From Deltaproteobacteria bacterium (GTDB lineage Bacteria; UBA10199; JADFYH01), in the NCBI GenBank assembly GCA_015233135.1, contig JADFYH010000006.1, positions 36,470-100,469 of the forward strand: a stretch of 64,000 nt of DNA, in the 5' to 3' direction. Below, piece after piece: positions 1 to 64,000 of this stretch; position 1 is the stretch's first letter; every line of letters starts with the position of its first letter. The notes under the pieces were generated by a model. That model saw nothing but the letters and a program-made list of their open reading frames with translations, was not told the DNA's origin and did no database searches. The position numbers and the translations under genes are program-made.

Positions 1-48
1 GATGCAGTTTATAGTCAAAAAGTAGAATATCTTGAGATCGCTGTATGA
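1..48 (+). CDS. 3' end of an upstream gene, possibly the antitoxin partner of HicA
   Basis: An open frame enters from the left edge and ends at TGA 46-48. Only fifteen codons are visible, ending in VEYLEIAV. The stop overlaps the ATG of the following HicA gene by four bases (ATGA), the usual sign of translational coupling. Toxin-antitoxin partners are often coupled this way, so an antitoxin is the likeliest identity. The visible residues are too few to assign a family, and a DUF2283-type small protein is also possible. Confidence 0.35.
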   Translation, partial: DAVYSQKVEYLEIAV

Positions 49-272
49 GTAAAGTTCCCAGCTTGAATTTTGATAAAGTAATCAATGCATTCAAACGTGA
101 CTCTTGGGTTGTCGTTCGTCAAAAAGGAAGTCATATTCGCTTGCAAAAACATCATCAAGACGAAACGCTTAAACTTACTGTCCCTGCACATCGCCCTATT
201 AAGCGTTCTACGTTATCGCATATACTTAAACAGGCAAAAACCGATTTAGAATATTTTCTAAAATTATTATAA
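45..272 (+). CDS. hicA: HicA-type mRNA interferase toxin
   Basis: This 75-residue protein has the length and pattern of HicA/YcfA toxins, which fold as a small double-stranded RNA-binding domain and cleave mRNA until neutralised by HicB. The key signature is the GSHIRLQ motif at residues 28-34. Its histidine is the expected catalytic residue, and the Lys/Arg-rich surroundings suit RNA binding. A basic C-terminal helix (LSHILKQAK) also fits the family. The start ATG overlaps the stop of the preceding gene by four bases and there is no room for an independent leader, so expression should be coupled to that gene. The partner lies mostly outside the window. Confidence 0.85.
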   Translation: MSKVPSLNFDKVINAFKRDSWVVVRQKGSHIRLQKHHQDETLKLTVPAHRPIKRSTLSHILKQAKTDLEYFLKLL

Positions 273-297
273 ATGAGATTTCTTGGAGTTATTATTT

Positions 298-1221
298 ATG
301 CCCCCCGTACAAAAACAATCCAAAATCTGGCTCGATGGGAAAATGATCAATTGGGACGAGGCAAATGTTCATGTCCTCACCCATACCTTGCATTATGGCA
401 TGGGCGTCTTTGAAGGTATTCGTTGTTATGAAACGGACGACGGGAAATCGGCCATTTTCAAATTGGAAGAACACATCGACCGGCTTTACGACTCTGCCCA
501 CATCTTATTGATGAAAATTCCTTTTCCAAAAAGTGAAGTGCTAGAGGCCTGCAAAGAAATTTTCAGAGTCAACAAACTCAAGGCAGGTTATTTGCGTCCT
601 CTGGTTTTTTTGGGAGATGGAGAAATGGGTCTTTATGCGACAGGAAACACAGTGCGAATCGCCATCATCGCCTGGCCTTGGGGGGCCTATCTGGGAGATG
701 AGGGCATGAAGAATGGAATTTCTACCAAGATCTCCAGCTATACTCGTCACCATATCAATGTGACCATGACCAAATCAAAGGCCGTCGCCAACTATGTGAA
801 TTCTATTTTGGCCAAGCGTGAGGCCGTGCTGGCGGGTTATGAAGAAACCATCATGCTGGACCCTCAGGGTTTTGTCTCCGAAGCCAGCGGTGAAAATATT
901 TTTGTGGTGAAAAATGGAAAGATTAAAACCCCGCCCACAACCAACGCCCTCAACGGGATTACTCGAAACAGCTTGATTCAATTATTGGCAGAAGAAGGAA
1001 TTGAGGTCAAAGAGGCCTGGATGACTCGCGATGAACTCTACATTGCCGATGAACTGTTCCTGACGGGGACTGCGGCAGAAATCACCCCTGTACGCGAGGT
1101 GGATCATCGTCAGGTGGGGCCAGGAAAACCGGGCCCTATCACTCAAAAAGTTCAGAAAATTTATTTTGAACTCGTGAAGGGTAAAAACAATAGGGACAAA
1201 GACTGGTTGGCTTATTTGTAA
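298..1221 (+). CDS. ilvE: Branched-chain amino acid aminotransferase
   Basis: This is a fold-type IV PLP enzyme that transfers the amino group between glutamate and the 2-oxo acids of valine, leucine and isoleucine. From ATG 298 it is 307 residues, the normal size for IlvE. The N-terminal KIWLDGK and GMGVFEGIRCY segments, the lysine in TMTKSKAVANYVNS (expected Schiff base), the phosphate-binding region around GFVSEASGENIFVV, and LFLTGTAAEITPV near the C-terminus are all diagnostic. The frame is open to a TTG at 283, but GGAG at 285-288 sits nine bases before ATG 298, so I chose 298. The gene is followed by prmA after 31 bases on the same strand. Confidence 0.95.
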   Translation: MPPVQKQSKIWLDGKMINWDEANVHVLTHTLHYGMGVFEGIRCYETDDGKSAIFKLEEHIDRLYDSAHILLMKIPFPKSEVLEACKEIFRVNKLKAGYLRPLVFLGDGEMGLYATGNTVRIAIIAWPWGAYLGDEGMKNGISTKISSYTRHHINVTMTKSKAVANYVNSILAKREAVLAGYEETIMLDPQGFVSEASGENIFVVKNGKIKTPPTTNALNGITRNSLIQLLAEEGIEVKEAWMTRDELYIADELFLTGTAAEITPVREVDHRQVGPGKPGPITQKVQKIYFELVKGKNNRDKDWLAYL

Positions 1222-1252
1222 AGCTTGGTAACTGAGTGGTTACAAAATTTGT

Positions 1253-2113
1253 ATGAAACCAGACAAAACCCTAGAAACCCTTATTTCCAAAACCAATCTT
1301 GACCTGGCCCTGGGGAAACTCTACCAGGAAAACATTTTCACCCTGCAACAAAAAAATCTGCGTGGAAAGATTTTCTGTCATGCAGAACTGCCCCCAAATA
1401 TTAATATCAAATCATTGATCTCCCGCCTGCGGACACAAAAAGATTTAAAAGGAAAAATACTTTTTCAAGCATTAAAAATCAAAACATCCAAAGACAGATC
1501 CTGGGAAAAGGCCTATCAGAAGCATCTCAATCCCTTTGTTTTTTTAAAAAAGGATGTGCAACCTTTACTTTGGATTGATCCTCAAGAGAAAAAAAATCGT
1601 CCCATTCAAGAAAACACGCTCTACCTGAAGGCTGGCCTGGCCTTTGGAACAGGCGGGCATCCGACCACACAGTTGGCAGCGGAATTATTATGGAAAGTCA
1701 TTTCAAAGGAGAGGGAACTCTTAGATATGGGCTGTGGCAGTAGTTTGCTGGCTATGACTGCTGCAAAGCTGGGAGTGAAGAATATCTGGGCCATTGATAA
1801 TGATCCTGTTGCACTGGAAGTTTCGCAAGAAAACTGCACACTCAATGGCATCAAGAATATTCAATTCGCCCTCTCTCTTTCGAAAACCAAAGGGAAGAAA
1901 TTTGATATCGTTGTTGCCAATATCCTCCTGCCTGTATTGATTGCCCTGAAAATGGACCTTGCGAAACACCTCAAGAAAAATGGACAACTGATTGTCAGCG
2001 GCCTGCTTTATAGAGACTGTGCGCCTCTCTTGAAGGCCTATGCTCCCGACTGGAAACTCATAGAGAGAAGGAATAGAAAAGGCTGGTCGGCTTTGCTGCT
2101 GGAAGAAAAGTGA
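1253..2113 (+). CDS. prmA: Ribosomal protein L11 methyltransferase
   Basis: PrmA is a class I SAM methyltransferase that trimethylates ribosomal protein L11. At 286 residues the length is normal. The family signature FGTGGHPTTQ is present, followed by SAM motif I LDMGCGSSLLA, the acidic loop end AIDNDP, and the motif IV region VVANILLPVL, whose Asn-Ile-Leu pattern is typical of PrmA. The first 110 or so residues form the less conserved substrate-binding domain. No clear Shine-Dalgarno sequence precedes the ATG. It probably shares a transcript with ilvE. The stop codon is only 12 bases from the convergent small gene on the other strand. Confidence 0.93.
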   Translation: MKPDKTLETLISKTNLDLALGKLYQENIFTLQQKNLRGKIFCHAELPPNINIKSLISRLRTQKDLKGKILFQALKIKTSKDRSWEKAYQKHLNPFVFLKKDVQPLLWIDPQEKKNRPIQENTLYLKAGLAFGTGGHPTTQLAAELLWKVISKERELLDMGCGSSLLAMTAAKLGVKNIWAIDNDPVALEVSQENCTLNGIKNIQFALSLSKTKGKKFDIVVANILLPVLIALKMDLAKHLKKNGQLIVSGLLYRDCAPLLKAYAPDWKLIERRNRKGWSALLLEEK

Positions 2114-2125
2114 TTCGTGTGGAGT

Positions 2126-2497
2126 TCACTGCGGACAATCCCTCACATATTTTTTCACCAAAATGCTAGAACCTATCTCGATAGGTTCTTCTTCTGAATC
2201 TTCTGATGAGGAAGAAACTGGATTTTGTAAGTCTTCGTAGAAGGACCAATTCTTTAAAATTTTGGATTTTGAAAAATGGGTGGGCAAGGTCAAAATTTGC
2301 GTGCTGTTTTTCAAGGGAAGACTTTCATACTGAGCCGGCAAGTTCATCCCCCCGCAACTCATTAACTCACTCGATTGAGCTAAAGTCTGCAAGTCATTCG
2401 CAGCGGAATATAAGTCTTCGAATTGAAGACAGACGTAATCTTGTTCTTGGCTTTTTTTGGTGAGCATACATAAAAATAAAAGCAAGAGGGGTGCCAT
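2126..2497 (-). CDS. Small hypothetical exported protein
   Basis: This 123-residue reading frame has no recognisable family. It starts with a hydrophobic run (APLLLLFLCML) that could be a short signal sequence or lipoprotein leader, although no positive n-region precedes it. The remainder is polar, with a Ser/Glu-rich stretch (SSSSEDSEEEP) and a few cysteines. A 22-base inverted repeat (2168-2189) lies in its 3' part. The opposite strand also has an 85-residue frame at 2206-2463, but that one lacks any signal or composition typical of a protein. I prefer the minus frame weakly because of its leader and position. It may not be a gene. Confidence 0.35.
   Translation of the reverse strand: MAPLLLLFLCMLTKKSQEQDYVCLQFEDLYSAANDLQTLAQSSELMSCGGMNLPAQYESLPLKNSTQILTLPTHFSKSKILKNWSFYEDLQNPVSSSSEDSEEEPIEIGSSILVKKYVRDCPQ
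2168..2189. repeat. Near-perfect palindrome, 10-bp arms
   Basis: The arms AGAACCTATC and GATAGGTTCT are exact reverse complements separated by two bases. The site is 55 bases beyond the prmA stop. With a two-base centre it is better suited to binding a dimeric protein or extruding a cruciform than to acting as a classical terminator, and no T-run follows. Confidence 0.5.
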
Positions 2498-2691
2498 TTT
2501 TTTAAAAAAATTGCATTTTATAAATTTACAATATATTTTAGTAAGATATAAAATTTAGTTTAATAATAACAGGATCTATCTTTCCTAACAAATCCTAACA
2601 AATACTCAAAAAAGACGAACTTTTGACCCTCACAACAGGTAAAAAATTACCCTCTTAAAAAGTTTCATACTTTAATTCAGTCAAAGACTTA

Positions 2692-2713
2692 CTTAAAAAA
2701 TGCAATTTTTAAG
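2692..2713. repeat. AT-rich inverted repeat upstream of the first ATPase gene
   Basis: The arms CTTAAAAA (2692-2699) and TTTTTAAG (2706-2713) flank ATGCAA. A further TTTTTTTTAAG follows at 2735-2745. The surrounding 2498-2731 is AT-rich and holds no gene that I can support. It presumably contains the promoter of the ATPase gene, but no clear -35/-10 pair stands out. Confidence 0.35.
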
Positions 2714-2731
2714 AAAAATTCTTCTTGAAAT

Positions 2732-4090
2732 ATGTTTTTTTTAAGTAAAAGTAAAAGGATGAATCCCCATTTCGATCGCCTTCTGGAAAATAAAATTCGT
2801 CTTTTTCTAAACGAAAAAGAAGAGCAGCAATCTGTTCTCATTCTTGCGGGAGCCAGGCAAGTTGGAAAAACTACGCTATTAAAAACCGTCCTCCAAGACA
2901 TTCCCCACCTCTATCTCAATCTGGAACGCAGTCCTTCGGATACCCTTAAAATAGACCTCTGCAAAGACTTTGATGATTTTCAGGATTACCTGCGCGACAT
3001 TCATCAATTTAATCCTGCTGAAAAAGTTCTGGTCATCGATGAAGCGCAAAGCAGTCAAAAACTTGGAGCTTGGGTGAGATTCATGAAAGAAGAATGGAAA
3101 TATGCCCATGTCATTCTTACGGGGTCCCTCATTTCGGAAATGCATCAAAGTGAAAGAAGCCCAGTGGGGAGGGAAACCTATCTTGAACTTTGGCCTCTTT
3201 GTTTCAAAGAATTTTTAATGGCGCAAAAACAAGAATCTTTGGTGGAAACACTTTCTCATTTTCAATTGGGAGATTCAATTTCGGAATCGAAGCACCAGCG
3301 TTTTTTGGAAACCTATGATCAATACTTAAAAGTAGGAGGCTTACCAGAAGTCGTTCGTTTTTATTTGGAGAAAAAAGATTATGAAACCAGAAAGTGGGAT
3401 ATTTATAAAAGTTACGAGGACGACTTTGTGCGCTATTTTTCCTTGGAAGAAGTAAATTTATTCAAACGATGCATGGAGGCCGTCGCGGCGAATGTGGGTT
3501 CTCCAAGCAAAGATAGCCAGGCCATTCGTTTGGATGCACCGGGCTACAAAAAAATAGCGGGAATTTTTTCGAGATTAGAGAAATGGAAACTGGTGTTAAA
3601 ATGTGAGCAACTTGGAAAGCAGCCCGAAAAAAATAAATTTCATCCCAAACGTTATCTTTACGATTTGGGAATTTTGCAAGGCCTGCGCTTCAAAGGCTTG
3701 CCCAGTATAGGCATTCAGGAAATGGAAGAAGCCCATCTAAAAACTCCCATCGGAGGGATTATTGAAAATGCCGTGGCACTTTCGCTCAAAAACCAATTTT
3801 CTGATCAGATGTTCGGATTAAAATTGAGCAGTCAAACTGAAATCGATTTTGGAATAAAGATAAAAAATAAAATGGTCGCTATAGAATGTAAAACCAGTTT
3901 AAAAATGAAAAGAAATTTTTTAAAGCCCCTTCAGGATTTTCTTTCTTCTTATTCAAAAAATTCCCAAGCCCTTATCCTGTATGGTGGACCTCCTCTGGGG
4001 GAGTTGAGCGACAGGATACACGCGCTTCCTTATTATCTGGCGGATGAGTTTTATCGACTTTTTGAAAATGGGCCCTCCGATAGAACTTGA
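2732..4090 (+). CDS. AAA-family ATPase with C-terminal DUF4143 domain
   Basis: This 452-residue protein belongs to the widespread AAA_14/DUF4143 group, whose function is not established. The C-terminal domain resembles restriction-type nucleases. From the first methionine the P-loop is GARQVGKTTL near residue 40-50. Walker B is VLVIDEAQ near residue 100, and a sensor-like TGSL follows. The C-terminal part has YLYDLGILQGL, GGIIENAVALSL and TEIDFGIKIKNKMVAIECKTS, a PD-(D/E)XK-like pattern. Two starts are possible, ATG 2732 and ATG 2759, and neither has a spaced Shine-Dalgarno sequence. Its last 40 bases overlap the convergent uvrC gene. Two similar ATPases follow at 6145 and 7645. Confidence 0.85.
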   Translation: MFFLSKSKRMNPHFDRLLENKIRLFLNEKEEQQSVLILAGARQVGKTTLLKTVLQDIPHLYLNLERSPSDTLKIDLCKDFDDFQDYLRDIHQFNPAEKVLVIDEAQSSQKLGAWVRFMKEEWKYAHVILTGSLISEMHQSERSPVGRETYLELWPLCFKEFLMAQKQESLVETLSHFQLGDSISESKHQRFLETYDQYLKVGGLPEVVRFYLEKKDYETRKWDIYKSYEDDFVRYFSLEEVNLFKRCMEAVAANVGSPSKDSQAIRLDAPGYKKIAGIFSRLEKWKLVLKCEQLGKQPEKNKFHPKRYLYDLGILQGLRFKGLPSIGIQEMEEAHLKTPIGGIIENAVALSLKNQFSDQMFGLKLSSQTEIDFGIKIKNKMVAIECKTSLKMKRNFLKPLQDFLSSYSKNSQALILYGGPPLGELSDRIHALPYYLADEFYRLFENGPSDRT

Positions 4091-5976
4091 AAAAGTTTTT
4101 CCAGAATTTCTTTTGGAATCTTCGTCTCCTGCTGCACCGTTTCCAGCCCCTTCAAAAAAATATTTTTGGGGCTTTGATATTTTGTCAGCAGAAGTTTTTT
4201 TCGTTTTTCTCCCAGTCCTTCCACCGCATCCAGCAAAGAAGTGATACTCTTTTTCCCTCTCAATTGGCGGTGGTAAGTAATTCCAAAACGATGGGCCTCG
4301 TCTCGAATTTGGACTAAAAGTTTGCATTCTTCACTTTGTGGATGCGGGACGATGGGATCTTTGCGGCCTATAAGATAAACACGTTCGGGTTTGTCCCCTT
4401 CCCCTCTCCCTTGAGGGGAGAGGGTTTGGGTGAGGGTGACATCGGGTGCACTCGGGATCACCCTCACCCTGCCCTCTCCCCTCAAGGGAGAGGGGAAAGA
4501 TTTCTCCTTCGCCAATCCTACTATATCGACACCCGTTACCCCCGCATCCTGCAACGCCGCATAGGCCGAGCTAAGCTGCCCCTTTCCTCCATCGATAATC
4601 ATTAAATCCGGAAACTCCCATTCGGGATGACTCAGCCGTCGCTTCATCATTTCATAATGCATGGCAAAATCGTTGGGGCCTTGCGTGTATTGGATTTTAA
4701 AACGACGATACGATTTTTTATCCGGCCTTCCCTCCACGAAACACACACAGGAACCCACGGCCGCATCGGCACCCAAGTTGGAAATGTCGTAACATTCCAT
4801 GCGGCGAGGCAAGTTTTTGAGGTTCAATAGCCGCTTCAATTTTTCCAAGATTTCTTTTCTGTTTTCCTGCTCACCCAAAACCTGCTTTAATTTTTCTTTG
4901 GCATTTTGATCGGCCAAGGCCAGCCTGGCTTTTTTATCTCCCCGCTCGGGCACTTGCAGCAGTACTTTGGCCTGTTTCATCTCGCTCAAAAGTTCAGACA
5001 AGGCCTGCTGATTTGAAAAGGTGAAAGGCAATAAGATTTCCGGGCAAATCCAGGCGGGTTCTTTGTAATATTGGAACAAAAAACTGGAAAAACTCTCTTC
5101 GTCTTCCTGAAAAATCGAAGTGGCTTGCACCCATTCTTTTTTATCCATCAGACTTCCGTGACGCACCTGTAGCAAGACCAACACCATTTTTTCGGCAGAC
5201 TTGGCAAGGCCCCAGACATCCATCGAGGTACCCTCGTGCTTCAGTACCTGCTGTTTTTCCAGAAGATCTTTTACCGAATGAATCAGATCTCGATAGTAAG
5301 CCGCAGATTCATAGTCGAGTTTTTCGGCAGCCTCGTTCATCCGTTTTTCCAGCAAGTGCTCCAACTCCTGATTTCGTCCCTCCAAAAACAAACGAATCTC
5401 TTTGACCGTCTCCGCATAAATTTCTTTGCTGACATAAGCCACGCAAGGCGCATCACAGCGTTTGATCTGATATTGCAGGCAGGGCCGCGAGCGATTGGCA
5501 AAATCGTGATCGCTGCAGGTCCGCAACCTGAAATTATTTTGGATAAAATTCAAAATTTCATACAGGCGAAAGGCAGAGGTGTAAGGGCCATAATACAGGG
5601 CCCCATCTTTCACCACGTTACGGGTGGCAAAGAGGCGCGGGAAATCATGATTCACGGTAATTTTGAGGGAGGGATAACTTTTGTCGTCTTTCAAAAAGAC
5701 GTTGTAGCGTGGCTTGTGCTTTTTAATGAGGGTGTTTTCTAGCAGTAAAGCTTCTTTTTCATTTTGAGTAAGTATCGCTTCAATTTGGCTCACTTTTTTC
5801 ATTAAGAAACGAATCTGATAACGCCCATCCCCCTCCCCTTCTGAGCGAAAATAAGAAAGCACCCGGGCCCGCAGATTCTTGGCCTTGCCCACATACAAGA
5901 CCTCCCCCTTGGTGTTTTTCATCAGATAAACACCGGGTGAAGTGGAAAATTCACGAATTTTTTCCTGGAGCTGCAT
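4051..5976 (-). CDS. uvrC: UvrABC excinuclease subunit C, with an in-frame repeat insertion
   Basis: UvrC makes both incisions during nucleotide excision repair. The 641-residue protein has an N-terminal GIY-YIG domain (PGVYLMKNTKGEVLYVGKAKNLRARV), a UVR motif near residue 205-240, the RNase H-like endonuclease half (MECYDISNLGADAAVGSCVC, then MIIDGGKGQL, then IRDEAHRFGITYHR) and C-terminal helix-hairpin-helix motifs (SITSLLDAVEGLGEKRKK). Residues about 494-527 are foreign. A long inverted repeat (4399-4497) is read as SPLRGEG...LSPQGRGEG between GLAKEK and ERVYLIGRKDP, where UvrC normally has a short loop. The frame is kept, so the protein may still work. The 3' end overlaps the convergent ATPase gene by 40 bases. 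Confidence 0.95.
   Translation of the reverse strand: MQLQEKIREFSTSPGVYLMKNTKGEVLYVGKAKNLRARVLSYFRSEGEGDGRYQIRFLMKKVSQIEAILTQNEKEALLLENTLIKKHKPRYNVFLKDDKSYPSLKITVNHDFPRLFATRNVVKDGALYYGPYTSAFRLYEILNFIQNNFRLRTCSDHDFANRSRPCLQYQIKRCDAPCVAYVSKEIYAETVKEIRLFLEGRNQELEHLLEKRMNEAAEKLDYESAAYYRDLIHSVKDLLEKQQVLKHEGTSMDVWGLAKSAEKMVLVLLQVRHGSLMDKKEWVQATSIFQEDEESFSSFLFQYYKEPAWICPEILLPFTFSNQQALSELLSEMKQAKVLLQVPERGDKKARLALADQNAKEKLKQVLGEQENRKEILEKLKRLLNLKNLPRRMECYDISNLGADAAVGSCVCFVEGRPDKKSYRRFKIQYTQGPNDFAMHYEMMKRRLSHPEWEFPDLMIIDGGKGQLSSAYAALQDAGVTGVDIVGLAKEKSFPSPLRGEGRVRVIPSAPDVTLTQTLSPQGRGEGDKPERVYLIGRKDPIVPHPQSEECKLLVQIRDEAHRFGITYHRQLRGKKSITSLLDAVEGLGEKRKKLLLTKYQSPKNIFLKGLETVQQETKIPKEILEKLFQVLSEGPFSKSR
4399..4497. 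repeat. Family A palindromic repeat pair inserted in uvrC
   Basis: Two arms of about 40 bases (4399-4439 and 4458-4497) are nearly exact reverse complements. Each arm is itself a small palindrome (CTCTCCCTTGAGGGGAGAG). The same CCCTCTCCC...GGGAGAGGG core occurs in cysS, at 36.36 kb, on both sides of the DUF559 remnant at 49 kb, and twice in the 59-64 kb gene. Confidence 0.9.
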
Positions 5977-6024
5977 GGGATAGGCGTAATGCGACGGAGG
6001 AAAGAGGTAAAGGGAAAACTCACT

Positions 6025-6053
6025 CTCATTCTCACGGAGACCGTGGGAATGAG
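6025..6053. repeat. Hairpin between uvrC and the second ATPase gene
   Basis: The arms CTCATTCTCACGG (6025-6037) and CCGTGGGAATGAG (6041-6053) pair over 12 of 13 positions around a three-base loop. It lies upstream of both divergent genes and no T-run follows on either side. It could be a further small palindromic element or a regulatory structure. Confidence 0.5.
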
Positions 6054-6061
6054 TTGACTCA

Positions 6062-6145
6062 TATCCGCTAAAAAAATTAAAAAATCAGCGGATAGGGTGT
6101 TTTAATATTGCGTATCCGCTACAATCTATGTATTTTCAGCGGATA
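6062..6145 (+). promoter_or_regulatory. Two equally spaced operator-like inverted repeats
   Basis: The octamer TATCCGCT or its complement AGCGGATA occurs four times: TATCCGCT at 6062-6069 and 6113-6120, AGCGGATA at 6087-6094 and 6138-6145. The two pairs have identical geometry, with 8-bp arms and a 17-bp spacer, and start exactly 51 bases apart. The last half-site ends on the A of the ATG at 6145, and the second pair brackets the predicted -10. This looks like a repressor binding cooperatively to two sites. Confidence 0.7.
6108..6136 (+). promoter_or_regulatory. Predicted promoter of the ATPase gene at 6145, leaderless
   Basis: TTGCGT (6108-6113) and TATTTT (6131-6136) are separated by 17 bases. 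The predicted transcription start falls within one or two bases of the ATG at 6145. No Shine-Dalgarno sequence precedes the start codon, so the mRNA would be leaderless. The hexamers are only moderate matches to the sigma-70 consensus. Confidence 0.45.
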
Positions 6146-7614
6146 TGGATATTAAGACAAAAAGACAAGAAACTCAATTTCTGGGAAGACAAAGAGAGAT
6201 CACTCTTCTTCACGAGAAAAATTGGAGAAACCATGCTCAACTGATAGTCGTCTATGGTCGTCGCCGTGTGGGGAAAACAGCACTCATCGAATACGCCTAC
6301 CGAAACCAGGTTTTTTGGAAATTTGAAGGTCTGGAAGGGGAATCCACTAAAAAACAAATCCAGAATTTTATTTCCCGACTTGCCACTTATACTCAAAAAC
6401 CACAGCTCAAAGAAAATATTTACCGGAATTGGGATGAAGTACTAGAGATTTTTGCTCAAGAACTGAAAGATAAAAAGCTGGAGGTTTTCTTCGACGAGTT
6501 TCAGTGGCTGGCAGAGATGGGAACGGGTTTTGTTTCTCTGTTCAAGTCTTATTGGGACAACCATTTCAAAAAAAATAGGCATCTTCGCTTCATCCTTTGC
6601 GGGTCCATTTCCTCCTTCATGGTCAAAAAAGTGCTAAAATCGAAGGCCTTGTATGGTCGCGTGGATACTGAAATTAATTTAAAACCTCTGTCGCTGGCAG
6701 ATTGCCAAAAACTTCTGGATGCCCAGGCTTCCACTACAAAGCGAAAACCGGAGGAAATCCTTCAAATCAACATGATCTTCGGAGGCATCCCTCAATATCT
6801 TGAAGAATTGAACCCCAAGATGAGTTTGATGCAAAATTTAAATGAATATGCCCTCAAAGCTCAGGGTTATTTTTTTCAGGAGTATGGTCGTCTTTTCATT
6901 AGTCATTTTTCGGACAATCCCCTCTACGAAAAAATTCTTTTGTCTCTTTCTCAAAAAACAAATACCAGCGAAGACCTTGCAAAAGCTTGTGAGATAAAGA
7001 CGGGAGGCGCTTTGAGTGAAAAGCTTTTAGATCTTGAACTCGCAGGTTTTATCAAAAGAGAGAGTCCGATTCACAAAGGGTTAAAGTCTAAAATTGTAAG
7101 ATACCGATTGGATGACGAATACCTTCATTTTTATTATCAATTCATTTTACCCAACGCCAAAGCCATCCTCGCCGGGAAAATGACCATGACCTCTTTAATT
7201 GCAGGACAAGCCTACTCACAATGGCAAGGATATGCATTCGAGCGTCTTTGTATTAAACACGCCGAATACATCGCCACTCATCTTCAATTTGGAGGCATCG
7301 ATTATACATATGGCTCCTGGTTTGGACGAGGTTCCGAAAATAAAAAAGGAACTCAAATCGATCTCTTGTTTGAAAGAATGGATAAAGTCCTCACTCTTTG
7401 CGAAATGAAATATGTGGGTCAACTGAATGCCAAAAAAATCATAGAAGACTTTGAAAAAAAAATAAGCGTCATTTCGAAAGAATATCCCTCTTACGGAATA
7501 CAAAAAATTCTTGTCTCAGGAAAAAAAATCAAAACTTCTCCTTCACTCCAAAAATATTTTGACCATATTCTTTTTGCGGAGGATATTTTTTTTAACATTC
7601 TAACTTTGCATTGA
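6145..7614 (+). CDS. ATPase_2/DUF234 family ATPase
   Basis: This 489-residue protein belongs to the ATPase_2 (archaeal ATPase) group with a C-terminal DUF234 domain, a STAND-like family of unknown role common in archaea and scattered in bacteria. It shows FLGRQREITLL near the start, the P-loop VYGRRRVGKTAL near residue 35-46, a Walker B region LEVFFDEFQWL near residue 115-125, and the sensor FILCGSISSFM. A winged-helix region follows (KTGGALSEKLLDLELAGFIKRESP). The C-terminal part carries GTQIDLLFERMDKVLTLCEMKYVG, a nuclease-like ID...CEMK pattern. It has its own operator-like repeats and apparently no 5' leader. The next ATPase gene follows after 30 bases with a promoter of its own. Confidence 0.88.
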   Translation: MDIKTKRQETQFLGRQREITLLHEKNWRNHAQLIVVYGRRRVGKTALIEYAYRNQVFWKFEGLEGESTKKQIQNFISRLATYTQKPQLKENIYRNWDEVLEIFAQELKDKKLEVFFDEFQWLAEMGTGFVSLFKSYWDNHFKKNRHLRFILCGSISSFMVKKVLKSKALYGRVDTEINLKPLSLADCQKLLDAQASTTKRKPEEILQINMIFGGIPQYLEELNPKMSLMQNLNEYALKAQGYFFQEYGRLFISHFSDNPLYEKILLSLSQKTNTSEDLAKACEIKTGGALSEKLLDLELAGFIKRESPIHKGLKSKIVRYRLDDEYLHFYYQFILPNAKAILAGKMTMTSLIAGQAYSQWQGYAFERLCIKHAEYIATHLQFGGIDYTYGSWFGRGSENKKGTQIDLLFERMDKVLTLCEMKYVGQLNAKKIIEDFEKKISVISKEYPSYGIQKILVSGKKIKTSPSLQKYFDHILFAEDIFFNILTLH

Positions 7615-7642
7615 CACTGCAAATTTAGCAGCTATATTTGCA
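7611..7642 (+). promoter_or_regulatory. Strong leaderless promoter with inverted repeat, ATPase gene at 7645
   Basis: A perfect -35 TTGACA (7611-7616) is followed after 16 bases by TATATT (7633-7638). The ATG is at 7645, seven bases after the -10, exactly where transcription should begin. An inverted repeat TGCAAAT (7618-7624) / ATTTGCA (7636-7642) overlaps the spacer and the -10 and could be an operator. Confidence 0.7.
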
Positions 7643-7644
7643 TA

Positions 7645-8898
7645 ATGATTGCAAGACAATTAGAACAGTGGCTCCATCAAGTTTCAGAAAAACCCCAGAT
7701 TATTCACATCAGCGGGCTCCGACAAACCGGCAAAACCACACTGATGGAACTGTTTCTAAAGAAATATCCCCATGCGGTCTACTACCCGCTGTACGATTTG
7801 GTACAACTCCGAAAATACGACCGCCACCCTGAACAATGGGTGTTGGAAATCGAAGAAAAACTTAAAAAAAGCAGCCTCCCCTTACCTGTATTTATTGATG
7901 AGATTCAAAAAATTCCAGACCTGTTCCAGGCCTTGCAGGGCCTGTATCAAAGCCACAAGGGAAAGATAAAATTCTGGATCTGGGGTTCCTCGGCACGACC
8001 CCTCAAACGTCAGAAAGCCGAAACTTTGGCTGGAAGAATTTTAGCCAAAACACTCTGGCCGCTTTCCTGGCAAGAGATCACAGACAACGAAAGTGCCATC
8101 CCTTTTATTTTCGATTCAAAAAATCTGCAAAAAAAACTTAATTTTGAAAAACCACGCCATTATTCTTCAACGCTCTCAAGGGCTTTGACCCAAACCTTGC
8201 TTCCCGAAGCCTATCTGATGGACACCCAAGCAGATGCGATGGAACTGCTTCAATCTTACCAGGCCACTTATCTTGAAAACGAAATCCGACGAGAAAATTT
8301 GGTAACGGATATCGGTTTATTTGAACAATTTCTTAACTTGGCAGCCCACGAGAATAGCCAAATTATCAACCACAATGCCAAAGCTTCCGTGTTGGGCATT
8401 AGCCCCCACACCGTCAAAAATTATTACGGTATTTTAGAAGACACCTTTGTGTGTCGCTTACTTCCCACTTACAGCAAATCGTTTCGTGTTCAGGTCAGCA
8501 AAAGTCCCAAGGTTTATTTTACTGATACAGGCTTGGCTTCATTTATTGCAGGCTACAGACAAGAAGAACCTCCCCAAAGCAATCGTTTTGGGCAAGTGTT
8601 TGAAAGCTTTGTGTTGGGCGAATTTTTTAAACAAATTGAATATCATTCTCTTCCTTGGAAACTCTCCTATTTTCGTACTAAAACCGGGTTTGAGGTCGAT
8701 TTGATAGTCACGAATGCCTCCGAAAAAATTGCCATCGAAATAAAAACCACCTCTAAAATCAATTCAAACGATTGCAAAGGATTACGACAACTCATGGAGA
8801 TGGATTCCAGCATTCGTTATGGAATTTTAATCACCCAACAAGCGGCCCCCTTTGAAATTGAAAAAAACATCTATAATTTTCCGGCTTGGAATCTCTGA
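7645..8898 (+). CDS. AAA-family ATPase with C-terminal DUF4143 domain
   Basis: This 417-residue protein is of the same class as the product at 2732. The P-loop is HISGLRQTGKTTLMELF at residues 21-37 and Walker B is PVFIDEIQKIP near residue 90. The sensor region IWGSSARPL and the arginine-containing LAGRILAKTLWPLSWQEI are typical of DUF4143 ATPases. A winged-helix segment (ASVLGISPHTVKNYYGILEDTFVC) is followed by TDTGLASFIAGY and FGQVFESFVLGEFFK. The C-terminal nuclease-like part has TKTGFEVDLIV and IAIEIKTTSK. No Shine-Dalgarno sequence is visible, and the predicted transcription start coincides with the ATG. Biological role unknown. Confidence 0.88.
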   Translation: MIARQLEQWLHQVSEKPQIIHISGLRQTGKTTLMELFLKKYPHAVYYPLYDLVQLRKYDRHPEQWVLEIEEKLKKSSLPLPVFIDEIQKIPDLFQALQGLYQSHKGKIKFWIWGSSARPLKRQKAETLAGRILAKTLWPLSWQEITDNESAIPFIFDSKNLQKKLNFEKPRHYSSTLSRALTQTLLPEAYLMDTQADAMELLQSYQATYLENEIRRENLVTDIGLFEQFLNLAAHENSQIINHNAKASVLGISPHTVKNYYGILEDTFVCRLLPTYSKSFRVQVSKSPKVYFTDTGLASFIAGYRQEEPPQSNRFGQVFESFVLGEFFKQIEYHSLPWKLSYFRTKTGFEVDLIVTNASEKIAIEIKTTSKINSNDCKGLRQLMEMDSSIRYGILITQQAAPFEIEKNIYNFPAWNL

Positions 8899-9078
8899 AA
8901 CATTCCACCCCATCCCCATTAAAAAAATATTTGCTCCACTAAGCCACTATTTTTAAACAATTTTTAATTTTTTTAAGAAAAAATAAAAATTCTTAGCAAC
9001 TTTTTCAGCAAAGCTCCGAAGAGAGTGTGATTCATAAAAATTTGTGCCTTTTTTCCACTACCATTTTAGAGGAGCTCT

Positions 9079-12000
9079 ATGACCATTCTCAGTCGTCTTC
9101 CTGTCACTTCCGTCGTCCAAAATCCAGTTTCTAGCCCAGTTTCTGGCATCGACTCTCCCACTCCCAGTTTGGAGGCAGCGGATTTTAACAGCCTGGCCTT
9201 TCAATTCGAACATTTTAATTCAAGAGAACTTTCGGATGCGGCCAGGCTACTCGAACGCGGAACTCAAGAGGCCCATGCCCTTTTGGCACAGCCTTCCGCG
9301 CAAGGCCAGGCAGAAGAGCTGCTCAAGCTGGAACACCTTTACCGCGCCGTACTTCATTATGCCCATGCGCAAGGATCTGCCAGTCAGCTAAACACCCATG
9401 AAATTGAAGCTCAACTTCAGGCCCTGGAAACGCGTTTGGGTGAAATTGCCACCTCACTTCGAAGTGAATTACAAAACGCCAGCAGCAATGGAACTCATCT
9501 GGCAAACGCAGCCCTGCTGGTACAAATATCCGATGCCTTGCTCAAGAGCGCCAGTGCCCAAAGCCAGGATCATCATGAATTAAATAACGACAGCGAAGCC
9601 AGGGAAAGAGCCAATCATCTGCTGGAAGCTTTGAGCCTAAGATCAAATCTGCTGCAGACTTCTGAGCTCAGCCATACGGTTCGCACCGATCAATTGGGAG
9701 AAATCACCCAACAACTTTTGAGTTTAAAGGATTTGGTTTCTGCGCATTCGGGCGTCTGGTCCTACACGGGAAATCAACGCGTCGAGTTTTTTGCGCAAAT
9801 CTACACACAAATACAGGCAAGTGCAGCGGCTTTTGCGGCTGGATCCGAACATGCAGAATCGGCGGGACGTTTAGTGGCAGCCATCACCCAGCATAATCAA
9901 CGCAATCTACGTCACCTGCTTTCTAGCGAAGGCCTAGATCAATTTCATAGTGCCTTGCATGAGATTCAAGAACAACTCCGTGCAGCGCAAAATGCAGACC
10001 CTGAAAACAAACAACGCATTTTACTGGGCGCTTTGGCAGATGCCGCCACGCTGCAAGATGAAGCCTCTCTGGAACAAGTAGTAAACTTGCTGAATGAAAG
10101 CGTGGGAGAAAATCGTCAGAACAAACTCGACTTGCAATACGCCATTATACAGCGTTTGCATGGTTCAAACAGCCCCGTTTTAACTCAAGCAAGCAGTAGT
10201 GCAGAAACTTTGATTCAGGATATTTTGGAACATCCCGCTGCAGAGCTTGTCACCCAAGGAAAAGAACTGGTGTTAGCCCATCTGATTTCTGAGAATGCCC
10301 CAATTCCTGCGGAACTTTCCGAAAGAGTTTTTGCTAACCTTTTGGGTTTGCAAGAACGTATTTCTCAGGCCCTGGAACGCGCACAGGGGACAGAAGCCGC
10401 TTCACTCGCCTATGCAGCCGTTGAAATTGACCGAACGCTTTCGGCCAGTCGCGAACGCGTGATTACCCATCAACTGGCTCAAACCGATAGCCTGACGCTA
10501 GAAGAAAGCCCTCAGGCAACGGCGGAACAAGGATGGAAGCTAAATCTTATTCGCGACAATGCACTTCGTTTGGCGGGCTGGGCTCGCAATCATATTCGAC
10601 CTGAAGAAATTCAACAGCAACGGGCTCAGCTCGAACACAATTTGGAGCACGAACAGCTCATTCACATTCAGGCCTTGTCTCAGGCCTTACAAAACACCGA
10701 GCTCTCTTTGCACGATCGTTTTCTCTACACTCAAGCCTTGGCCATTGCGGTACGACATTTGCCAGAAGCTTCACGCACCCCTCTACAAGCAGGCTTGCAA
10801 GAGACCTTTCGAACTTTGGCCTTATCGCGCTTACAAGATGCGAGTGTTCAAACTCAACTCTCAACTCACAGCAGCAGAAACACCGAAGCCTTGCAGGAAG
10901 CCTGTCTCACAAACTTGAACGAATGTTTGAATGGGGAGCAAGGCGCCGAATGGGCTGCCCGACTCACGGTCGAAAAATTGGATGAATTTTTAGTGGGCTC
11001 TTTCAAGGCTCAGCAACAAATTGCACGCTACACTCACAACGGTGTGTTTCAAATTCCTTCTCACTTGAATGCAAATCAATTTAACGCACTTCATCAAGCA
11101 CTGAGTCATTTTTCTTCAAACCATCTAAAAAATCAGGCCCTGCAAATAGGCGAAGCGCTTCAAAATTTTGTGGATGCCCAAAATGATCCTTTGCGTTCCG
11201 CCCGCTTTGCCCGCGAAGTAGCAGGCCTGTACCAACAAGCCGGTCTTCGACAAGAAGCTCGAGCGGCCTTGAATCGCATTCCTGTTTTGGCAAACAGGTT
11301 AGACAACAATTCGCGCGTTTCAGCCGAAGCCGCCCGCGAAATTCGTGAGCTGGCTGAAATTGTTCCTGCCCTGGGGCATTTGGGCTTAGAAGGTGAAAAT
11401 GAAGCACAGGGAATGGAATCTGCCCGCGGAAGCCTAGTGAGACTGCTGACGCATCGACCCGATAATCATTTGGCACAAGCGCTACTCTCGCAAACGGAAC
11501 AAAGTTTATTAATCGCCCGCGGAGCTGCCTCTACCCAAGTGTTGCGCGCCTTGCTTTCAAACTGGATGAATCAGCAACTGATGGAAAATCCGGATATCAA
11601 TGGTTCCACACTAGGTCACGAAATGGAGACCTTCTTGGAAGAAATACAGACAAGCATCGCCAGCGGCCGCTTTGACAATGTGGAAGCCGCGCTTCGTTTT
11701 GTGTTGCAAGATTCTCCTCGCGCTGCCGAGAGATTCTCGAACATGCAAAGGTTCTTCGTAGGGGCGGGGGTCTCCCGCCCTCAATTTGATAATCCAGGAA
11801 TGGGCGGGAGAACCCCGCCCCTACAAGATCGCCTGATGGCTTTTTCAGAAGGCGATGGGGCTTGGAACAGCTTACTCGGCGCCTGGAATGGAAGACCTTC
11901 TACGATAGACAACGCCAATACCCCAGGAGAACTCGCCTTACGTTTTATTCATCTCAATGGCGGCATCAATACTTCTCAAGCTCAATTCAACACCCATAGC

Positions 12001-15000
12001 CTTGGCCTTTGCACTAGCCTTGCGGCTCACCGTTTTGGCTACACCCAAGCGGCCACTCAAATTGCAAGAAGCCTGCAAAGCCATGCTGAAACCGCTGCTG
12101 CGGCTCAAAGTTTTTTAACCGAACTTCCTGAAGTAGAACAACTCAATCGTCTCTTCAGCACCGTAGAAGAATTTATTCATCCTAAAACTTTTGAAGCGGC
12201 CTTTAAAACCTACGGCATGTTTTTACTTCCTTTCGGTGTCGCTCGTTTGGGAGCCGTGAGTACCGAAGCGCTTTGGCTTTCTCGAGTTTGCTTGAGAGGA
12301 TCTTTCGTCGTTCGAAATATTGCAGAAGCCGCTGTATTCACCGGAATGAATGCCGGCGTTGGGGGAGCTTTTGCTGCTTATGAAAGTTTCTTCTCCAGTC
12401 ATCGTCATGCGGGCGCCCTGGCGCGTTTTGCAGAAAACACCAGTGCTAAAAGTTTGTTTAGAGAATGGGCCAGCATGTTCACCACTTTTGTCAGCTGTCA
12501 CGGGGCAGGTGTCATTGTTCGCGGAGCCACAGGCTATAGCCGTTTGGGAATGCTGCGCGCCCTCGATCATTTTGCCACGCCCCTCTGGTTTAAGCGAGCC
12601 ACCCTCGCTTCTACAAATGTGCTTTTGGGAAGCACCAATTATCTGTTGGGAGATTTAGGGAGCTTCTACGCAGGGGATCTCACCAACGAATTTTTAGGAC
12701 TACGCCCCCACGAAGAAGAAGCCAATTGGAGACTGGGTGTAGTGAGCAAAGCGTGGGAGCAACAAAAAATGCATTGGGGCGGCAAGAGTTTTCATGTCAT
12801 TGCCCCGATGAATACTTATCTCACCCACACCGAACAACATTCGGCGGTCCTAAAACGCGTTCCTGAATTCTCCGCCGCTTTTCAGGCCATGGGTTATGAA
12901 CCAGACAGCGAAGCTGCACTCAGTATGGTTCAGCCTTTGATTGCTTTTGAAAGAGGCACGGTTCCAGGATGGGTCAGCAACCCTCAAGCTTTGGATATTC
13001 CTGCGCAGCTTTCTACCCAAGAAGTAACCAGACGAGTAAGAGAACTGGTTCGAGGACGAGCCGGAAACAACAACTCCGTTTCATACCGTAGTGCTGCTGA
13101 TCCAGGTTGGGAAGGCTTAGACGCAGTGATGCGCCAATATTATCGGATTGACCCTTCTACTCAGCAACCCGGAACTCGCGGACATTTAGATCAGGACTTG
13201 GCCCGCGCCCGCCTCATTGCTTTGGGATTACAATATGCTTCTGAAGGGCATTCCGTCGAAGACTTGGTGCGCCAAGTGAAAACTTTAAATGGTGCTCAAG
13301 GGTTCGAAGGCGTGTTGCTCCGTTATGCCATGGAACGCCATTTGTCGCCCGATGAACTGGCATCGCAATTTGCTGAAAGGGGTCGTGAATTTTTAGAAGA
13401 ATTGCGTGAGCGTTGTGCGGAATGGACCAACCCTGAATTTGCCAGGAGTGAACAAAGCACGCGTTGGATGCAACAGCAGTTGGAACAAGTGTTCAGTTTA
13501 CGCAACGTGAATTTTGCAGATCTACACACAAATTTAGTAGCGGCTCGAGAAACCCTCCACACCTTTCTCAGCGCCGCTGCCTTCGAAGGAAATATTTTAG
13601 AGCGCGCTCAACTTTTGCAACACCTGCTTCCCAATTTCTTGATGAACGAAGGCCAAAATTCTCTTTCTGTCGTCGCTCAAAATTTAAGAAAACTCTATCT
13701 AGCTCAGGAAAAACAATTCGGCCCCATGAAGCAAGGAGCAAGACTTTCCTTCATGCATGAAGTGCTGGCCCGAATTTCTCCTTTAGACAATTCCACTCTT
13801 GAAACTAATTTGCACGATCTGGCAGAAGCCATTGAGAGACGTGAAGTGCGTTTGCAAGAACATGGTGAAGGACAGAATTTGCAAGTGACTGTGGGACCCG
13901 CTGTCCTCTCAAGTGAAACTGGAGAGCTGGGAAATACAGTTGAAACGCCCACTGGATCTCTCACTAAGGTTCGAGATGACAGCGCTGTAGAAACGCCTTC
14001 ACAGGACGAAAACAGTGTTGAACAAAGAGAAGCATCACGCCTTCGCGAGAATGATACAGACGATGGCAACCCAAATTTAATTCAAGATCCATCCGACATA
14101 CCCAACAACCCACTCACCGTCGCACGTTCTCGTATCGCTGCCGCAAACGACGATGGCCGTATTACTCCTCTTGAACCCAACACTCAAGTGCTGCAAGCCA
14201 CTGGAACCGACGGTGCTGCGAATCCAGGAGTTCTCCGACAAGCCGCTGCAGGCCAAGTGTTGTCTTTGCATGCCGATCGACCTCGTGCCTCAACAAACAC
14301 TGAGGAAGGAACACCCACAGTGACTCCATCCCAAGGGGATTCTAAGGGGTCGGGCGGAAATAATGGGGGACAGCCAGAGGGTGGAAAGGATGAAGCTCCA
14401 CGCAGTAGTTTTGGAGTTCACTTTGTTGAAATTAAAGCAGGAGGCAAAGCTTTTGGAATTCCTGTTAGAAACTGGCCTGCGGCCGTAGAAGTAAGAAATG
14501 TTTTTACTAAGTCTGGCAAAACGCGATTTGAATCAGCCAGTGAATTTCTCATTGCCGCACACAATCTCCCCATTAACGACAACTTCAGTAACAGCGACAA
14601 ACTCAGTGTCTTGGAAGATACTTATAAACATATCGTAAAAGATTATCTCAAAAATAATAGCATCGATATCTACGTCGCCACGCGAGGTTTGGATCGTCAG
14701 GCAGAAATCATCACCCATTTCAAACAAGTTGAAAATGAACTTATTGCCAAAGAAATTATTAAAGCCCCCATTCGTAAAAAAGGAGCTTTAATTTTAAAAA
14801 CCGAAAAAGGTGAAGCAGGTCTTTTTGTTCAATTCGGCGGACAAGCCAATGCGTATTTCAAAGAATTACAATACACCCACGATGCTCGCCAACGTGAGGT
14901 AGGTACCCTCTTAGAGAGAGCAGGAACAGTTTTGGCAGAAGATGTACGTTCAGCAGAAGCACAAGCTTCTGGCTTGTTTTTAGAAGGCTTTGATTTAAAA

Positions 15001-18000
15001 GCTTGGCTCAGCGGCAAAAAGAAAGTGCAAGAGAGTTACTTGAGTAGTTCTGCGGTCAGCCAACCCCTCATCTTTTTGACTCAAATGGCGAACTTGTTGT
15101 CTTTCATGAGAGACCAAGGTTTTGAAAGCCCCGCTGAATTCAGAAAATTGGTCAAAGGCGTTACCGGTCACAGCCAAGGGATAATGGCTGCGGACGTATT
15201 GGCCCGCTCTGCGACCTACGAAGAGTTTATTGAAAATACCATCAAGAATGCCCGCTATCTTTTATGGCAGGGCATCAGCATGGCTGAATCCTTCCCCGAA
15301 CGGGATCTGCCCTATGACATGGTGAAACATTCGATTGCTACCAAGCAAAATGAACCCACCGCCATGTTAGGCGCTTTGAAAATCAAAGAAGGAAGTGCTG
15401 AAGAGAAAAAAACTTTAGCTGCTCTTGTAGAAAACTTTAATCAAGAAATGAGAGAGCAAGGAAAACTCGACCGACTTTGTCACATCTCTCTTCGAAATTC
15501 TCCTCGCAATAACGTAGTTTCTGGTCACCCCGAAAGTATCTTCCTTTTACGTGAACGTTTACTGAAAGAAAAATTTGTAAAAGCAGAAGGAGCCATTGAT
15601 CAAAGTCTCATTCCTTTTGATCAGCGTAAACTGGAATTCACTTTGGTCGCATTCCCTGTAGCCGCTCCTTTCCACACGCCAGACTCCATGGCAAAAGCGG
15701 CTGAAATGCTTTCGGTTCATCTGGAAAGACTGGGGATTAGTTTTGATCCAGCAGGATTAGCGACACCCACTTATTCGACAGCCGATGGTAGCAACTTACA
15801 ACAGTCAAAAAATCTGACTCAAGATTATGTAAACATGCAAAGCATTGAGCCAGTGATGTGGTGGGATGAAGCCACCCAGGAAGCTACTGCCGAGAATGGC
15901 GTTTCACACATCCTTTGCTTCGGGCCTGGAGACGGCATTGCCAATGTAAGCGCGCGTAACAAACAAGGCTCAGGAGTTAAAGTAATTGCTGCCGCAGCCT
16001 TAAAGTCTCGTGATGCAGCGTTGATGCTCGATTATACGCATTTGGTAGATCACGACCCCAGCAATGTGCCCTTTGAAGCAAACTGGAAAAAAGAATATTC
16101 GCCCACTCTAGTTCGTTTGCCGGATGGTTCCAAAACCATCTCCAGTAAGTTTACACGTTTTGTTGGACGTCCTCCTATAGTCGATGGCGGCAAAACCCCT
16201 ACCACAGCCCCTGTGGGCTACATGTCGGCTGCAGTCAATTCAGGTTACCATATTGAGTGGGCAGGCGGTGGACAACCTACCGAAAAAATCTTCCGTGAAC
16301 GTCTGGGAAAAATCGTAGAAAATCTAGAGGAAGAAGGTTCGGCCTTTACGCTCAATACCCTTTTGATCGATCCTTATCTTTGGGGTCTGCATTATCCCCT
16401 GGTGCAAGTCGTAGCTAGAGAAGGTGCGCCCATTGAGGGTCTTGCGATTGGTGCAGGTGTGCCCTCACTCGAAGAAGGCACTAAAATTATCAAGGCACTG
16501 CGTGAGGCGGGCATTCAACATATTTCCTTCAAACCCGGTAGAACCGATCACATTCTCAAGATCATAGAAATCGCCAAAGCCAACCCCGACATGCAAATCA
16601 TGATGCAATGGACCGGTGGTTTAGGCGGCGGACATCATAGCTTTGAAGATAAGTACGAACCTATTTTGGAGACCTACGCAAAAATCAGGGAATGCGATAA
16701 CCTGATTTTAGTAGGGGGTTCAGGCGTGGGAGATGCAAAATCCGCTATGCATTTGATGAGTGGTCGCTGGAGTGAAGAAGTGGGCTTTGCCGCGATGCCC
16801 TTTGATGCCGTGCTGTTAGGTTCGCGCACAATGGTGGCAGAAGAATCCACCACAGCCCCTGAAGTAAAGGCTGCCATCATTGCCGCTCAGGGAGTGGATG
16901 AATCAAAATGGACAGAAACTTATAAAAAGCCCACCGGAGGAGTAGTGAGTGTTCAAACTCCAATAGAAGGCTCCGATGCTGAGATTCATGCGCTTGCTAC
17001 ACGAGGCGCACGCATGCTGAAAGATTTTGACAGAGATTATTTCAGATTAAAAGCCCCTGTCAAAGCAGGCGAAAAACCAGACCCTGCGGCAAATGACAAA
17101 TTAAGAGAAGAAGCCATCTTGAGAGATAAAGCCAAAATTATCGCCCGCATTAATGCCGATTTTCAACGTCCCTACTTCGGAAGAAATGCCAGGGGAGAGA
17201 CGGTTGATCTAGATCAAATGAACTTTGAAGAAGTGGCAAGTCGAATGATTGCCATTATGTTCAACGACCGAGCAGGGGCCAGAAGACCAGGTTGGATTGA
17301 TGTCACTTACCGCAACCGCTTGGCTTCCTGGCTTTGGCACATCGAGGCTAAGTTTGCCAAAGATCGAAAAAAGGCATTCCTTACCCAACTTCAACGCCCT
17401 GAAGATTTGGAAAAAGATCCCCGTGCATTTTTGAGATCTTTCTTTGAAAAATATTCTTCAGCCAGAGAAAGTGTTCTCGATTCTTCGGATGTAAATGAGT
17501 TTCTAAAAATTTGTATGGAGCCCGGCAAGCCCGTCAATTTTGTTCCCGTGATCGATAAGAATTTAAAAAGATGGTTAAAAAGTGATTCTCTGGAATATTC
17601 GGAAGATCTCAGTTTGATCCATGGCCAAGAAGGCGAAAGTGCTGCAAGCCTTGCGGACAGGGCCTTTGTTCTCCACGGACCCGTTGCTGCTCGCTATTCA
17701 ACAGACGTAGAACCCATTGCCAAAATTTTTGGAGATATCCATCAAGGCATGATTGATGAGTTAAACAAAAATTATAAGTCGGATAATGAAATCCCTGAAG
17801 TAGAATACCTGGGTGGTCCACCTATTCGACGAATAGATCCTTCCAAACAATTGAAGGGCATTACCATTGTTGAACAGACGGATACCCGAATGACAGAAAT
17901 CCGCATTCCGGGCGATATTGAAAAATTACCACAAGTTCAAGACTGGATCCAATATTTGGCAGGCACTGAAGCCAGCTGGATTCGCGCCGCTTTAATGAGC

Positions 18001-21000
18001 CCTCAAGCCGTGAGAGGAAAAGGAAGAACAGAAAATAAAATTCCTCTCTTCTTTAAACCTCGCGCAGGCCAAACTTTACGTATTCATCGCAATGAGGCCG
18101 GAAAAGTCACTTCACTGGAGCTTTTTGATCCTTCCGATTTAGTCATCAATCCAGAAAATAAAAATCCTTCGGTCGTACTGAGACTCGAGGGTGAAAAAAT
18201 TCTGGTTACCCGAAATCACGTTCGACCCAGCACCCAAGAAAAGGCTTCGCGTGTCATCGCTTTAAACCTGGAATATCGTTACAATCCCAAACACGGTTTT
18301 GCTCCCTTGCACGAAGACATGCCCGATCTCAATCAGCGCATCAAAGATTTTTATGCCCAACTCTGGTTTGATGACAGTATTCGGGATTTATCGGTCAACT
18401 CTCGATTTAAGCACAAGATCACCCTCACCCGAGATCAAATCAAATTATTCAATTTGGCCATTCGTAATCGCAATGAACAATTTTTTGATTGGGGTAAAGG
18501 GGCCAACTTGGTGGGTGCACCCGACATCATAATTTTGGCGGCCTGGGAATCGATGATCAAAACACTGTTCCCTCCTGAAATTAATGGCAACATCTTCCAT
18601 CTGGTGCATCAGTGGAATGAATTTGTGAAACTCGATACCTTGAAAGAAGGTGACGAAATTGAAGTCGACTTTGGCATTTCCCAGGTGATGAATAACGAAG
18701 CAGGAAAAGATATCACCGTCGAAGGAATGTTGCGAGTCAACGGAGGCGAAAAAGAACTTCCGCTCAATTCCAGTTTCCTCATTCGCGATCGCTTTACCGA
18801 TTTTGAAAACACCTTCAGCAATAAAAAGTTAACAAGAGAAGTGCAGCTCAACAAAAGTACCGATGTTGAAATTTTGACTTCAAAAAAATGGATACACTGG
18901 GAAGAAGGCTACAGACCTAAACTGGAAGACCGTTTGGTATTTGATTTAAGAATGGAATCTCGCTTTAAAGACAACAAAGGCGCTCTTGCCACCACAAACG
19001 CCCAGGGAGTGATTCGTCTGGGAGATCGCATTGTAGGGCGTGTTAAATTTGACGATAAGGATGTGAAAGAGAATGCAGTTCAATCCTACTTATTAGCCCA
19101 CGGGCACTCTCTGGAAATTCCTGAAGTACTCTTTGAAAATGGAGGCTACAATCTTATTCAAACGGACAAAAAGCATGGTTTGGATGAGATGACCGTTCCA
19201 GCAGACAATATTTTATATGCCCAGGCCTCACGGGATTTAAATCCAATTCACGTGGATCCTTTAATGGCTCAATATGCCAAACTTCCTTCTACCATCACGC
19301 ACGGTCTCTTCACCTCTGCGAATGGACGTCGTGTTTTAGAGCATTACGCAGCAAACGGAGATGCAAAACGCGTCAAAAGCTACACCGCTACCTTTGTCGG
19401 CATGGTAGAATCCGGGGATCGCTTATTCAGTCAGCTGAAACACATCGGGATGAAAGATGGATTGCAGATTGTCGAAATAGAGACCCGCAATCAACAGGGT
19501 AAATTGGTATTGAAAGGTCGAGGTCTTGTAGAGCCTCCTTTGGAATTCATAGGCTTTACCGGACAAGGCAATGCGGCCGCCATCCCTCAAGTCGTGCCAG
19601 AACTTTATAACAAATCTCCTGTGGCCAAGGCCATTTGGAACCGGGCCGACAAGCATTTCCAAACGAATTTTGGTTTTTCACTGCTGCAGATTGCAAAGGA
19701 AAATCCAAAACAAGTGCGTGTCAATTTCAACACCGAACAAGGTCGTAAAATTCGTGAGTTTTACAAAAAACATATTCCTGGCATCACAGACGAAACCGAT
19801 TACTATGTATTCCAACATCCTGAGGGGCTTATCAACTCGACCCAGTTCACTCAGGCCATTATTCTCATCCATGAAAAGGCCCTCTTCGAATATCGGCGTT
19901 CTCGCGGCTTGGTAAATAGAAATGCCTTTGTCGCCGGTCATAGCTTGGGCGAATATGGTGCGTTAGCAGCCGTATTAGGTGAAAATTATGCGCGCTTCTT
20001 AGAAACTGGCACTTCCGATAGCGGCATTCTTTCTTTGGAAGCCATTGCCGAGACCACCTTCTTGCGCGGTCTCACCATGCAAAATGCGGTACCTCGCGAT
20101 GCGAAAGGCCGTTCCCCTTATTGCATGGTGGCTCTCAATCCCTTTAATTTACGCAAAGGTTTTTCAGAAAAAGATCTCACAGCCATCTTAGGCGCGCTTC
20201 AAGGCAAGGCCAGAGAACGCTTTGTTGCAGGGAGATATCCTATCTCCAAACAGGAGCAATTTAAGGGAGTGGAACCTTTACTCGAAGCTGTAAATTATAA
20301 TATCCAGGATGCACAGTATGTATTAGCGGGAGATAGAACTACCTTAAAGGCCTTTGAATATTTGTGTGAGAAGTTACACAAGCTGGAAATTCCTGAGCGT
20401 CTTCAAAAACCAGCGGATCAAAAAGCATTCCTCACCGAAGCCTTGATTGGCCTGCTGGATGCGTCTTTAGATTTTGCCTTGGAAGAACAAGCCAAGCTGG
20501 AAGACGGATATTTCAAGACCGAAGAAATCAAGGTAGAAGGAAAATTCTGGACCGGCTTAACGGTGGATATTCCCTTCCATTCTTTGGCCTTGCGCGGTGG
20601 AGTGGAGGTCTTCCGTAAAGTGCTTCAAGAACGCTTCCCCAAGAGAATCAATCCTGCTCTTCTGGTGGGAAAATATATTCCCAATTTGAACGGTAAAGTT
20701 TTCTCTCTGGAAAGAAGCTACATCGAAGACATTGTAAAAAATTATGCAGACTCTCCTCTTCTAAAAGAAGTCTTATCAAATTGGGAGAATTACCAAGCCG
20801 AAGAACTCTGCAGCATTTTAGTCATCGAACTCTTGTCTTATCAGTTTGCCTCGCCTGTCCGATTTATTGAGACGATGGATCATCTCTTTAAAAACGGTGT
20901 AGAACGTATGCTGGAAATTGGCCATCAGCCTACTTTAAAAGGCTTTCTCGAAAATACCCGTAAAGCAATCTACAAAAATGCCTTTAGAGAAGGAAGAGAG

Positions 21001-24000
21001 ATTGGTTTTGTCACAGACGAAAAAATAGCTGATTACCAACGAGAAAATGTGGGACCGATTTTATCAGAAGATCTCATCCTGCAATTCATCGAATCTGAAA
21101 AACCAAAAGAAGAAAAAGAAGAAGCGAGTGTTTCTTCCGAAACTACTCCCACTGCCACATCCCCTGCCCCTGCCGCAGCGGCAACTGAGAAAAAAGTGGT
21201 CAGCAGTGGATACAAGGCCCCGGAAGATGCAGCCCCTCGCGCCTTAGATGCCTTGAAGCTCCTCACGATGGTTGCCTTCAAAAAGAAATTCGCTGACATC
21301 AAAGACGATGCGACCATTGAAGAAGTGGCCGCAGGAGATTCTGCCCCAGCCAATGAACTCGTCACCAACGCCAAAAATGAATTTGGAGGAGTCAACTTTG
21401 CCGGTAAGGGAAGTGTGAAGTTTAGTGATCTGGCGACGATGGTCACGAACTACAAAAAGATTGGCCCCAAGGTAAATGAATTGCTTACCCAAAATGTGGC
21501 CTCCAAATTACCCGGTGGTTTCAGTGTTTCGAAACTGCGTGAGTATCTGAAAAGTGAGTGGGCCTTAGGAGAAGGCCGCAGCGAAGGGGTATTGATTTTC
21601 GCTCTGGTCTCTGCCCCAGAAAAACGTTTTGAAGATGAAACGGCCGCTAAGGTTTGGATTGATAGAGTGGTTCAAGAATATGCTACTGCTCAAAAAATCG
21701 AACTCGTGAAACCTAAAGATTTGGTACAAGCCGGCGGCGAGGGTGGAAACGCCGTGGATGAGGCGGTACTGAACGAATACAAAGCCAGAGGAGAAGCCCA
21801 CATTAAAGAAATGATGGCGGCCCACCTTCACTTTTTGGGAGAAGATCCACAGGCTGCGGAAAAAGCCATACAAATGGAAAGACAGTTGCGAAACGATCTT
21901 GAGAAAGAACTGGACGCCATCCGCAAAGAACATGGCCAGGAATATCTGGATGGCATTCGCGGAGTATTCTCAGGCAAGAAATTCAGAAATTATAATGCTG
22001 CTTGGGCCTGGGGAAGACAAGACGCCCTCATTTTATTCCACGATCTGATGAATCGTCGCCTGACCCTCGAAGACGATGCAATCTTTGAAAAGGCATTTCA
22101 TCTGCTCAATCGGGCAACACCCGAATTGCTCAAGCAAATCAACTTCCATGCAGAAACCGCCCAAAAAGCCAAACGCAAAGAGGTGGCTGAATTCTTTGCC
22201 GATATGGCGGCAAAAATCCAAACCCGCCTCGACACCAAAACCTCACCCCGCACACAAATGCTGGAAGGCTCCAAAGCTCCTCGCACCACCTTTAAAGAAG
22301 ATGGCAGCATGGAGTTTAAAGAGGTTGCTCGCGAAGGAATTAAAACGGGCGTCGATTATGTGAACGAAATGGAACGAGGAGGCCAGGTAGAAGTCACTCG
22401 TGAAAATGATGAGAATAAACGAACTTTGCTGCAAGGCTTCCTAAGAACACAGAAAAAACTAGTTAAAGGCTTTAGAGATGCTTTAACACAAGACCTGGAT
22501 GTTCGAAGATTATTAAACTCAGCTCTTAATGCAGTACGGGAGATCAGCGGCAGCCTGAACGGTAAAAAATCGGTCGCCTATCTGAGAGCCGTAGAAATTG
22601 ATTCTCCTAAAGAAACGAACCTGGAACAAACCCAAGCCTACTTTGAAACCTTGCATGACATGGCCAAGAATGGGCTTTCGTTAAAAGGTAAAGTGGCTTT
22701 GGTCACCGGTGCAGGCCCCGATTCTATTGGGCTGGCCATGATAGAAGACCTGCTACGAGCCGGTGCCACCGTCATCTGCACTACCTCTACCTTTAGCAAA
22801 GAACGGACTGATTTCTACCGCCGCATTTACAAAAATTTTGGCGCATTGGAAGGAGAACTCATTGTTCTTCCCTTCAATCAAGGCTCTGTCGCCGACGTGA
22901 ATGGCCTGGTCGATTACATCTACAGCCCTACAGACGCCAAAGAAGGCCGCGCTAAAGGGTTGGGTATGGATATCGATTTCATCATCCCCTTTGCGGCCAT
23001 GGAAGAACGCGGCAAAAAGATTTCCAATTTGGATAACAAATCGGAACTCTCCCACCGCATCATGCTCACCAATACCTTGCGATTGATTGGCGCCGTTCGA
23101 AATAAAAAGGTGGAGAAAAATATCCTCAACCGCCCTGCACATGTGGTGGTGCCTTTATCTCCCAATGATGGAGAATTTGGTGGCGATGGTTTGTATGCCG
23201 AATCCAAGTTGGGATTAAGATCGCTCTTGAAGAAAATCGGGTCCGAAGATCACAGCAATTATTTGAGTATATCGGGTGCCATCATTGGTTGGACGCGCAC
23301 ACGCCTCATGAGAGAAAATAATGCCGTCGCCGAAGAAATGGAAAAACGTGGTGTGAGGACTTTCAGTCCTCGCGAAATGGCCTTCAATCTGTTGGCCTTG
23401 TTACATCCTCGCATGATTCGCGAAGCCCAAAAACGTGCCCTGTTACTGAACTTAAATGGCGGCTTTGAAGAAATTCCAGAATTGGCAAACTTGAATCGGA
23501 GTTTAGGCAAAGAAATTTTGGAGAGAAAAACTCTAAAAGAAGCCCTCTTCAAAGAAAATGCACGCGAACTCGAAGCCCTGGGACGCACGGAGACAAAAGC
23601 CCGCGAAAGTAGTGCCAAAGCCAACTTTAACTTTGGCTTCCCGGCCCTGCCTTCTCTGGAAAGACTGCAAGAATTGAAACGTCTGCAAGGCATGCACGAC
23701 CTTTCTAAAGTAACCGTCGCAGTAGGATTTGGCGAAGTGAGCCCTTGGGGGAATGCGCGTACGCGTTGGGAGATGGAAAGTACCGGTGAATTTTCAATGG
23801 AAGGCTGCATTGAGATGGCCTGGATCATCGGCAAAATCAAGTACCACAATGGCCCCCTGGAAATTGAAGGAAAGATGCAAAACTACGCCGGCTGGATCGA
23901 CATCAAGACCAAAGCCCCCGTGGCGGCTCATGAAGTGAAAGCAAAATATGAAAAGGAAATATTGGAACATTCGGGCATACGCATCGTGGAACCCGAACTG

Positions 24001-26037
24001 GTGCATGGTTATGATCCCAGTAAAAAGATGTTCCTCCGCGAAGTAGCCCTGACCGAGGATTTAAACAATATTGAGGTAGCCAACGAAGCGGAAGCCGATA
24101 ATTTTATTCTTCAGCATGGAAAAGACAAAGCCATTAAACAACAAAGAAACGGGACCTGGTTTGTCACTCTAAAAGCAGGGGCGGTGATCCGTGTGGCAAG
24201 GGCCATGAAGTTCAACCGCTTTGTTGCCGGACAAATTCCCACGGGATTTGATCCTACTCGTTACGGGATTCCAGAAGACTTCGCCAAAAAAGTGGATCCC
24301 ACTACCCTCTATACCCTCATCTCTACCGCAGAGGCGTTGATTTCTGCGGGTGTCACTGATCCTTACGAATTCTATCAATACATTCACAACTCCAAATTGG
24401 GAAACACCATTGGAGGAGGAATGGGTGGAATGAACAGTATTCGTTTGAGTTTCAGAGAGCGTTTGTTGGAAGCTCAGGTCCAAAGCAATATCCTTCAGGA
24501 ACAATTAATCAACGTCATCCCCGCCTGGGTAAATATGATGCTGCTCTCGGCCTCTGGCCCCGTCATTACCCCCGTGGGAGCTTGTGCCACAGCCGCGGCT
24601 TCCATTGAAGCCGGTGCAGGACTGATTGAACAAGGCAAAGCAAAAATCGTCATGGTGGGCGGTGCGGATGATTTTGGTGAAGAAGGTTCTTACGAGTTTG
24701 CAAACATGCAAGCCACCAACAATTCTGAAGAAGATATTGCCGCAGGGCGCGTACCCGCTGAACATTGTCGCCCAGCTACCGATACCCGGGCAGGCTTCCT
24801 CGAGTCTCAAGGTGCCGGTGTCCAAATTTTGATGTCTGCTGATATGGCCATTCTCATGGGACTTCCTATTTACGGCATTGTGGCTCTCACTCATACCGCG
24901 ATGGATGGTCAGGGCTCTTCTGTCCCTGCACCGGGCCAGGGAATTTTGACTTCCGCTCAAGAAATAAAAAGCGCTTGGCGAGAAAATGATTTACTCGATT
25001 TTAATACTCGGCGTCGTGAGGTGCAAAGCCGAGTGAACAAGATTAGAGCCAGTGAACGCAGGCAAATCGATAAAATGAACCGCACTGCCACTGAACTAAG
25101 AGCAAGTGCTGGTGAAAGTGCAGCCCAGGCCTTTATCTGGGGAGAATCGGCAAGAATCGCCATCGACACACAAGCCGATATCAGTATGGTGCATCAAAAG
25201 TATGGTCAGGGTTTCTGGCGAACGCACAACGCAGCCATTGAACAACTCATCAACAATAATGAAGGCAGATTCAGTGATGAGGTAAAAGCAGAAGCCTGGA
25301 AACATTATATCTCTCCCTTGAGAGGCGCTTTGGCGGTTTGGGGACTTACCCCCGATGACATCGAATTTGCGTCGTTCCATGGAACCTCCACCAACGCAAA
25401 CGATTACAACGAAAGCCAGGTCAACGATAAACAACAACTTCATCTGGAAAGAAGCACTGGAAATCCCTTGCTCACCATCTGGCAAAAATGGCTTACCGGA
25501 CATCCTAAAGGCGCTGCCGCTGCCTTTATGGCCAATGGTGCCTTGCAAGCCATGCAGACAGGCATTGTCCCAGGAAATCAAAACCTGGATAACGTGGACC
25601 CTGCCCTGCGTAAAAATGAAAACCTGGTCTTCCTGGATAGCAGCGTCAATCATGGTCGATCGCTTAAAGCAGGCCTACTCAAGAGCTTTGGCTTCGGCCA
25701 GGCCGGCGGAGAAGTATTACTCATTAACCCGGAATATCTCTTTGCCTCTCTGGAACGACCTGTTTTTGATCGATATTCTCAAGATAGAAATAAACGCCTC
25801 AACGCAGCTCATCAATTTAACATGAACACTCTGCTCGGAAGACAAAATTTAATTAACTTTAAGTCTGCTCCTCCCTATCTTCCTGAAGATCGGGATCGAG
25901 TTTTCACCGATCCTTCCGCAAGGGCAAGATGGAGTGAAAAGTTTAAATGCTGGATTTATCATTCGGATGATACAGAGGAAGCACGACGTAAAAAGGCCGC
26001 AAAAGCCGCGGATGCTGCTGCTCCTGTCTCTGCTTAA
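9079..26037 (+). CDS. Giant fungal-type type I fatty acid synthase with N-terminal extension
   Basis: This 5,652-residue chain should carry out complete fatty acid synthesis. Residues 1-1770 are a helical, Ala/Gln/Glu-rich extension without a recognised domain, ending in an acidic Gly-rich linker. Then follow, with approximate limits: AT 1778-2340 (GHSQG, Ser2032); ER 2350-2700, an FMN barrel with WTGGLGGGHHSFED near 2510; DH and its helpers to 3490 (DLNPIH, Asp3386 and His3391); MPT 3493-4010 (FTGQG, then GHSLGE with Ser3622); an Ala/Pro linker; ACP 4047-4200 (GDSAPANE, Ser4088 as probable pantetheine site); KR 4535-4800 (VTGAGPDSIG, Tyr4706, Lys4710); KS 4880-5620 (Cys5169, His5434, Lys5477, His5475). 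The order is that of fungal Fas1 plus Fas2 minus the PPT domain. GAGGAG eight bases before the ATG supports the start. A palindromic repeat is inserted at residues 894-916. No thioesterase is seen. As in other type I synthases, MPT probably releases acyl-CoA. Confidence 0.93.
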   Translation: MTILSRLPVTSVVQNPVSSPVSGIDSPTPSLEAADFNSLAFQFEHFNSRELSDAARLLERGTQEAHALLAQPSAQGQAEELLKLEHLYRAVLHYAHAQGSASQLNTHEIEAQLQALETRLGEIATSLRSELQNASSNGTHLANAALLVQISDALLKSASAQSQDHHELNNDSEARERANHLLEALSLRSNLLQTSELSHTVRTDQLGEITQQLLSLKDLVSAHSGVWSYTGNQRVEFFAQIYTQIQASAAAFAAGSEHAESAGRLVAAITQHNQRNLRHLLSSEGLDQFHSALHEIQEQLRAAQNADPENKQRILLGALADAATLQDEASLEQVVNLLNESVGENRQNKLDLQYAIIQRLHGSNSPVLTQASSSAETLIQDILEHPAAELVTQGKELVLAHLISENAPIPAELSERVFANLLGLQERISQALERAQGTEAASLAYAAVEIDRTLSASRERVITHQLAQTDSLTLEESPQATAEQGWKLNLIRDNALRLAGWARNHIRPEEIQQQRAQLEHNLEHEQLIHIQALSQALQNTELSLHDRFLYTQALAIAVRHLPEASRTPLQAGLQETFRTLALSRLQDASVQTQLSTHSSRNTEALQEACLTNLNECLNGEQGAEWAARLTVEKLDEFLVGSFKAQQQIARYTHNGVFQIPSHLNANQFNALHQALSHFSSNHLKNQALQIGEALQNFVDAQNDPLRSARFAREVAGLYQQAGLRQEARAALNRIPVLANRLDNNSRVSAEAAREIRELAEIVPALGHLGLEGENEAQGMESARGSLVRLLTHRPDNHLAQALLSQTEQSLLIARGAASTQVLRALLSNWMNQQLMENPDINGSTLGHEMETFLEEIQTSIASGRFDNVEAALRFVLQDSPRAAERFSNMQRFFVGAGVSRPQFDNPGMGGRTPPLQDRLMAFSEGDGAWNSLLGAWNGRPSTIDNANTPGELALRFIHLNGGINTSQAQFNTHSLGLCTSLAAHRFGYTQAATQIARSLQSHAETAAAAQSFLTELPEVEQLNRLFSTVEEFIHPKTFEAAFKTYGMFLLPFGVARLGAVSTEALWLSRVCLRGSFVVRNIAEAAVFTGMNAGVGGAFAAYESFFSSHRHAGALARFAENTSAKSLFREWASMFTTFVSCHGAGVIVRGATGYSRLGMLRALDHFATPLWFKRATLASTNVLLGSTNYLLGDLGSFYAGDLTNEFLGLRPHEEEANWRLGVVSKAWEQQKMHWGGKSFHVIAPMNTYLTHTEQHSAVLKRVPEFSAAFQAMGYEPDSEAALSMVQPLIAFERGTVPGWVSNPQALDIPAQLSTQEVTRRVRELVRGRAGNNNSVSYRSAADPGWEGLDAVMRQYYRIDPSTQQPGTRGHLDQDLARARLIALGLQYASEGHSVEDLVRQVKTLNGAQGFEGVLLRYAMERHLSPDELASQFAERGREFLEELRERCAEWTNPEFARSEQSTRWMQQQLEQVFSLRNVNFADLHTNLVAARETLHTFLSAAAFEGNILERAQLLQHLLPNFLMNEGQNSLSVVAQNLRKLYLAQEKQFGPMKQGARLSFMHEVLARISPLDNSTLETNLHDLAEAIERREVRLQEHGEGQNLQVTVGPAVLSSETGELGNTVETPTGSLTKVRDDSAVETPSQDENSVEQREASRLRENDTDDGNPNLIQDPSDIPNNPLTVARSRIAAANDDGRITPLEPNTQVLQATGTDGAANPGVLRQAAAGQVLSLHADRPRASTNTEEGTPTVTPSQGDSKGSGGNNGGQPEGGKDEAPRSSFGVHFVEIKAGGKAFGIPVRNWPAAVEVRNVFTKSGKTRFESASEFLIAAHNLPINDNFSNSDKLSVLEDTYKHIVKDYLKNNSIDIYVATRGLDRQAEIITHFKQVENELIAKEIIKAPIRKKGALILKTEKGEAGLFVQFGGQANAYFKELQYTHDARQREVGTLLERAGTVLAEDVRSAEAQASGLFLEGFDLKAWLSGKKKVQESYLSSSAVSQPLIFLTQMANLLSFMRDQGFESPAEFRKLVKGVTGHSQGIMAADVLARSATYEEFIENTIKNARYLLWQGISMAESFPERDLPYDMVKHSIATKQNEPTAMLGALKIKEGSAEEKKTLAALVENFNQEMREQGKLDRLCHISLRNSPRNNVVSGHPESIFLLRERLLKEKFVKAEGAIDQSLIPFDQRKLEFTLVAFPVAAPFHTPDSMAKAAEMLSVHLERLGISFDPAGLATPTYSTADGSNLQQSKNLTQDYVNMQSIEPVMWWDEATQEATAENGVSHILCFGPGDGIANVSARNKQGSGVKVIAAAALKSRDAALMLDYTHLVDHDPSNVPFEANWKKEYSPTLVRLPDGSKTISSKFTRFVGRPPIVDGGKTPTTAPVGYMSAAVNSGYHIEWAGGGQPTEKIFRERLGKIVENLEEEGSAFTLNTLLIDPYLWGLHYPLVQVVAREGAPIEGLAIGAGVPSLEEGTKIIKALREAGIQHISFKPGRTDHILKIIEIAKANPDMQIMMQWTGGLGGGHHSFEDKYEPILETYAKIRECDNLILVGGSGVGDAKSAMHLMSGRWSEEVGFAAMPFDAVLLGSRTMVAEESTTAPEVKAAIIAAQGVDESKWTETYKKPTGGVVSVQTPIEGSDAEIHALATRGARMLKDFDRDYFRLKAPVKAGEKPDPAANDKLREEAILRDKAKIIARINADFQRPYFGRNARGETVDLDQMNFEEVASRMIAIMFNDRAGARRPGWIDVTYRNRLASWLWHIEAKFAKDRKKAFLTQLQRPEDLEKDPRAFLRSFFEKYSSARESVLDSSDVNEFLKICMEPGKPVNFVPVIDKNLKRWLKSDSLEYSEDLSLIHGQEGESAASLADRAFVLHGPVAARYSTDVEPIAKIFGDIHQGMIDELNKNYKSDNEIPEVEYLGGPPIRRIDPSKQLKGITIVEQTDTRMTEIRIPGDIEKLPQVQDWIQYLAGTEASWIRAALMSPQAVRGKGRTENKIPLFFKPRAGQTLRIHRNEAGKVTSLELFDPSDLVINPENKNPSVVLRLEGEKILVTRNHVRPSTQEKASRVIALNLEYRYNPKHGFAPLHEDMPDLNQRIKDFYAQLWFDDSIRDLSVNSRFKHKITLTRDQIKLFNLAIRNRNEQFFDWGKGANLVGAPDIIILAAWESMIKTLFPPEINGNIFHLVHQWNEFVKLDTLKEGDEIEVDFGISQVMNNEAGKDITVEGMLRVNGGEKELPLNSSFLIRDRFTDFENTFSNKKLTREVQLNKSTDVEILTSKKWIHWEEGYRPKLEDRLVFDLRMESRFKDNKGALATTNAQGVIRLGDRIVGRVKFDDKDVKENAVQSYLLAHGHSLEIPEVLFENGGYNLIQTDKKHGLDEMTVPADNILYAQASRDLNPIHVDPLMAQYAKLPSTITHGLFTSANGRRVLEHYAANGDAKRVKSYTATFVGMVESGDRLFSQLKHIGMKDGLQIVEIETRNQQGKLVLKGRGLVEPPLEFIGFTGQGNAAAIPQVVPELYNKSPVAKAIWNRADKHFQTNFGFSLLQIAKENPKQVRVNFNTEQGRKIREFYKKHIPGITDETDYYVFQHPEGLINSTQFTQAIILIHEKALFEYRRSRGLVNRNAFVAGHSLGEYGALAAVLGENYARFLETGTSDSGILSLEAIAETTFLRGLTMQNAVPRDAKGRSPYCMVALNPFNLRKGFSEKDLTAILGALQGKARERFVAGRYPISKQEQFKGVEPLLEAVNYNIQDAQYVLAGDRTTLKAFEYLCEKLHKLEIPERLQKPADQKAFLTEALIGLLDASLDFALEEQAKLEDGYFKTEEIKVEGKFWTGLTVDIPFHSLALRGGVEVFRKVLQERFPKRINPALLVGKYIPNLNGKVFSLERSYIEDIVKNYADSPLLKEVLSNWENYQAEELCSILVIELLSYQFASPVRFIETMDHLFKNGVERMLEIGHQPTLKGFLENTRKAIYKNAFREGREIGFVTDEKIADYQRENVGPILSEDLILQFIESEKPKEEKEEASVSSETTPTATSPAPAAAATEKKVVSSGYKAPEDAAPRALDALKLLTMVAFKKKFADIKDDATIEEVAAGDSAPANELVTNAKNEFGGVNFAGKGSVKFSDLATMVTNYKKIGPKVNELLTQNVASKLPGGFSVSKLREYLKSEWALGEGRSEGVLIFALVSAPEKRFEDETAAKVWIDRVVQEYATAQKIELVKPKDLVQAGGEGGNAVDEAVLNEYKARGEAHIKEMMAAHLHFLGEDPQAAEKAIQMERQLRNDLEKELDAIRKEHGQEYLDGIRGVFSGKKFRNYNAAWAWGRQDALILFHDLMNRRLTLEDDAIFEKAFHLLNRATPELLKQINFHAETAQKAKRKEVAEFFADMAAKIQTRLDTKTSPRTQMLEGSKAPRTTFKEDGSMEFKEVAREGIKTGVDYVNEMERGGQVEVTRENDENKRTLLQGFLRTQKKLVKGFRDALTQDLDVRRLLNSALNAVREISGSLNGKKSVAYLRAVEIDSPKETNLEQTQAYFETLHDMAKNGLSLKGKVALVTGAGPDSIGLAMIEDLLRAGATVICTTSTFSKERTDFYRRIYKNFGALEGELIVLPFNQGSVADVNGLVDYIYSPTDAKEGRAKGLGMDIDFIIPFAAMEERGKKISNLDNKSELSHRIMLTNTLRLIGAVRNKKVEKNILNRPAHVVVPLSPNDGEFGGDGLYAESKLGLRSLLKKIGSEDHSNYLSISGAIIGWTRTRLMRENNAVAEEMEKRGVRTFSPREMAFNLLALLHPRMIREAQKRALLLNLNGGFEEIPELANLNRSLGKEILERKTLKEALFKENARELEALGRTETKARESSAKANFNFGFPALPSLERLQELKRLQGMHDLSKVTVAVGFGEVSPWGNARTRWEMESTGEFSMEGCIEMAWIIGKIKYHNGPLEIEGKMQNYAGWIDIKTKAPVAAHEVKAKYEKEILEHSGIRIVEPELVHGYDPSKKMFLREVALTEDLNNIEVANEAEADNFILQHGKDKAIKQQRNGTWFVTLKAGAVIRVARAMKFNRFVAGQIPTGFDPTRYGIPEDFAKKVDPTTLYTLISTAEALISAGVTDPYEFYQYIHNSKLGNTIGGGMGGMNSIRLSFRERLLEAQVQSNILQEQLINVIPAWVNMMLLSASGPVITPVGACATAAASIEAGAGLIEQGKAKIVMVGGADDFGEEGSYEFANMQATNNSEEDIAAGRVPAEHCRPATDTRAGFLESQGAGVQILMSADMAILMGLPIYGIVALTHTAMDGQGSSVPAPGQGILTSAQEIKSAWRENDLLDFNTRRREVQSRVNKIRASERRQIDKMNRTATELRASAGESAAQAFIWGESARIAIDTQADISMVHQKYGQGFWRTHNAAIEQLINNNEGRFSDEVKAEAWKHYISPLRGALAVWGLTPDDIEFASFHGTSTNANDYNESQVNDKQQLHLERSTGNPLLTIWQKWLTGHPKGAAAAFMANGALQAMQTGIVPGNQNLDNVDPALRKNENLVFLDSSVNHGRSLKAGLLKSFGFGQAGGEVLLINPEYLFASLERPVFDRYSQDRNKRLNAAHQFNMNTLLGRQNLINFKSAPPYLPEDRDRVFTDPSARARWSEKFKCWIYHSDDTEEARRKKAAKAADAAAPVSA
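11758..11824. repeat. Family B palindromic repeat inserted in the FAS gene
   Basis: The 23-base arms 11758-11780 and 11802-11824 are reverse complements at 22 positions, around a 21-base loop. The outer ends read GTAGGGGCG...CGCCCCTAC. The element is read in frame as VGAGVSRPQ...MGGRTPPLQ, residues 894-916, unlike the helical sequence around it. A shorter relative with the same outer ends lies in cysS. Confidence 0.9.
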
Positions 26038-26052
26038 AAAAATAAATGGACT

Positions 26053-26080
26053 TCAGCCAGAGGAATTAGCCTCTGGCTGA
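26053..26080 (+). terminator. Hairpin between FAS gene and PPTase gene
   Basis: Eleven-base arms TCAGCCAGAGG (26053-26063) and CCTCTGGCTGA (26070-26080) enclose a six-base loop. The stem would be stable, but the T-run expected of an intrinsic terminator is absent. Only a loose T-rich stretch (TTCTCGTTTT) comes about ten bases later. It may attenuate or process the transcript rather than end it, since the PPTase gene starts 20 bases downstream. Confidence 0.5.
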
Positions 26081-26100
26081 TCCCCTATGCTTCTCGTTTT

Positions 26101-26544
26101 ATGAAATCCGATTTAGAAAAACTGCTTTATAATTCAAGTCTAGCACTCAGCGGAACTTCGTTTGGAATTGGAGTAGACGTAGAAATTTTGGAAGGGTGGA
26201 AAGATCGTCTTCAAAATCAAGATTTTTTAAAGGCAAATTTCAGCCCTCAAGAAATCGAATATTGTCAAACCACCCATCATCCCCAGCAAAGCCTTTTAGG
26301 CCGCTGGTGCGCGAAAGAAGCGGTTTTAAAGGCCATGTCGAGCTTTAAACCTCATGAGGCTATTGTCAGGGGTTTTGGACAAGACCTTTCTGAAGTGGAA
26401 ATCATCCCTTCCGCAGTAAAAACCCCGCTCTGTATTCTACACGGAAAACTCGAACAACGCCGAATCGAACGCGGTATACAGCAAATTAAAATATCCATCA
26501 GTCATAGTGAACAATATGCTATTGCAGTGGCAATTTGTCTTTAA
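26101..26544 (+). CDS. Phosphopantetheinyl transferase, fungal Fas2 PPT-domain-like
   Basis: This 147-residue protein should attach 4'-phosphopantetheine to the ACP of the synthase encoded just upstream. It has the AcpS-type motifs [10 protein letters not shown] (Asp26 as Mg ligand), [10 protein letters not shown] and [12 protein letters not shown] (Glu as second ligand), and ends with [17 protein letters not shown]. From memory, this series, including VEII near the middle and the closing VSISH...AVAV pattern, follows the PPT domain at the C-terminus of fungal Fas2 more closely than a stand-alone bacterial AcpS. In fungi this domain is fused; in mycobacteria AcpS is separate. No Shine-Dalgarno sequence is visible, so expression may depend on the FAS transcript. 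Its stop codon overlaps that of convergent uvrB in TTAA. Confidence 0.9.
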
Positions 26545-28544
26545 GGATTCACCCCAAAACTCAATTCCTGCATCTGCAATTTTTTAATCTCATCACGCAA
26601 TCGTGCCGCTTCTTCGAACTCCATATCCTTGGCGGCTTGCTGCATTTGTTTTTTCAGTTTTTGAATTCTCTTTTCGATTTGCTCAGGCTTCAGTTTTAGA
26701 ATTGTATTTTCTTCTTCTAGAGACACCGTCACATAATCCTGTTCGGGCACACTTTGGATGAGATCGGCAATCTTCTTTTGAATGGTGGTGGGCGTAATCC
26801 CATGGGCCTTGTTGTACTCCTCTTGAATCGTACGTCGACGCGAGGTCTCACCCATGGCTTGTTTCATCGAATCGGTAAGATGATCGGCATATAAAATTAC
26901 TTGACCCGAAGCATTTCGCGCGGCCCTTCCAAAGGTTTGAATCAGTGAGCGAGCCGATCTTAAAAAGCCTTCTTTATCCGCATCCAAAACCGCCACTAGA
27001 GAGACTTCGGGTAAATCCAGACCTTCTCGCAGCAAATTGATTCCCACCAACACATCGTATTCGCCTCTGCGCAAATTGCGCAGCAGGGCCATGCGCTCGA
27101 GGGTTTCTACTTTCGAGTGCAGATAGCGGACACGCACACCAATTTCTGAATAATATTTCGTGAGGTCTTCCGACATGCGCTTGGTCAGCGTCGTAATCAG
27201 CACACGCTCATTTTTGCCTACGCGAATTCGAATTTCTTCCAGCAGATCATCCACCTGCATATTCGCTGGCCGCACTTCGACGAGGGGATCCAACAAACCC
27301 GTAGGCCGTATCACCTGTTCGACAATCTCACCTTCTGAATGTTGCAGCTCATACTCCGCCGGGGTCGCCGAGACATACACCACCTGATGCATCAACTTTT
27401 CGAACTCTTCAAATTTAAGAGGGCGATTGTCCAAGGCTGAAGGCAGACGAAACCCATAATCCACCAGATTTTTCTTTCGTGCCTGATCTCCATTATACAT
27501 GCCGCGCACCTGAGGAATAGTCAGATGCGACTCGTCTAAAATCATCAGAAAATCTTTTGGAAAATAATCAATCAAGGTTGGCGGAGGCTCACCGGCAGCC
27601 CTTCCAGTAAGATGCCGTGAATAATTTTCAATCCCCTTGCAAAAACCAATTTCTTCCATCAGTTCCAAATCGTAATTCGTACGTTGCTCAATGCGTTGCT
27701 GTTCCAGATATTTATTTTGATGGTGATACTCTTCCATCCGCTGTTTTAACTCGGCACGAATCGTGAGAATTGAGTTTTTCATGCGATAGTCTTCGGTGAC
27801 GTAATGGCTGGCCGGATAAATGGCAATCCTGGCTAAATCGTGTAAAATCTCGCCTCGCAGGGGATCCATCTCCAGAATCCGTTCCACTTCATCCCCAAAG
27901 AATTCGATGCGAATGGCCTTTTCTTCTTCATGGGCCGGAAAAATTTCAATCACATCTCCCCGCACTCGAAAAGTGCCACGATGAAAATCGTAATCGCCCC
28001 GTTGATATTGAATCTTCACCAAATCTTTGAGGATGACATTTCGGTCGATGGATTGACCCTTTTCTATTTCGACGTGCAATCCCTTATAGGCCTCCGGCGA
28101 ACCTAAACCATAAATGCAAGACACCGAAGCGACGATGATGACATCGTTTCTCTCCAGCAAGGAACGAGTCGCGGAGTGGCGCAGTTTGTCGATTTCTTCG
28201 TTGATGGCCGAATCTTTTTCGATGAATAAATCGCGAGAGGGGACATAAGCCTCGGGCTGATAATAATCGTAATAACTCACAAAATATTCCACCGCATTTT
28301 CGGGAAACAAATCTTTGAATTCCGAATACAACTGGGCTGCCAAGGTTTTATTGGGGGCCATCACCAGAGCGGGCTTTTGCACACGCGCGATCACCTGGGC
28401 CATAGTAAAGGTTTTACCCGAACCGGTCACTCCCAGCAAAGTCTGATGTTTTCTACCTTGGAGAATACCCTGAGAAAGTTTTTCAATGGCTTGGGGTTGA
28501 TCGCCGCAGGGTTTAAAATCGGAGACAAGTTTAAAATTTCCCAT
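26541..28544 (-). CDS. uvrB: UvrABC excinuclease subunit B
   Basis: UvrB is the helicase-like damage-verification subunit of nucleotide excision repair. The 667-residue product is full length. It shows the P-loop [12 protein letters not shown], the beta-hairpin region [12 protein letters not shown], the DESH box ([11 protein letters not shown]), [10 protein letters not shown], the helicase C-terminal motif [30 protein letters not shown] and QTFGRAARN, and a C-terminal UVR motif ([24 protein letters not shown] in part). It follows cysS after four bases, so it is probably the last gene of the carD-ispD-ispF-cysS-uvrB run. The partner uvrC is at 4-6 kb and uvrA is not in the window. Confidence 0.97.
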
Positions 28545-28548
28545 GGAA

Positions 28549-30063
28549 CTAACCCTTCACACTCCACTCCACACTCCCATCCGGTTTATCTTTTAAGACT
28601 ATATTCATTTGCGCCAGTTCATTTCGAATTTCGTCCGAACGCTTCCAGTTTTTGGAGAGACGAGCCTGCTTACGTTCTTCAATCAGCTGAAGGATTTTGG
28701 ATTCATCCAAATTTTGATCTTTGACTGCACGAGTTTGTGTGCGTGAAAAAAAGGCCGCTGCATCGGGCTGAAAGCATCCCAGCACCGATGAAATTTTCTC
28801 TAAATTGGAAAGAAATTCTTGTAGGGGCGCTGCTTGCCGCGCCCCCACCTGGATTTGATCGAGCATTTTATTCACTTCTCGAACCGATTCAAAAAGGAGT
28901 CCAAATACAGCAGCGGTGTTAAAATCATCATCCATGGCTTGCTGGAAGGAAGAGAGAATGTTGCTCAAAGTGTTTTCACCCTCTCCCGCCATGGGAGAAG
29001 GAAGATCAACTCCCTCCCCCCTTGAGGGGTGAGGAAAAGCCGCAGGGTTTTCGGGAGAGGGGCCATTCAAAAACTCCCTCACTCTTTTTATCGTCGTATA
29101 ATAGCGCTCCAGCGCCTCGCCCATGTCGTGTAAATTTTGATCTGAAAAATCAATCGGAGAACGATAGTGCACCGAAAGCAAGAAAGCCCGAACCACTTCC
29201 CAATCGTACTGTTTCAAAATGTCTTGGATACTAAAAAAATTTCCCAGCGACTTGCTCATCTTCTCGGCATTGATATTCACAAAACCATTGTGCAACCAAT
29301 ATTTCACAAAATGTTTTCCGGTGGCCCCTTCCGATTGGGCAATTTCATTTTCATGATGAGGAAAAATCAGATCCCGCCCGCCGCCATGGATATCAAAACT
29401 CTCTCCCAAATATTTCATCCCCATCGCCGAACATTCGATATGCCAACCCGGGCGGCCTTTCCCCCAGGGCGAATCCCAGGAGGGCTCATCCGGTTTTGCG
29501 GCCTTCCATAAAACAAAATCCAGTGGATTTTCCTTGGCCTCCCGAATATCCACCCGCGCCCCGGATTCCAGGTCTTCGATGTTTTTCCCGGAAAGCTTTC
29601 CATAATCTTTAAAGTTTTTTACCCGGTAAAACACATCCCCGTCTGCAGTATAGGCAATTCCCTTATCGATGAGTTTTTGAATCAGTTGAAGCATTTGGGG
29701 AATGTGCTCGGTCGCCTTGGGTTCAAGCGTGGGACTCCCATTGCCCAAGGCTCGCATGTCGTTATGAAATTCAGCGATGTATTTTTCGGTCAGTTCTTGC
29801 CAGGGAATTTTTTGTTCATTGGAACGCTGGATAATTTTATCATCCACATCCGTAAAATTTCGCACAAACTCGATTTGATGATCTGGAAAACGGTGCTTCA
29901 AATAACGATAGATCACATCAAAGGCCACATTGGCGCGGGCATGGCCCAAATGGCATTTATCGTAAACCGTCACTCCACACACATACATGCGGATTTTTTT
30001 GGGTTGAAGAGGAATGAATTCTTCTTTTTGAGAGGTGAGGGTGTTGTAGAGTTTGAGTGACAT
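28549..30063 (-). CDS. cysS: Cysteinyl-tRNA synthetase with two palindromic-repeat insertions
   Basis: This class I aminoacyl-tRNA synthetase charges tRNA-Cys. The 504-residue product has the zinc-site start [17 protein letters not shown] (HIGH variant HLGH), the middle [29 protein letters not shown], and the KMSKS loop [10 protein letters not shown]. Two inserts lengthen the C-terminal half. Residues about 335-363 come from a family A repeat ([18 protein letters not shown]), and residues about 406-415 ([10 protein letters not shown]) come from a family B palindrome. Both lie in the helical anticodon-binding region, outside the catalytic core, and keep the frame. The gene is 111 bases downstream of ispF with a repeat in the gap. 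Confidence 0.96.
28821..28848. repeat. Short family B palindrome inside cysS
   Basis: GTAGGGGCGC at the left end pairs with GCGCCCCCAC at the right end, with a short, imperfectly paired centre. The ends match those of the 67-base element in the FAS gene, whose loop is longer. It is in frame and encodes VGARQAAPL in CysS. Confidence 0.7.
28978..29039. repeat. Family A palindromic elements inside cysS
   Basis: Two adjacent small palindromes, CTCTCCCGCCATGGGAGAAG and CCTCCCCCCTTGAGGGGTGAGG-like, lie within a purine/pyrimidine-skewed stretch. A further GGGAGAGGGG follows at about 29054. The block is read in frame in CysS and looks like a decayed version of the uvrC insertion. Confidence 0.7.
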
Positions 30064-30072
30064 TTACTTGAT

Positions 30073-30172
30073 CCCTCCCCTTAAGCTAAGGGGAGGTCAG
30101 GAGGGGTTATGGATTCAATTGCATCCACTTGCCATAACGCCCCCTAACCCCCTCTTAGCTTAAGAGGGGGAA
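30073..30172. repeat. Family C inverted repeat between ispF and cysS
   Basis: Arms at about 30073-30111 and 30131-30172 are imperfect reverse complements. Each contains a mini-palindrome around TTAAGCTAAG or CTTAGCTTAAG flanked by C- and G-runs, with GGTTATGG / CCATAAC next to the central loop. It fills most of the 111-base gap between ispF and cysS. If transcribed it would form a long stem, which could weaken or process the message between the two genes. Confidence 0.75.
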
Positions 30173-30174
30173 TA

Positions 30175-30705
30175 TTAAATCGACCTCGCCGCATTCATCT
30201 TCCAAGCCAAGGCGGCATCTTTTTCAACAATGGCTTTTTTCATCAGCAGCACCACTGCTTTTGCGGCCATGCCTTCGCCCGCACCGGTAAAACCCAAACC
30301 TTCTTCTCGAGTAGCCTTTACCGAAATTTGTGAAGGAAGCACCTGAAGGACACGCACAATGTTTTCTATCATCTGGGGAATATGCGGAAACATTTTGGGC
30401 TGCTCCGCAATAATCACTGCATCTAAATTTCCCAACTCGTATCCTTTGTCAGAAACCAGTTTATAAATGTGCTCCAAAAGTTTCAGACTGGAAATACCTT
30501 TGTATTGCGGATCCGTATCTGGAAAATGTTTTCCCAAATCTCCCAAGGCCAAAGCGCCAAGCAGGGCATCACCGATGGCATGCAGCAAGGCATCAGCATC
30601 CGAATGCCCTTTGAGCCCTTTTTCAAAAGGAATTTCCACTCCGCCCAAAATGAGTTTTCGACCTTCTACCAGGGAATGCACATCATAACCAAATCCAATT
30701 CGCAT
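30175..30705 (-). CDS. ispF: 2-C-methyl-D-erythritol 2,4-cyclodiphosphate synthase
   Basis: IspF cyclises CDP-methylerythritol 2-phosphate in the MEP isoprenoid pathway. The 176-residue product has the start [11 protein letters not shown] with the zinc ligands Asp and His, then [31 protein letters not shown] in which HSDAD supplies another zinc histidine, [13 protein letters not shown], and the C-terminal [17 protein letters not shown]. It is about 15 residues longer than usual at the C-terminus. AGGAG in the last codons of ispD is nine bases before the ATG, and one base separates the two genes, so the pair is translationally coupled. Confidence 0.97.
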
Positions 30706-30706
30706 T

Positions 30707-31402
30707 TTAGTTTACTCCTGTTTCTTGTAGTAAAATTTCTGCAATTTTAAAATCCTGGGGCTGCGTCACTTTTAAATTGAGCGGCGTTGATTCGACGATA
30801 AAAACTTCTTCGCCCATAGCTTCTACCAAACTGGCCTCGTCGGTGCCTAAAAAATTTTCAACTTTTGCTTTTTCAAAGGCCTTTCTTAACAAATGGATTT
30901 CAAAAACCTGAGGCGTTTGGGCCAAATAAATTTTTTCTCGCGCATGAGTTTTGACAATCGCTTTTTGATCATCCACCTCTTTAATGGTATCGCTGGCAGG
31001 GGCTGCAAGCAGCGCGGCTTTTTTTTGAGCTGCAAGTTGAATCACTTGTTCCAACAAGCTCATTTTCAAAAGAGGTCGCGCCGCATCGTGCACACAAACA
31101 AGATTGATGTCGTCGCCAATTTTCTTCATTCCTGCCTGAGTGGATTCCTGGCGGTTTTCGCCCCCTGCGACGACCGATTTTAGCTTGGAGTAGAAAAAAC
31201 GAGAAGCAATTTGATCTTGAAAATAAGAAATATAATCCTGAGGGAGTACCAGAATAACTTCATGAACAAGGGTACAGGCTTCAAAAAGATCTAGGGAATA
31301 ACAAAGAATAGGTTTGTTACAGAGTGTTAAAAATTGTTTGGGAAGTTCAAAGCCCGCGCGAACTCCCCTTCCGCCAGCAACTAAGACTGCTGATGTTTTC
31401 AT
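30707..31402 (-). CDS. ispD: 2-C-methyl-D-erythritol 4-phosphate cytidylyltransferase
   Basis: IspD makes CDP-methylerythritol, two steps before IspF. From ATG 31402 the protein is 231 residues, the usual size. It begins [23 protein letters not shown], the nucleotide-binding loop, followed by [21 protein letters not shown] and [11 protein letters not shown], all family hallmarks. The frame is open to 31453, but the upstream codons have no IspD similarity, and AAGGGG lies eight bases before ATG 31402. That Shine-Dalgarno sequence is also the 3' arm of the terminator hairpin behind carD. Confidence 0.96.
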
Positions 31403-31437
31403 AAAAAAATCCCCTTCAGAGTTAACTAAAGGGGATT
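31403..31437 (-). terminator. Intrinsic terminator after carD that contains the ispD ribosome binding site
   Basis: On the minus strand AATCCCCTT (31437-31429) pairs exactly with AAGGGGATT (31416-31408) around a 12-base loop, and seven Ts follow directly. It begins 23 bases after the carD stop. The 3' arm carries AAGGGG, the only Shine-Dalgarno candidate for ispD, and the T-run abuts the ispD ATG at 31402. Confidence 0.8.
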
Positions 31438-31459
31438 TTAAGCAGACATTCAATTCAAA

Positions 31460-31987
31460 TTACAACGATTTGAAGATTTCGTTAATTTCTTCTTCAATAT
31501 CGTCTTCATCTTTTTCGGTGCAGATGGACAGTTCTTTCATCAGTAACGATTTTGCTGTATCCAACATCTTTCTTTCACCGAAAGAAAGCTCTTTATCAAA
31601 ACGCAAGATGGAAAGATCGCGAACCACTTCAGCAATTTCGTACACCGAACCGGTTTTAATCTTATCCATATATTCCCGGTAACGACGATTCCAGGTCTGG
31701 GTATCAATCTTTACATTTCGTTCCCGAAGGATGGTATACACATCATCCACTTCGGCCTCTGAAATGATTTCACGAAGACCCACAGCGTTTACGTTATTGG
31801 TGGGGACCATGATTTTCATGCCACTGTCTAAAATCTGAAGGACATAAAAGGTTTGTCTGCTACCCAAAATCTCGCGATTCTCAATGCTTTTTACTTCACC
31901 TACGCCATGAGCAGGGTAAACAGCCATATCTCCCACTTTAAAAGGAAGCTTTTCTTTTCTTTCTACTTTTAAAACTCCTTTGGCCAT
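31460..31987 (-). CDS. carD: CarD/CdnL family RNA polymerase-binding transcription factor
   Basis: CarD/CdnL proteins bind RNA polymerase beta and stabilise open complexes at housekeeping promoters. The 175-residue product has the N-terminal polymerase-interacting Tudor-like domain (FKVGDMAVYPAHGVGEVKSIE), the linker ILDSGMKIMVPTNNVNAVGLR and the helical DNA-binding part with RRYREYMDKIKTGSVYEIAEVVRDL and LSFGERKMLDTA. An acidic C-terminal tail follows. AAGGAG seven bases before the ATG supports the start. It heads the MEP/cysS/uvrB run, an association familiar from myxobacteria and relatives. A strong terminator sits behind it. Confidence 0.95.
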   Translation of the reverse strand: MAKGVLKVERKEKLPFKVGDMAVYPAHGVGEVKSIENREILGSRQTFYVLQILDSGMKIMVPTNNVNAVGLREIISEAEVDDVYTILRERNVKIDTQTWNRRYREYMDKIKTGSVYEIAEVVRDLSILRFDKELSFGERKMLDTAKSLLMKELSICTEKDEDDIEEEINEIFKSL

Positions 31988-32068
31988 TTCATTCTCCTTA
32001 GAGGTTTAAGTGTTAAATACGGATTAATTGTTTGCTCACACTCCCCGTCCTTTTTTATGAGGCCGTCC

Positions 32069-32097
32069 TCCATAGCACAATTTTTCAAAGAGAGCAA
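32069..32097 (-). promoter_or_regulatory. Possible carD promoter
   Basis: On the minus strand TTGCTC (32097-32092) is followed after 17 bases by TATGGA (32074-32069), preceded by TG to give an extended -10 (TGCTATGG). The predicted start leaves a leader of about 75 bases before the carD ATG. The -10 hexamer itself is poor. Confidence 0.3.
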
Positions 32098-32237
32098 CGC
32101 CTTGTGTCACAGGAAGGCTTATAATTTGTTTATCGGCAGATTTGAAAAAACGTTGCTAAAAATACTGAAAAATCGTTATTTAAATAAATATAAAATAAAC
32201 ATGAAAAAAGCATAACTGTTTGAAATTAATAAATTTT

Positions 32238-33383
32238 ATGGAAAAAGACTCTAAAAGATCGCGGCAAATAAAATCATTTATTGCAATGGAGGTTCTGGAA
32301 AAAAGTCAGGAAATGGAAAAAGCAGGAGAAGATGTCATCTCCCTTTCCATTGGCGAACCCGACTTACCCGCCCCTAAGGTAGTCAAACAAGCGGCCATTG
32401 AGGCCATCAGAAGAGATTTTACCAAGTACACGCATTCGCAAGGCCTAATTGAATTTCGCGAGGCCGTCTGCGAGTTTTATCATAAAAAACATCACGTGAA
32501 GGTGCACCCCGACCAGGTATTTGTCACTTCCGGGAGCTCTCCAGCATTTCTACTGGCCTTTGCCTCCATCCTCGATAACAAGGAGGAGATCATCGTTTCA
32601 GACCCCTGTTATCCCTGTTACCCCAACTTTATTAACTTTTTAGAGGGCAAAGCCAAGTTTCTGCCGGTTTATGAAAAAAATCAGTTTCAATATGACCCCG
32701 ATGAATTGAAAAAAAAGATCACTAAAAAAACCAAAGGGATTTTAGTGACTTCCCCAGGAAATCCCACAGGCTACCTTCTGCCCGCAAAAACCTACGAGGC
32801 CTTAGCCAATTTAGGACCTTATTTGATTTCGGATGAAATTTATCAAGGCCTGGTCTACGAGGGAGTAGAAAGATCTGCCTTAGAATTTACAGACCAAGCC
32901 TTCGTTTTAAATGGATTTTCTAAATCTTATTCAATGACAGGATTTCGTTTGGGCTATCTCATCGCTCCCAAAAAGCTCTGCAAGGCCATTGCTCGCATGA
33001 GTCAGAATTTATACATCTCGGTCAGCTCTTTCATCCAACTCGCCGGCCTAGCTGCTTTAAAAGAGGGGCAAAAAGATCAACTTAAAATGAGAGAGATTTT
33101 TAGGGCTCGCCGACAAGTGGCCCTGGAAGAACTCGCCAAAATTGGACTTTCCCCCACCCACATCCCTCAAGGCGCCTTCTATATTTTTATCAATGTAAAA
33201 AAGTACACCCAAGATTCTTATAAATTTGCCTTTGACTGTTTGAAAAAAGCCAAAGTAGGCATTACCCCTGGAATTGATTTTGGAAGACATGGAGAAGGCT
33301 ACATTCGAATTTCTTATGCAAATTCGATCGCGAATATTCGGGAGGGGATAAGGAGGTTGGGGAAGTTTATTGAGGGGTTATAA
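32238..33383 (+). CDS. Class I/II PLP-dependent aminotransferase (aspartate aminotransferase-like)
   Basis: This 381-residue fold-type I aminotransferase has ISLSIGEPDLPAP near the N-terminus, VFVTSGSSPAFLLAF around the cofactor phosphate site, SPGNPTGYLLP (Asn for PLP), ISDEIYQGLVY (Asp and Tyr for PLP), and the Schiff-base lysine in LNGFSKSYSMTGFRLGY, followed by the C-terminal arginine in EGYIRISYA. It belongs to the broad AspC/DapL-type subgroup, and its exact amino acid substrate cannot be told. The frame is open to TTG 32220, but ATG 32238 is more natural. Neither has a Shine-Dalgarno sequence. It is divergent from carD across 250 AT-rich bases that hold no other gene. Confidence 0.9.
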   Translation: MEKDSKRSRQIKSFIAMEVLEKSQEMEKAGEDVISLSIGEPDLPAPKVVKQAAIEAIRRDFTKYTHSQGLIEFREAVCEFYHKKHHVKVHPDQVFVTSGSSPAFLLAFASILDNKEEIIVSDPCYPCYPNFINFLEGKAKFLPVYEKNQFQYDPDELKKKITKKTKGILVTSPGNPTGYLLPAKTYEALANLGPYLISDEIYQGLVYEGVERSALEFTDQAFVLNGFSKSYSMTGFRLGYLIAPKKLCKAIARMSQNLYISVSSFIQLAGLAALKEGQKDQLKMREIFRARRQVALEELAKIGLSPTHIPQGAFYIFINVKKYTQDSYKFAFDCLKKAKVGITPGIDFGRHGEGYIRISYANSIANIREGIRRLGKFIEGL

Positions 33384-33463
33384 TCATTTTTTACTTTTTA
33401 CCCCAATTTTCCAAATTCCTTTTTCTAAAAAAGCTTCCAAGGTTTGGCGTTTGGCTTTGTTGA

Positions 33464-33907
33464 TCAAGTTGGAGTGGGAGGTCTTATTTTTTTTTGATAC
33501 CCAAGCCTCTCAAACCCAGCGATATCAAAATCTTCATCAAAACTAAAAACTTTGGAAATTTTCTGATCCTTAAGCAAGGCAAAAGAAGTTGCATCTGTCA
33601 TGGAGAAATCTTGATCCAAGTATTTTTCAAGCCAGTTTAAAGCTAGAAGTTCAAGACTGGAGCTAATGGAAATAATCCGAATAGCCGCTGTTGAATAAAT
33701 TTCACGCGCCACCCTTAAGGCTTTAAGAGTGCCAAACCGGTAAACTAAAAGTGTGATCAACTCACATAAAACAAAATTACTGGTAACACAAGTGTAACGA
33801 TCTTTCTGAACCTGCTTCCAAAGTTCCAGGCTTTGAACATGCAAGTCGTCTCTCACTACATATTTTGAATAAAAAGCCCCGGTATCAATAAAGAGGTCAT
33901 GCTTCAT
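33464..33907 (-). CDS. vapC: PIN-domain ribonuclease toxin (VapC type)
   Basis: This 147-residue protein has the PIN fold signature. DLFIDTGAFYSKY supplies the first acidic residue, NFVLCELITLL the glutamate in the second position, and FSMTDATSFAL the third acidic site, with VFSFDEDFDIAGF near the C-terminus as the fourth. VapC toxins are Mg-dependent RNases that cleave tRNA or rRNA. The start codon overlaps the stop of the antitoxin gene by four bases (ATGA), so the two are translated together. Confidence 0.88.
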   Translation of the reverse strand: MKHDLFIDTGAFYSKYVVRDDLHVQSLELWKQVQKDRYTCVTSNFVLCELITLLVYRFGTLKALRVAREIYSTAAIRIISISSSLELLALNWLEKYLDQDFSMTDATSFALLKDQKISKVFSFDEDFDIAGFERLGYQKKIRPPTPT

Positions 33908-34170
33908 TTTTGTTTTTTCTTGGAGTTCTTCTTAAGGAAGGATTCGCTTAAGTAACGATCATGAAAGCGGGAAACATCTTTTGGGCCTTCATCTTCCAAA
34001 AGAATTTTATTGGAAAAGAAGGAGTCTTCTTGGGCTGAATGGTGTTTGGATAAAAGATATTTTTCCAAAGCTTTTCGGACCATTTCCGAAAAAGAAATTT
34101 TCTCACGAGAGGACTCTTGTAGCACTCTTCGTTTTAAAGTTTCAGGAAGGACGAGTGTAGTTCTATACAT
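33904..34170 (-). CDS. vapB: Ribbon-helix-helix antitoxin of the VapBC pair
   Basis: This 88-residue protein begins MYRTTLVLPETLKRRVLQES, a ribbon-helix-helix N-terminus that binds operator DNA as a dimer. FSEMVRKALEKYL is the second helix. The C-terminal half is polar and Lys-rich, as expected for the part that wraps the toxin. It presumably represses its own promoter, in which the nonamer ACTTTATGT occurs twice in tandem at the -10 and start codon. The second copy overlaps the ATG, so repression and translation initiation share the same bases. Confidence 0.85.
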   Translation of the reverse strand: MYRTTLVLPETLKRRVLQESSREKISFSEMVRKALEKYLLSKHHSAQEDSFFSNKILLEDEGPKDVSRFHDRYLSESFLKKNSKKKQK

Positions 34171-34206
34171 AAAGTGGACATAAAGTTATGCCCCCTATTA
34201 TGTCAA
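34168..34206 (-). promoter_or_regulatory. Leaderless vapBC promoter with tandem operator half-sites
   Basis: On the minus strand a perfect TTGACA (34206-34201) is followed after 17 bases by TTATGT (34183-34178). The ATG begins seven bases after the -10, at the expected transcription start. ACTTTATGT is repeated with a CC between the copies and covers the -10 and the start codon, a plausible site for the ribbon-helix-helix antitoxin. Confidence 0.65.
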
Positions 34207-34262
34207 TTAGTTTTAAATTAAACGGAAGCAAATCACTACCACCCCCTCCGTCGCTATCTGGT

Positions 34263-36461
34263 TTAAGTTTGGTGGCGGCCCACATCTATCAACCAAGGCT
34301 CATCCGGTTTCTGTTTTGCCGATTGAGCGGCTTCACGAAAAAGTTGTTCGTCTAAAATTCGACCCTTGGCCAGTTCTTGATCAAGATAAGCGCCCAGCCT
34401 TGCCATTCTTCCGCTATGGCTACTGTCCACAGCTCCTGAAGCACGGAGGGCAGATCCAATCCCAGATTCTTCGACATAACCCATATGTTGTGGGTTTACT
34501 CCTTCCAGTGGTCCTTGAAAAAAATGCTCGGTCGATTTCCAAACGCGAGGATATTTTTTATAAAGGCGCTGTATAATTGCCGCCATGGCCTCCCGATGGT
34601 AGGTGTATAAATTACAACTGTCATACACATGATCAAGAGCCTTGGTTCTCAGGGAAAGTTTTTGTTTTTTACACTCGATCAGCAATTCTCGCAGAAAACT
34701 CTGAGCTTCTCTTAGTTGTTCGGAACTCGACAAATCGAGAGAAAGATAAAATTTGTAATATCTTGCATTTTCTACGGAGGCCCAGTCACAACCCGTCTCC
34801 CATAAACTCCCAACATTGACACGTAAGCGTTGGCCTTTGCGTAATGGACGTCGGCCCAAGGCAAATCCCTCATCCAGTAAGAATTGAGTATCGAGCTGAA
34901 AAGCTCCTTCACAAGAATAAGCGCTCTCTCCACCCAACACTGCAGCATAGGAACCATATTGATCCACAAGGGGTTTTAGACTTCTTAAATATTCAATATG
35001 CTTTTGAACGCGTTGGCTTTCTACAGAAGCAGTATCCGTACCAATCAATGAAACTGTTTGAGGAGTAGCCGCATCAATCTTTACTGTGGCACCTTCATGA
35101 GATGAATGATCCGGCGGAGCTGCCTTTTTTGACCTCTTACTTGTTATCCAAGCAGCCATCCTCGAAAAAATTCCCCCCAGCATCAAAGTGCCCGTGGCCA
35201 AAGAAAAGGTTTTAAGATCTACTCCGGGCTGTAACATGCCAGCCAAGATAAGAGGACTGTGGGCTGTACCTTCCACCATATGCGGAGCTTGAAATAAGTT
35301 TTCCACCCAATGCAAGGCATAGGCAGAAAAAGCAGTGGTGGCATCTAGAGCGTGGTGAAAGCCTGCACTCATTTGATTTACAAAGGGAAGCACATCATAA
35401 TTTGTTGCAATTCTTGCGGCTACACTTACACCAGAAGCCACACAAACTTCGTGCTGAATTACATCCACTGAATTTTTCGACCTACTCGAAAGAAACTCCT
35501 GCTCCGCTGCAACCCCCAATCCTCCCACATGCAGCAAGGCTACAGGGCTGAGACCATGAGTGAATCCCCCACCCACTTCCTGCGTGGCATTTTCAATAAA
35601 GCCATAGATCCCTCGGGCTTGATTCAGCTGTGTTTCTTCCAATCCAAGCCGGACGCCAATCCAGTCCAATAGATCCGTCGAAACTTTTTCTCCTTCTACG
35701 TCTCCCAAACTGAAGGCAGCTGCGGATAAAATCATTTTTCCAAAAGGATGAGTGAGGGGAAGACCGTGAAGTATTTGTCCTACCAGACATTCCGCAAAGC
35801 CAGACCCTGCGCCAATGAGAGCCCCTTTAATTCCCTGCCAGACCAGTGTCGTTCGATTTTGATGCAATTGTTGTTCGTTCATTTGCCCCATTTGATGAGT
35901 GATATTGACGCAAGATTGCGTCGCGCCATTTACCAGGCCGATGACGGCGGAGAGCAGCAGGCTGTGCATCGAGAGTGGTGTGCGAGCCAGTTGATATTGT
36001 GCATAGCCGGAAACTACCGATGCGGCGTAATTGGCGAGGAGGGAGAGTCGGTCGCTGGTGCCCGTCGCAAAGAGAATGCTCGCATTACGCAAAGAATTCT
36101 CGACTGCAGCCAGGCCAATGCGTTGACCCAGGCTTCCATCGAGATGCTGCTCTGCCAAAGTATGATCGGCTTGATCCACCGTTCTTAAAAGATATTCGAG
36201 GGCTTGCGCTCGTCCTTGTTCTCTCTGTTCTTCCGGGCTGCTGTGAAAAAGTCCTTGATGAAAACAAAGGCACCACGAATCCACAGCCGATTTAGAAGCG
36301 GAAAGCAGATCACGTCCCAAATCCAACAATTCCTGGCCCAATTGAGACCTCTCCCCTGCCCCTCTCCTTTGTAAGGAGAGGGAGTGAACCAATAAAACAC
36401 CAACACCCATCAAACGCGCAAAAAGCAAGGGCTGGGGAGCCAGGCGCTCCGCAGTGCGCAA
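34263..36461 (-). CDS. Large helical hypothetical protein, 5' end probably frameshifted
   Basis: This 732-residue frame has no family that I recognise. It is rich in Ala, Gly and Leu and has several long hydrophobic helices (SMHSLLLSAVIGLVNGATQ; ILAGMLQPGV...TLMLGGIFSRMAAWI). A polar region follows, with QKHIEYLRSLKPLVDQYGSYAAVLGGES and a C-terminal part around RLARLGAYLDQELAKGRI. In style it resembles residues 1000-1250 of the FAS extension, but I cannot show homology. A family A palindrome (36360-36382) is read in frame near the N-terminus as LSLQRRGAGER. Codons before 36461 continue in this frame as FSSRDLSVLLRTAER, similar to FNSRELSDAARLLER at the FAS N-terminus, but a stop soon ends that frame. 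The true start is in another frame (36679). Confidence 0.6.
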   Translation of the reverse strand: MRTAERLAPQPLLFARLMGVGVLLVHSLSLQRRGAGERSQLGQELLDLGRDLLSASKSAVDSWCLCFHQGLFHSSPEEQREQGRAQALEYLLRTVDQADHTLAEQHLDGSLGQRIGLAAVENSLRNASILFATGTSDRLSLLANYAASVVSGYAQYQLARTPLSMHSLLLSAVIGLVNGATQSCVNITHQMGQMNEQQLHQNRTTLVWQGIKGALIGAGSGFAECLVGQILHGLPLTHPFGKMILSAAAFSLGDVEGEKVSTDLLDWIGVRLGLEETQLNQARGIYGFIENATQEVGGGFTHGLSPVALLHVGGLGVAAEQEFLSSRSKNSVDVIQHEVCVASGVSVAARIATNYDVLPFVNQMSAGFHHALDATTAFSAYALHWVENLFQAPHMVEGTAHSPLILAGMLQPGVDLKTFSLATGTLMLGGIFSRMAAWITSKRSKKAAPPDHSSHEGATVKIDAATPQTVSLIGTDTASVESQRVQKHIEYLRSLKPLVDQYGSYAAVLGGESAYSCEGAFQLDTQFLLDEGFALGRRPLRKGQRLRVNVGSLWETGCDWASVENARYYKFYLSLDLSSSEQLREAQSFLRELLIECKKQKLSLRTKALDHVYDSCNLYTYHREAMAAIIQRLYKKYPRVWKSTEHFFQGPLEGVNPQHMGYVEESGIGSALRASGAVDSSHSGRMARLGAYLDQELAKGRILDEQLFREAAQSAKQKPDEPWLIDVGRHQT
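36360..36382. repeat. Family A palindrome inside the 34-36 kb gene
   Basis: CCCTCTCC and GGAGAGGG flank TTTGTAA. An extra CTCCCCTG precedes it. The core matches the copies in uvrC, at 49 kb and at 62.6 kb. It is read in frame. Confidence 0.8.
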
Positions 36462-36679
36462 CAGAACAGATAAATCTCGGGAACTGAAGGGTTGTGAAGG
36501 GTTGTATGGCTCTGTAGGAGATGGAGTGCTTCGCGGTCTGCAGGATCTTGAGATAAGACAGTGCTTACTTCGCTTGGAAGGGTATTAAAAGCTCCCTCTT
36601 GAGCTGAAGAATCTTGCGTGAATTGCCCGAGTGGAGAACCTAAGCGGGGCCGAGTGTGCGGTGAATTTCCCATACCCAT
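36410..36679 (-). pseudogene. Probable 5' part of the 34263-36461 gene, shifted in frame
   Basis: This 89-residue frame begins at ATG 36679 and has a plausible protein composition up to about residue 65 (SPLGQFTQDSSAQEGAF, LSQDPADREALHLLQSH). After that the codons become Cys/Trp-rich and end. The neighbouring frame takes over with protein-like sequence at the same place. The switch falls on a tandem 10-bp repeat (36486-36505). The simplest reading is one gene, about 34263-36679, broken by gain or loss of a repeat copy, or a sequencing error there. Confidence 0.5.
36486..36505. repeat. Perfect 10-bp tandem duplication at the frame switch
   Basis: GAAGGGTTGT occurs twice in direct succession. 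A change of copy number by one shifts the reading frame. A third copy would place the upstream 89-residue frame in phase with the downstream 732-residue frame. Confidence 0.8.
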
Positions 36680-36721
36680 GACTTATCGGCAGGGAGGGGA
36701 AAAAGTTGCTAAATAATCCGC

Positions 36722-37570
36722 CTAAAACCCAGTCTTAGCCGCCTGCAGCGTATTCTTCAACAACATCGCAATCGTCATTGGGCCCACACCACCCGGCACC
36801 GGAGTGATGTAAGAAGCTTTTTGAGCAGCGGAATCAAAGTCGACATCGCCACACAGTTTGCCGTTTTCCATTCTATTGATTCCCACATCAATCACCACCG
36901 CCCCCGCTTTGATCCAATCACCCTTTACCATTTTGGGAACCCCTACCGCAGCAACGACTAAATCTGCCGAGCGAATTTCTTCTTCAATATTTTTTGTCTT
37001 GCTGTGCACCACAGTCACCGTCGCACTTTGCTGTAACAACAAAAGGGCCATGGGTTTACCGACGATATTTGAACGCCCCACCACCACGGCTTTCTTTCCG
37101 CTACAATCAAAATGAATTTCTTGGAGCAGACGCATCACACCCGCAGGGGTGCAAGAAACAAAGGTTTCCTTGCCTTGGGCCAGGCGACCTAGACTGAGGG
37201 CATGCAGGCCATCGACATCTTTTTTGGGATGAATCGCTTCTAAAAAATAATCGGCATTTAAATGTTTGGGAAGTGGGAGCTGCAGAAGGATGCCATGCAC
37301 GCGCTCGTCGCGATTTAAATTTTCGATCCACAAAAGTAATTCTTCGGATGAAGTACTCTCAGAAAGTTCATGATGAAAACTTTGAATGCCTGCTTTTTTG
37401 CAAGCAGCGATTTTGTTGCACACATAGATTTGGCTGGCAGCATTAGATCCAACAAGGATTACCGCAAGCCCTACTTGAATACCTTTGGCCTCTAATTGTT
37501 GCACTTCTAGGGCCACTTCGTTTTTCACTTTTTCAGCAATGGCTTTTCCGTCGATGAGCTTAGCGTTCAC
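36722..37570 (-). CDS. folD: Bifunctional methylenetetrahydrofolate dehydrogenase/cyclohydrolase
   Basis: FolD interconverts 5,10-methylene- and 10-formyl-tetrahydrofolate. The protein, about 282 residues, has the N-terminal LIDGKAIAEKV, the catalytic region SNAASQIYVCNKIAACKKAGI (Tyr and Lys), ILLQLPLPKHL, and the NADP part VVVGRSNIVGKPMALLLL and TPVPGGVGPMTIAML. The frame opens at ATG 37594, but AAGGAG sits six bases before GTG 37570, which gives the usual N-terminus, so I chose the GTG. It overlaps the end of rlpA by about eleven bases, so the two are probably co-transcribed. Confidence 0.95.
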   Translation of the reverse strand: MNAKLIDGKAIAEKVKNEVALEVQQLEAKGIQVGLAVILVGSNAASQIYVCNKIAACKKAGIQSFHHELSESTSSEELLLWIENLNRDERVHGILLQLPLPKHLNADYFLEAIHPKKDVDGLHALSLGRLAQGKETFVSCTPAGVMRLLQEIHFDCSGKKAVVVGRSNIVGKPMALLLLQQSATVTVVHSKTKNIEEEIRSADLVVAAVGVPKMVKGDWIKAGAVVIDVGINRMENGKLCGDVDFDSAAQKASYITPVPGGVGPMTIAMLLKNTLQAAKTGF

Positions 37571-38048
37571 GGTCTTCTCCTTCTTTTTTAGCAAGTAAAG
37601 GGAAAAGACTCACTCGGGCATGCCCAGGTTTTAAAATCCCCAGTTCACGAGCCGCGGCATAAGAGAGATCGAGAATTCTTCCTTTAATGAAGGGCCCTCT
37701 GTCGTTCACGGTTACTTCCACTTCTTTTCCATTATTTTCATTCACTACCTTCAGTCGCGTTCCAAAAGGGAGAGATCGGTGAGCTGCAGTAAATGCCTGC
37801 TTGCGAAACACCTCACCAGAAGCAGTACGCCTGCCATAAAAACCAGGGCCATACCAAGAAGCGAAACCCTCTTGAAGAGAATCGAGCACTAGATTGGAAT
37901 TCTCCATTTCGGTTTCAAAAGAATTCAGGGCATCTTCTTTGGTAGGAAGCTTTAAAGCAGAGCTTTGAACCTGTTTATTGGGGAAGGCACAGGCATTCAA
38001 GAAAGCAAGAATAGCCAACCCTGTTAAAAAAAGTATCTTTTTGCACAT
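37560..38048 (-). CDS. rlpA: RlpA-like septal ring lipoprotein
   Basis: RlpA proteins are outer-membrane lipoproteins with a double-psi beta-barrel, and some cleave glycan strands lacking stem peptides at the septum. From ATG 38048 the protein has KK, a hydrophobic helix and the lipobox LNAC (Cys20), a textbook type II signal. The barrel has EGFASWYGPGFYGRRTASGE, FTAAHRSLPFGTRLKV and VTVNDRGPFIKGRILDLSYAAA, which contain the conserved His and Asp of the active group. No SPOR domain follows. The frame is open to 38123, but that start would put 25 residues before the signal peptide and run into the promoter region of the divergent regulator. Confidence 0.9.
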   Translation of the reverse strand: MCKKILFLTGLAILAFLNACAFPNKQVQSSALKLPTKEDALNSFETEMENSNLVLDSLQEGFASWYGPGFYGRRTASGEVFRKQAFTAAHRSLPFGTRLKVVNENNGKEVEVTVNDRGPFIKGRILDLSYAAARELGILKPGHARVSLFPLLAKKEGEDRER

Positions 38049-38107
38049 AGCGCAGTCCAGTAACCAAAAAAAAAGTAGGTGAAAAGCTTTATTTTGCATT
38101 TTCAGTA

Positions 38108-38135
38108 TTGACCTATTTGTCATTTAAGTCATAAT
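38108..38135 (+). promoter_or_regulatory. Promoter of the HTH-receiver gene
   Basis: TTGACC (38108-38113) and CATAAT (38130-38135) are 16 bases apart, each five of six to consensus. Transcription would begin near 38142, leaving a short leader with AGGAAGGA before the ATG at 38163. Confidence 0.6.
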
Positions 38136-38162
38136 AGTAGACATAGGAAGGAAATAAACGAA

Positions 38163-38744
38163 ATGCTAGAGAAGAAGACTCTGACCACGGGTGAAGTGGC
38201 GAAACATTGTGGGGTACATTTTAGAACCGTAATTCGCTGGATTGAAAAGGGACACCTCAAGGCCTATCAACTTCCGGGCCGGGGGGACAACCGGGTAACG
38301 CTTGAAGATTTTCTGAATTTTCTTCAAAAGAATCACATCCCGGTTCCAGAAGAGCTTCAAGGCCACTCGGCTAAGATATTGATTGTAGATGATGAAATTC
38401 GAATGGCACATGCCATCGAACGAGTCCTTAAAAAGGAGGGTTGTTATGACACTCAAATTGCGACCGACGCTTTTCAAGCAGGTGTTTTTCTGGGGACTTA
38501 TGCTCCTGCTGTTATTACTCTAGACCTGATGATGCCTAGTATCGGTGGAATTGAAACCTTGAATTTTATCCGAAGTCGTGAGGAGGCCCGATCTATGAAA
38601 ATACTGGTGATCTCAGCAGCTCCCCAGAAATTAATCGACGAGGCCCTACAATCGGGTGCTGACGATTTCTTGGTAAAGCCCTTTGAAAATGGAGAATTAA
38701 TCGAAAAAGTTGCCCTCTTGATGAAAAAGAAGACACCCTCCTAA
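38163..38744 (+). CDS. Response regulator with N-terminal excisionase/MerR-type HTH
   Basis: This 193-residue protein joins two domains in reverse of the common order. Residues 6-58 are a helix-turn-helix of the excisionase/MerR type (LTTGEVAKHCGVHFRTVIRWIEKGHLKAY). Residues about 70-190 are a receiver domain with ILIVDDE, the phospho-acceptor Asp in ITLDLMMPS, the Ser/Thr site in ILVISAAP and the Lys in FLVKPFE. Phosphorylation probably controls DNA binding by the small HTH. The likely partner is the kinase gene about 100 bases downstream, which has its own promoter behind a terminator. Confidence 0.85.
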   Translation: MLEKKTLTTGEVAKHCGVHFRTVIRWIEKGHLKAYQLPGRGDNRVTLEDFLNFLQKNHIPVPEELQGHSAKILIVDDEIRMAHAIERVLKKEGCYDTQIATDAFQAGVFLGTYAPAVITLDLMMPSIGGIETLNFIRSREEARSMKILVISAAPQKLIDEALQSGADDFLVKPFENGELIEKVALLMKKKTPS

Positions 38745-38765
38745 GTTTACCTATCGCCCCCTAAC

Positions 38766-38815
38766 GAACCCCGGGTCCACTCTGCCCCCTCAGATGGATT
38801 CGGGGTTTTCCTTTT
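38766..38815 (+). terminator. Terminator after the HTH-receiver gene
   Basis: GAACCCCG (38766-38773) pairs with CGGGGTTT (38801-38808) across a loop of 27 bases, and a T-rich stretch (TTTCCTTTT) follows. The loop is long, so efficiency is uncertain. Confidence 0.5.
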
Positions 38816-38840
38816 ACACCCACAGAAATTCGGTTAGAAT
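38813..38840 (+). promoter_or_regulatory. Promoter of the histidine kinase gene, apparently leaderless
   Basis: TTTACA (38813-38818) and TAGAAT (38835-38840) are 16 bases apart and each matches consensus at five of six positions. The ATG at 38846 begins five bases after the -10, so the transcript would start at or about the start codon. Confidence 0.5.
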
Positions 38841-38845
38841 GAGGA

Positions 38846-39739
38846 ATGGACTCAAAAGAAGAACTCCCCAAGATTCTGGAAGAATATAAACAAAACAAGC
38901 GTGCCCTGGAAAAAGCCAACGAAGATCTTAAAAAGCAGCAAAGTCAGCTGGTGCAGTCCGAAAAGATGGCAGCCCTGGGCCAACTCGCGGCAGGGGTTGC
39001 CCACGAAATCAACAATCCCATCGGATACATCCTGACCAATATTTCCCTCTTAAAAGGCAACCTCCAAACTTTTAAAATTGTTTTACGAGAACTGGCTCAA
39101 GCGCTGGAGGCTCACCAGGAACAAAATATCGACAAACTCAACGCGACGCTAGAAATATTGAAGCACATCCACGAAAAAGAAAACTTGGACTTTATTACTT
39201 CGGACCTGGAAAGCCTGGTCAATGAATCGCTGGAAGGTGCGGATCGGGTAAAAGAAATTGTTCAAAGCCTGAAAAGTTTTGCACGGGTGGATGAAAGCGA
39301 ACTCAAAGAGGCCAACGTCAACGATTGCATCGAATCGACCCTCAAAATTGTCTGGAATGAAATCAAATATAAGGCAAAAGTGCTGAAAGAACTCAGCCCC
39401 CTCTCCCCTCTAAAATGTTATCCGGGGCAACTCAATCAGGTTTTTATGAACCTGCTGGTGAACGCGGCTCAAGCCATCACAGGATGGGGAGAAATAAAAA
39501 TAAAATCGGAAGAAAACGAAAAAGAGATTCTGGTGCATATTTCGGATACAGGAAAAGGAATTCAACCCGAGCATCTTCCCCAGATCTTCACCCCTTTTTT
39601 CACGACGAAAGACGTCGGCAAAGGAACGGGGCTGGGGCTCTCCATCTCTTATGATATTGTCCAAAAACACAAAGGCAAAATTGAAGTGCAAAGCGTGCTT
39701 GGGCAAGGAACTAGCTTCACGATCCATTTACCCAAATAA
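38846..39739 (+). CDS. Soluble sensor histidine kinase
   Basis: This 297-residue kinase lacks membrane segments and a sensory domain. It begins with a coiled coil (ILEEYKQNKRALEKANEDLKKQQSQL), then the HisKA H-box MAALGQLAAGVAHEINNPIGYI, where the His is phosphorylated, and a HATPase domain with the N-box VFMNLLVNAAQAI, the G1 box ISDTGKGI, TPFFTTKDVGKGTGLGLSI and a final GTSFTIHLP. It is a short kinase of the type often driven by an upstream protein. The adjacent HTH-receiver protein is its likely target. Confidence 0.92.
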   Translation: MDSKEELPKILEEYKQNKRALEKANEDLKKQQSQLVQSEKMAALGQLAAGVAHEINNPIGYILTNISLLKGNLQTFKIVLRELAQALEAHQEQNIDKLNATLEILKHIHEKENLDFITSDLESLVNESLEGADRVKEIVQSLKSFARVDESELKEANVNDCIESTLKIVWNEIKYKAKVLKELSPLSPLKCYPGQLNQVFMNLLVNAAQAITGWGEIKIKSEENEKEILVHISDTGKGIQPEHLPQIFTPFFTTKDVGKGTGLGLSISYDIVQKHKGKIEVQSVLGQGTSFTIHLPK

Positions 39740-39740
39740 A

Positions 39741-39756
39741 TAAACTGGCCAGTTTA
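39741..39756 (+). promoter_or_regulatory. 16-bp perfect palindrome, likely operator of the efflux operon
   Basis: TAAACTGGCCAGTTTA is fully self-complementary. It starts two bases after the kinase stop and 84 bases before the first efflux gene. CTGGCCAG-centred palindromes of this size suit TetR-family repressors, which often control such pumps. No TetR gene is in the window. Confidence 0.55.
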
Positions 39757-39824
39757 ATAATTTACATCCAAACCCATTTTTCTCTTTTCAAAAGCAGAGG
39801 CTTTGATTACTGATCATACTTGCC

Positions 39825-41174
39825 ATGAAGAAAATGTTATTTATTAGTTTGTTTGTGTGCTTCTTATCCTGTGTCACTACACTTGTTTTCCCCCAAGAAA
39901 AAACAAAATTAAAATTAAGCCTCAAGGAAGCCGTCGAAAAAAGCCTGGCTCAATCTTTTCAAAGCCAGACCGCTGAGCTGAGAGTGAAAGAGGCCCAGAG
40001 CATTTCCAATCAAGTGCGTTCGCAACTTTTCCCTCAGGCGGCGCTTAATTTGAGTGAGTCGAATCAAATCAACAATCTCAGCACCTTTGGTCTTAAACTC
40101 CCCGGCTTTCCTTCCCTGGTGGGACCTTTCGATGTGTATGAGGCACGACTGGATGTTTCTGTGCAACTGATCAATTTCAGCAATATCGCTCGATTTTATG
40201 CCAGCTTGAAAAACACCCAGGCCAGCAAAACCAGCCTGCTCAAAACTGAAAATGAATTGAGTGCCGCTGCGGCCAAACTTTATTATTTGTTAAAAATGAA
40301 TGAAGCCCAGATTCGCGAAGCAGCTGCCACCCTCAAATTATTTCAGGCCATCGAGAAGTTGAATCAATCGCAACTGAAGGTGGGCGTTAATACGCCCCTG
40401 GAACTCAATCGTGCACAATATCAGGTGTCGCTTCAAAATCAGCGCAAGCTGCAATTTGAAGAAAATTATCAGCAGAACAAACTGGGTTTTTTAACCCTGC
40501 TCAATGAAGATTTTAATCAGGAGATAGAACTTTCTGATAATTTCAACCTCACTTTACTTTTATCCCCTCAAGAAGAAAAACTGGATTTACCCACTGCGAT
40601 TGCCATGGCCTTCGAAAAACGACCGGAACTTTTGGAAATGCAGGAAAAAATAAAAGCCAAGGAACAACTCCTCGCTGCCGAGAAAGTCAGCCGTTTTCCG
40701 AGTCTCTCTGCCAATTTTCACGGCGGATACAATGGAGATCAAGTGGAGCAATTAGATTGGAATCGCCAAGCCACCCTGAATTTAAATCTACCGATCTTTA
40801 GCGGTGGCCTCATCCAGACAAAAATCACTCAGGCCTCGACTCAACTGCAACAACAGCTGCTTGAAAAAAAGCAGCTCGAAAAACAAATCGAACAGGAAGT
40901 GCGTCAGGCTGTTTTGCATAACAGCAACACAAAACAGCAGTTGGAATTGGCAGAAAAAAACAAAATTTTATCCAAGAAAGAACTACAAATGGCCAGTGAC
41001 CGCTACTCTGCGGGCCTGGGAACCAATTTGGAATTGAGTCTGGCTCAAACTAATTTTGTGAGTGCCCAGGAAAATTATTTGGCACGTCAGGCGGAATTAA
41101 TCCTCTCGCAAATTGAATTTCATCGCGCTTTAGGGGATGTTAAAGATTGGATTATCGGAGAAAAAAATGAATGA
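39825..41174 (+). CDS. TolC-family outer membrane efflux protein
   Basis: This 449-residue protein has a signal peptide (KKMLFISLFVCFLSCVTTLVF, cleaved near residue 24) and the two-repeat helical pattern of TolC-type channels, with LSLKEAVEKSLAQSFQSQTAELRVKEAQ in the first half and LPTAIAMAFEKRPELLEMQEKIKAKEQ opening the second. It would form the outer-membrane duct of a tripartite pump with the two genes that follow. The stop overlaps the next start by eight bases. Confidence 0.92.
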   Translation: MKKMLFISLFVCFLSCVTTLVFPQEKTKLKLSLKEAVEKSLAQSFQSQTAELRVKEAQSISNQVRSQLFPQAALNLSESNQINNLSTFGLKLPGFPSLVGPFDVYEARLDVSVQLINFSNIARFYASLKNTQASKTSLLKTENELSAAAAKLYYLLKMNEAQIREAAATLKLFQAIEKLNQSQLKVGVNTPLELNRAQYQVSLQNQRKLQFEENYQQNKLGFLTLLNEDFNQEIELSDNFNLTLLLSPQEEKLDLPTAIAMAFEKRPELLEMQEKIKAKEQLLAAEKVSRFPSLSANFHGGYNGDQVEQLDWNRQATLNLNLPIFSGGLIQTKITQASTQLQQQLLEKKQLEKQIEQEVRQAVLHNSNTKQQLELAEKNKILSKKELQMASDRYSAGLGTNLELSLAQTNFVSAQENYLARQAELILSQIEFHRALGDVKDWIIGEKNE

Positions 41175-42135
41175 AGAAAAAGAAGAAAAAATAAAATCGG
41201 GGTTGCAGAATTTCAAAATCCGCCTGCTTCTTTTTTTTATCACCCTGGGAATCGCCTTATTCGTCCTTCATTTATTGCGGGAGGCTTATCTCTACGAAGA
41301 AACAGAAAATGCCCAAATTGAGACACGGGTTTATCCCATTGTGTCGCGGGTTTCCGGCTTTGTGAAAGCGGTGCTGGTTCAAGACAACCAGGGCGTGCAT
41401 AAAAACGATTTATTAATTGAACTGAATCCCCAGGATATCGATAAAAATTTAGATCAAGTTAAAGCCGCCAAAACACAGGCAGAAGCCAATCTGACCTTGG
41501 CGGAGGCCCAAAAAAAATCAGCGCTCGCCCTGTTGGATAAAAATGACAAAGATCTCTCCCGCTTTTCTGTACTCGTCAAACAAGAGGAAATTTCCAAAAA
41601 AGATTTCGATGCCATCCAGGCCTCGCAACTTTCTGCCCAGGCGCAAAAGGAAGTAGCCGAGGCGCAAATCAGCTCGGCCCAGGCCATCTTAAAAGAAAAA
41701 CAGGCGCAGCTGGAAGGGCTGGAGCTTCAAAAAAGTTATACTCAAATTTTTGCTCCCGATTCGGGAGAGGTTTCGCGAAAAAATGTAGAACCCGGGCAGT
41801 TCATTCAAAATGGTCAGATGCTCATGGCCATCGTGGATTCCCAGAACCCGTGGGTGCTCGCCAACTTTAAGGAAACCCAACTCAAAAATCTTCATGTGGG
41901 TCAAAAAGTAGAGATTAACATCGATCAGTATCCCAGCCAAAAATTTGAAGGTCACATCGAAAGCATGCAATTAGGAACCGGCGCCCGTTTTAGTTTGTTT
42001 CCGCCGGAAAACGCCACCGGAAATTATATCAAGATTGTGCAACGGATTCCCGTCAAAATATTATTCGACCAGGATATGTCGAAATACAAACTTGCGGCTG
42101 GGATTTCAGTCACTCCAAAGGTAAAAATACGCTGA
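41167..42135 (+). CDS. Membrane fusion protein, EmrA/HlyD family
   Basis: This periplasmic adaptor has one N-terminal membrane helix (IRLLLFFITLGIALFVLHLL), a beta-barrel and lipoyl region (RVYPIVSRVSGFVKAVLVQDNQGVHKNDLLIELNP), a long coiled-coil hairpin rich in Ala/Gln/Lys (residues about 95-190), and a second lipoyl half (YTQIFAPDSGEVSRKNVEPGQFIQNGQMLMAIV). GGAG six bases before ATG 41167 supports this start over an in-frame codon at 41137. It joins the inner-membrane transporter to the TolC-like channel. The stop TGA shares its last base with the start of the next gene. Confidence 0.93.
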   Translation: MNEEKEEKIKSGLQNFKIRLLLFFITLGIALFVLHLLREAYLYEETENAQIETRVYPIVSRVSGFVKAVLVQDNQGVHKNDLLIELNPQDIDKNLDQVKAAKTQAEANLTLAEAQKKSALALLDKNDKDLSRFSVLVKQEEISKKDFDAIQASQLSAQAQKEVAEAQISSAQAILKEKQAQLEGLELQKSYTQIFAPDSGEVSRKNVEPGQFIQNGQMLMAIVDSQNPWVLANFKETQLKNLHVGQKVEINIDQYPSQKFEGHIESMQLGTGARFSLFPPENATGNYIKIVQRIPVKILFDQDMSKYKLAAGISVTPKVKIR

Positions 42136-43688
42136 TGGAAAACTGGAAACCCAAATACCCTCCCCTGCTGATCGCGCTGAGCGTGACCTTGGCCACCTTC
42201 ATGGAAATTTTGGACACCAGCATCGCGAACGTTTCGCTGCCACACATTGCGGGAAATTTATCTTCGAGCATTGAGGAAAGCAATTGGGTGCTCACCGCCT
42301 ATCTCATTTCGAATGCCATCGTGCTCCCCTTAAGTGGATGGCTTTCTTCCCTCATCGGCAGAAAACGCTTCTATATGATGTCCGTCACTTTATTTACCCT
42401 CAGCTCACTGCTTTGCGGACTGGCGCCCAATTTAACTGCCCTGATTTTCTTTCGTATTTTGCAGGGAATCGGTGGAGGGGGCCTGCAGCCCAGTGAACAA
42501 GCGATTTTGGTGGATACCTTTCCTCAGGAAAAACGGGGCATGGGCATGGCCATTTATGGCATGGCCGTCGTCACCGCACCTATCATCGGGCCCACCTTGG
42601 GTGGTCTGATTACAGACAACTTCAATTGGCGCTGGATTTTTTTGATTAATATCCCTGTGGGAATTATTTCCCTCTTCCTCACTCAAAAAATGATTGAGGA
42701 TCCTCCGTATTTAAGACGCATTAAAATAAAAGATTTTAAAATGGATTATTGGGGCCTTATTCTCATCACGCTCGGCCTGGGTTCTCTTCAGTACGTGCTC
42801 GAAAAGGGGGAACGGCTGGACTGGTTCAATTCACACAGCATCCTTATTTTTAGTCTCATTGCTATTGTAGGATTAGCCAGCGCAGTAAGCTGGGAGCTGC
42901 GTCAAAAAGAACCCATTGTCGATTTACGTTTGCTCAAAGAGCGTAATTTCATGATCTCCACTTTTTTCATGTTCATGTTGGGCTTTGTCCTGTACGCCAG
43001 CACGGTCTTGCTGCCCTATTTTCTACAGGTGCTGTTGGGCTATACTGCAACCCTCGCGGGGATGGTCATCTCCCCCGGTGGAATTTTAACCATGCTGCTG
43101 ATGCCCGTTGTCGGAATCCTGCTTTCAAAAGTGCAGGCACGATGGCTGGTCTTGCTGGGTTTTGTTTTAGTCTCTTTGGGATTACTGGACATGGCGCATT
43201 ATAATTTAAGCATCGACTTTGCTACTGCCGTGCATTCCCGCATGATTCAAGCCGCAGGACTTTCTTTTCTCTTTGTTCCCATTAATGCGATGGCCTTTGC
43301 CTTCGTACCTAAAGAAAAATCAAACAACGCCACCGGCATCATCAACCTGTTTCGCAACACAGGAGGCAGCATGGGAATAGCATTTGGAGCCACTTTGCTG
43401 GCGAGACGCGCGCAATTTCATCAAAGCCAATTAGTGGAAAATCTGAGCCCTTACTCCTTGGCTTTTAATGAAAAACTCCATGGCATTCAGCAATTTTTAA
43501 ATTCTCATTTGGGATTACTGTCTCAAAAAGCAGGCGAGCAGCTCTTTTATCAAGAGCTGATGCGGCAATCGAGTCTTATGGCTTTTTTGGATGTGTTTTA
43601 TGTGTTGGGATGGGCCTTTCTTTGTTTGTGCCCTTTGGTTTTTTTACTGAAGAAAACGAAATTAGGGGGAGAGGTGGTGATTCATTAG
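42135..43688 (+). CDS. DHA2-family MFS multidrug transporter, EmrB type
   Basis: This 517-residue proton-driven exporter has the 14 membrane segments of the DHA2 group. The family motif LDTSIANVSLPHIAGNL is in helix 1, GWLSSLIGRKRFY is the cytoplasmic motif A, and RILQGIGGGGLQPS with APIIGPTLGGLITDNFNWRWIFLINIPVG forms motifs B and C. With the preceding adaptor and channel it makes a complete tripartite pump for hydrophobic toxins or drugs. Its stop codon overlaps that of the convergent gene. Confidence 0.95.
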   Translation: MENWKPKYPPLLIALSVTLATFMEILDTSIANVSLPHIAGNLSSSIEESNWVLTAYLISNAIVLPLSGWLSSLIGRKRFYMMSVTLFTLSSLLCGLAPNLTALIFFRILQGIGGGGLQPSEQAILVDTFPQEKRGMGMAIYGMAVVTAPIIGPTLGGLITDNFNWRWIFLINIPVGIISLFLTQKMIEDPPYLRRIKIKDFKMDYWGLILITLGLGSLQYVLEKGERLDWFNSHSILIFSLIAIVGLASAVSWELRQKEPIVDLRLLKERNFMISTFFMFMLGFVLYASTVLLPYFLQVLLGYTATLAGMVISPGGILTMLLMPVVGILLSKVQARWLVLLGFVLVSLGLLDMAHYNLSIDFATAVHSRMIQAAGLSFLFVPINAMAFAFVPKEKSNNATGIINLFRNTGGSMGIAFGATLLARRAQFHQSQLVENLSPYSLAFNEKLHGIQQFLNSHLGLLSQKAGEQLFYQELMRQSSLMAFLDVFYVLGWAFLCLCPLVFLLKKTKLGGEVVIH

Positions 43689-44533
43689 CTCAACCCCAAA
43701 ATCCCCCTCGCCTCCTCCAAACTCGCGACACTTCTCCCTCGCTCTAAAATTTTCTTTACAGCCACATTCACCAAATCAGCATTGGAAGTCGCCATCTCGC
43801 CTGAAGGCAAATAAAAATTATCTTCCAAGCCCACACGAATATCCCCGCCCAAGGCAAGTGCCTCTTCAATAAGACGCCATTGGTCTCGCCCAATCCCAAT
43901 CACTTCCCAATGCGAGCCCTCAGGCACATTGGCCGCCATGGCCGCCAGGTTTCCAGCTCGAGTGGAAATACCTCCCAGCACACCCAAGATCAGAGAAAAA
44001 TGGGCAGGCATTTTCAGTAGGCCCATGTCGATAAAGGGTTGAGCGTTAGCGACATGTCCGCAGTCAAAGCATTCGAGTTCTGGCAAGGCCCCCGCCAAAT
44101 TAATCTGTTCGAGACAATATTGGATATCCCGAAAAGGGTTGGCGAAAACAAAATCGTGATAAAACTTTTTCTGCTTCGAACTGTAGATGGCGTAATTCAT
44201 CGATCCCATGTTCAAGGCCGCAATCTCAGGTTTGTGCTGCACAATATGCGGAGTTCTTTCTTGAATGGGAAGACCAATCCCCCCTGAAGAAAAATTGAGA
44301 ATCACGGGGCAACGCCTTTGAATTTCCGCTTTAATCTCCCCAAAAACGTTCGGCTCCCAAGAGGCTGCTCCTTCGGGTGTGCGTGCATGGATATGCACCA
44401 CGCTGGCTCCAGCGTCATAAGCACGACGCGCTTCTTCGGCAATTTCTACAGGAGAATAAGGGATGGCAGAGCATTGCTCTTTTTTGGCCAATACACCCGT
44501 GAGGGCGCAGGTGATAATGGTTTTTTTGTTCAT
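43685..44533 (-). CDS. BKACE-family (DUF849) beta-keto acid cleavage enzyme
   Basis: BKACE proteins are zinc TIM barrels that condense a beta-keto acid with acetyl-CoA to give acetoacetate and a new acyl-CoA. The 282-residue product starts TIITCALTG, then has VVHIHARTPEG with the two zinc histidines, LNFSSGGIG, NMGSMNYA, the PELECFDCGH segment with the third-ligand Glu, and the C-terminal GLEDNFYLPSGEMATSNADLV. Codons upstream of 44533 do not resemble the family, and the ATG there overlaps the carboxylase stop (ATGA), so I placed the start at 44533. The keto acid substrate cannot be told from sequence. Confidence 0.9.
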   Translation of the reverse strand: MNKKTIITCALTGVLAKKEQCSAIPYSPVEIAEEARRAYDAGASVVHIHARTPEGAASWEPNVFGEIKAEIQRRCPVILNFSSGGIGLPIQERTPHIVQHKPEIAALNMGSMNYAIYSSKQKKFYHDFVFANPFRDIQYCLEQINLAGALPELECFDCGHVANAQPFIDMGLLKMPAHFSLILGVLGGISTRAGNLAAMAANVPEGSHWEVIGIGRDQWRLIEEALALGGDIRVGLEDNFYLPSGEMATSNADLVNVAVKKILERGRSVASLEEARGILGLS

Positions 44534-46119
44534 ACCGGCATCACTCCATGCTTCTTCTTCGGCCAATGCATCTGTTTATTTTGTGCAAGTTCCAGAGTTC
44601 TTAAAATCCATTTTTTGGTATCGCGTGGATCAATAATGTCGTCGATATAGGCGCCGGCTGCGGCTTTTTCCAGGCTGATTTCTTTTTGATATTTTTCAAC
44701 CAGCTCTTTTCGGGTCTGTTCGGGATTTTCAGATTCTTTGATCTGTTTTCGGAAAAGAATATTCACGGCCCCTTCCGCCCCCATAAGGGAAATCTCGGCA
44801 GAAGGCCAGGCCACAATGCCATCCGGTTCATAGCCTCGGCCACACATCACATAATAACCCGCGCCATAGGCCTTGCGGACAATCACCGTCAGCTTGGGCA
44901 CCGAGGCCAGCGACACCGCATAAAGCATTTTTGCGCCGTGACGGATGATGCCTTGTCGTTCTACTTTGGAGCCCACCATAAAACCCGGCACGTCCTGTAA
45001 AAAGAGCAGGGGGATATTGAAGGCATCGCACAAATTAATAAATCGTGCCCCTTTATCGGAGGAGTCTACATCCAGCACACCCGCTAACACCAAGGGTTGG
45101 CTGGCGACTATCCCCATGGGTCTGCCGCAGAAACGACCCAAGCCTACAATCAGATTTTTGGCAAACTGGGGTTTGATTTCCAAAAATTTTTCATGGTCGA
45201 CCAAGCGACGAATCACTTCATGCATGTCGTAAGGACGTTTTGAATTTTCAGGGACGACCTGCAAGATAGAGGCATCTACCTGATCGCTGGGAGCTTCTTC
45301 TTGATATTCGGAAAAAGAAAAATCGTCTGAAGTGGAATGAATTTTTAGAGGAGGTTTTTCGCCGCAGTGTTGAGGAAAAAAACCCAGATAGTCACGAATC
45401 ACCTGAATACACTCCTGGTCGTTCGCTACTTCTAAATCCCCCACGCCACTCACTTCACAATGTATTTTTGAGCCCCCCAAATCTTCGACACTCACCTCTT
45501 CACCAATCACGGCCTTCACCAAATGGGGCCCTGCCAAGGCCATAGAGCTTGTACCTTTCACCATAGGCACAAAATCGGCCAAGGCCGGGATATAAGCGGT
45601 TCCCGCAGCGCAAGGGCCCATCATCGCCGCTACTTGAGGAATAAAGCCACTCATTTTCACCTGATCGTAAAAAAGCTTCCCACTCTCTGCAAACTGCGAA
45701 CCCGCTAATTCCTGAATGCGAGCGCCTGCAGAATCCAAAAGCCAAACCAGAGGAATACGCTCACGCAGGGCCAGTTCGCGCAAGCGATCTACCTTGCGTT
45801 CTTGCACATAGCCAATCGACCCTGCCATCACTGTAAAATCGTAGGCTACACAAGCGACCAATCGCCCTTCAATTTTCCCATAGCCTGTCACACAGCCATC
45901 CGCAGGAGTGCTGCGTTCCTGCATGTCCGGATGCGTCGATTGATGATGAGCCAGAATCCCCATCTCGATAAAAGTACCTTTATCGAAAAGCAAGTCGATG
46001 CGCTCGCGCACACTGAGTTTACCGGCCGCATGTTGACGGGAAACTTCTTCAGCACCTCCCATCTCGAGAACTTTTTCTTTTTTGGATTTGAGTTGTTTGG
46101 ATAATTCTTCGAAAGACAT
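44530..46119 (-). CDS. Acyl-CoA carboxylase carboxyltransferase (beta) subunit
   Basis: This 529-residue biotin-dependent carboxyltransferase is of the propionyl/methylcrotonyl-CoA carboxylase type. The N-terminal half has GKLSVRERIDLLFDKGTF, YDFTVMAGSIG, LLDSAGARIQE and the oxyanion region GPCAAGTAYIPALADF. The C-terminal half has LFLQDVPGFMVGSKVERQGIIRHGAKMLYA and AYGAGYYVMCGRGYEPD. The biotin carboxylase and biotin carrier subunits are not nearby. It is coupled to the BKACE gene by a four-base overlap, suggesting one acyl-CoA pathway, perhaps degradation of leucine or odd-chain compounds. A malonyl-CoA supply for the FAS is conceivable but unsupported. Confidence 0.92.
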   Translation of the reverse strand: MSFEELSKQLKSKKEKVLEMGGAEEVSRQHAAGKLSVRERIDLLFDKGTFIEMGILAHHQSTHPDMQERSTPADGCVTGYGKIEGRLVACVAYDFTVMAGSIGYVQERKVDRLRELALRERIPLVWLLDSAGARIQELAGSQFAESGKLFYDQVKMSGFIPQVAAMMGPCAAGTAYIPALADFVPMVKGTSSMALAGPHLVKAVIGEEVSVEDLGGSKIHCEVSGVGDLEVANDQECIQVIRDYLGFFPQHCGEKPPLKIHSTSDDFSFSEYQEEAPSDQVDASILQVVPENSKRPYDMHEVIRRLVDHEKFLEIKPQFAKNLIVGLGRFCGRPMGIVASQPLVLAGVLDVDSSDKGARFINLCDAFNIPLLFLQDVPGFMVGSKVERQGIIRHGAKMLYAVSLASVPKLTVIVRKAYGAGYYVMCGRGYEPDGIVAWPSAEISLMGAEGAVNILFRKQIKESENPEQTRKELVEKYQKEISLEKAAAGAYIDDIIDPRDTKKWILRTLELAQNKQMHWPKKKHGVMPV

Positions 46120-46238
46120 AGATGTGTAGCCCTCTTTACAGATTTAATAGAAAAACGAGTGTCATAAACACCAAGCACAAATTCATCCAAAATAGAACAA
46201 GATTATTAGCGTAACTGAGATAAGGGCACTCTGTGTTC

Positions 46239-46280
46239 AAATGATCATTTTAGATTGATCCCTCAAGCGTTAAATGCTTG
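46239..46280 (+). promoter_or_regulatory. Palindromes upstream of the SulP gene
   Basis: AAATGATCATTT (46239-46250) is a perfect 12-bp palindrome, and CAAGC/GCTTG (46264-46268, 46276-46280) forms a small hairpin eleven bases before the ATG. They could bind a regulator of the transporter gene. No clear -35/-10 pair or Shine-Dalgarno sequence is visible in 46120-46290. Confidence 0.3.
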
Positions 46281-46290
46281 AAAGACTTTC

Positions 46291-47964
46291 ATGGAAAAAA
46301 CTCTACAAACCATTTTTAGGCCCAAGCTTTTCTCCACTCTCAAAAAATATACCCTTGCCCTTTTTTGGGGGGATCTTTCAGCGGGTCTTATTGTGGGCAT
46401 TGTTGCGCTTCCTCTGGCGATTGCCTTCGCTATTGCCTCAGGGGTGACCCCAGAGCGAGGGCTCACAACCGCTATCCTCGCAGGTTTTATTATTTCAGCC
46501 TTAGGAGGATCCCGAGTTCAGATTGGAGGCCCCACAGGGGCCTTTGTGGTCATCGTTTACGGCATTGTTGAGAAATATGGGATCGATGGGCTTATTCTTT
46601 GTAGTTTGATGGCAGGGGTGATGCTCATTCTCATGGGTCTCCTGCAACTGGGAAGCATCATCAAATTTATTCCTTATCCTTTGACCGTGGGCTTTACTTC
46701 AGGCATTGCCATCATTATTTTTTCCTCCCAAATCAAAGATTTCTTTGGATTAAAAACGCCCGCCCTGCCCGGAGATTTTATTGAAAAATGGGAAATCTAC
46801 TTTCATGCCTTTCGAACACTCGATCATACCACCACGCTTCTTTCCTTGGCTTCCCTGGCTATTCTCGCTCTCTGGCCTCGAATTAATCGAAAAATTCCTG
46901 CCTCTGCCATTGCTCTTTTGTTCATGACCCTTATCGTGCATTTTTTTCATCTCCCCGTAGAGACCATAGGCTCACGCTTTGGAAAACTTTCTGCTGGATT
47001 ACCCAGCTTCAATTTCCCCTATTTCACCTTGGCTCAAGCAAGAGGACTGATCAGCCCCGCCTTTACCGTTGCCTTGCTGGGCGCCATCGAATCTCTTCTT
47101 TCTGCAACCGTTGCCGATGGCATGATTGGAGGCAGACATCGATCCAACACAGAACTCATTGCCCAGGGAATTGCAAATCTTGTCGCCCCACTTTTTGGCG
47201 GTATTCCCGCCACGGGCGCCATCGCGCGAACTGCCACGAATATCAAAAATGGAGCCCAAACACCTGTAGCAGGCATCATTCATGCGCTTACTCTTCTTTT
47301 CATCGTCCTTCTTTTTGGCTCCTGGGCTAGCCAAATTCCCTTGTGCGTCCTCTCCGCCATTCTGGTGGTGGTCGCCTATCACATGAGCGAATGGCATGCC
47401 TTCAAATCTTTGCTCAAAGCGCCTCGTATGGACATCGCTGTGCTGATCGTGACTTTCCTGCTCACGGTTTTCTTTGATTTGACTGTAGCCGTAGAAGTTG
47501 GACTGCTGCTCTCCCTGGTGCTTTTCATGAAACGAATGACCGACGTCACCAGCATCCGTGAAATTACTTCGGAGATCTCTTATTCAGAGCCATCTTATTC
47601 TGAAAAAGATGAACTAGGAAAACCCAGGCAGAAGGATGTAGTCGTTTACGAGGCCGAAGGGGCCTTTTTCTTTGGGATTGCCGAGCTACTTCGAAATACC
47701 CTGGATATCGGAAGTGAACCGCCAAAAATTTTCATTTTGAGAATGCGGCATGTTCTGGCTTTGGATGCGACAGGACTTCAGGCACTTCGCGATCTCCACA
47801 GACAGTGTCAGCACCACAAGACACAGCTGATGATTTCAGGAATTGGTGCCCAACCTTTTCTGGCGATGCAACGCTCCGGTTTTCTTCAAGAGATAGGGAG
47901 AGATAACGTGCTGGCCACACTCGACGAAGCCATGCGGCGTGTGCAGGCACTCAAGGCGGCATAA
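46291..47964 (+). CDS. SulP-family anion transporter with C-terminal STAS domain
   Basis: SulP proteins move sulfate, bicarbonate or other anions. The 557-residue product has about 12-14 membrane segments beginning FWGDLSAGLIVGIVALPLAIAFAIASG, the signature GGSRVQIGGPTGAFVVIVYGIV, and IPATGAIARTATNIKNGAQTPVAGI in the middle. The cytosolic STAS domain covers about residues 450-550, with VVYEAEGAFFFGIAELL and ALDATGLQALRDL where the nucleotide- or partner-binding loop should be. The substrate cannot be told, and bicarbonate or sulfate are the usual choices. Confidence 0.93.
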   Translation: MEKTLQTIFRPKLFSTLKKYTLALFWGDLSAGLIVGIVALPLAIAFAIASGVTPERGLTTAILAGFIISALGGSRVQIGGPTGAFVVIVYGIVEKYGIDGLILCSLMAGVMLILMGLLQLGSIIKFIPYPLTVGFTSGIAIIIFSSQIKDFFGLKTPALPGDFIEKWEIYFHAFRTLDHTTTLLSLASLAILALWPRINRKIPASAIALLFMTLIVHFFHLPVETIGSRFGKLSAGLPSFNFPYFTLAQARGLISPAFTVALLGAIESLLSATVADGMIGGRHRSNTELIAQGIANLVAPLFGGIPATGAIARTATNIKNGAQTPVAGIIHALTLLFIVLLFGSWASQIPLCVLSAILVVVAYHMSEWHAFKSLLKAPRMDIAVLIVTFLLTVFFDLTVAVEVGLLLSLVLFMKRMTDVTSIREITSEISYSEPSYSEKDELGKPRQKDVVVYEAEGAFFFGIAELLRNTLDIGSEPPKIFILRMRHVLALDATGLQALRDLHRQCQHHKTQLMISGIGAQPFLAMQRSGFLQEIGRDNVLATLDEAMRRVQALKAA

Positions 47965-47975
47965 GGGCTGGATCA

Positions 47976-48863
47976 TCATGCAATATCTTTTATGATTTCT
48001 TTTTTTATCCATGCCGCATTTTTTTTATGACTGATTTTTCTGCCTTTCTCCTGAACATAAACCTGCACAAAAGAAGCCCCTAAAAATAACAGGAGAGAAG
48101 AATAATAAACCCAGACCAGAATAATCACGAGGGACGCCGTGGCTCCGTACACATTGGCGATATTGCTTTTGAGAATATAAAGGGCGATGAGATATTTCCC
48201 TGCGGCAAAAAGTATTGCTGTAAACAAGGCCCCTGGGAAGACATCCCTCCACTGCAATTTCACATCCGGTAAAACTTTATAAATAATTGCAAGCAGCAGG
48301 GAAACTACTGCCAGAGAAACGATTCCATTCATGAAGCTTAATGCCCCCGCAGAGATGTGAAAATAGGGAAAAATAAAATTACCAAAAAGGCTGATGCTGG
48401 CGCTCAGGATTAAAAAGAACAGGGAAAAGAAGGCAAAGACAAGAATCATCGCCAAAGAAATGAGCCTGTTTTTAAAAAAGGAGATGAAATCATTCACCTC
48501 AGGCGCTGCTCGCACGGACCATATCTGATTGAGCGCCCCCTTGAGTTGCGCAAAACCAGCACTGGCCGCCATCAAAAAAAGAAAGAGCCCAATAAAAGTG
48601 GCCCACGTGGCATGACGTTGTAACACAAGATGTTGAACCATCTTTTTTATAGTATGCGCACTGTCCCTGCCTATAAGACTATTAATTTCCAAAAACACTC
48701 GACCTTCTGCAGATCTTTCTCCAAAAATAAATCCTGAAATTCGAATCACTAATATTAAGGTAGGCCCGAGCGAAAAAAGTGCCCCATAAGCAAGCGCTGC
48801 CGCGTGCTCAAAAACGTTGTTTTGCAACCAATTTAAAATTACTTTTTTGAAAAAAATAAGCAT
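47976..48863 (-). CDS. YihY/BrkB-family inner membrane protein
   Basis: This family of six-helix membrane proteins has no settled function, and the old label of ribonuclease BN is wrong for it. The product has FEHAAALAYGALFSLGPTLILVI in the first helix, a WATFIGLFLFLMAASAGFAQLKGALNQIW segment and YKVLPDVKLQWRDVFPGALFTAILFAAGKYLIALYI, all diagnostic. The frame opens at GTG 48917, but GAGGGA six bases before ATG 48863 favours a 295-residue product. It converges on the SulP gene with an 11-base gap. Confidence 0.9.
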   Translation of the reverse strand: MLIFFKKVILNWLQNNVFEHAAALAYGALFSLGPTLILVIRISGFIFGERSAEGRVFLEINSLIGRDSAHTIKKMVQHLVLQRHATWATFIGLFLFLMAASAGFAQLKGALNQIWSVRAAPEVNDFISFFKNRLISLAMILVFAFFSLFFLILSASISLFGNFIFPYFHISAGALSFMNGIVSLAVVSLLLAIIYKVLPDVKLQWRDVFPGALFTAILFAAGKYLIALYILKSNIANVYGATASLVIILVWVYYSSLLLFLGASFVQVYVQEKGRKISHKKNAAWIKKEIIKDIA

Positions 48864-48990
48864 AGGGTTATCCCTCACCCAATCGAGATAGATATTGCAG
48901 CACTTGAGAAAACACACTAGTTATTTTCGTTCCTTGCCATCTAAAAATTAAAAGTGGACTGGTTTAAATTTTAGAAATGGGCTAAAGACG

Positions 48991-49032
48991 AATTCCCCTC
49001 TCCCCTTGGGGGAGAGGGCCAGGGTGAGGGGA
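48991..49032. repeat. Family A repeat, left copy beside the DUF559 remnant
   Basis: CCCCTCTCCCCTTGGGGGAGAG followed by GGCCAGGGTGAGGGG. It is the reverse complement of the copy at 49298-49336 with few mismatches, so the two form terminal inverted repeats around the remnant. Confidence 0.9.
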
Positions 49033-49039
49033 GAAATAA

Positions 49040-49342
49040 ATGGGGACACTGCTTGGCATTTCAAAATTACTCCGAAAGAAAAGTACAAATACAGAAAATG
49101 ATCTTTGGTACTATTTGAGATCCAGGCGTTTAAAGGGGTTGAAATTCAGAAGACAATATATTCTTGGAGCTTATATTGTGGATTTCGTATGTTTGGAAAA
49201 GGGGTACTAAAGTATTACGATTTTGGAATTTTGGAATAATGAATTTTATGAGAACCGTGAGGGAGTGTTGAATCAGATATTGGAAGCAAGTAATGGACCC
49301 CTCACCCTGCCCTCTCCCCCGAGGGGAGAGGGGAATAAATGA
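49040..49342 (+). pseudogene. Decayed DUF559 endonuclease-like gene between inverted repeats
   Basis: DUF559 proteins are small PD-(D/E)XK nucleases related to Vsr. From ATG 49040 the frame reads RKKSTNTENDLWYYLRSRR, LKFRRQYILGAYIVDFVCLEK, then stops at 49208-49210. A second segment, in another frame from about 49216, gives LEFWNNEFYENREGVLNQIL, the normal C-terminus. The middle, which in the family holds the catalytic Glu-Leu-Asp-Gly-x-x-His region, is deleted, so the gene is dead. The second frame runs on into the right-hand repeat and ends GPLTLPSPRGEGNK, stop at 49340-49342. The region 48918-49399 contains only this remnant and its two repeats. Confidence 0.8.
49298..49336. repeat. Family A repeat, right copy overlapping the DUF559 3' end
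   Basis: CCCCTCACCCTGCCCTCTCC followed by CCCGAGGGGAGAGGGG. It is inverted relative to the copy at 48991-49032 and supplies the last 14 codons and stop of the nuclease remnant. Confidence 0.9.
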
Positions 49343-49399
49343 GTGAACAGTTAAAGTATATTATTTTATCCGCTCGATAGTGCGAAGACCAATTTAAGT

Positions 49400-52300
49400 T
49401 TATTTCCCTTTGGGGCTCTTTTCCTTTTCTCCCCAGACGTCAATCTCCAAATCATCACTAGCCGTGCGACCTGCACTGTCGCTCACAAAAACACGGATCA
49501 CTGCACTCGTATTATTGACGGGGGCTCTATAAAGCACGGTGTCTCCTCCGGTATCAGAAAGACTTCCTGCCCCGCTCAGCAGGCTCCAGTTATAAGTGAC
49601 TGAACCAGAAGCATTGCCCACAGTGGCTTTCATGGAAACTGTAGATTGGACATGAGCCAATTGATCTTCTCCCAAACTGACACTCAGCGGCGGAAGCAGA
49701 TGGCTAATGCTGCCTGTCCCATATTCACTTTCATCTTCGTTATTACCCTCATTTTCACCATGGTCTTTATCACCATCCTTTTTATTGTCTTTATTTTTGT
49801 CTTTGTCCTTGTCCTCATCTTTATCTTCGTTCTCTTTGTGATCCACATCGGCCACACTTACGGTCACGGTATTCAGAGTTAAATGATTATAATTCCCATC
49901 CGTGCTGGCACTGGTGTGTGTGAGTGTGCGAGTTCGGCTTCCTTCCTGGATAAGATCAGGCAGCACACTCACCTGAACCGTCTGCGCAATGTTCCAGTTG
50001 CTGCTACCAAAGTTCAATATTCCTATACTGGAGGCCTTGGCACCCGGAACAGTCACCAGGACAGGGCTTGCCGCCGTTACGGTGATACTGACCTCTGCCG
50101 CAGGTTCTGCGTTGAGCATCACCGTGTAAGTATCGGTCGTTCCATCCTCCCCCACACTGACTGCGTTTTTAGAGAGCTGGATTCCAGCACTGTCATTGTC
50201 GAAGACTTGAACCTTCAAGTCGACTGCCGCGAGCGAATTATAATTCGCATCGGCAGAACTCACGAAGTGCCGGATGATATGAGTTTGAGTGCCTTCTATT
50301 TTAAAGTCGTCTAGCGCTGTTACCGTAATGCTTTGCGGGATATTCCAGTTGTCTGGAGTAAAGGTAAGATTGGAACTTGTGAGCTTGAGCCTGTTCGTTG
50401 CATCAATTGGAACAAGGCTCACAGCCACTGGCCCAGTGGGTTGAGAAGTCAGAACCACACCATAACTATCCGTTGTTCCGCCTTCTGTGACCTGAGTGGA
50501 ACCTCCGCTTTCAATCAAGCTCAAACCCGCCTGATCATTATCGGTGATGTTGGCCTTTACCGAGGCTGCCGCAATCCCATTGTAGTTGGGATCAGCACTG
50601 GTGACACTCTGCTGAACTAATCCCGTGTGCAGCCCTTCTTGCACGGCATCGTCCACGGCAGTCACCGTCACGGTTTGAGGCACCTTCCAATTTTCGGCAG
50701 TGAAAACCAGAGAAGAAGGAGCCACACTGACCTGGCTGTCTGTAGCGATATTCACAGTCACCGCAGCAAGCGGTTCGCTATCCAGTATCACCGTATAAGT
50801 ATCTGTAGATCCTCCTTCCGTGACATCCGTAGAGCCTCCGGTTTGGACGATGCTCACCCCTGTTACTGTAATATTAATGGATCTCGTACTCTCATTGGCG
50901 GCAGGATCTTCAGCCTTAAAGGTGACCTTACTAAACAGCCCTTTTTGTGACGCAGTGGGCATCCAGGCTACTGCGCCCGAGCTTGAATCCACTGATAATC
51001 CTGTAGGACAGTTTGACACACAAGAGTAAGTGATAGGATCGGCATCCGCGTCTACTGCATTCAGAGTAAAGGCAAGACTGCTTCCACTCTTAATCGTCTT
51101 ATTTCCAGGATCTGCCAGCAGAGGCGCATGATCATCATTGAGAATGGTTCCCAGACCCTGACTCTTGCCGAGGCTTGCATTTACTGGCGAAGACAGATGG
51201 ACATAAAAAGTTTCATCCATTTCAACTTTTGCATCTCCAAGAATACTGACATTCAAAGTTTTACTGTTTTCGCCCGGATTGAAAAGCAGAGTCCCCGAAG
51301 TACTGATATAATCGGAACCTGCCGTCGCGGTGTTATCGGCCGTTTCGTAATTCACGCTCACGGTTTTTCCGGATACGGCAGACAAAGTGACCGTAAAGCT
51401 CATGTTGCTGCTTCCTGAATTTCCTTCGGTCTGCGAAACATCATTAATGGAAATCGATGGAGCGCTGTCGTCATTGAGAATGGTTCCCAGCGCCTGACTG
51501 CGACTGATCGTCGCATTGGAAGCTCCCGACAGATTGACAGTGAAAAACTCATCGGGTTCATCGGTGGTATCGCCTAGAATCGGCACATAAAGAGTTTTAG
51601 TAGTTTCTCCGGGATTAAAAACAAGCACGCCAGAAGTGCTGTTATAATCAGAACCCGCGAGAGCGGTCCCATCGGCCGTGGCATAATTTACGCTTACAGT
51701 TTTAGCGGAGGCCTCAGATAAGGTAAGCGTGAAGCCCATATTGCTGCTTCCGGAATTTCCTTCGGCCTGAGAAGCATCTGCGATAGAAAGCGTGGGAGCC
51801 GTGTCGTCATTGAGGATGGTGCCTATTCCATAAGCCAAGCCAGAAATATCGGCATTCACAGGATTCGATAAGTTCAGCGTGAAGCTTTCATCCGGCTCAT
51901 CCGTCGTATCTCCCCTAATACTCACTTGAATCGTCTGAGAAATTTGTCCGGCAGGAATAAGGAGTGTCCCGCTAGTGGCCGTGTAATCGGATCCCGCTGT
52001 TGCAGTGCCATCTGCGGTCGCATAATCTACCGTGGTGCTGACTCCGGAAGCCGCTGAGAGCGTGACGGTGAAGAGGAGAGGCGTCGTTCCCGAATTTCCT
52101 TCCAGCACACTGGGATTGTCTATACTGAGGCTGGGCCTGATCATTGTAGCTCCACTCACGGCCTTATCTTGATCAATGATATGAGCGGCATTGTCCTCCG
52201 TCTTAATCGAGAAAGTTCCTGTCGCTCCACTGCTTGTGGGATTACGCACGCCGGATAATACAATCGTCACCGCAGTGCCGCCAGTGAGGACTCCGCCTGT

Positions 52301-55300
52301 GCCATCTCGGCTCAGCGTAATAATATCGTTCATTCCATCTCCGCTTGAGAGGAGCGGTGCATTGAAGGAACCCGTAATATTTTTAGATACCAGGCTAGCT
52401 TTAGCCGCATCAAATCCGGCCGGCAAATCGATCACCAGCTTTCCATTGGTTGGCCAGGGATTGGCGGTCGTAAAGCTCACCGTGATATTTCCTTCCATCC
52501 CTATCATCAAAGACGCAGGTTCTACCTGGGTGTTCGTTAGGCTGCCGGGTAAAATTGTAGTCGCCGAAACATTGGCATCGCTATCAATAACCGCATCTGA
52601 ATTGTCCGTCGTTTGAAGAATATAGACGCCTGTGGGTCCACTCACTTGAGGGTTTCGGATATTTTCGATGAAACAGCTCTGCGCCCCTAAAGAGCTTATC
52701 AATCCCGTAGAACGTGTCAGAGTGAGCATTTGACCAGACACTGAGGTGGTAAAGCTTCCATCGATACCACTACAACTCCCATTCGTTGCAGCGCTGACGT
52801 CAAAGCCTGCGGGGAAAAGCACTTTGATCTTGCCATCGACAGGAATTGGATTCGCATTCGTAAAATTCACAGTGACCGCGCCTCTTGCCCCTGCGACTAA
52901 ACTTGCGGGTTCCACCTTCGTATTCGTTAAACTTCCTTGCGTCTCATTCACCGTAAGGGTGATGGACTGAGTGTCGGTATTCACTCCATCCGACACCTGG
53001 AACGTTACATTGCTATAAGTAGCGGCCTGCGAATAAGTGGGAGTCCATGAAACAGCTCCAGTGCCTGCCTCTACCGAGAGTCCCGTCGGACAATTGGCGG
53101 TGCAGGAATAAGTCAGCGGATCTCCATCCGCATCCGTGGCACTCAGACTAAAGTTGAGAGCCACATTCTCCGCCACAGACTTCGCTCCGGGATTCGTGAG
53201 TACCGGCGCATGATCGTCATTGAGGATGTTTCCTAGCGCTTGACTACGACTGATCGTCGCATTGGAAGCCCCCCACAGATTGACAAAGAAAATCTCATCG
53301 GGTTCCACTTTTTTATCTCCGAGGATACTGACATTAATTGTTTTACTGCTCTCTCCAGGATTAAAGCTGAGAACTCCAGATAGGCTGCTATAATTGGAAC
53401 CTGCGGTGGCCGTATTATCGGCCGTTGCATAATTCACGCTCACGCTTTTTCCGGACATGGCCGACAAAGTGACCATAAAGCCCATGTTGCTGGTTCCAGC
53501 ATTTCCTTCGGGCTGGGAAACATCCGTTATAGAAAGTGTGGGGGGGCTGTCATCATTGAGGAGTGTTCCTGTTCCATAACTTGAACCGGAAATACTGGCG
53601 TTCACTGGGTTAGATAAATTAAGCCTTAGCGTTTCATCCGGTTCATCGATCGTATCTCCGATAATATTCACGGGAATCGTCTGAGAAATCTGTCCGGCAG
53701 GAATAGTGAGCGTCCCGCTAGCGGCTATGTAATCGGATCCCGCAGTTGCAGTGCCATCTGCGGTGGCATAATCTACCGTGGTACTCACTCCAGAAGCCGC
53801 TGAGAGTGTGACGGTAAAGAGGAGAGGCGTCGTTCCCGAATTTCCTTCCAGCATACTGGGATTGTCTATGCTGAGGCTGGGCGTAATGATCGTAGTTCCA
53901 CTCACGGCGCTATCTTGATCAATAAGAGAAGCGGCACTATCTTCAGTCTTGACCCAGGAAGTCCCCGTGGCTCCGCTGCTTGTCGGATTACGCACGCCGG
54001 ATAAAACAAGCGTCACCGCAGTCCCGCCAGGAAGGACTGCGCCGCTGCCATCTCGGCTCAAGGTAATAATATCGTTCGTTCCCTTTCCACTGGAGAGAAG
54101 CGGTGCGTTGAAAGAGCCCGTAATATTTTTGGATAGCAGGCTAGCGTTAGCCGCATCAAATCCGGCCGGCAAATCAATCACCAGCTTTCCATCGGCTGGC
54201 CAGGGATTGGCGGTCGTAAAGCCCACCGTGAGGTTTCCCTTCATCCCTATCATCAAAGAGGCGGGTTCCACCTTTGTATTCGTTAAATTTCCTTGAGTCT
54301 CATTCACCGTAAGGGTGATGGACTGAGTGTCGGTATTCACTCCATCCGACACCTGGAAAGTTACATTGCTATAAGTAGCGGCCTGAGAATAAGTGGGAGT
54401 CCATGAAACAGCTCCAGTGCCTGCCTCTACCGAGAGTCCCGTTGGGCAATTGGCAGTGCAGGAATAAGTCAGCGGATCTCCATCCGCATCCGTGGCACTC
54501 AGACTAAAGTTGAGAGCCACATTCTCCGCCACAGACTTCGCACCAGGATTCGTGAGTACTGGCGCATGGTCATCATTTAAAATAGTACCCGTTCCACTGC
54601 TGGTTGAAATTGTTGCATTCGTTGCGCCACTCAAAGTCATCGTCAAGGTTTCATCGGGCTCAAGCAGCCTATCTCCATTCACACTCACCTGAATCGTTTT
54701 GGAAGTCTCCCCTGGTGCAAAGGTGAGGGTTCCAGAAGTAGGCATATAATCGGATCCCGCAGTTGCAGTACCATCGGCAGTCGCATAATTTACCGTGGTG
54801 TTCACTCCTGAAGCGACGGAGAGGCTCAGCGTAAAGTTAAGTGCCGTGGTGCCCGAATTTCCTTCCAGCACGCTGGGATTATCGATGCTCAAACTAGGCT
54901 GTGTAATGGTATTCGCAGCCACGGCAGGGTCTTCATCTATCATCGAGCCCAGACTATCCGTCGTTTTGATGGCATAAGTTCCTGTCAATCCACCCACTTG
55001 AGGATTACGGATATGATCAATCGTGCAGATCTCTGCAGCTGCTGCGGTTTGGATACTCCCCGCCGATCGAGTGATGCTAACTGTTTGACCTGAAACTGCA
55101 GTCGCAAAAACTCCATCCATATTACAACTTGCGCCTGAAGCAGCACTCACATCAAATCCCGAAGGGAAAACCACAAGCACTTTTCCATCCAAGGGAATAA
55201 CATTTGTATTTGTAAAACGGATAGTCGCTGTACCGCTAGCCCCCACAATAAGAGTGGCAGGGTCTACATGGCTTGAAGTCAGGCGACCTTGAGTGTCATT

Positions 55301-58300
55301 CACGGTAATCGTAATGGCTTCAGTACTTGTATTAACCCCATCGGAGGCCTGAAAAGTAACTGAAGGATAAACTCCCGATTGAGAAAATGTAGGAGTCCAT
55401 GAAACGGCGCCAGAGCTTGAATTCACGCTCAGGCCCGAAGGACAAGAAGAAAGACAAGCATAGGAAATCGCATCTCCATCTGCATCTGTTGCACTCAAGG
55501 TAAAGGCAAGTGAGCTATTTTCTGCAACCGATTTCGCACCAGGATTCGCGAGCACGGGCGCATGGTCATCATTGAGGATGGTGCCCAGACCTTGACTCTT
55601 GCTCAGGCTCGCATTCACCGGCGAAGACAGGTTGACATGGAAAGTTTCATCGGGCTCAACGGTCGTATCTCCATTCACACTCACCTGAATCGTTTTACTG
55701 GTTTCCCCCGCAGCAAAGGTTAAGGTCCCATGAGCAGCGCTGTAGTCGGATCCCGCAGTCGCAGTACCATCGGCAGTCGCATAGTAAACACTCACGTCCT
55801 GAGTACTCAAATTAGACAAGCTGACTGTAAAAGTGAGAGGGGTGGTTCCCGAGTTTCCTTCGCTGACACTCGGATTGTCTATGCTGATGCTGGGTTGAGA
55901 ATCATTGTCCGTAATATGGGCCGTCACCGAAGCGAGGGGAATTGCATTATAATAACTGTCATTACTACTGGCGCTATGAGAAATAGTAGCGAGATGAGGC
56001 CCTTCGTATTTGTTGTCGTCCACTGCAGTCACCGTGACCGTTTGCGGAATATTCCAATTGGCAATCGTGAAGGTCAGACTACTGGGTGAAACGGTGACGC
56101 CATAAGTCGTATCGCTGGAACTAGCTGTTAAAGTCACACTCGACGTAGGCTGCGAAGTAAGCACCAAGGTATAAGAATCTGTCGCGCCGCCTTCGGTGAC
56201 ATGAGTGCTTCCCCCCGATTCTGTAATCGTTACTCTGGCGGTATCATCGTTTATAATCGTTCCAATGCCTGTGCTTCCTATAATCGTCGCATTTGTAGCG
56301 CCACTTAAAGTCATCGTGACCGTTTCATCGGCCTCTGCAACATAATCACCATTCACACTCACATTAATTGTTTGAGAGATTTGTCCGCTACTAAAAGTAA
56401 GAGTTCCTGAAGTTGCTGTATAATCGGAACCCGCTGTAGCGCTTCCATCCGAGCTTGCGTAGTTTACAGTAATTGTTTGAGTGCTAGGATTGGAAAGTGA
56501 AACGGTAAAAGCTAAATTAGAAGCACCCGAATTCCCTTCAACCACACTCGGACTATTAATGCTGATGCTGGGTTGCAAATCGTTATCTGTGATACTCGCG
56601 GATACGGAAGAAATACTGATTCCATTATAACTCGCGTCACTACTGCTTGCGCTGTGAGAGATCGTGGCTGAATGCGGCCCTTCATAAAGGTTATCGTCTA
56701 CGGCAGTCACCTTTACCGTTTGGGGGGTAGACCAGTTTGCTGCGGTAAAAGTGAGAGTAGCGGGAGATACCGTTACTCCATAATTGGTATCGGAGGAAGA
56801 AGCTGTAATAGTCACTACGCTGCTGGGGGATGAAGCCAGGCTTACATTATAGCTCCCGGTCGAACCTCCTTCACTCACTGCCACAGAAGTGCTGCTGAGA
56901 GTGACGGAAGCAGGGGAAAAACTCCAGTGACTATTATTTCCGGAATCGCTGCATCCCGTCCAACAGTTGAGGGTGGCTGAACTAATATTATTAGAGTTTT
57001 TTACATCCAGATAAGAAATGCTCCGCGCGCTTTGGGAATTAATATTCCATTGCAGTGCAGGAGTCTCACTTTTTAACAAAAGCTTTTGCCCCGCGGCACC
57101 ATTCAGGCTGAGATTATTGCTGACCGTTTGGGTACTCCCATTTGCAAAAGTAAGCGTGGCTGCGGAGGAAACCGATTTTGTCAGATTGTAGAAGGTATTT
57201 GATCCTGAAATGCTTTGACTGGCTGTCCCCAAATCTACCGTGCCACCACTCGCTGTGAAAGCACCTCCGGTATTTATCCAGTCGCCCAGCACCGTCAATT
57301 TATGACCATTCGCATCCAGGGTTCCTGCTTGTAAGGTAAGTGCAGACCCGATGGATAAATCGCCCGGCAAGAGCGCAGCCCCCCCTGCAATCGTCAGTTT
57401 GGAATAAGGATAATTTTTAATTGTATAATTGGAACTGCCCACATATTTGACAAGGCTTCCCGCCGCCAGTGAGGGAGAGTTCGCGTTGGTGCTGATGCTT
57501 TCTAAACCGTTCAACTGCAAGGTGGCTCCAGAAGCCACGGCCAAAGTTCCACCGATTCCATTGACCGTGAGATTGTTACCGGCCAGTGCAAATGTTCCGG
57601 AGTTGATCATGAGATTCTGGCCCGCTGCATCTAATACAAGTGCTGAGCCAAGAGTGACGGTTCCTGAGGCTTTATTCACAAGGATGTCGGCATTGAAAAC
57701 AGTAGGATCTAACGCGGCACTGAGGGTTTGATCTGCAGTTCCAGAAAGGAGAAGGGCCTGGGTATTGGCGCTAGAGTAGCCGGCGCCCAGCACGACATCC
57801 CCTTGAGCTTCCAGTTTTGAAGCCCCTGCTTGAATGAAAGCCCCTGAGTTGAGAGTAAGTATGCCCAGCACTTTGAGGTTAATTCCTGAGGTCTCGGTGA
57901 GAGTCCAGGCAGAAGTGGCGGCCACAGTTAAGTGATTAAAAGTTTCTGTGCCATTCACGTTAATGCTTCGATTGCCATTGATGGCAAGTTTCACCGTACC
58001 GTTATTATGAACAAAGCTGCCAGCCGCTGCGCTATGCGTATCCCAATTGCCCGCGACCGAAAGAGTTCCAGTACTGGAAATAAAACTTCCCCCCGTGAGC
58101 GTAAATTTTCCTGAGAAAGTGTCATTGAAGCTCCCCAGACTGACCGTTCCTGCCGCTTGAGTATAATCATTGAGTACATTGAAGACCCCCGTAAGGGCCA
58201 GGGGGGTATCAGAATTATAAACCACATTTCCGGCGGTGAGCGTTTTTCCATTGTTATCCAAAGTCCCCTTGAGCACTGTGAGGGTTTTACCACTGCTTAG

Positions 58301-59191
58301 GGTCAAATTGGAGAAGAGGGAAACACTCCCTGTAGATACGCCTCGTCCATCCACTTTGTTGATGGTCATATTCCCGTGAAAAGCACTGCTGGCACCTGTG
58401 GCATCTAGGGTTTGATTATTCGTTCCGGAAAAAAGGAGGGGCTGCGTGTTGGCGCTGCTGTAATTTGCACCTATAATCACATCCCCTTGGGCCTCGAAGG
58501 TGGATGATCCGGAAAGCACGGCGTATCCCGAACTGAGACTAAGAGTTCCTACAGTTTTGAGTACATCATTCGAGCTTGCCAATAGTGCCGCAGTAGAGCT
58601 GGCAGCCAAAATAAAATTATTAAAAGTTTCTGTGCCATTCACATTAATAATTTTATCGATCGTATTCGCAAACTTCACCGTCCCGCCATTGTGAGCAAAA
58701 GATCCTGCGGCCGGCGTCTGCGTATCCCAGTTCCCTGCCACGGTGAAGGTCTCTGAGGTGGAAATAAAGCGCCCTCCATTGAGGGTGAAATTTCCATTAT
58801 CCGTAATACCACTCTCCCCTCCTGTAAATATTCCATCGGATTGACTGTAGTGGGAAGCCCCGATCGTAACTATAATTCCCGCATTTTGGGTGATGTTTTT
58901 TTTATATCCTGCCAGGAGATTGATCCCCGCCACATTAACAGTCACATCTAAATTACAATCCACATTTCCGTTTGAGTTATAGGTGGCAACATCATTAACA
59001 TCCGGAACCGTCGTCGCAACCATCGAATTACTGGAAGTACTCCAGTTTCCAGCCGTTGAAAAATTTGAATTGATTTCCCCTCTCCAAAACTTAACCGTAG
59101 CCTGGGCAGGGCTTGAGCCCAGAAAAAAGAAAAAGGCCAGAACCAAAAACCCACTCGAAGTAAATGAACGAATGGTAAAAGTTTTTTTCAT
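49400..59191 (-). CDS. Giant secreted Calx-beta/cadherin-like repeat protein
   Basis: This 3,263-residue protein starts with a signal peptide ending at AQA near residue 32. Residues about 32-780 are a beta-rich region with repeated GNWDT...GSFxHNxGTVK units, likely a beta-helix. After that come at least eight Calx-beta domains ending GTILNDD, five related units opening ESGGSTxVTEGG and ending ITDND, four Ig-like units (APVLxNPGAKSVAEN, DADGD), and four units beginning LTNTKVEPASL. The tail has a 40-residue Asp/Lys/Glu-rich tract (nt 49724-49852) and a PKD-like domain (TYNWSLLSGAG). Many DxDxD motifs suggest calcium binding. No sorting signal or membrane anchor is seen, so it may be exported or loosely attached, with adhesion the likely role. 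AAGGA lies just before the ATG. Confidence 0.9.
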   Translation of the reverse strand: MKKTFTIRSFTSSGFLVLAFFFFLGSSPAQATVKFWRGEINSNFSTAGNWSTSSNSMVATTVPDVNDVATYNSNGNVDCNLDVTVNVAGINLLAGYKKNITQNAGIIVTIGASHYSQSDGIFTGGESGITDNGNFTLNGGRFISTSETFTVAGNWDTQTPAAGSFAHNGGTVKFANTIDKIINVNGTETFNNFILAASSTAALLASSNDVLKTVGTLSLSSGYAVLSGSSTFEAQGDVIIGANYSSANTQPLLFSGTNNQTLDATGASSAFHGNMTINKVDGRGVSTGSVSLFSNLTLSSGKTLTVLKGTLDNNGKTLTAGNVVYNSDTPLALTGVFNVLNDYTQAAGTVSLGSFNDTFSGKFTLTGGSFISSTGTLSVAGNWDTHSAAAGSFVHNNGTVKLAINGNRSINVNGTETFNHLTVAATSAWTLTETSGINLKVLGILTLNSGAFIQAGASKLEAQGDVVLGAGYSSANTQALLLSGTADQTLSAALDPTVFNADILVNKASGTVTLGSALVLDAAGQNLMINSGTFALAGNNLTVNGIGGTLAVASGATLQLNGLESISTNANSPSLAAGSLVKYVGSSNYTIKNYPYSKLTIAGGAALLPGDLSIGSALTLQAGTLDANGHKLTVLGDWINTGGAFTASGGTVDLGTASQSISGSNTFYNLTKSVSSAATLTFANGSTQTVSNNLSLNGAAGQKLLLKSETPALQWNINSQSARSISYLDVKNSNNISSATLNCWTGCSDSGNNSHWSFSPASVTLSSTSVAVSEGGSTGSYNVSLASSPSSVVTITASSSDTNYGVTVSPATLTFTAANWSTPQTVKVTAVDDNLYEGPHSATISHSASSSDASYNGISISSVSASITDNDLQPSISINSPSVVEGNSGASNLAFTVSLSNPSTQTITVNYASSDGSATAGSDYTATSGTLTFSSGQISQTINVSVNGDYVAEADETVTMTLSGATNATIIGSTGIGTIINDDTARVTITESGGSTHVTEGGATDSYTLVLTSQPTSSVTLTASSSDTTYGVTVSPSSLTFTIANWNIPQTVTVTAVDDNKYEGPHLATISHSASSNDSYYNAIPLASVTAHITDNDSQPSISIDNPSVSEGNSGTTPLTFTVSLSNLSTQDVSVYYATADGTATAGSDYSAAHGTLTFAAGETSKTIQVSVNGDTTVEPDETFHVNLSSPVNASLSKSQGLGTILNDDHAPVLANPGAKSVAENSSLAFTLSATDADGDAISYACLSSCPSGLSVNSSSGAVSWTPTFSQSGVYPSVTFQASDGVNTSTEAITITVNDTQGRLTSSHVDPATLIVGASGTATIRFTNTNVIPLDGKVLVVFPSGFDVSAASGASCNMDGVFATAVSGQTVSITRSAGSIQTAAAAEICTIDHIRNPQVGGLTGTYAIKTTDSLGSMIDEDPAVAANTITQPSLSIDNPSVLEGNSGTTALNFTLSLSVASGVNTTVNYATADGTATAGSDYMPTSGTLTFAPGETSKTIQVSVNGDRLLEPDETLTMTLSGATNATISTSSGTGTILNDDHAPVLTNPGAKSVAENVALNFSLSATDADGDPLTYSCTANCPTGLSVEAGTGAVSWTPTYSQAATYSNVTFQVSDGVNTDTQSITLTVNETQGNLTNTKVEPASLMIGMKGNLTVGFTTANPWPADGKLVIDLPAGFDAANASLLSKNITGSFNAPLLSSGKGTNDIITLSRDGSGAVLPGGTAVTLVLSGVRNPTSSGATGTSWVKTEDSAASLIDQDSAVSGTTIITPSLSIDNPSMLEGNSGTTPLLFTVTLSAASGVSTTVDYATADGTATAGSDYIAASGTLTIPAGQISQTIPVNIIGDTIDEPDETLRLNLSNPVNASISGSSYGTGTLLNDDSPPTLSITDVSQPEGNAGTSNMGFMVTLSAMSGKSVSVNYATADNTATAGSNYSSLSGVLSFNPGESSKTINVSILGDKKVEPDEIFFVNLWGASNATISRSQALGNILNDDHAPVLTNPGAKSVAENVALNFSLSATDADGDPLTYSCTANCPTGLSVEAGTGAVSWTPTYSQAATYSNVTFQVSDGVNTDTQSITLTVNETQGSLTNTKVEPASLVAGARGAVTVNFTNANPIPVDGKIKVLFPAGFDVSAATNGSCSGIDGSFTTSVSGQMLTLTRSTGLISSLGAQSCFIENIRNPQVSGPTGVYILQTTDNSDAVIDSDANVSATTILPGSLTNTQVEPASLMIGMEGNITVSFTTANPWPTNGKLVIDLPAGFDAAKASLVSKNITGSFNAPLLSSGDGMNDIITLSRDGTGGVLTGGTAVTIVLSGVRNPTSSGATGTFSIKTEDNAAHIIDQDKAVSGATMIRPSLSIDNPSVLEGNSGTTPLLFTVTLSAASGVSTTVDYATADGTATAGSDYTATSGTLLIPAGQISQTIQVSIRGDTTDEPDESFTLNLSNPVNADISGLAYGIGTILNDDTAPTLSIADASQAEGNSGSSNMGFTLTLSEASAKTVSVNYATADGTALAGSDYNSTSGVLVFNPGETTKTLYVPILGDTTDEPDEFFTVNLSGASNATISRSQALGTILNDDSAPSISINDVSQTEGNSGSSNMSFTVTLSAVSGKTVSVNYETADNTATAGSDYISTSGTLLFNPGENSKTLNVSILGDAKVEMDETFYVHLSSPVNASLGKSQGLGTILNDDHAPLLADPGNKTIKSGSSLAFTLNAVDADADPITYSCVSNCPTGLSVDSSSGAVAWMPTASQKGLFSKVTFKAEDPAANESTRSINITVTGVSIVQTGGSTDVTEGGSTDTYTVILDSEPLAAVTVNIATDSQVSVAPSSLVFTAENWKVPQTVTVTAVDDAVQEGLHTGLVQQSVTSADPNYNGIAAASVKANITDNDQAGLSLIESGGSTQVTEGGTTDSYGVVLTSQPTGPVAVSLVPIDATNRLKLTSSNLTFTPDNWNIPQSITVTALDDFKIEGTQTHIIRHFVSSADANYNSLAAVDLKVQVFDNDSAGIQLSKNAVSVGEDGTTDTYTVMLNAEPAAEVSITVTAASPVLVTVPGAKASSIGILNFGSSNWNIAQTVQVSVLPDLIQEGSRTRTLTHTSASTDGNYNHLTLNTVTVSVADVDHKENEDKDEDKDKDKNKDNKKDGDKDHGENEGNNEDESEYGTGSISHLLPPLSVSLGEDQLAHVQSTVSMKATVGNASGSVTYNWSLLSGAGSLSDTGGDTVLYRAPVNNTSAVIRVFVSDSAGRTASDDLEIDVWGEKEKSPKGK
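52945..53217. repeat. Near-identical internal repeat, copy 1
   Basis: About 273 bases match 54301-54573 with few differences, mostly single-base. The offset is 1,356 bases (452 codons). The unit encodes an Ig-like domain (APVLTNPGAKSVAEN) and the start of the following element of the Calx-beta protein. Confidence 0.85.
54301..54573. repeat. Near-identical internal repeat, copy 2
   Basis: This is the second copy of the 273-base unit at 52945-53217, in the same orientation and frame. Near identity at DNA level, while the other Ig-like units in this gene have diverged, implies recent duplication or gene conversion. Confidence 0.85.
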
Positions 59192-59289
59192 CCTTCCTTG
59201 ATTGTAGGAGCAAGGAATAGAAATCTAAAGAGGAGTCTTCAAAAAATGAAAGGACTGTTAAGGGGATTGAAGAAATACTTACATTTTTT

Positions 59290-62200
59290 TTACTTTTTCT
59301 TCCCCTTCCCAAAGATCTGCTTCACCAGCAACTTCAGTAACAGCTTCGGCAAAGCCCTGAAATCTTCACTCTGGTAATAATCTTCATACACCTTTGTAAC
59401 CGCATCGGTTCCCGCTCCTATCCCTACCCCTATCGTGTGGATGCCTTTCTTTTTCAGTTGTTTCACGTAGTCACTCGTCTCAGACACTCCCGCTCCATCC
59501 GTGATCACGATCACGGTTTTTTGATCTCCTTCCTCTCGTGATAGAAGTTCCTCCGCAAATTTTATCCCTTCCAAATCGTTGGTCCCGCCGCCTCCCGCCG
59601 TCTGCAACTCTTCTAGCAGTGCGTTGAGTTGCTTCTCATTATTCACCTTTTCTCTAAAACTCTTGTGGATGTCTGCCGTGTCCGCAAATCCCACCACAGC
59701 ATAATCCATCTTGAGCTCCTTCATGAGATACACAAACAAGGCCATGCCCTGCAAAGCCGAATTCTGAATCTCCTCTCCCTTCATCGAGCCCGATTGATCC
59801 AGCACCAGCACCCATTTGTGGTTGGGTTTGGTGGGAAATTTCTTCCTCAGGAATAATTTAAAATCCTCTTCACTCGTGATCCCCACTTCATTGCGAATAA
59901 AAACCTCGACTGCTTTTTTTAAATTCAATTTCGTTCCGGTATAAAAATTCCCTACATACTCATGATCGGTATTGAGTTTTAAAACATGTTTTACCAACTC
60001 CGCCGTTTGTCTTGCCAAATTCTTGACCGGGTCAAAGTACCGTCTCCAGGGATTATTCTCATAAAACTTCCGCTCGGCGGCCTTCTGCACCGCTCGCTGC
60101 TTTAACATGTCGCCCACCGTGCGTTGGTCAAAGGGTCTAAAATCTCCCCCTCCCCCTTCACCTGCAGCAGCAGGCAAACTTACTTTGGACCCATCTTTAT
60201 TTTTCTCCTCTTTCTCTCTTCCCGCCTGTCTTGCCTTATTAATCTGATCTCTCTGGGGTTTATTGTTCGGGTCTAAAGCCCCCGCCATTTTATCGGCTCG
60301 TTCCTCCAATATTTTGCGGGCTTCTTCACTCAAATCCTCCCTATCAATACTCGAACGCCCTCCTGCTTGACCGGGAGATCCTTCTCCTTCTTGCCCTTGC
60401 TGCTCTCTTTCTTTTTGCAGATTCTTCTCCACCTCTTCCAACGATTCTTTATAAAACTCCTGATAGAGGGGAAGAAGATGCTCTTCCATTAAATCGTACA
60501 TCCCCTTTTGTTTGGCCCGAATATCCTTCTCTTGAGGATAGTAACAGTCCGGATACGTATGCCAGATCTGATTCAAAATCGGTTGCACCTTTTCTAGGGC
60601 TGCTTTCACCTTAGAATTCATCACTCGCTCCGTCACCCGCCCGTTGGCCCACAGGTCGAGGATCCCATGCGCAAATTGTTCATGTGGCAAGCCTCCCAAG
60701 GGTTTGATCTTTCCCCTTCTCTCCGCATTGGCTACTGCTGCGGAATCTGGAAAAAATTTATCATACAAACTATTAAACGCAGGGCGTGCCCCGGGAAAGC
60801 GGGCCAGTTCATACTCATTCACGCGGGGATCTTCCACGCAATTGCCAAGTAAATGTAACGACGCCTTCTTAAACCACTTCTTATCTATCATCCTAGAAAT
60901 TGCCCCATGTCCTCCCTCGTGTAAGGCAATGGCAACCAGTTGTTCCGGGCTAAAATCCTTGGCCTCATGAGGATTAATTAAAAATACTTTTCGATCCAAA
61001 TCTAAAGCGGCGATGTCCACCTGTCCGGTTTTATCCACTTCCACTCGCACATGGCCAAAGGCCGCCAAAGTGGCTATCCTCTCCAACTTCTGGCCATGCT
61101 CCGCCATAAAGGCTTCTTCGTGGGCTCTCATACCCGCTATCAGCGCATTTACTTCTTCTGCCTTCTCTTCTGCTTCAGCTACTGCTGCAGGCTCTATCCC
61201 TTCTTCTCCCCTTGAAGATCTCCGGGTTTTGCCTTTGCCAGTAAAGACCGTCTCCAAGATATGACCCGGTAACGCCATATTTAATTGGTGAGAAAAGGCT
61301 CCTCGAGTTTGCACCTGAACCCCTTGGCTCATCGCCTGGGCAGCATCACTCACAGGGTTTTTTGCTCCTGCTACAGTTTGTGCACCTTGTAACAGACTTG
61401 CCCCTGCAGAAGATAGCGGCGTATTTGGGCTTACAGGGTCAGTCGGTGAAGAAGGGCCTGATTTTCCGGGAGGCGCAGGAGGGAGAGGATTTCTCTCCTT
61501 TCCTCCTAGGCGTTGATACACAATCTCTTTCTTTTCTTCCGAGTTAAAATCTTTCCTAATCTGTATCCTTCTAAATTTATTGATAAGCGCAGGAGATAAA
61601 TCGATTCTCCCTCCGCTCATCCCCGCAGGGTTTTGCGTGAAAATCAGGCGGAAGTTCGGGTGGGCGTGCACAGGAACCTTTGCCCCATTCTCCGTCACCA
61701 TCACCATGCGTTCATCGTCAATTAAAGAATTGAGTCTTTCTAATACCTCCGGTGGAATCAGGTTCGCCTCGTTGATGACGAGCAAGGATCCCCGCTTAAT
61801 CGCCTCCAGCAGCACTCCTTCTCGAAACTGGATCTCTCCCTCTTCATTGATGAACGGCACTCCCAGCAGCTCGGAAATGCTCATGTCCCCACTGCCCGTC
61901 ACCTCAAGCACCTCTTGCTTCAAGAGCTTCCCTATCCATTTGATGACCGCCGATTTAGAGACGGCAGGAAGGCCTTCCAGAATTACGTAATCCCCGCGTC
62001 TAAACGAATCGAGCACCTTGAAAGCCAGTTTCCGGGTGGTGGGCACAGACACCAGATCTTCCCAGGCGGAGCAGTGCTCTACCTTTGCGGGCCAGTGGAT
62101 ATTCATCGAGCCATTGTAGGATAAGACGCTTTGTTCCAACTCCTCTTCACTGGTTTCAGGATTCAATAACGCTTCTAGCCTCTCTTCTGTCATCCCCGTT

Positions 62201-63909
62201 TCATCGATCAAAAATAATTTCAAGGCGGTCTTGGCAGATTCATACTTCTCTCCTTCCAGTCCATCCAACACCTCGGCTCCCAAGGCCCTTAAGAGTTCTT
62301 CCCAGCCTCTTTTTGAAAGGACATACTCAAAATCTTCTCTATTTTCTCCCCGGTTTACTTGTACAACTTTGTAGCTCCCGTCCTCATTCTTCTCCCACAG
62401 TTCTTCTCCTTCCACTTCCTCAATCCGCGATGCCACTCGTTTTAAGGTGCGTATGGTAATCAATCCCTCTTCTCCGCTGCTCACTTTGATTTGCTCCAAA
62501 ATCTTCGGCAGCATGGCAATGCTCGCCTCACTGAGTAATTTGGGCGCAGCGAGCGGCGCCCCTACGGTGGATGCCCCCTCTCCTTGTGAAGGAGAGGGCC
62601 GGGGTGAGGTCTTCCCCCTCTCCATCCTCTTCCTCAAAATCGTCTGCAACTCCTCCACCCGAAACTCTCTCAGCTTCATCGTCAGCCAGCGGCTGGCCAC
62701 GCTCTGTTCCAGGGCCTTTCTCCCTCCGTATCCCTCCGGATTCCCTGTCGCGATCAGTCTGAAATCTTCATGCACCCGAACTTCAACTACCTTGCCTCCC
62801 TGCTTTACCCACACCACTCCACTCTTGATCTGCTGTGTCAGATCATTCAGCGAAACCAAAAACCCCTCTCGTGCCAAATTGATTTCATCCAACACACACC
62901 AGCCTCCATAGCGGATGGCATCCAGTAATCGCCCTTCCTCAAAAACAACCCTCTTTTTAATTCCCCTCTCCCTCAAGGGGAGAGGGCCAGGGAGAGGGTC
63001 AGGCTGAGGCTGAGGGCTTGAATCTTGAATCGTCTGTATCGTAAAATGCCCCAGCAATTGCCCCTCATCCATCTCTTTATGAAACTGCACCCGAAACACC
63101 GGCCGCTTCATGCGGTGGGCCAGCCAGCGGATGATGGCATTCTTTCCCACTCCCGTGGGGCCCATCAGCAGCACCGGTTCTTTGGCCATAATCCCAGCCG
63201 CCAAGGCCTTGGCGGCATCAATCGTCGGGCCGATTAAATCGATCTCTTCTTCCTGCGGAATCAGTTGGCGCAGTTCAGAATCCTCAGCTCCTTTACTTGC
63301 TTCTAACACAGCAATTAAATTTTCTATTTGAGGTTGACCCGTTGAATAAAAATCAGAAGCACGTGCCGAAACAATCTCCTGGTAGGCCTTCAAATAGTTT
63401 GAAATTTTTGTTTGAATTTCCAAATCCCAAGCGGGGTCTATTTGATACAGGGCCTGGGCCGCAGCTTGCACGATAGAAGCATCTCTATGACTTAACAAGG
63501 CCGCCAACGCAGGTTGGGATTCCTTAACCCCCAAGCTCCCCAAGGCTCTGGCTGCAGCTCGCACAACATCAGCATTTCTATGACTCAACAAGACCTTCAA
63601 TGCAGCTCGGGATTCCTGGGCCCCCAAGGCTGCGGCTGCAGCTCGCGCAACATCAGCATTTCTATGACTCAACAAGACCTTCAATGCAGCTCGGGCTTTT
63701 TTCTTGTATCCCAAGCTCCCCAAGGCTTCGGCCGCAGCTTCCACAACATGAACATCTTCACGCCTTAACAAGGCCTCCAATGCAGTTCGGGATTCCTTAA
63801 TCCCCAATCTCCCCAAGGCTTCGGCCGCAGCTAGCACAATATAAGCATTTCTATGACTCAACAAGGCCTCCAATGCGAAATCGCAAGACAGGGACCCAGT
63901 GATCCGCAA
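59290..63909 (-). CDS. HEAT-repeat, double MoxR-like AAA, zincin and vWA protein, 5' end uncertain
   Basis: This 1,539-residue protein combines parts usually split between MoxR/CobS-like ATPases and vWA/CobT-like partners. Residues 10-165 are HEAT repeats (LLSHRNADVVRAAARALG). AAA 1 has Walker A GPTGVGKNA at 250 and VLDEINLA. AAA 2 has a weak Walker A, GLPAVSKSA at 647, with VINEANLI. An HExxH motif (LHEGGHGAI, His997-His1001) and NCVEDPRVNEYE form a zincin-like site. A C-terminal vWA domain has an intact MIDAS start DQSGS (Asp1371), GGGGTND and VITDGAG. Two repeat-derived inserts lie in or beside AAA 1 (about 302-318 and 434-462). The start shown is TTG. The frame stays open upstream to the window edge, so the gene may begin outside. 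It probably remodels or inserts metal into a partner complex. Confidence 0.85.
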   Translation of the reverse strand: MRITGSLSCDFALEALLSHRNAYIVLAAAEALGRLGIKESRTALEALLRREDVHVVEAAAEALGSLGYKKKARAALKVLLSHRNADVARAAAAALGAQESRAALKVLLSHRNADVVRAAARALGSLGVKESQPALAALLSHRDASIVQAAAQALYQIDPAWDLEIQTKISNYLKAYQEIVSARASDFYSTGQPQIENLIAVLEASKGAEDSELRQLIPQEEEIDLIGPTIDAAKALAAGIMAKEPVLLMGPTGVGKNAIIRWLAHRMKRPVFRVQFHKEMDEGQLLGHFTIQTIQDSSPQPQPDPLPGPLPLRERGIKKRVVFEEGRLLDAIRYGGWCVLDEINLAREGFLVSLNDLTQQIKSGVVWVKQGGKVVEVRVHEDFRLIATGNPEGYGGRKALEQSVASRWLTMKLREFRVEELQTILRKRMERGKTSPRPSPSQGEGASTVGAPLAAPKLLSEASIAMLPKILEQIKVSSGEEGLITIRTLKRVASRIEEVEGEELWEKNEDGSYKVVQVNRGENREDFEYVLSKRGWEELLRALGAEVLDGLEGEKYESAKTALKLFLIDETGMTEERLEALLNPETSEEELEQSVLSYNGSMNIHWPAKVEHCSAWEDLVSVPTTRKLAFKVLDSFRRGDYVILEGLPAVSKSAVIKWIGKLLKQEVLEVTGSGDMSISELLGVPFINEEGEIQFREGVLLEAIKRGSLLVINEANLIPPEVLERLNSLIDDERMVMVTENGAKVPVHAHPNFRLIFTQNPAGMSGGRIDLSPALINKFRRIQIRKDFNSEEKKEIVYQRLGGKERNPLPPAPPGKSGPSSPTDPVSPNTPLSSAGASLLQGAQTVAGAKNPVSDAAQAMSQGVQVQTRGAFSHQLNMALPGHILETVFTGKGKTRRSSRGEEGIEPAAVAEAEEKAEEVNALIAGMRAHEEAFMAEHGQKLERIATLAAFGHVRVEVDKTGQVDIAALDLDRKVFLINPHEAKDFSPEQLVAIALHEGGHGAISRMIDKKWFKKASLHLLGNCVEDPRVNEYELARFPGARPAFNSLYDKFFPDSAAVANAERRGKIKPLGGLPHEQFAHGILDLWANGRVTERVMNSKVKAALEKVQPILNQIWHTYPDCYYPQEKDIRAKQKGMYDLMEEHLLPLYQEFYKESLEEVEKNLQKEREQQGQEGEGSPGQAGGRSSIDREDLSEEARKILEERADKMAGALDPNNKPQRDQINKARQAGREKEEKNKDGSKVSLPAAAGEGGGGDFRPFDQRTVGDMLKQRAVQKAAERKFYENNPWRRYFDPVKNLARQTAELVKHVLKLNTDHEYVGNFYTGTKLNLKKAVEVFIRNEVGITSEEDFKLFLRKKFPTKPNHKWVLVLDQSGSMKGEEIQNSALQGMALFVYLMKELKMDYAVVGFADTADIHKSFREKVNNEKQLNALLEELQTAGGGGTNDLEGIKFAEELLSREEGDQKTVIVITDGAGVSETSDYVKQLKKKGIHTIGVGIGAGTDAVTKVYEDYYQSEDFRALPKLLLKLLVKQIFGKGKKK
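62542..62598. repeat. Adjacent family B and family A repeats inside the HEAT/AAA/vWA gene
   Basis: GGGCGC...GGCGCCCCTAC (62542-62565) is a truncated family B copy. CCCTCTCCTTGTGAAGGAGAGGG-like sequence (62576-62598) is a family A core, followed by CCGGGGTGAGG. Both are read in frame, giving SPRPSPSQGEG and VGAPLAAPK, between two parts of the first AAA module. Confidence 0.8.
62963..62986. repeat. Family A repeat inside the first AAA domain
   Basis: CCCCTCTCCCTCAAGGGGAGAGGG-type palindrome with the accompanying CCAGGGAGAGGGTCAGG. It is read in frame as DPLPGPLPLRERG between HFTIQTI and KRVVFEEG, a surface loop position in MoxR-type ATPases. Confidence 0.85.
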
Positions 63910-63975
63910 GGATAGGGACCCACTCGGAGCGTAGCGACGGATCTTATTTTTTCTTTTTATAGGTGGGTCCCTATC
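63890..63975. repeat. AGGGACCCA repeats at the 5' edge of the HEAT/AAA/vWA gene
   Basis: AGGGACCCA occurs at 63890-63898. GATAGGGACCCAC (63911-63923) has a perfect 13-base inverted partner GTGGGTCCCTATC at 63963-63975. Read on the minus strand, the tandem part encodes GSLSLRITGSLSCDF directly before the first HEAT repeat. The stretch resembles an inserted element, and 63910-64000 has no gene of its own. Confidence 0.7.
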
Positions 63976-64000
63976 GATGCAATTTGTTTTTTTCTGGGCT

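Follow-up and report, generated by a model that had tools for sequence, protein, structure and literature searches.

Type I fatty acid synthases (FAS) are described in most eukaryotes and in Corynebacteriales (PMC9260719), and bacterial type I FAS is treated as an enzyme of the CMN bacteria (Corynebacteria, Mycobacteria, Nocardia) in PMC6972935, which also describes scaffold modules that vary and genes that were split late. The single-gene form is reported to have come first (PMC7300031), Brevibacterium ammoniagenes is mentioned in PMC12014800 as having a type I FAS, and the fungal enoyl reductase (ER) is sister to the CMN ER according to Bukhari et al. 2014 as cited in PMC9260719. A search of titles and abstract openings, with most subscription papers and preprints outside its scope, returned no publication on a type I FAS of the kind reported here in Myxococcota or deltaproteobacteria.

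The window, a stretch of 64,000 nucleotides from a genome labelled Deltaproteobacteria bacterium, encodes a synthase that resembles fungal and other eukaryotic type I FAS in domain order, active-site residues and insertions, and its core of 3838 residues is close to the eukaryotic median of 3844. Eukaryotic FAS (Fas1 plus Fas2) is likewise one chain in fungi and protists among the matches listed. The window protein differs from it by an extension of 1777 aa, by its bacterial host and by branching beside rather than inside the eukaryotes; moreover, 26 of 27 eukaryote rows carry a phosphopantetheinyl transferase (PPT) domain (PF01648) at the C-terminus, whereas the window FAS has none and is accompanied by a separate acpS gene. 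CMN FAS I is also a single chain with the same domain order and, in Tsukamurella, has acpS directly downstream, but its median core is only 3083 residues, it leaves a set of eukaryote-typical alignment columns empty (see below) and it forms a separate clade. Bacterial type II FAS performs the same chemistry with separate proteins instead of one chain, and the KS and MPT domains of the window match the FabF and FabD models far below cut-off. The window encodes a single-chain fungal-type FAS I, and we consider it probable that this enzyme is activated by the predicted AcpS, makes the fatty acids of the cell as acyl-CoA and is a member of the bacterial lineage that most likely gave rise to eukaryotic FAS. 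What appears to be new, judging by sequence, is a bacterial FAS nearer to the eukaryotic enzyme than the CMN ones are, with its activating enzyme still a separate neighbouring gene and with simpler relatives.

Domain layout of the synthase and its neighbour acpS

The synthase is encoded by a single uninterrupted ORF on the forward strand, which starts with ATG. The features of the locus are as follows.

9079..26037, + strand: giant ORF (5652 aa) encoding the N-terminal extension followed by the single-chain fungal-type FAS I
9079..14409, + strand: N-terminal extension, 1777 aa, without a Pfam domain
10999..13008, + strand: module in the extension (residues 641-1310) that recurs in a giant acetyl-CoA carboxylase encoded by this genome and, with weaker similarity, in other giant proteins of the class
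14707..16089, + strand: AT, acetyl transferase (SAT 58 bits); Ser of GHSQG at 15172-15174 conserved; outer limits approximate
16117..17727, + strand: ER, FMN enoyl reductase with helical part and GGHHS (Fas1-AflB-like_hel 347 bits); His conserved; start approximate
17920..18372, + strand: FAS meander beta-sheet domain (FAS_meander, 108 bits)
18412..19494, + strand: DH region including the hot-dog MaoC domain with DLNPIH (FAS1_DH_region 27, FAS1_thioest_ins 39, MaoC 83 bits); Asp and His conserved
19555..20979, + strand: MPT, malonyl/palmitoyl transferase with GHSLGE (Acyl_transf_1 86 bits); Arg and His conserved; limits approximate
21223..21705, + strand: ACP, single copy (Fas_alpha_ACP, 102-109 bits); carrier Ser conserved
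21784..22383, + strand: structural helical domain FAS_I_H (143 bits)
22627..23619, + strand: KR, ketoacyl reductase with YAESK (adh_short 21.5 bits, under the 26.6 cut-off); Tyr and Lys conserved; limits approximate
23692..25809, + strand: KS, ketoacyl synthase with Cys, two His and Lys (ketoacyl-synt N 73, C 40 bits); limits approximate
26101..26544, + strand: acpS, predicted phosphopantetheinyl transferase, 147 aa (PF01648 58 bits; TIGR00556 78 bits)

By Pfam, residues 1778-5652 hold the domains in the order AT-ER-DH-MPT-ACP-KR-KS, which is the fungal order; the KR, with its score below the cut-off, was placed by alignment, position and its conserved Tyr and Lys. All 16 active-site positions checked in the alignment carry the expected residue in the window FAS, and these positions, which we take to be the catalytic ones, are identical in 27 of 27 eukaryote and 12 of 12 actinobacterial rows. 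A preliminary description of this DNA had proposed a complete fungal-type type I FAS in a bacterial genome, which the Pfam order, the matches to PDB sequences and the active sites confirm, and the motifs that it quoted are present in the translation. The start that it gave, 14410, stands as the beginning of the FAS part (residue 1778), but the gene itself begins 1777 codons earlier. Iterative type I polyketide synthases (PKS) and PUFA synthases begin with KS and have PKS-type AT and reductases. The window FAS departs from that order, with AT first and KS last, and Pfam places FAS-only structural domains between the two.

The window ORF stops after KS, and Pfam detected no C-terminal PPT domain in it. 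Directly 3' of it and in the same reading frame lies acpS, separated from the FAS by one stop codon. The missing PPT domain and this neighbour add to what had been described before. The acpS product probably stands in for the absent PPT domain.

No Pfam match was obtained for residues 1-1777 of the giant ORF. Parts of residues 658-1299 resemble (29-30% identity; E 1e-28 and 9e-13) the N-terminal region of another ORF of G000, 3816 aa long, which by Pfam is a single-chain acetyl-CoA carboxylase with biotin carboxylase, ACC_central and carboxyl transferase domains; a biotin attachment motif was looked for in this carboxylase and none was found. Weaker matches to the module occur in giant proteins of two other genomes of the class, G015 and G021. 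The module common to two consecutive enzymes of the pathway, carboxylase and FAS, may serve their co-localisation, which is a guess since the G015 giant protein with the module does not look like a lipid enzyme (as read without a Pfam scan). The extension is a lineage-specific addition, and a tethering role for it is likewise a guess. Homology of the window module with the N-terminus of the G015 and G021 FAS was considered and found unsupported (hhalign probability 0.7%). The predicted structure of the module had a mean pLDDT of 43 and was unusable.

Kinship with the eukaryotic enzyme and probable direction of transfer

In a phmmer search against PDB sequences, the fungal alpha subunit matched core residues 2131-3850 (1311 bits) and the fungal beta subunit core residues 75-2132 (1086 bits), each in one stretch; mycobacterial FAS matched with 1004 bits, split into 5 stretches. 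In a list of homologues for which 1753 candidates only were scored, the best 120 of 265 matches were eukaryotic by name or without organism name and none was actinobacterial by name, the exceptions being the window protein itself and two proteins without PPT, P0002 and P0003. The N-terminus of P0003 is 100% identical to that of the G015 protein over 490 residues. Throughout, G000 is the window's own genome and the other G-numbers are genomes of its class, 46 in all with G000. A PF08354 match was present in 13 of these 46 genomes, G000 included. One scan of the named GTDB 220 genomes with two peptide patterns found 18 FAS loci. Every one lies in a MAG whose label is Deltaproteobacteria, Myxococc-, Proteobacteria or 'bacterium', and PF08354 confirmed 17 of the 18 genomes; three of these MAGs are class members and the rest (4.9-11.4 Mb), taken as outside the class, supply the other MAG rows.

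FAS trees were built from 67 rows with FastTree, from 38 rows with IQ-TREE under LG+G4 and from 30 of the 67 rows with IQ-TREE under LG+C20, and were rooted on Actinobacteria. Clade A denotes the window, P0002, P0003, G027 and G021 (plus G015 and G042 where included), and clade B denotes G022, G034, G016 and G036 (plus G035 where included). The window core is 44-47% identical to clade A, 36-43% to eukaryotes, 32-34% to clade B, 30-32% to Actinobacteria, 29-33% to the other MAG rows, 31% to G013 and 23-24% to G019 and G023. The FAS of the other MAGs and clade B are mostly one chain and have acpS near most loci that include the 3' end; their median cores are 3225-3447 residues, they have fewer insertions and they fall outside clade A plus eukaryotes. 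Two of them, in G016 and G034, are encoded in two ORFs, unlike the single ORF of the window.

Among the alignment columns, 3709 were typical of the 27 eukaryote rows, and in 770 of these none of the 12 actinobacterial rows has a residue. Of the 770, 87% are occupied in the window and 89% in P0002 and P0003, compared with 44% in one set of six other MAG rows, 32% in another set of four and 28% in clade B (G022 and G036). Insertions were read as alignment columns and not as named scaffold modules of the fungal barrel. Two in MPT (core 1772-1796 and 1993-2029) are filled in clade A and eukaryotes but hardly at all in other rows, one before KR (core 2600-2729) is full only in these two and partial elsewhere, and for one in KS (core 3525-3634) the set of six other MAG rows also reaches 60%. 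Tandem ACP, with two copies in P0003, G015, G027 and 11 of the 24 eukaryote rows scanned, was considered as a trait uniting clade A with eukaryotes and rejected: the copies in G027 and several fungi pair within one protein, and the ACP tree therefore does not decide on a shared duplication.

The three FAS trees agree in their branching from the Actinobacteria root: two groups of other MAGs come first, then clade B, then clade A with the eukaryotes. Under LG+C20, clade A plus eukaryotes and eukaryotes alone were each supported at 100/100, and clade A alone appeared in 26% of bootstraps. The LG+G4 tree also gave eukaryotes as one clade (97 SH-aLRT), with the window beside and not inside it. In the 67-row tree the support for clade A plus eukaryotes was 0.973, and the long-branched G013, G019 and G023 stood beside that clade (their own join 0.52). 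Each of six domain trees recovered clade A plus eukaryotes with SH-aLRT 100, and eukaryotes formed one clade in five of the six, the exception being DH. A class grouping of A and B without eukaryotes was rejected by the AU test (dlnL 836, p 7e-6). The long stem of clade A plus eukaryotes (1.11) may mean that closer donors are absent from the trees. When the KS tree was given three FabF-type rows, its root fell outside clade A plus eukaryotes (98/100); its base was open, with an outgroup branch of 2 x 3.37, and Actinobacteria joined the other MAG rows, which makes the Actinobacteria root of the full trees an assumption.

The acpS genes were compared in the same manner. Of the 35 FAS loci scanned, 18 contained an AcpS-like ORF; where the locus included the 3' end of FAS, it lay within about 0.7 kb in 18 of 20 cases, or 19 of 21 with the window added. 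In G013 it lies upstream of FAS, and none was found beside the FAS of G016 and G034, both with the 3' end in the locus. A tree of 36 AcpS and PPT rows joined clade A AcpS and the 17 eukaryotic PPT domains in one clade (100/98, stem 1.22), with other bacteria outside in an order much like that of the FAS tree. The three clade A AcpS were placed, with supports of 74-91, among the eukaryotic PPT rows; taken literally, this placement would point to the reverse direction, from eukaryote to bacterium. Forcing the eukaryotic PPT into one clade cost 4.4 log units and was not rejected (p 0.088), nor was forcing the three clade A AcpS together (p 0.37). The AcpS/PPT comparison thus supports the kinship and the idea of a fusion, not a direction.

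From these comparisons we infer that clade A and the eukaryotes are sisters and, as to direction, that the gene probably passed from the bacteria. Since no other bacterial branch in the trees stands nearer to the fungal enzyme than that of the window gene, fungi and other eukaryotes likely inherited their FAS from such bacteria, and the explanation that we favour is that eukaryotic FAS is a captured FAS-acpS pair of this class. A pair of this lineage would have entered an early eukaryote, where the stop codon was lost and the two genes fused, acpS becoming the C-terminal PPT domain known from fungi; the insertions would have been gained stepwise in bacteria, with the FAS of clade B and of Myxococcota-like MAGs as simpler survivors. 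Between the transfer and the ancient bacterial origin raised in the preliminary description, the ancient origin fits better than transfer from a fungus.

The opposite course, in which an early eukaryote passed its FAS to clade A and the PPT domain split off as an AcpS gene, seems to us improbable. It would suit the sister relation on a long stem with insertions in common, the weak placement of clade A AcpS among eukaryotic PPT rows and the patchy presence of FAS in the class. Yet three successive bacterial outgroup levels lie outside under the Actinobacteria root, the FAS trees keep clade A out of a single eukaryotic clade, FAS with acpS beside it is also found in Tsukamurella, other MAGs and clade B of the class, a single clade of eukaryotic PPT is not rejected, and the root of the KS tree falls outside clade A plus eukaryotes. 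With relatives of this kind, the stepwise assembly of the 2.6-MDa machine becomes testable with living sequences. Deltaproteobacterial-type bacteria figure in ideas on the origin of eukaryotes, and a capture of the FAS-acpS pair would add a lipid-synthesis gene to those linked with such bacteria.

Fatty-acid synthesis in the host and its class

The search of G000 for type II genes covered FabZ, FabH, PlsX and condensing enzymes. No match to FabZ (TIGR01750), FabH (PF08541) or PlsX (PF02504) was obtained, and the only condensing enzymes besides FAS were two ORFs that are thiolases by Pfam. FabH, FabF and FabZ, out of the fabH/fabF/fabG/fabZ/fabI set named in the preliminary description, were thus not found in this genome. 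One standalone AcpP is present, in the gene order acpP-rpiB-glyA-nrdR-ribD. In deltaproteobacteria, fabF usually lies between acpP and rpiB. The order seen in G000, on one strand and without a fabF-type match, occurs in 9 of 21 neighbourhoods including G000; the other 12, among them all six from other MAGs, are incomplete, cut by a contig end, otherwise oriented or absent. G000 also encodes a PlsB-like acyltransferase of 907 aa (TIGR03703 389 bits, cut-off 618.5; GPAT_C 174 bits). The gaps in type II synthesis and this PlsB-like GPAT fit a cell that makes acyl-CoA by FAS I.

Across the class, searches for standard type II FAS proteins mostly came up empty. None of the 46 genomes had a FabZ match that reached the cut-off and four had weaker ones (best 112 bits against a cut-off of 155), and PlsX was matched in 0 of 46; a FabH-type PF08541 match was seen in 17 of 46 genomes (13 over cut-off), G000 not among them. 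In 14 control genomes, FabZ, PlsX and PF08541 were matched in 9, 8 and 11, respectively. In eight class genomes without FAS-I a condensing enzyme unlike the thiolases was matched (weakly in G007), and 25 of 46 show neither FAS-I nor such an enzyme, where thiolase-likeness was read from a short matched active-site stretch, Pfam-checked only for the two in G000, and where some of the 25 genomes are incomplete (e.g. 67%, 73%). With a synthase undetected in 25 of 46 genomes, members of the class seem able to live without FAS-I. In G019 and G023 the KR Lys is changed, and two of the three divergent class rows are without the ACP Ser by alignment.

Judging from the gene content, the FAS is probably the only fatty-acid synthase of the cell and likely releases acyl-CoA. 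In such a scheme, AT would load acetyl and MPT malonyl from CoA, ACP would carry the chain through KS, KR, DH and ER, and MPT would return the finished chain to CoA, from which the PlsB-like acyltransferase would draw acyl-CoA for phospholipid. That the enzyme makes a special lipid or polyketide rather than serving as the housekeeping synthase is, in our estimate, less probable still than a eukaryotic source. The class genomes without a detected synthase, the long N-terminal extension and the altered residues of divergent relatives would agree with a special product, but every checked active site of the window enzyme is intact, the condensing enzymes of G000 are otherwise thiolases and a PlsB-like GPAT is present.

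Actinobacterial relatives and the host contig

A sideways move of a member of the CMN FAS I family into a deltaproteobacterium has next to no likelihood: where the literature cited (PMC9260719, PMC6972935) speaks of a bacterial type I FAS it means the CMN enzyme, which is a single chain with acpS downstream, but the window core is closer to eukaryotes and clade A than to CMN rows, the 770 eukaryote-typical columns are absent in CMN, and eukaryotes joined Actinobacteria in 0 of six domain trees, a grouping also rejected by the AU test (dlnL 794, p 1e-9). A position inside Corynebacteriales, one of the two outcomes that the preliminary description had named as refuting its reading, was seen neither for KS and ER nor for the four other domains, and an actinobacterial origin was rejected on the domain trees and the AU test.

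That the assembly is contaminated with fungal or other DNA, for which the 36-43% identity of the core to eukaryotic FAS rows could be cited, was rejected with near certainty, given an uninterrupted ORF without PPT, a 100-kb contig that also carries acpS and bacterial housekeeping genes, and relatives in 12 other class genomes. The assembly figures are 2.61 Mb in 64 contigs, 98.33% complete and 0.08% contaminated, and the neighbours of FAS are ordinary bacterial genes (uvrC, uvrB, cysS, ispD, ispF and a carD-type gene). Of 120 UvrB matches listed, 15 carry an organism name; nine of these, including the first named one, are 'Deltaproteobacteria bacterium' (in one case with a strain name), and the other named ones among the matches listed are four 'bacterium' or 'uncultured bacterium', one Desulfobacterota and one Pseudomonadota.

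Split, divergent and tandem-ACP relatives of the synthase

Among the class relatives of the window's fungal-type type I fatty acid synthase (FAS), two are encoded by two ORFs each:

L101 (locus in genome G016), 367-8755: FAS in two ORFs
L108 (locus in genome G034), 6310-15706: FAS in two ORFs

This arrangement, which represents either a real split or a frameshift, resembles the alpha/beta splits of fungi. The break points differ, one lying near the MPT/ACP border and the other within MPT. In the class branch closest to eukaryotic FAS, the bacterial synthases of P0003, L107 and L100 carry ACP domains in tandem, as do several protist and fungal FAS. The relatives at L102 (G019), L106 (G023) and L098 (G013) are very divergent; by alignment, the KR lysine is replaced by glutamine in two of the three and the ACP serine is missing in two of the three, and these proteins have perhaps been repurposed.

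Fatty acid synthesis in the class genomes

Neither FabZ (above the cut-off) nor PlsX was found by profile search in any of the 46 class genomes, and 25 of the 46 have neither FAS-I nor, by our own reading of the matches, a non-thiolase condensing enzyme. Class genomes without a detected synthase are possibly fatty-acid auxotrophs. The window's own genome, G000, encodes the following:

L126 (contig C24), 700-4260 (-): acpP-rpiB-glyA-nrdR-ribD run, fabF absent
L129 (contig C26), 479-11929 (-): single-chain acetyl-CoA carboxylase, 3816 aa, with biotin carboxylase, ACC_central and carboxyl transferase domains

The acpP run without fabF, whose order is matched in eight further class genomes, looks like a fab operon remnant. 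The carboxylase shares the N-terminal module of the window's FAS (residues 641-1310), and no biotin-attachment motif was found within its chain.

Other genes of the window and its genome

Within the window, uvrC is flanked by three AAA-family ATPase genes (2732-8898), two with DUF4143 and one with DUF234. A 732-aa protein (34263-36461, -), whose hydrophobic part is rich in Gly/Ala, gave no match in a Pfam scan. A 3263-aa Calx-beta/Ig repeat protein (49400-59191, -) adjoins the first of these products:

Window 59290-63909 (-): HEAT-AAA-VWA protein, 1539 aa
L154 (G000 contig C3), 1341-5357 (+): multidomain protein, 1338 aa, combining AMP-binding and carrier domains with a hexapeptide-repeat domain

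The L154 product is possibly a small NRPS-like ligase.
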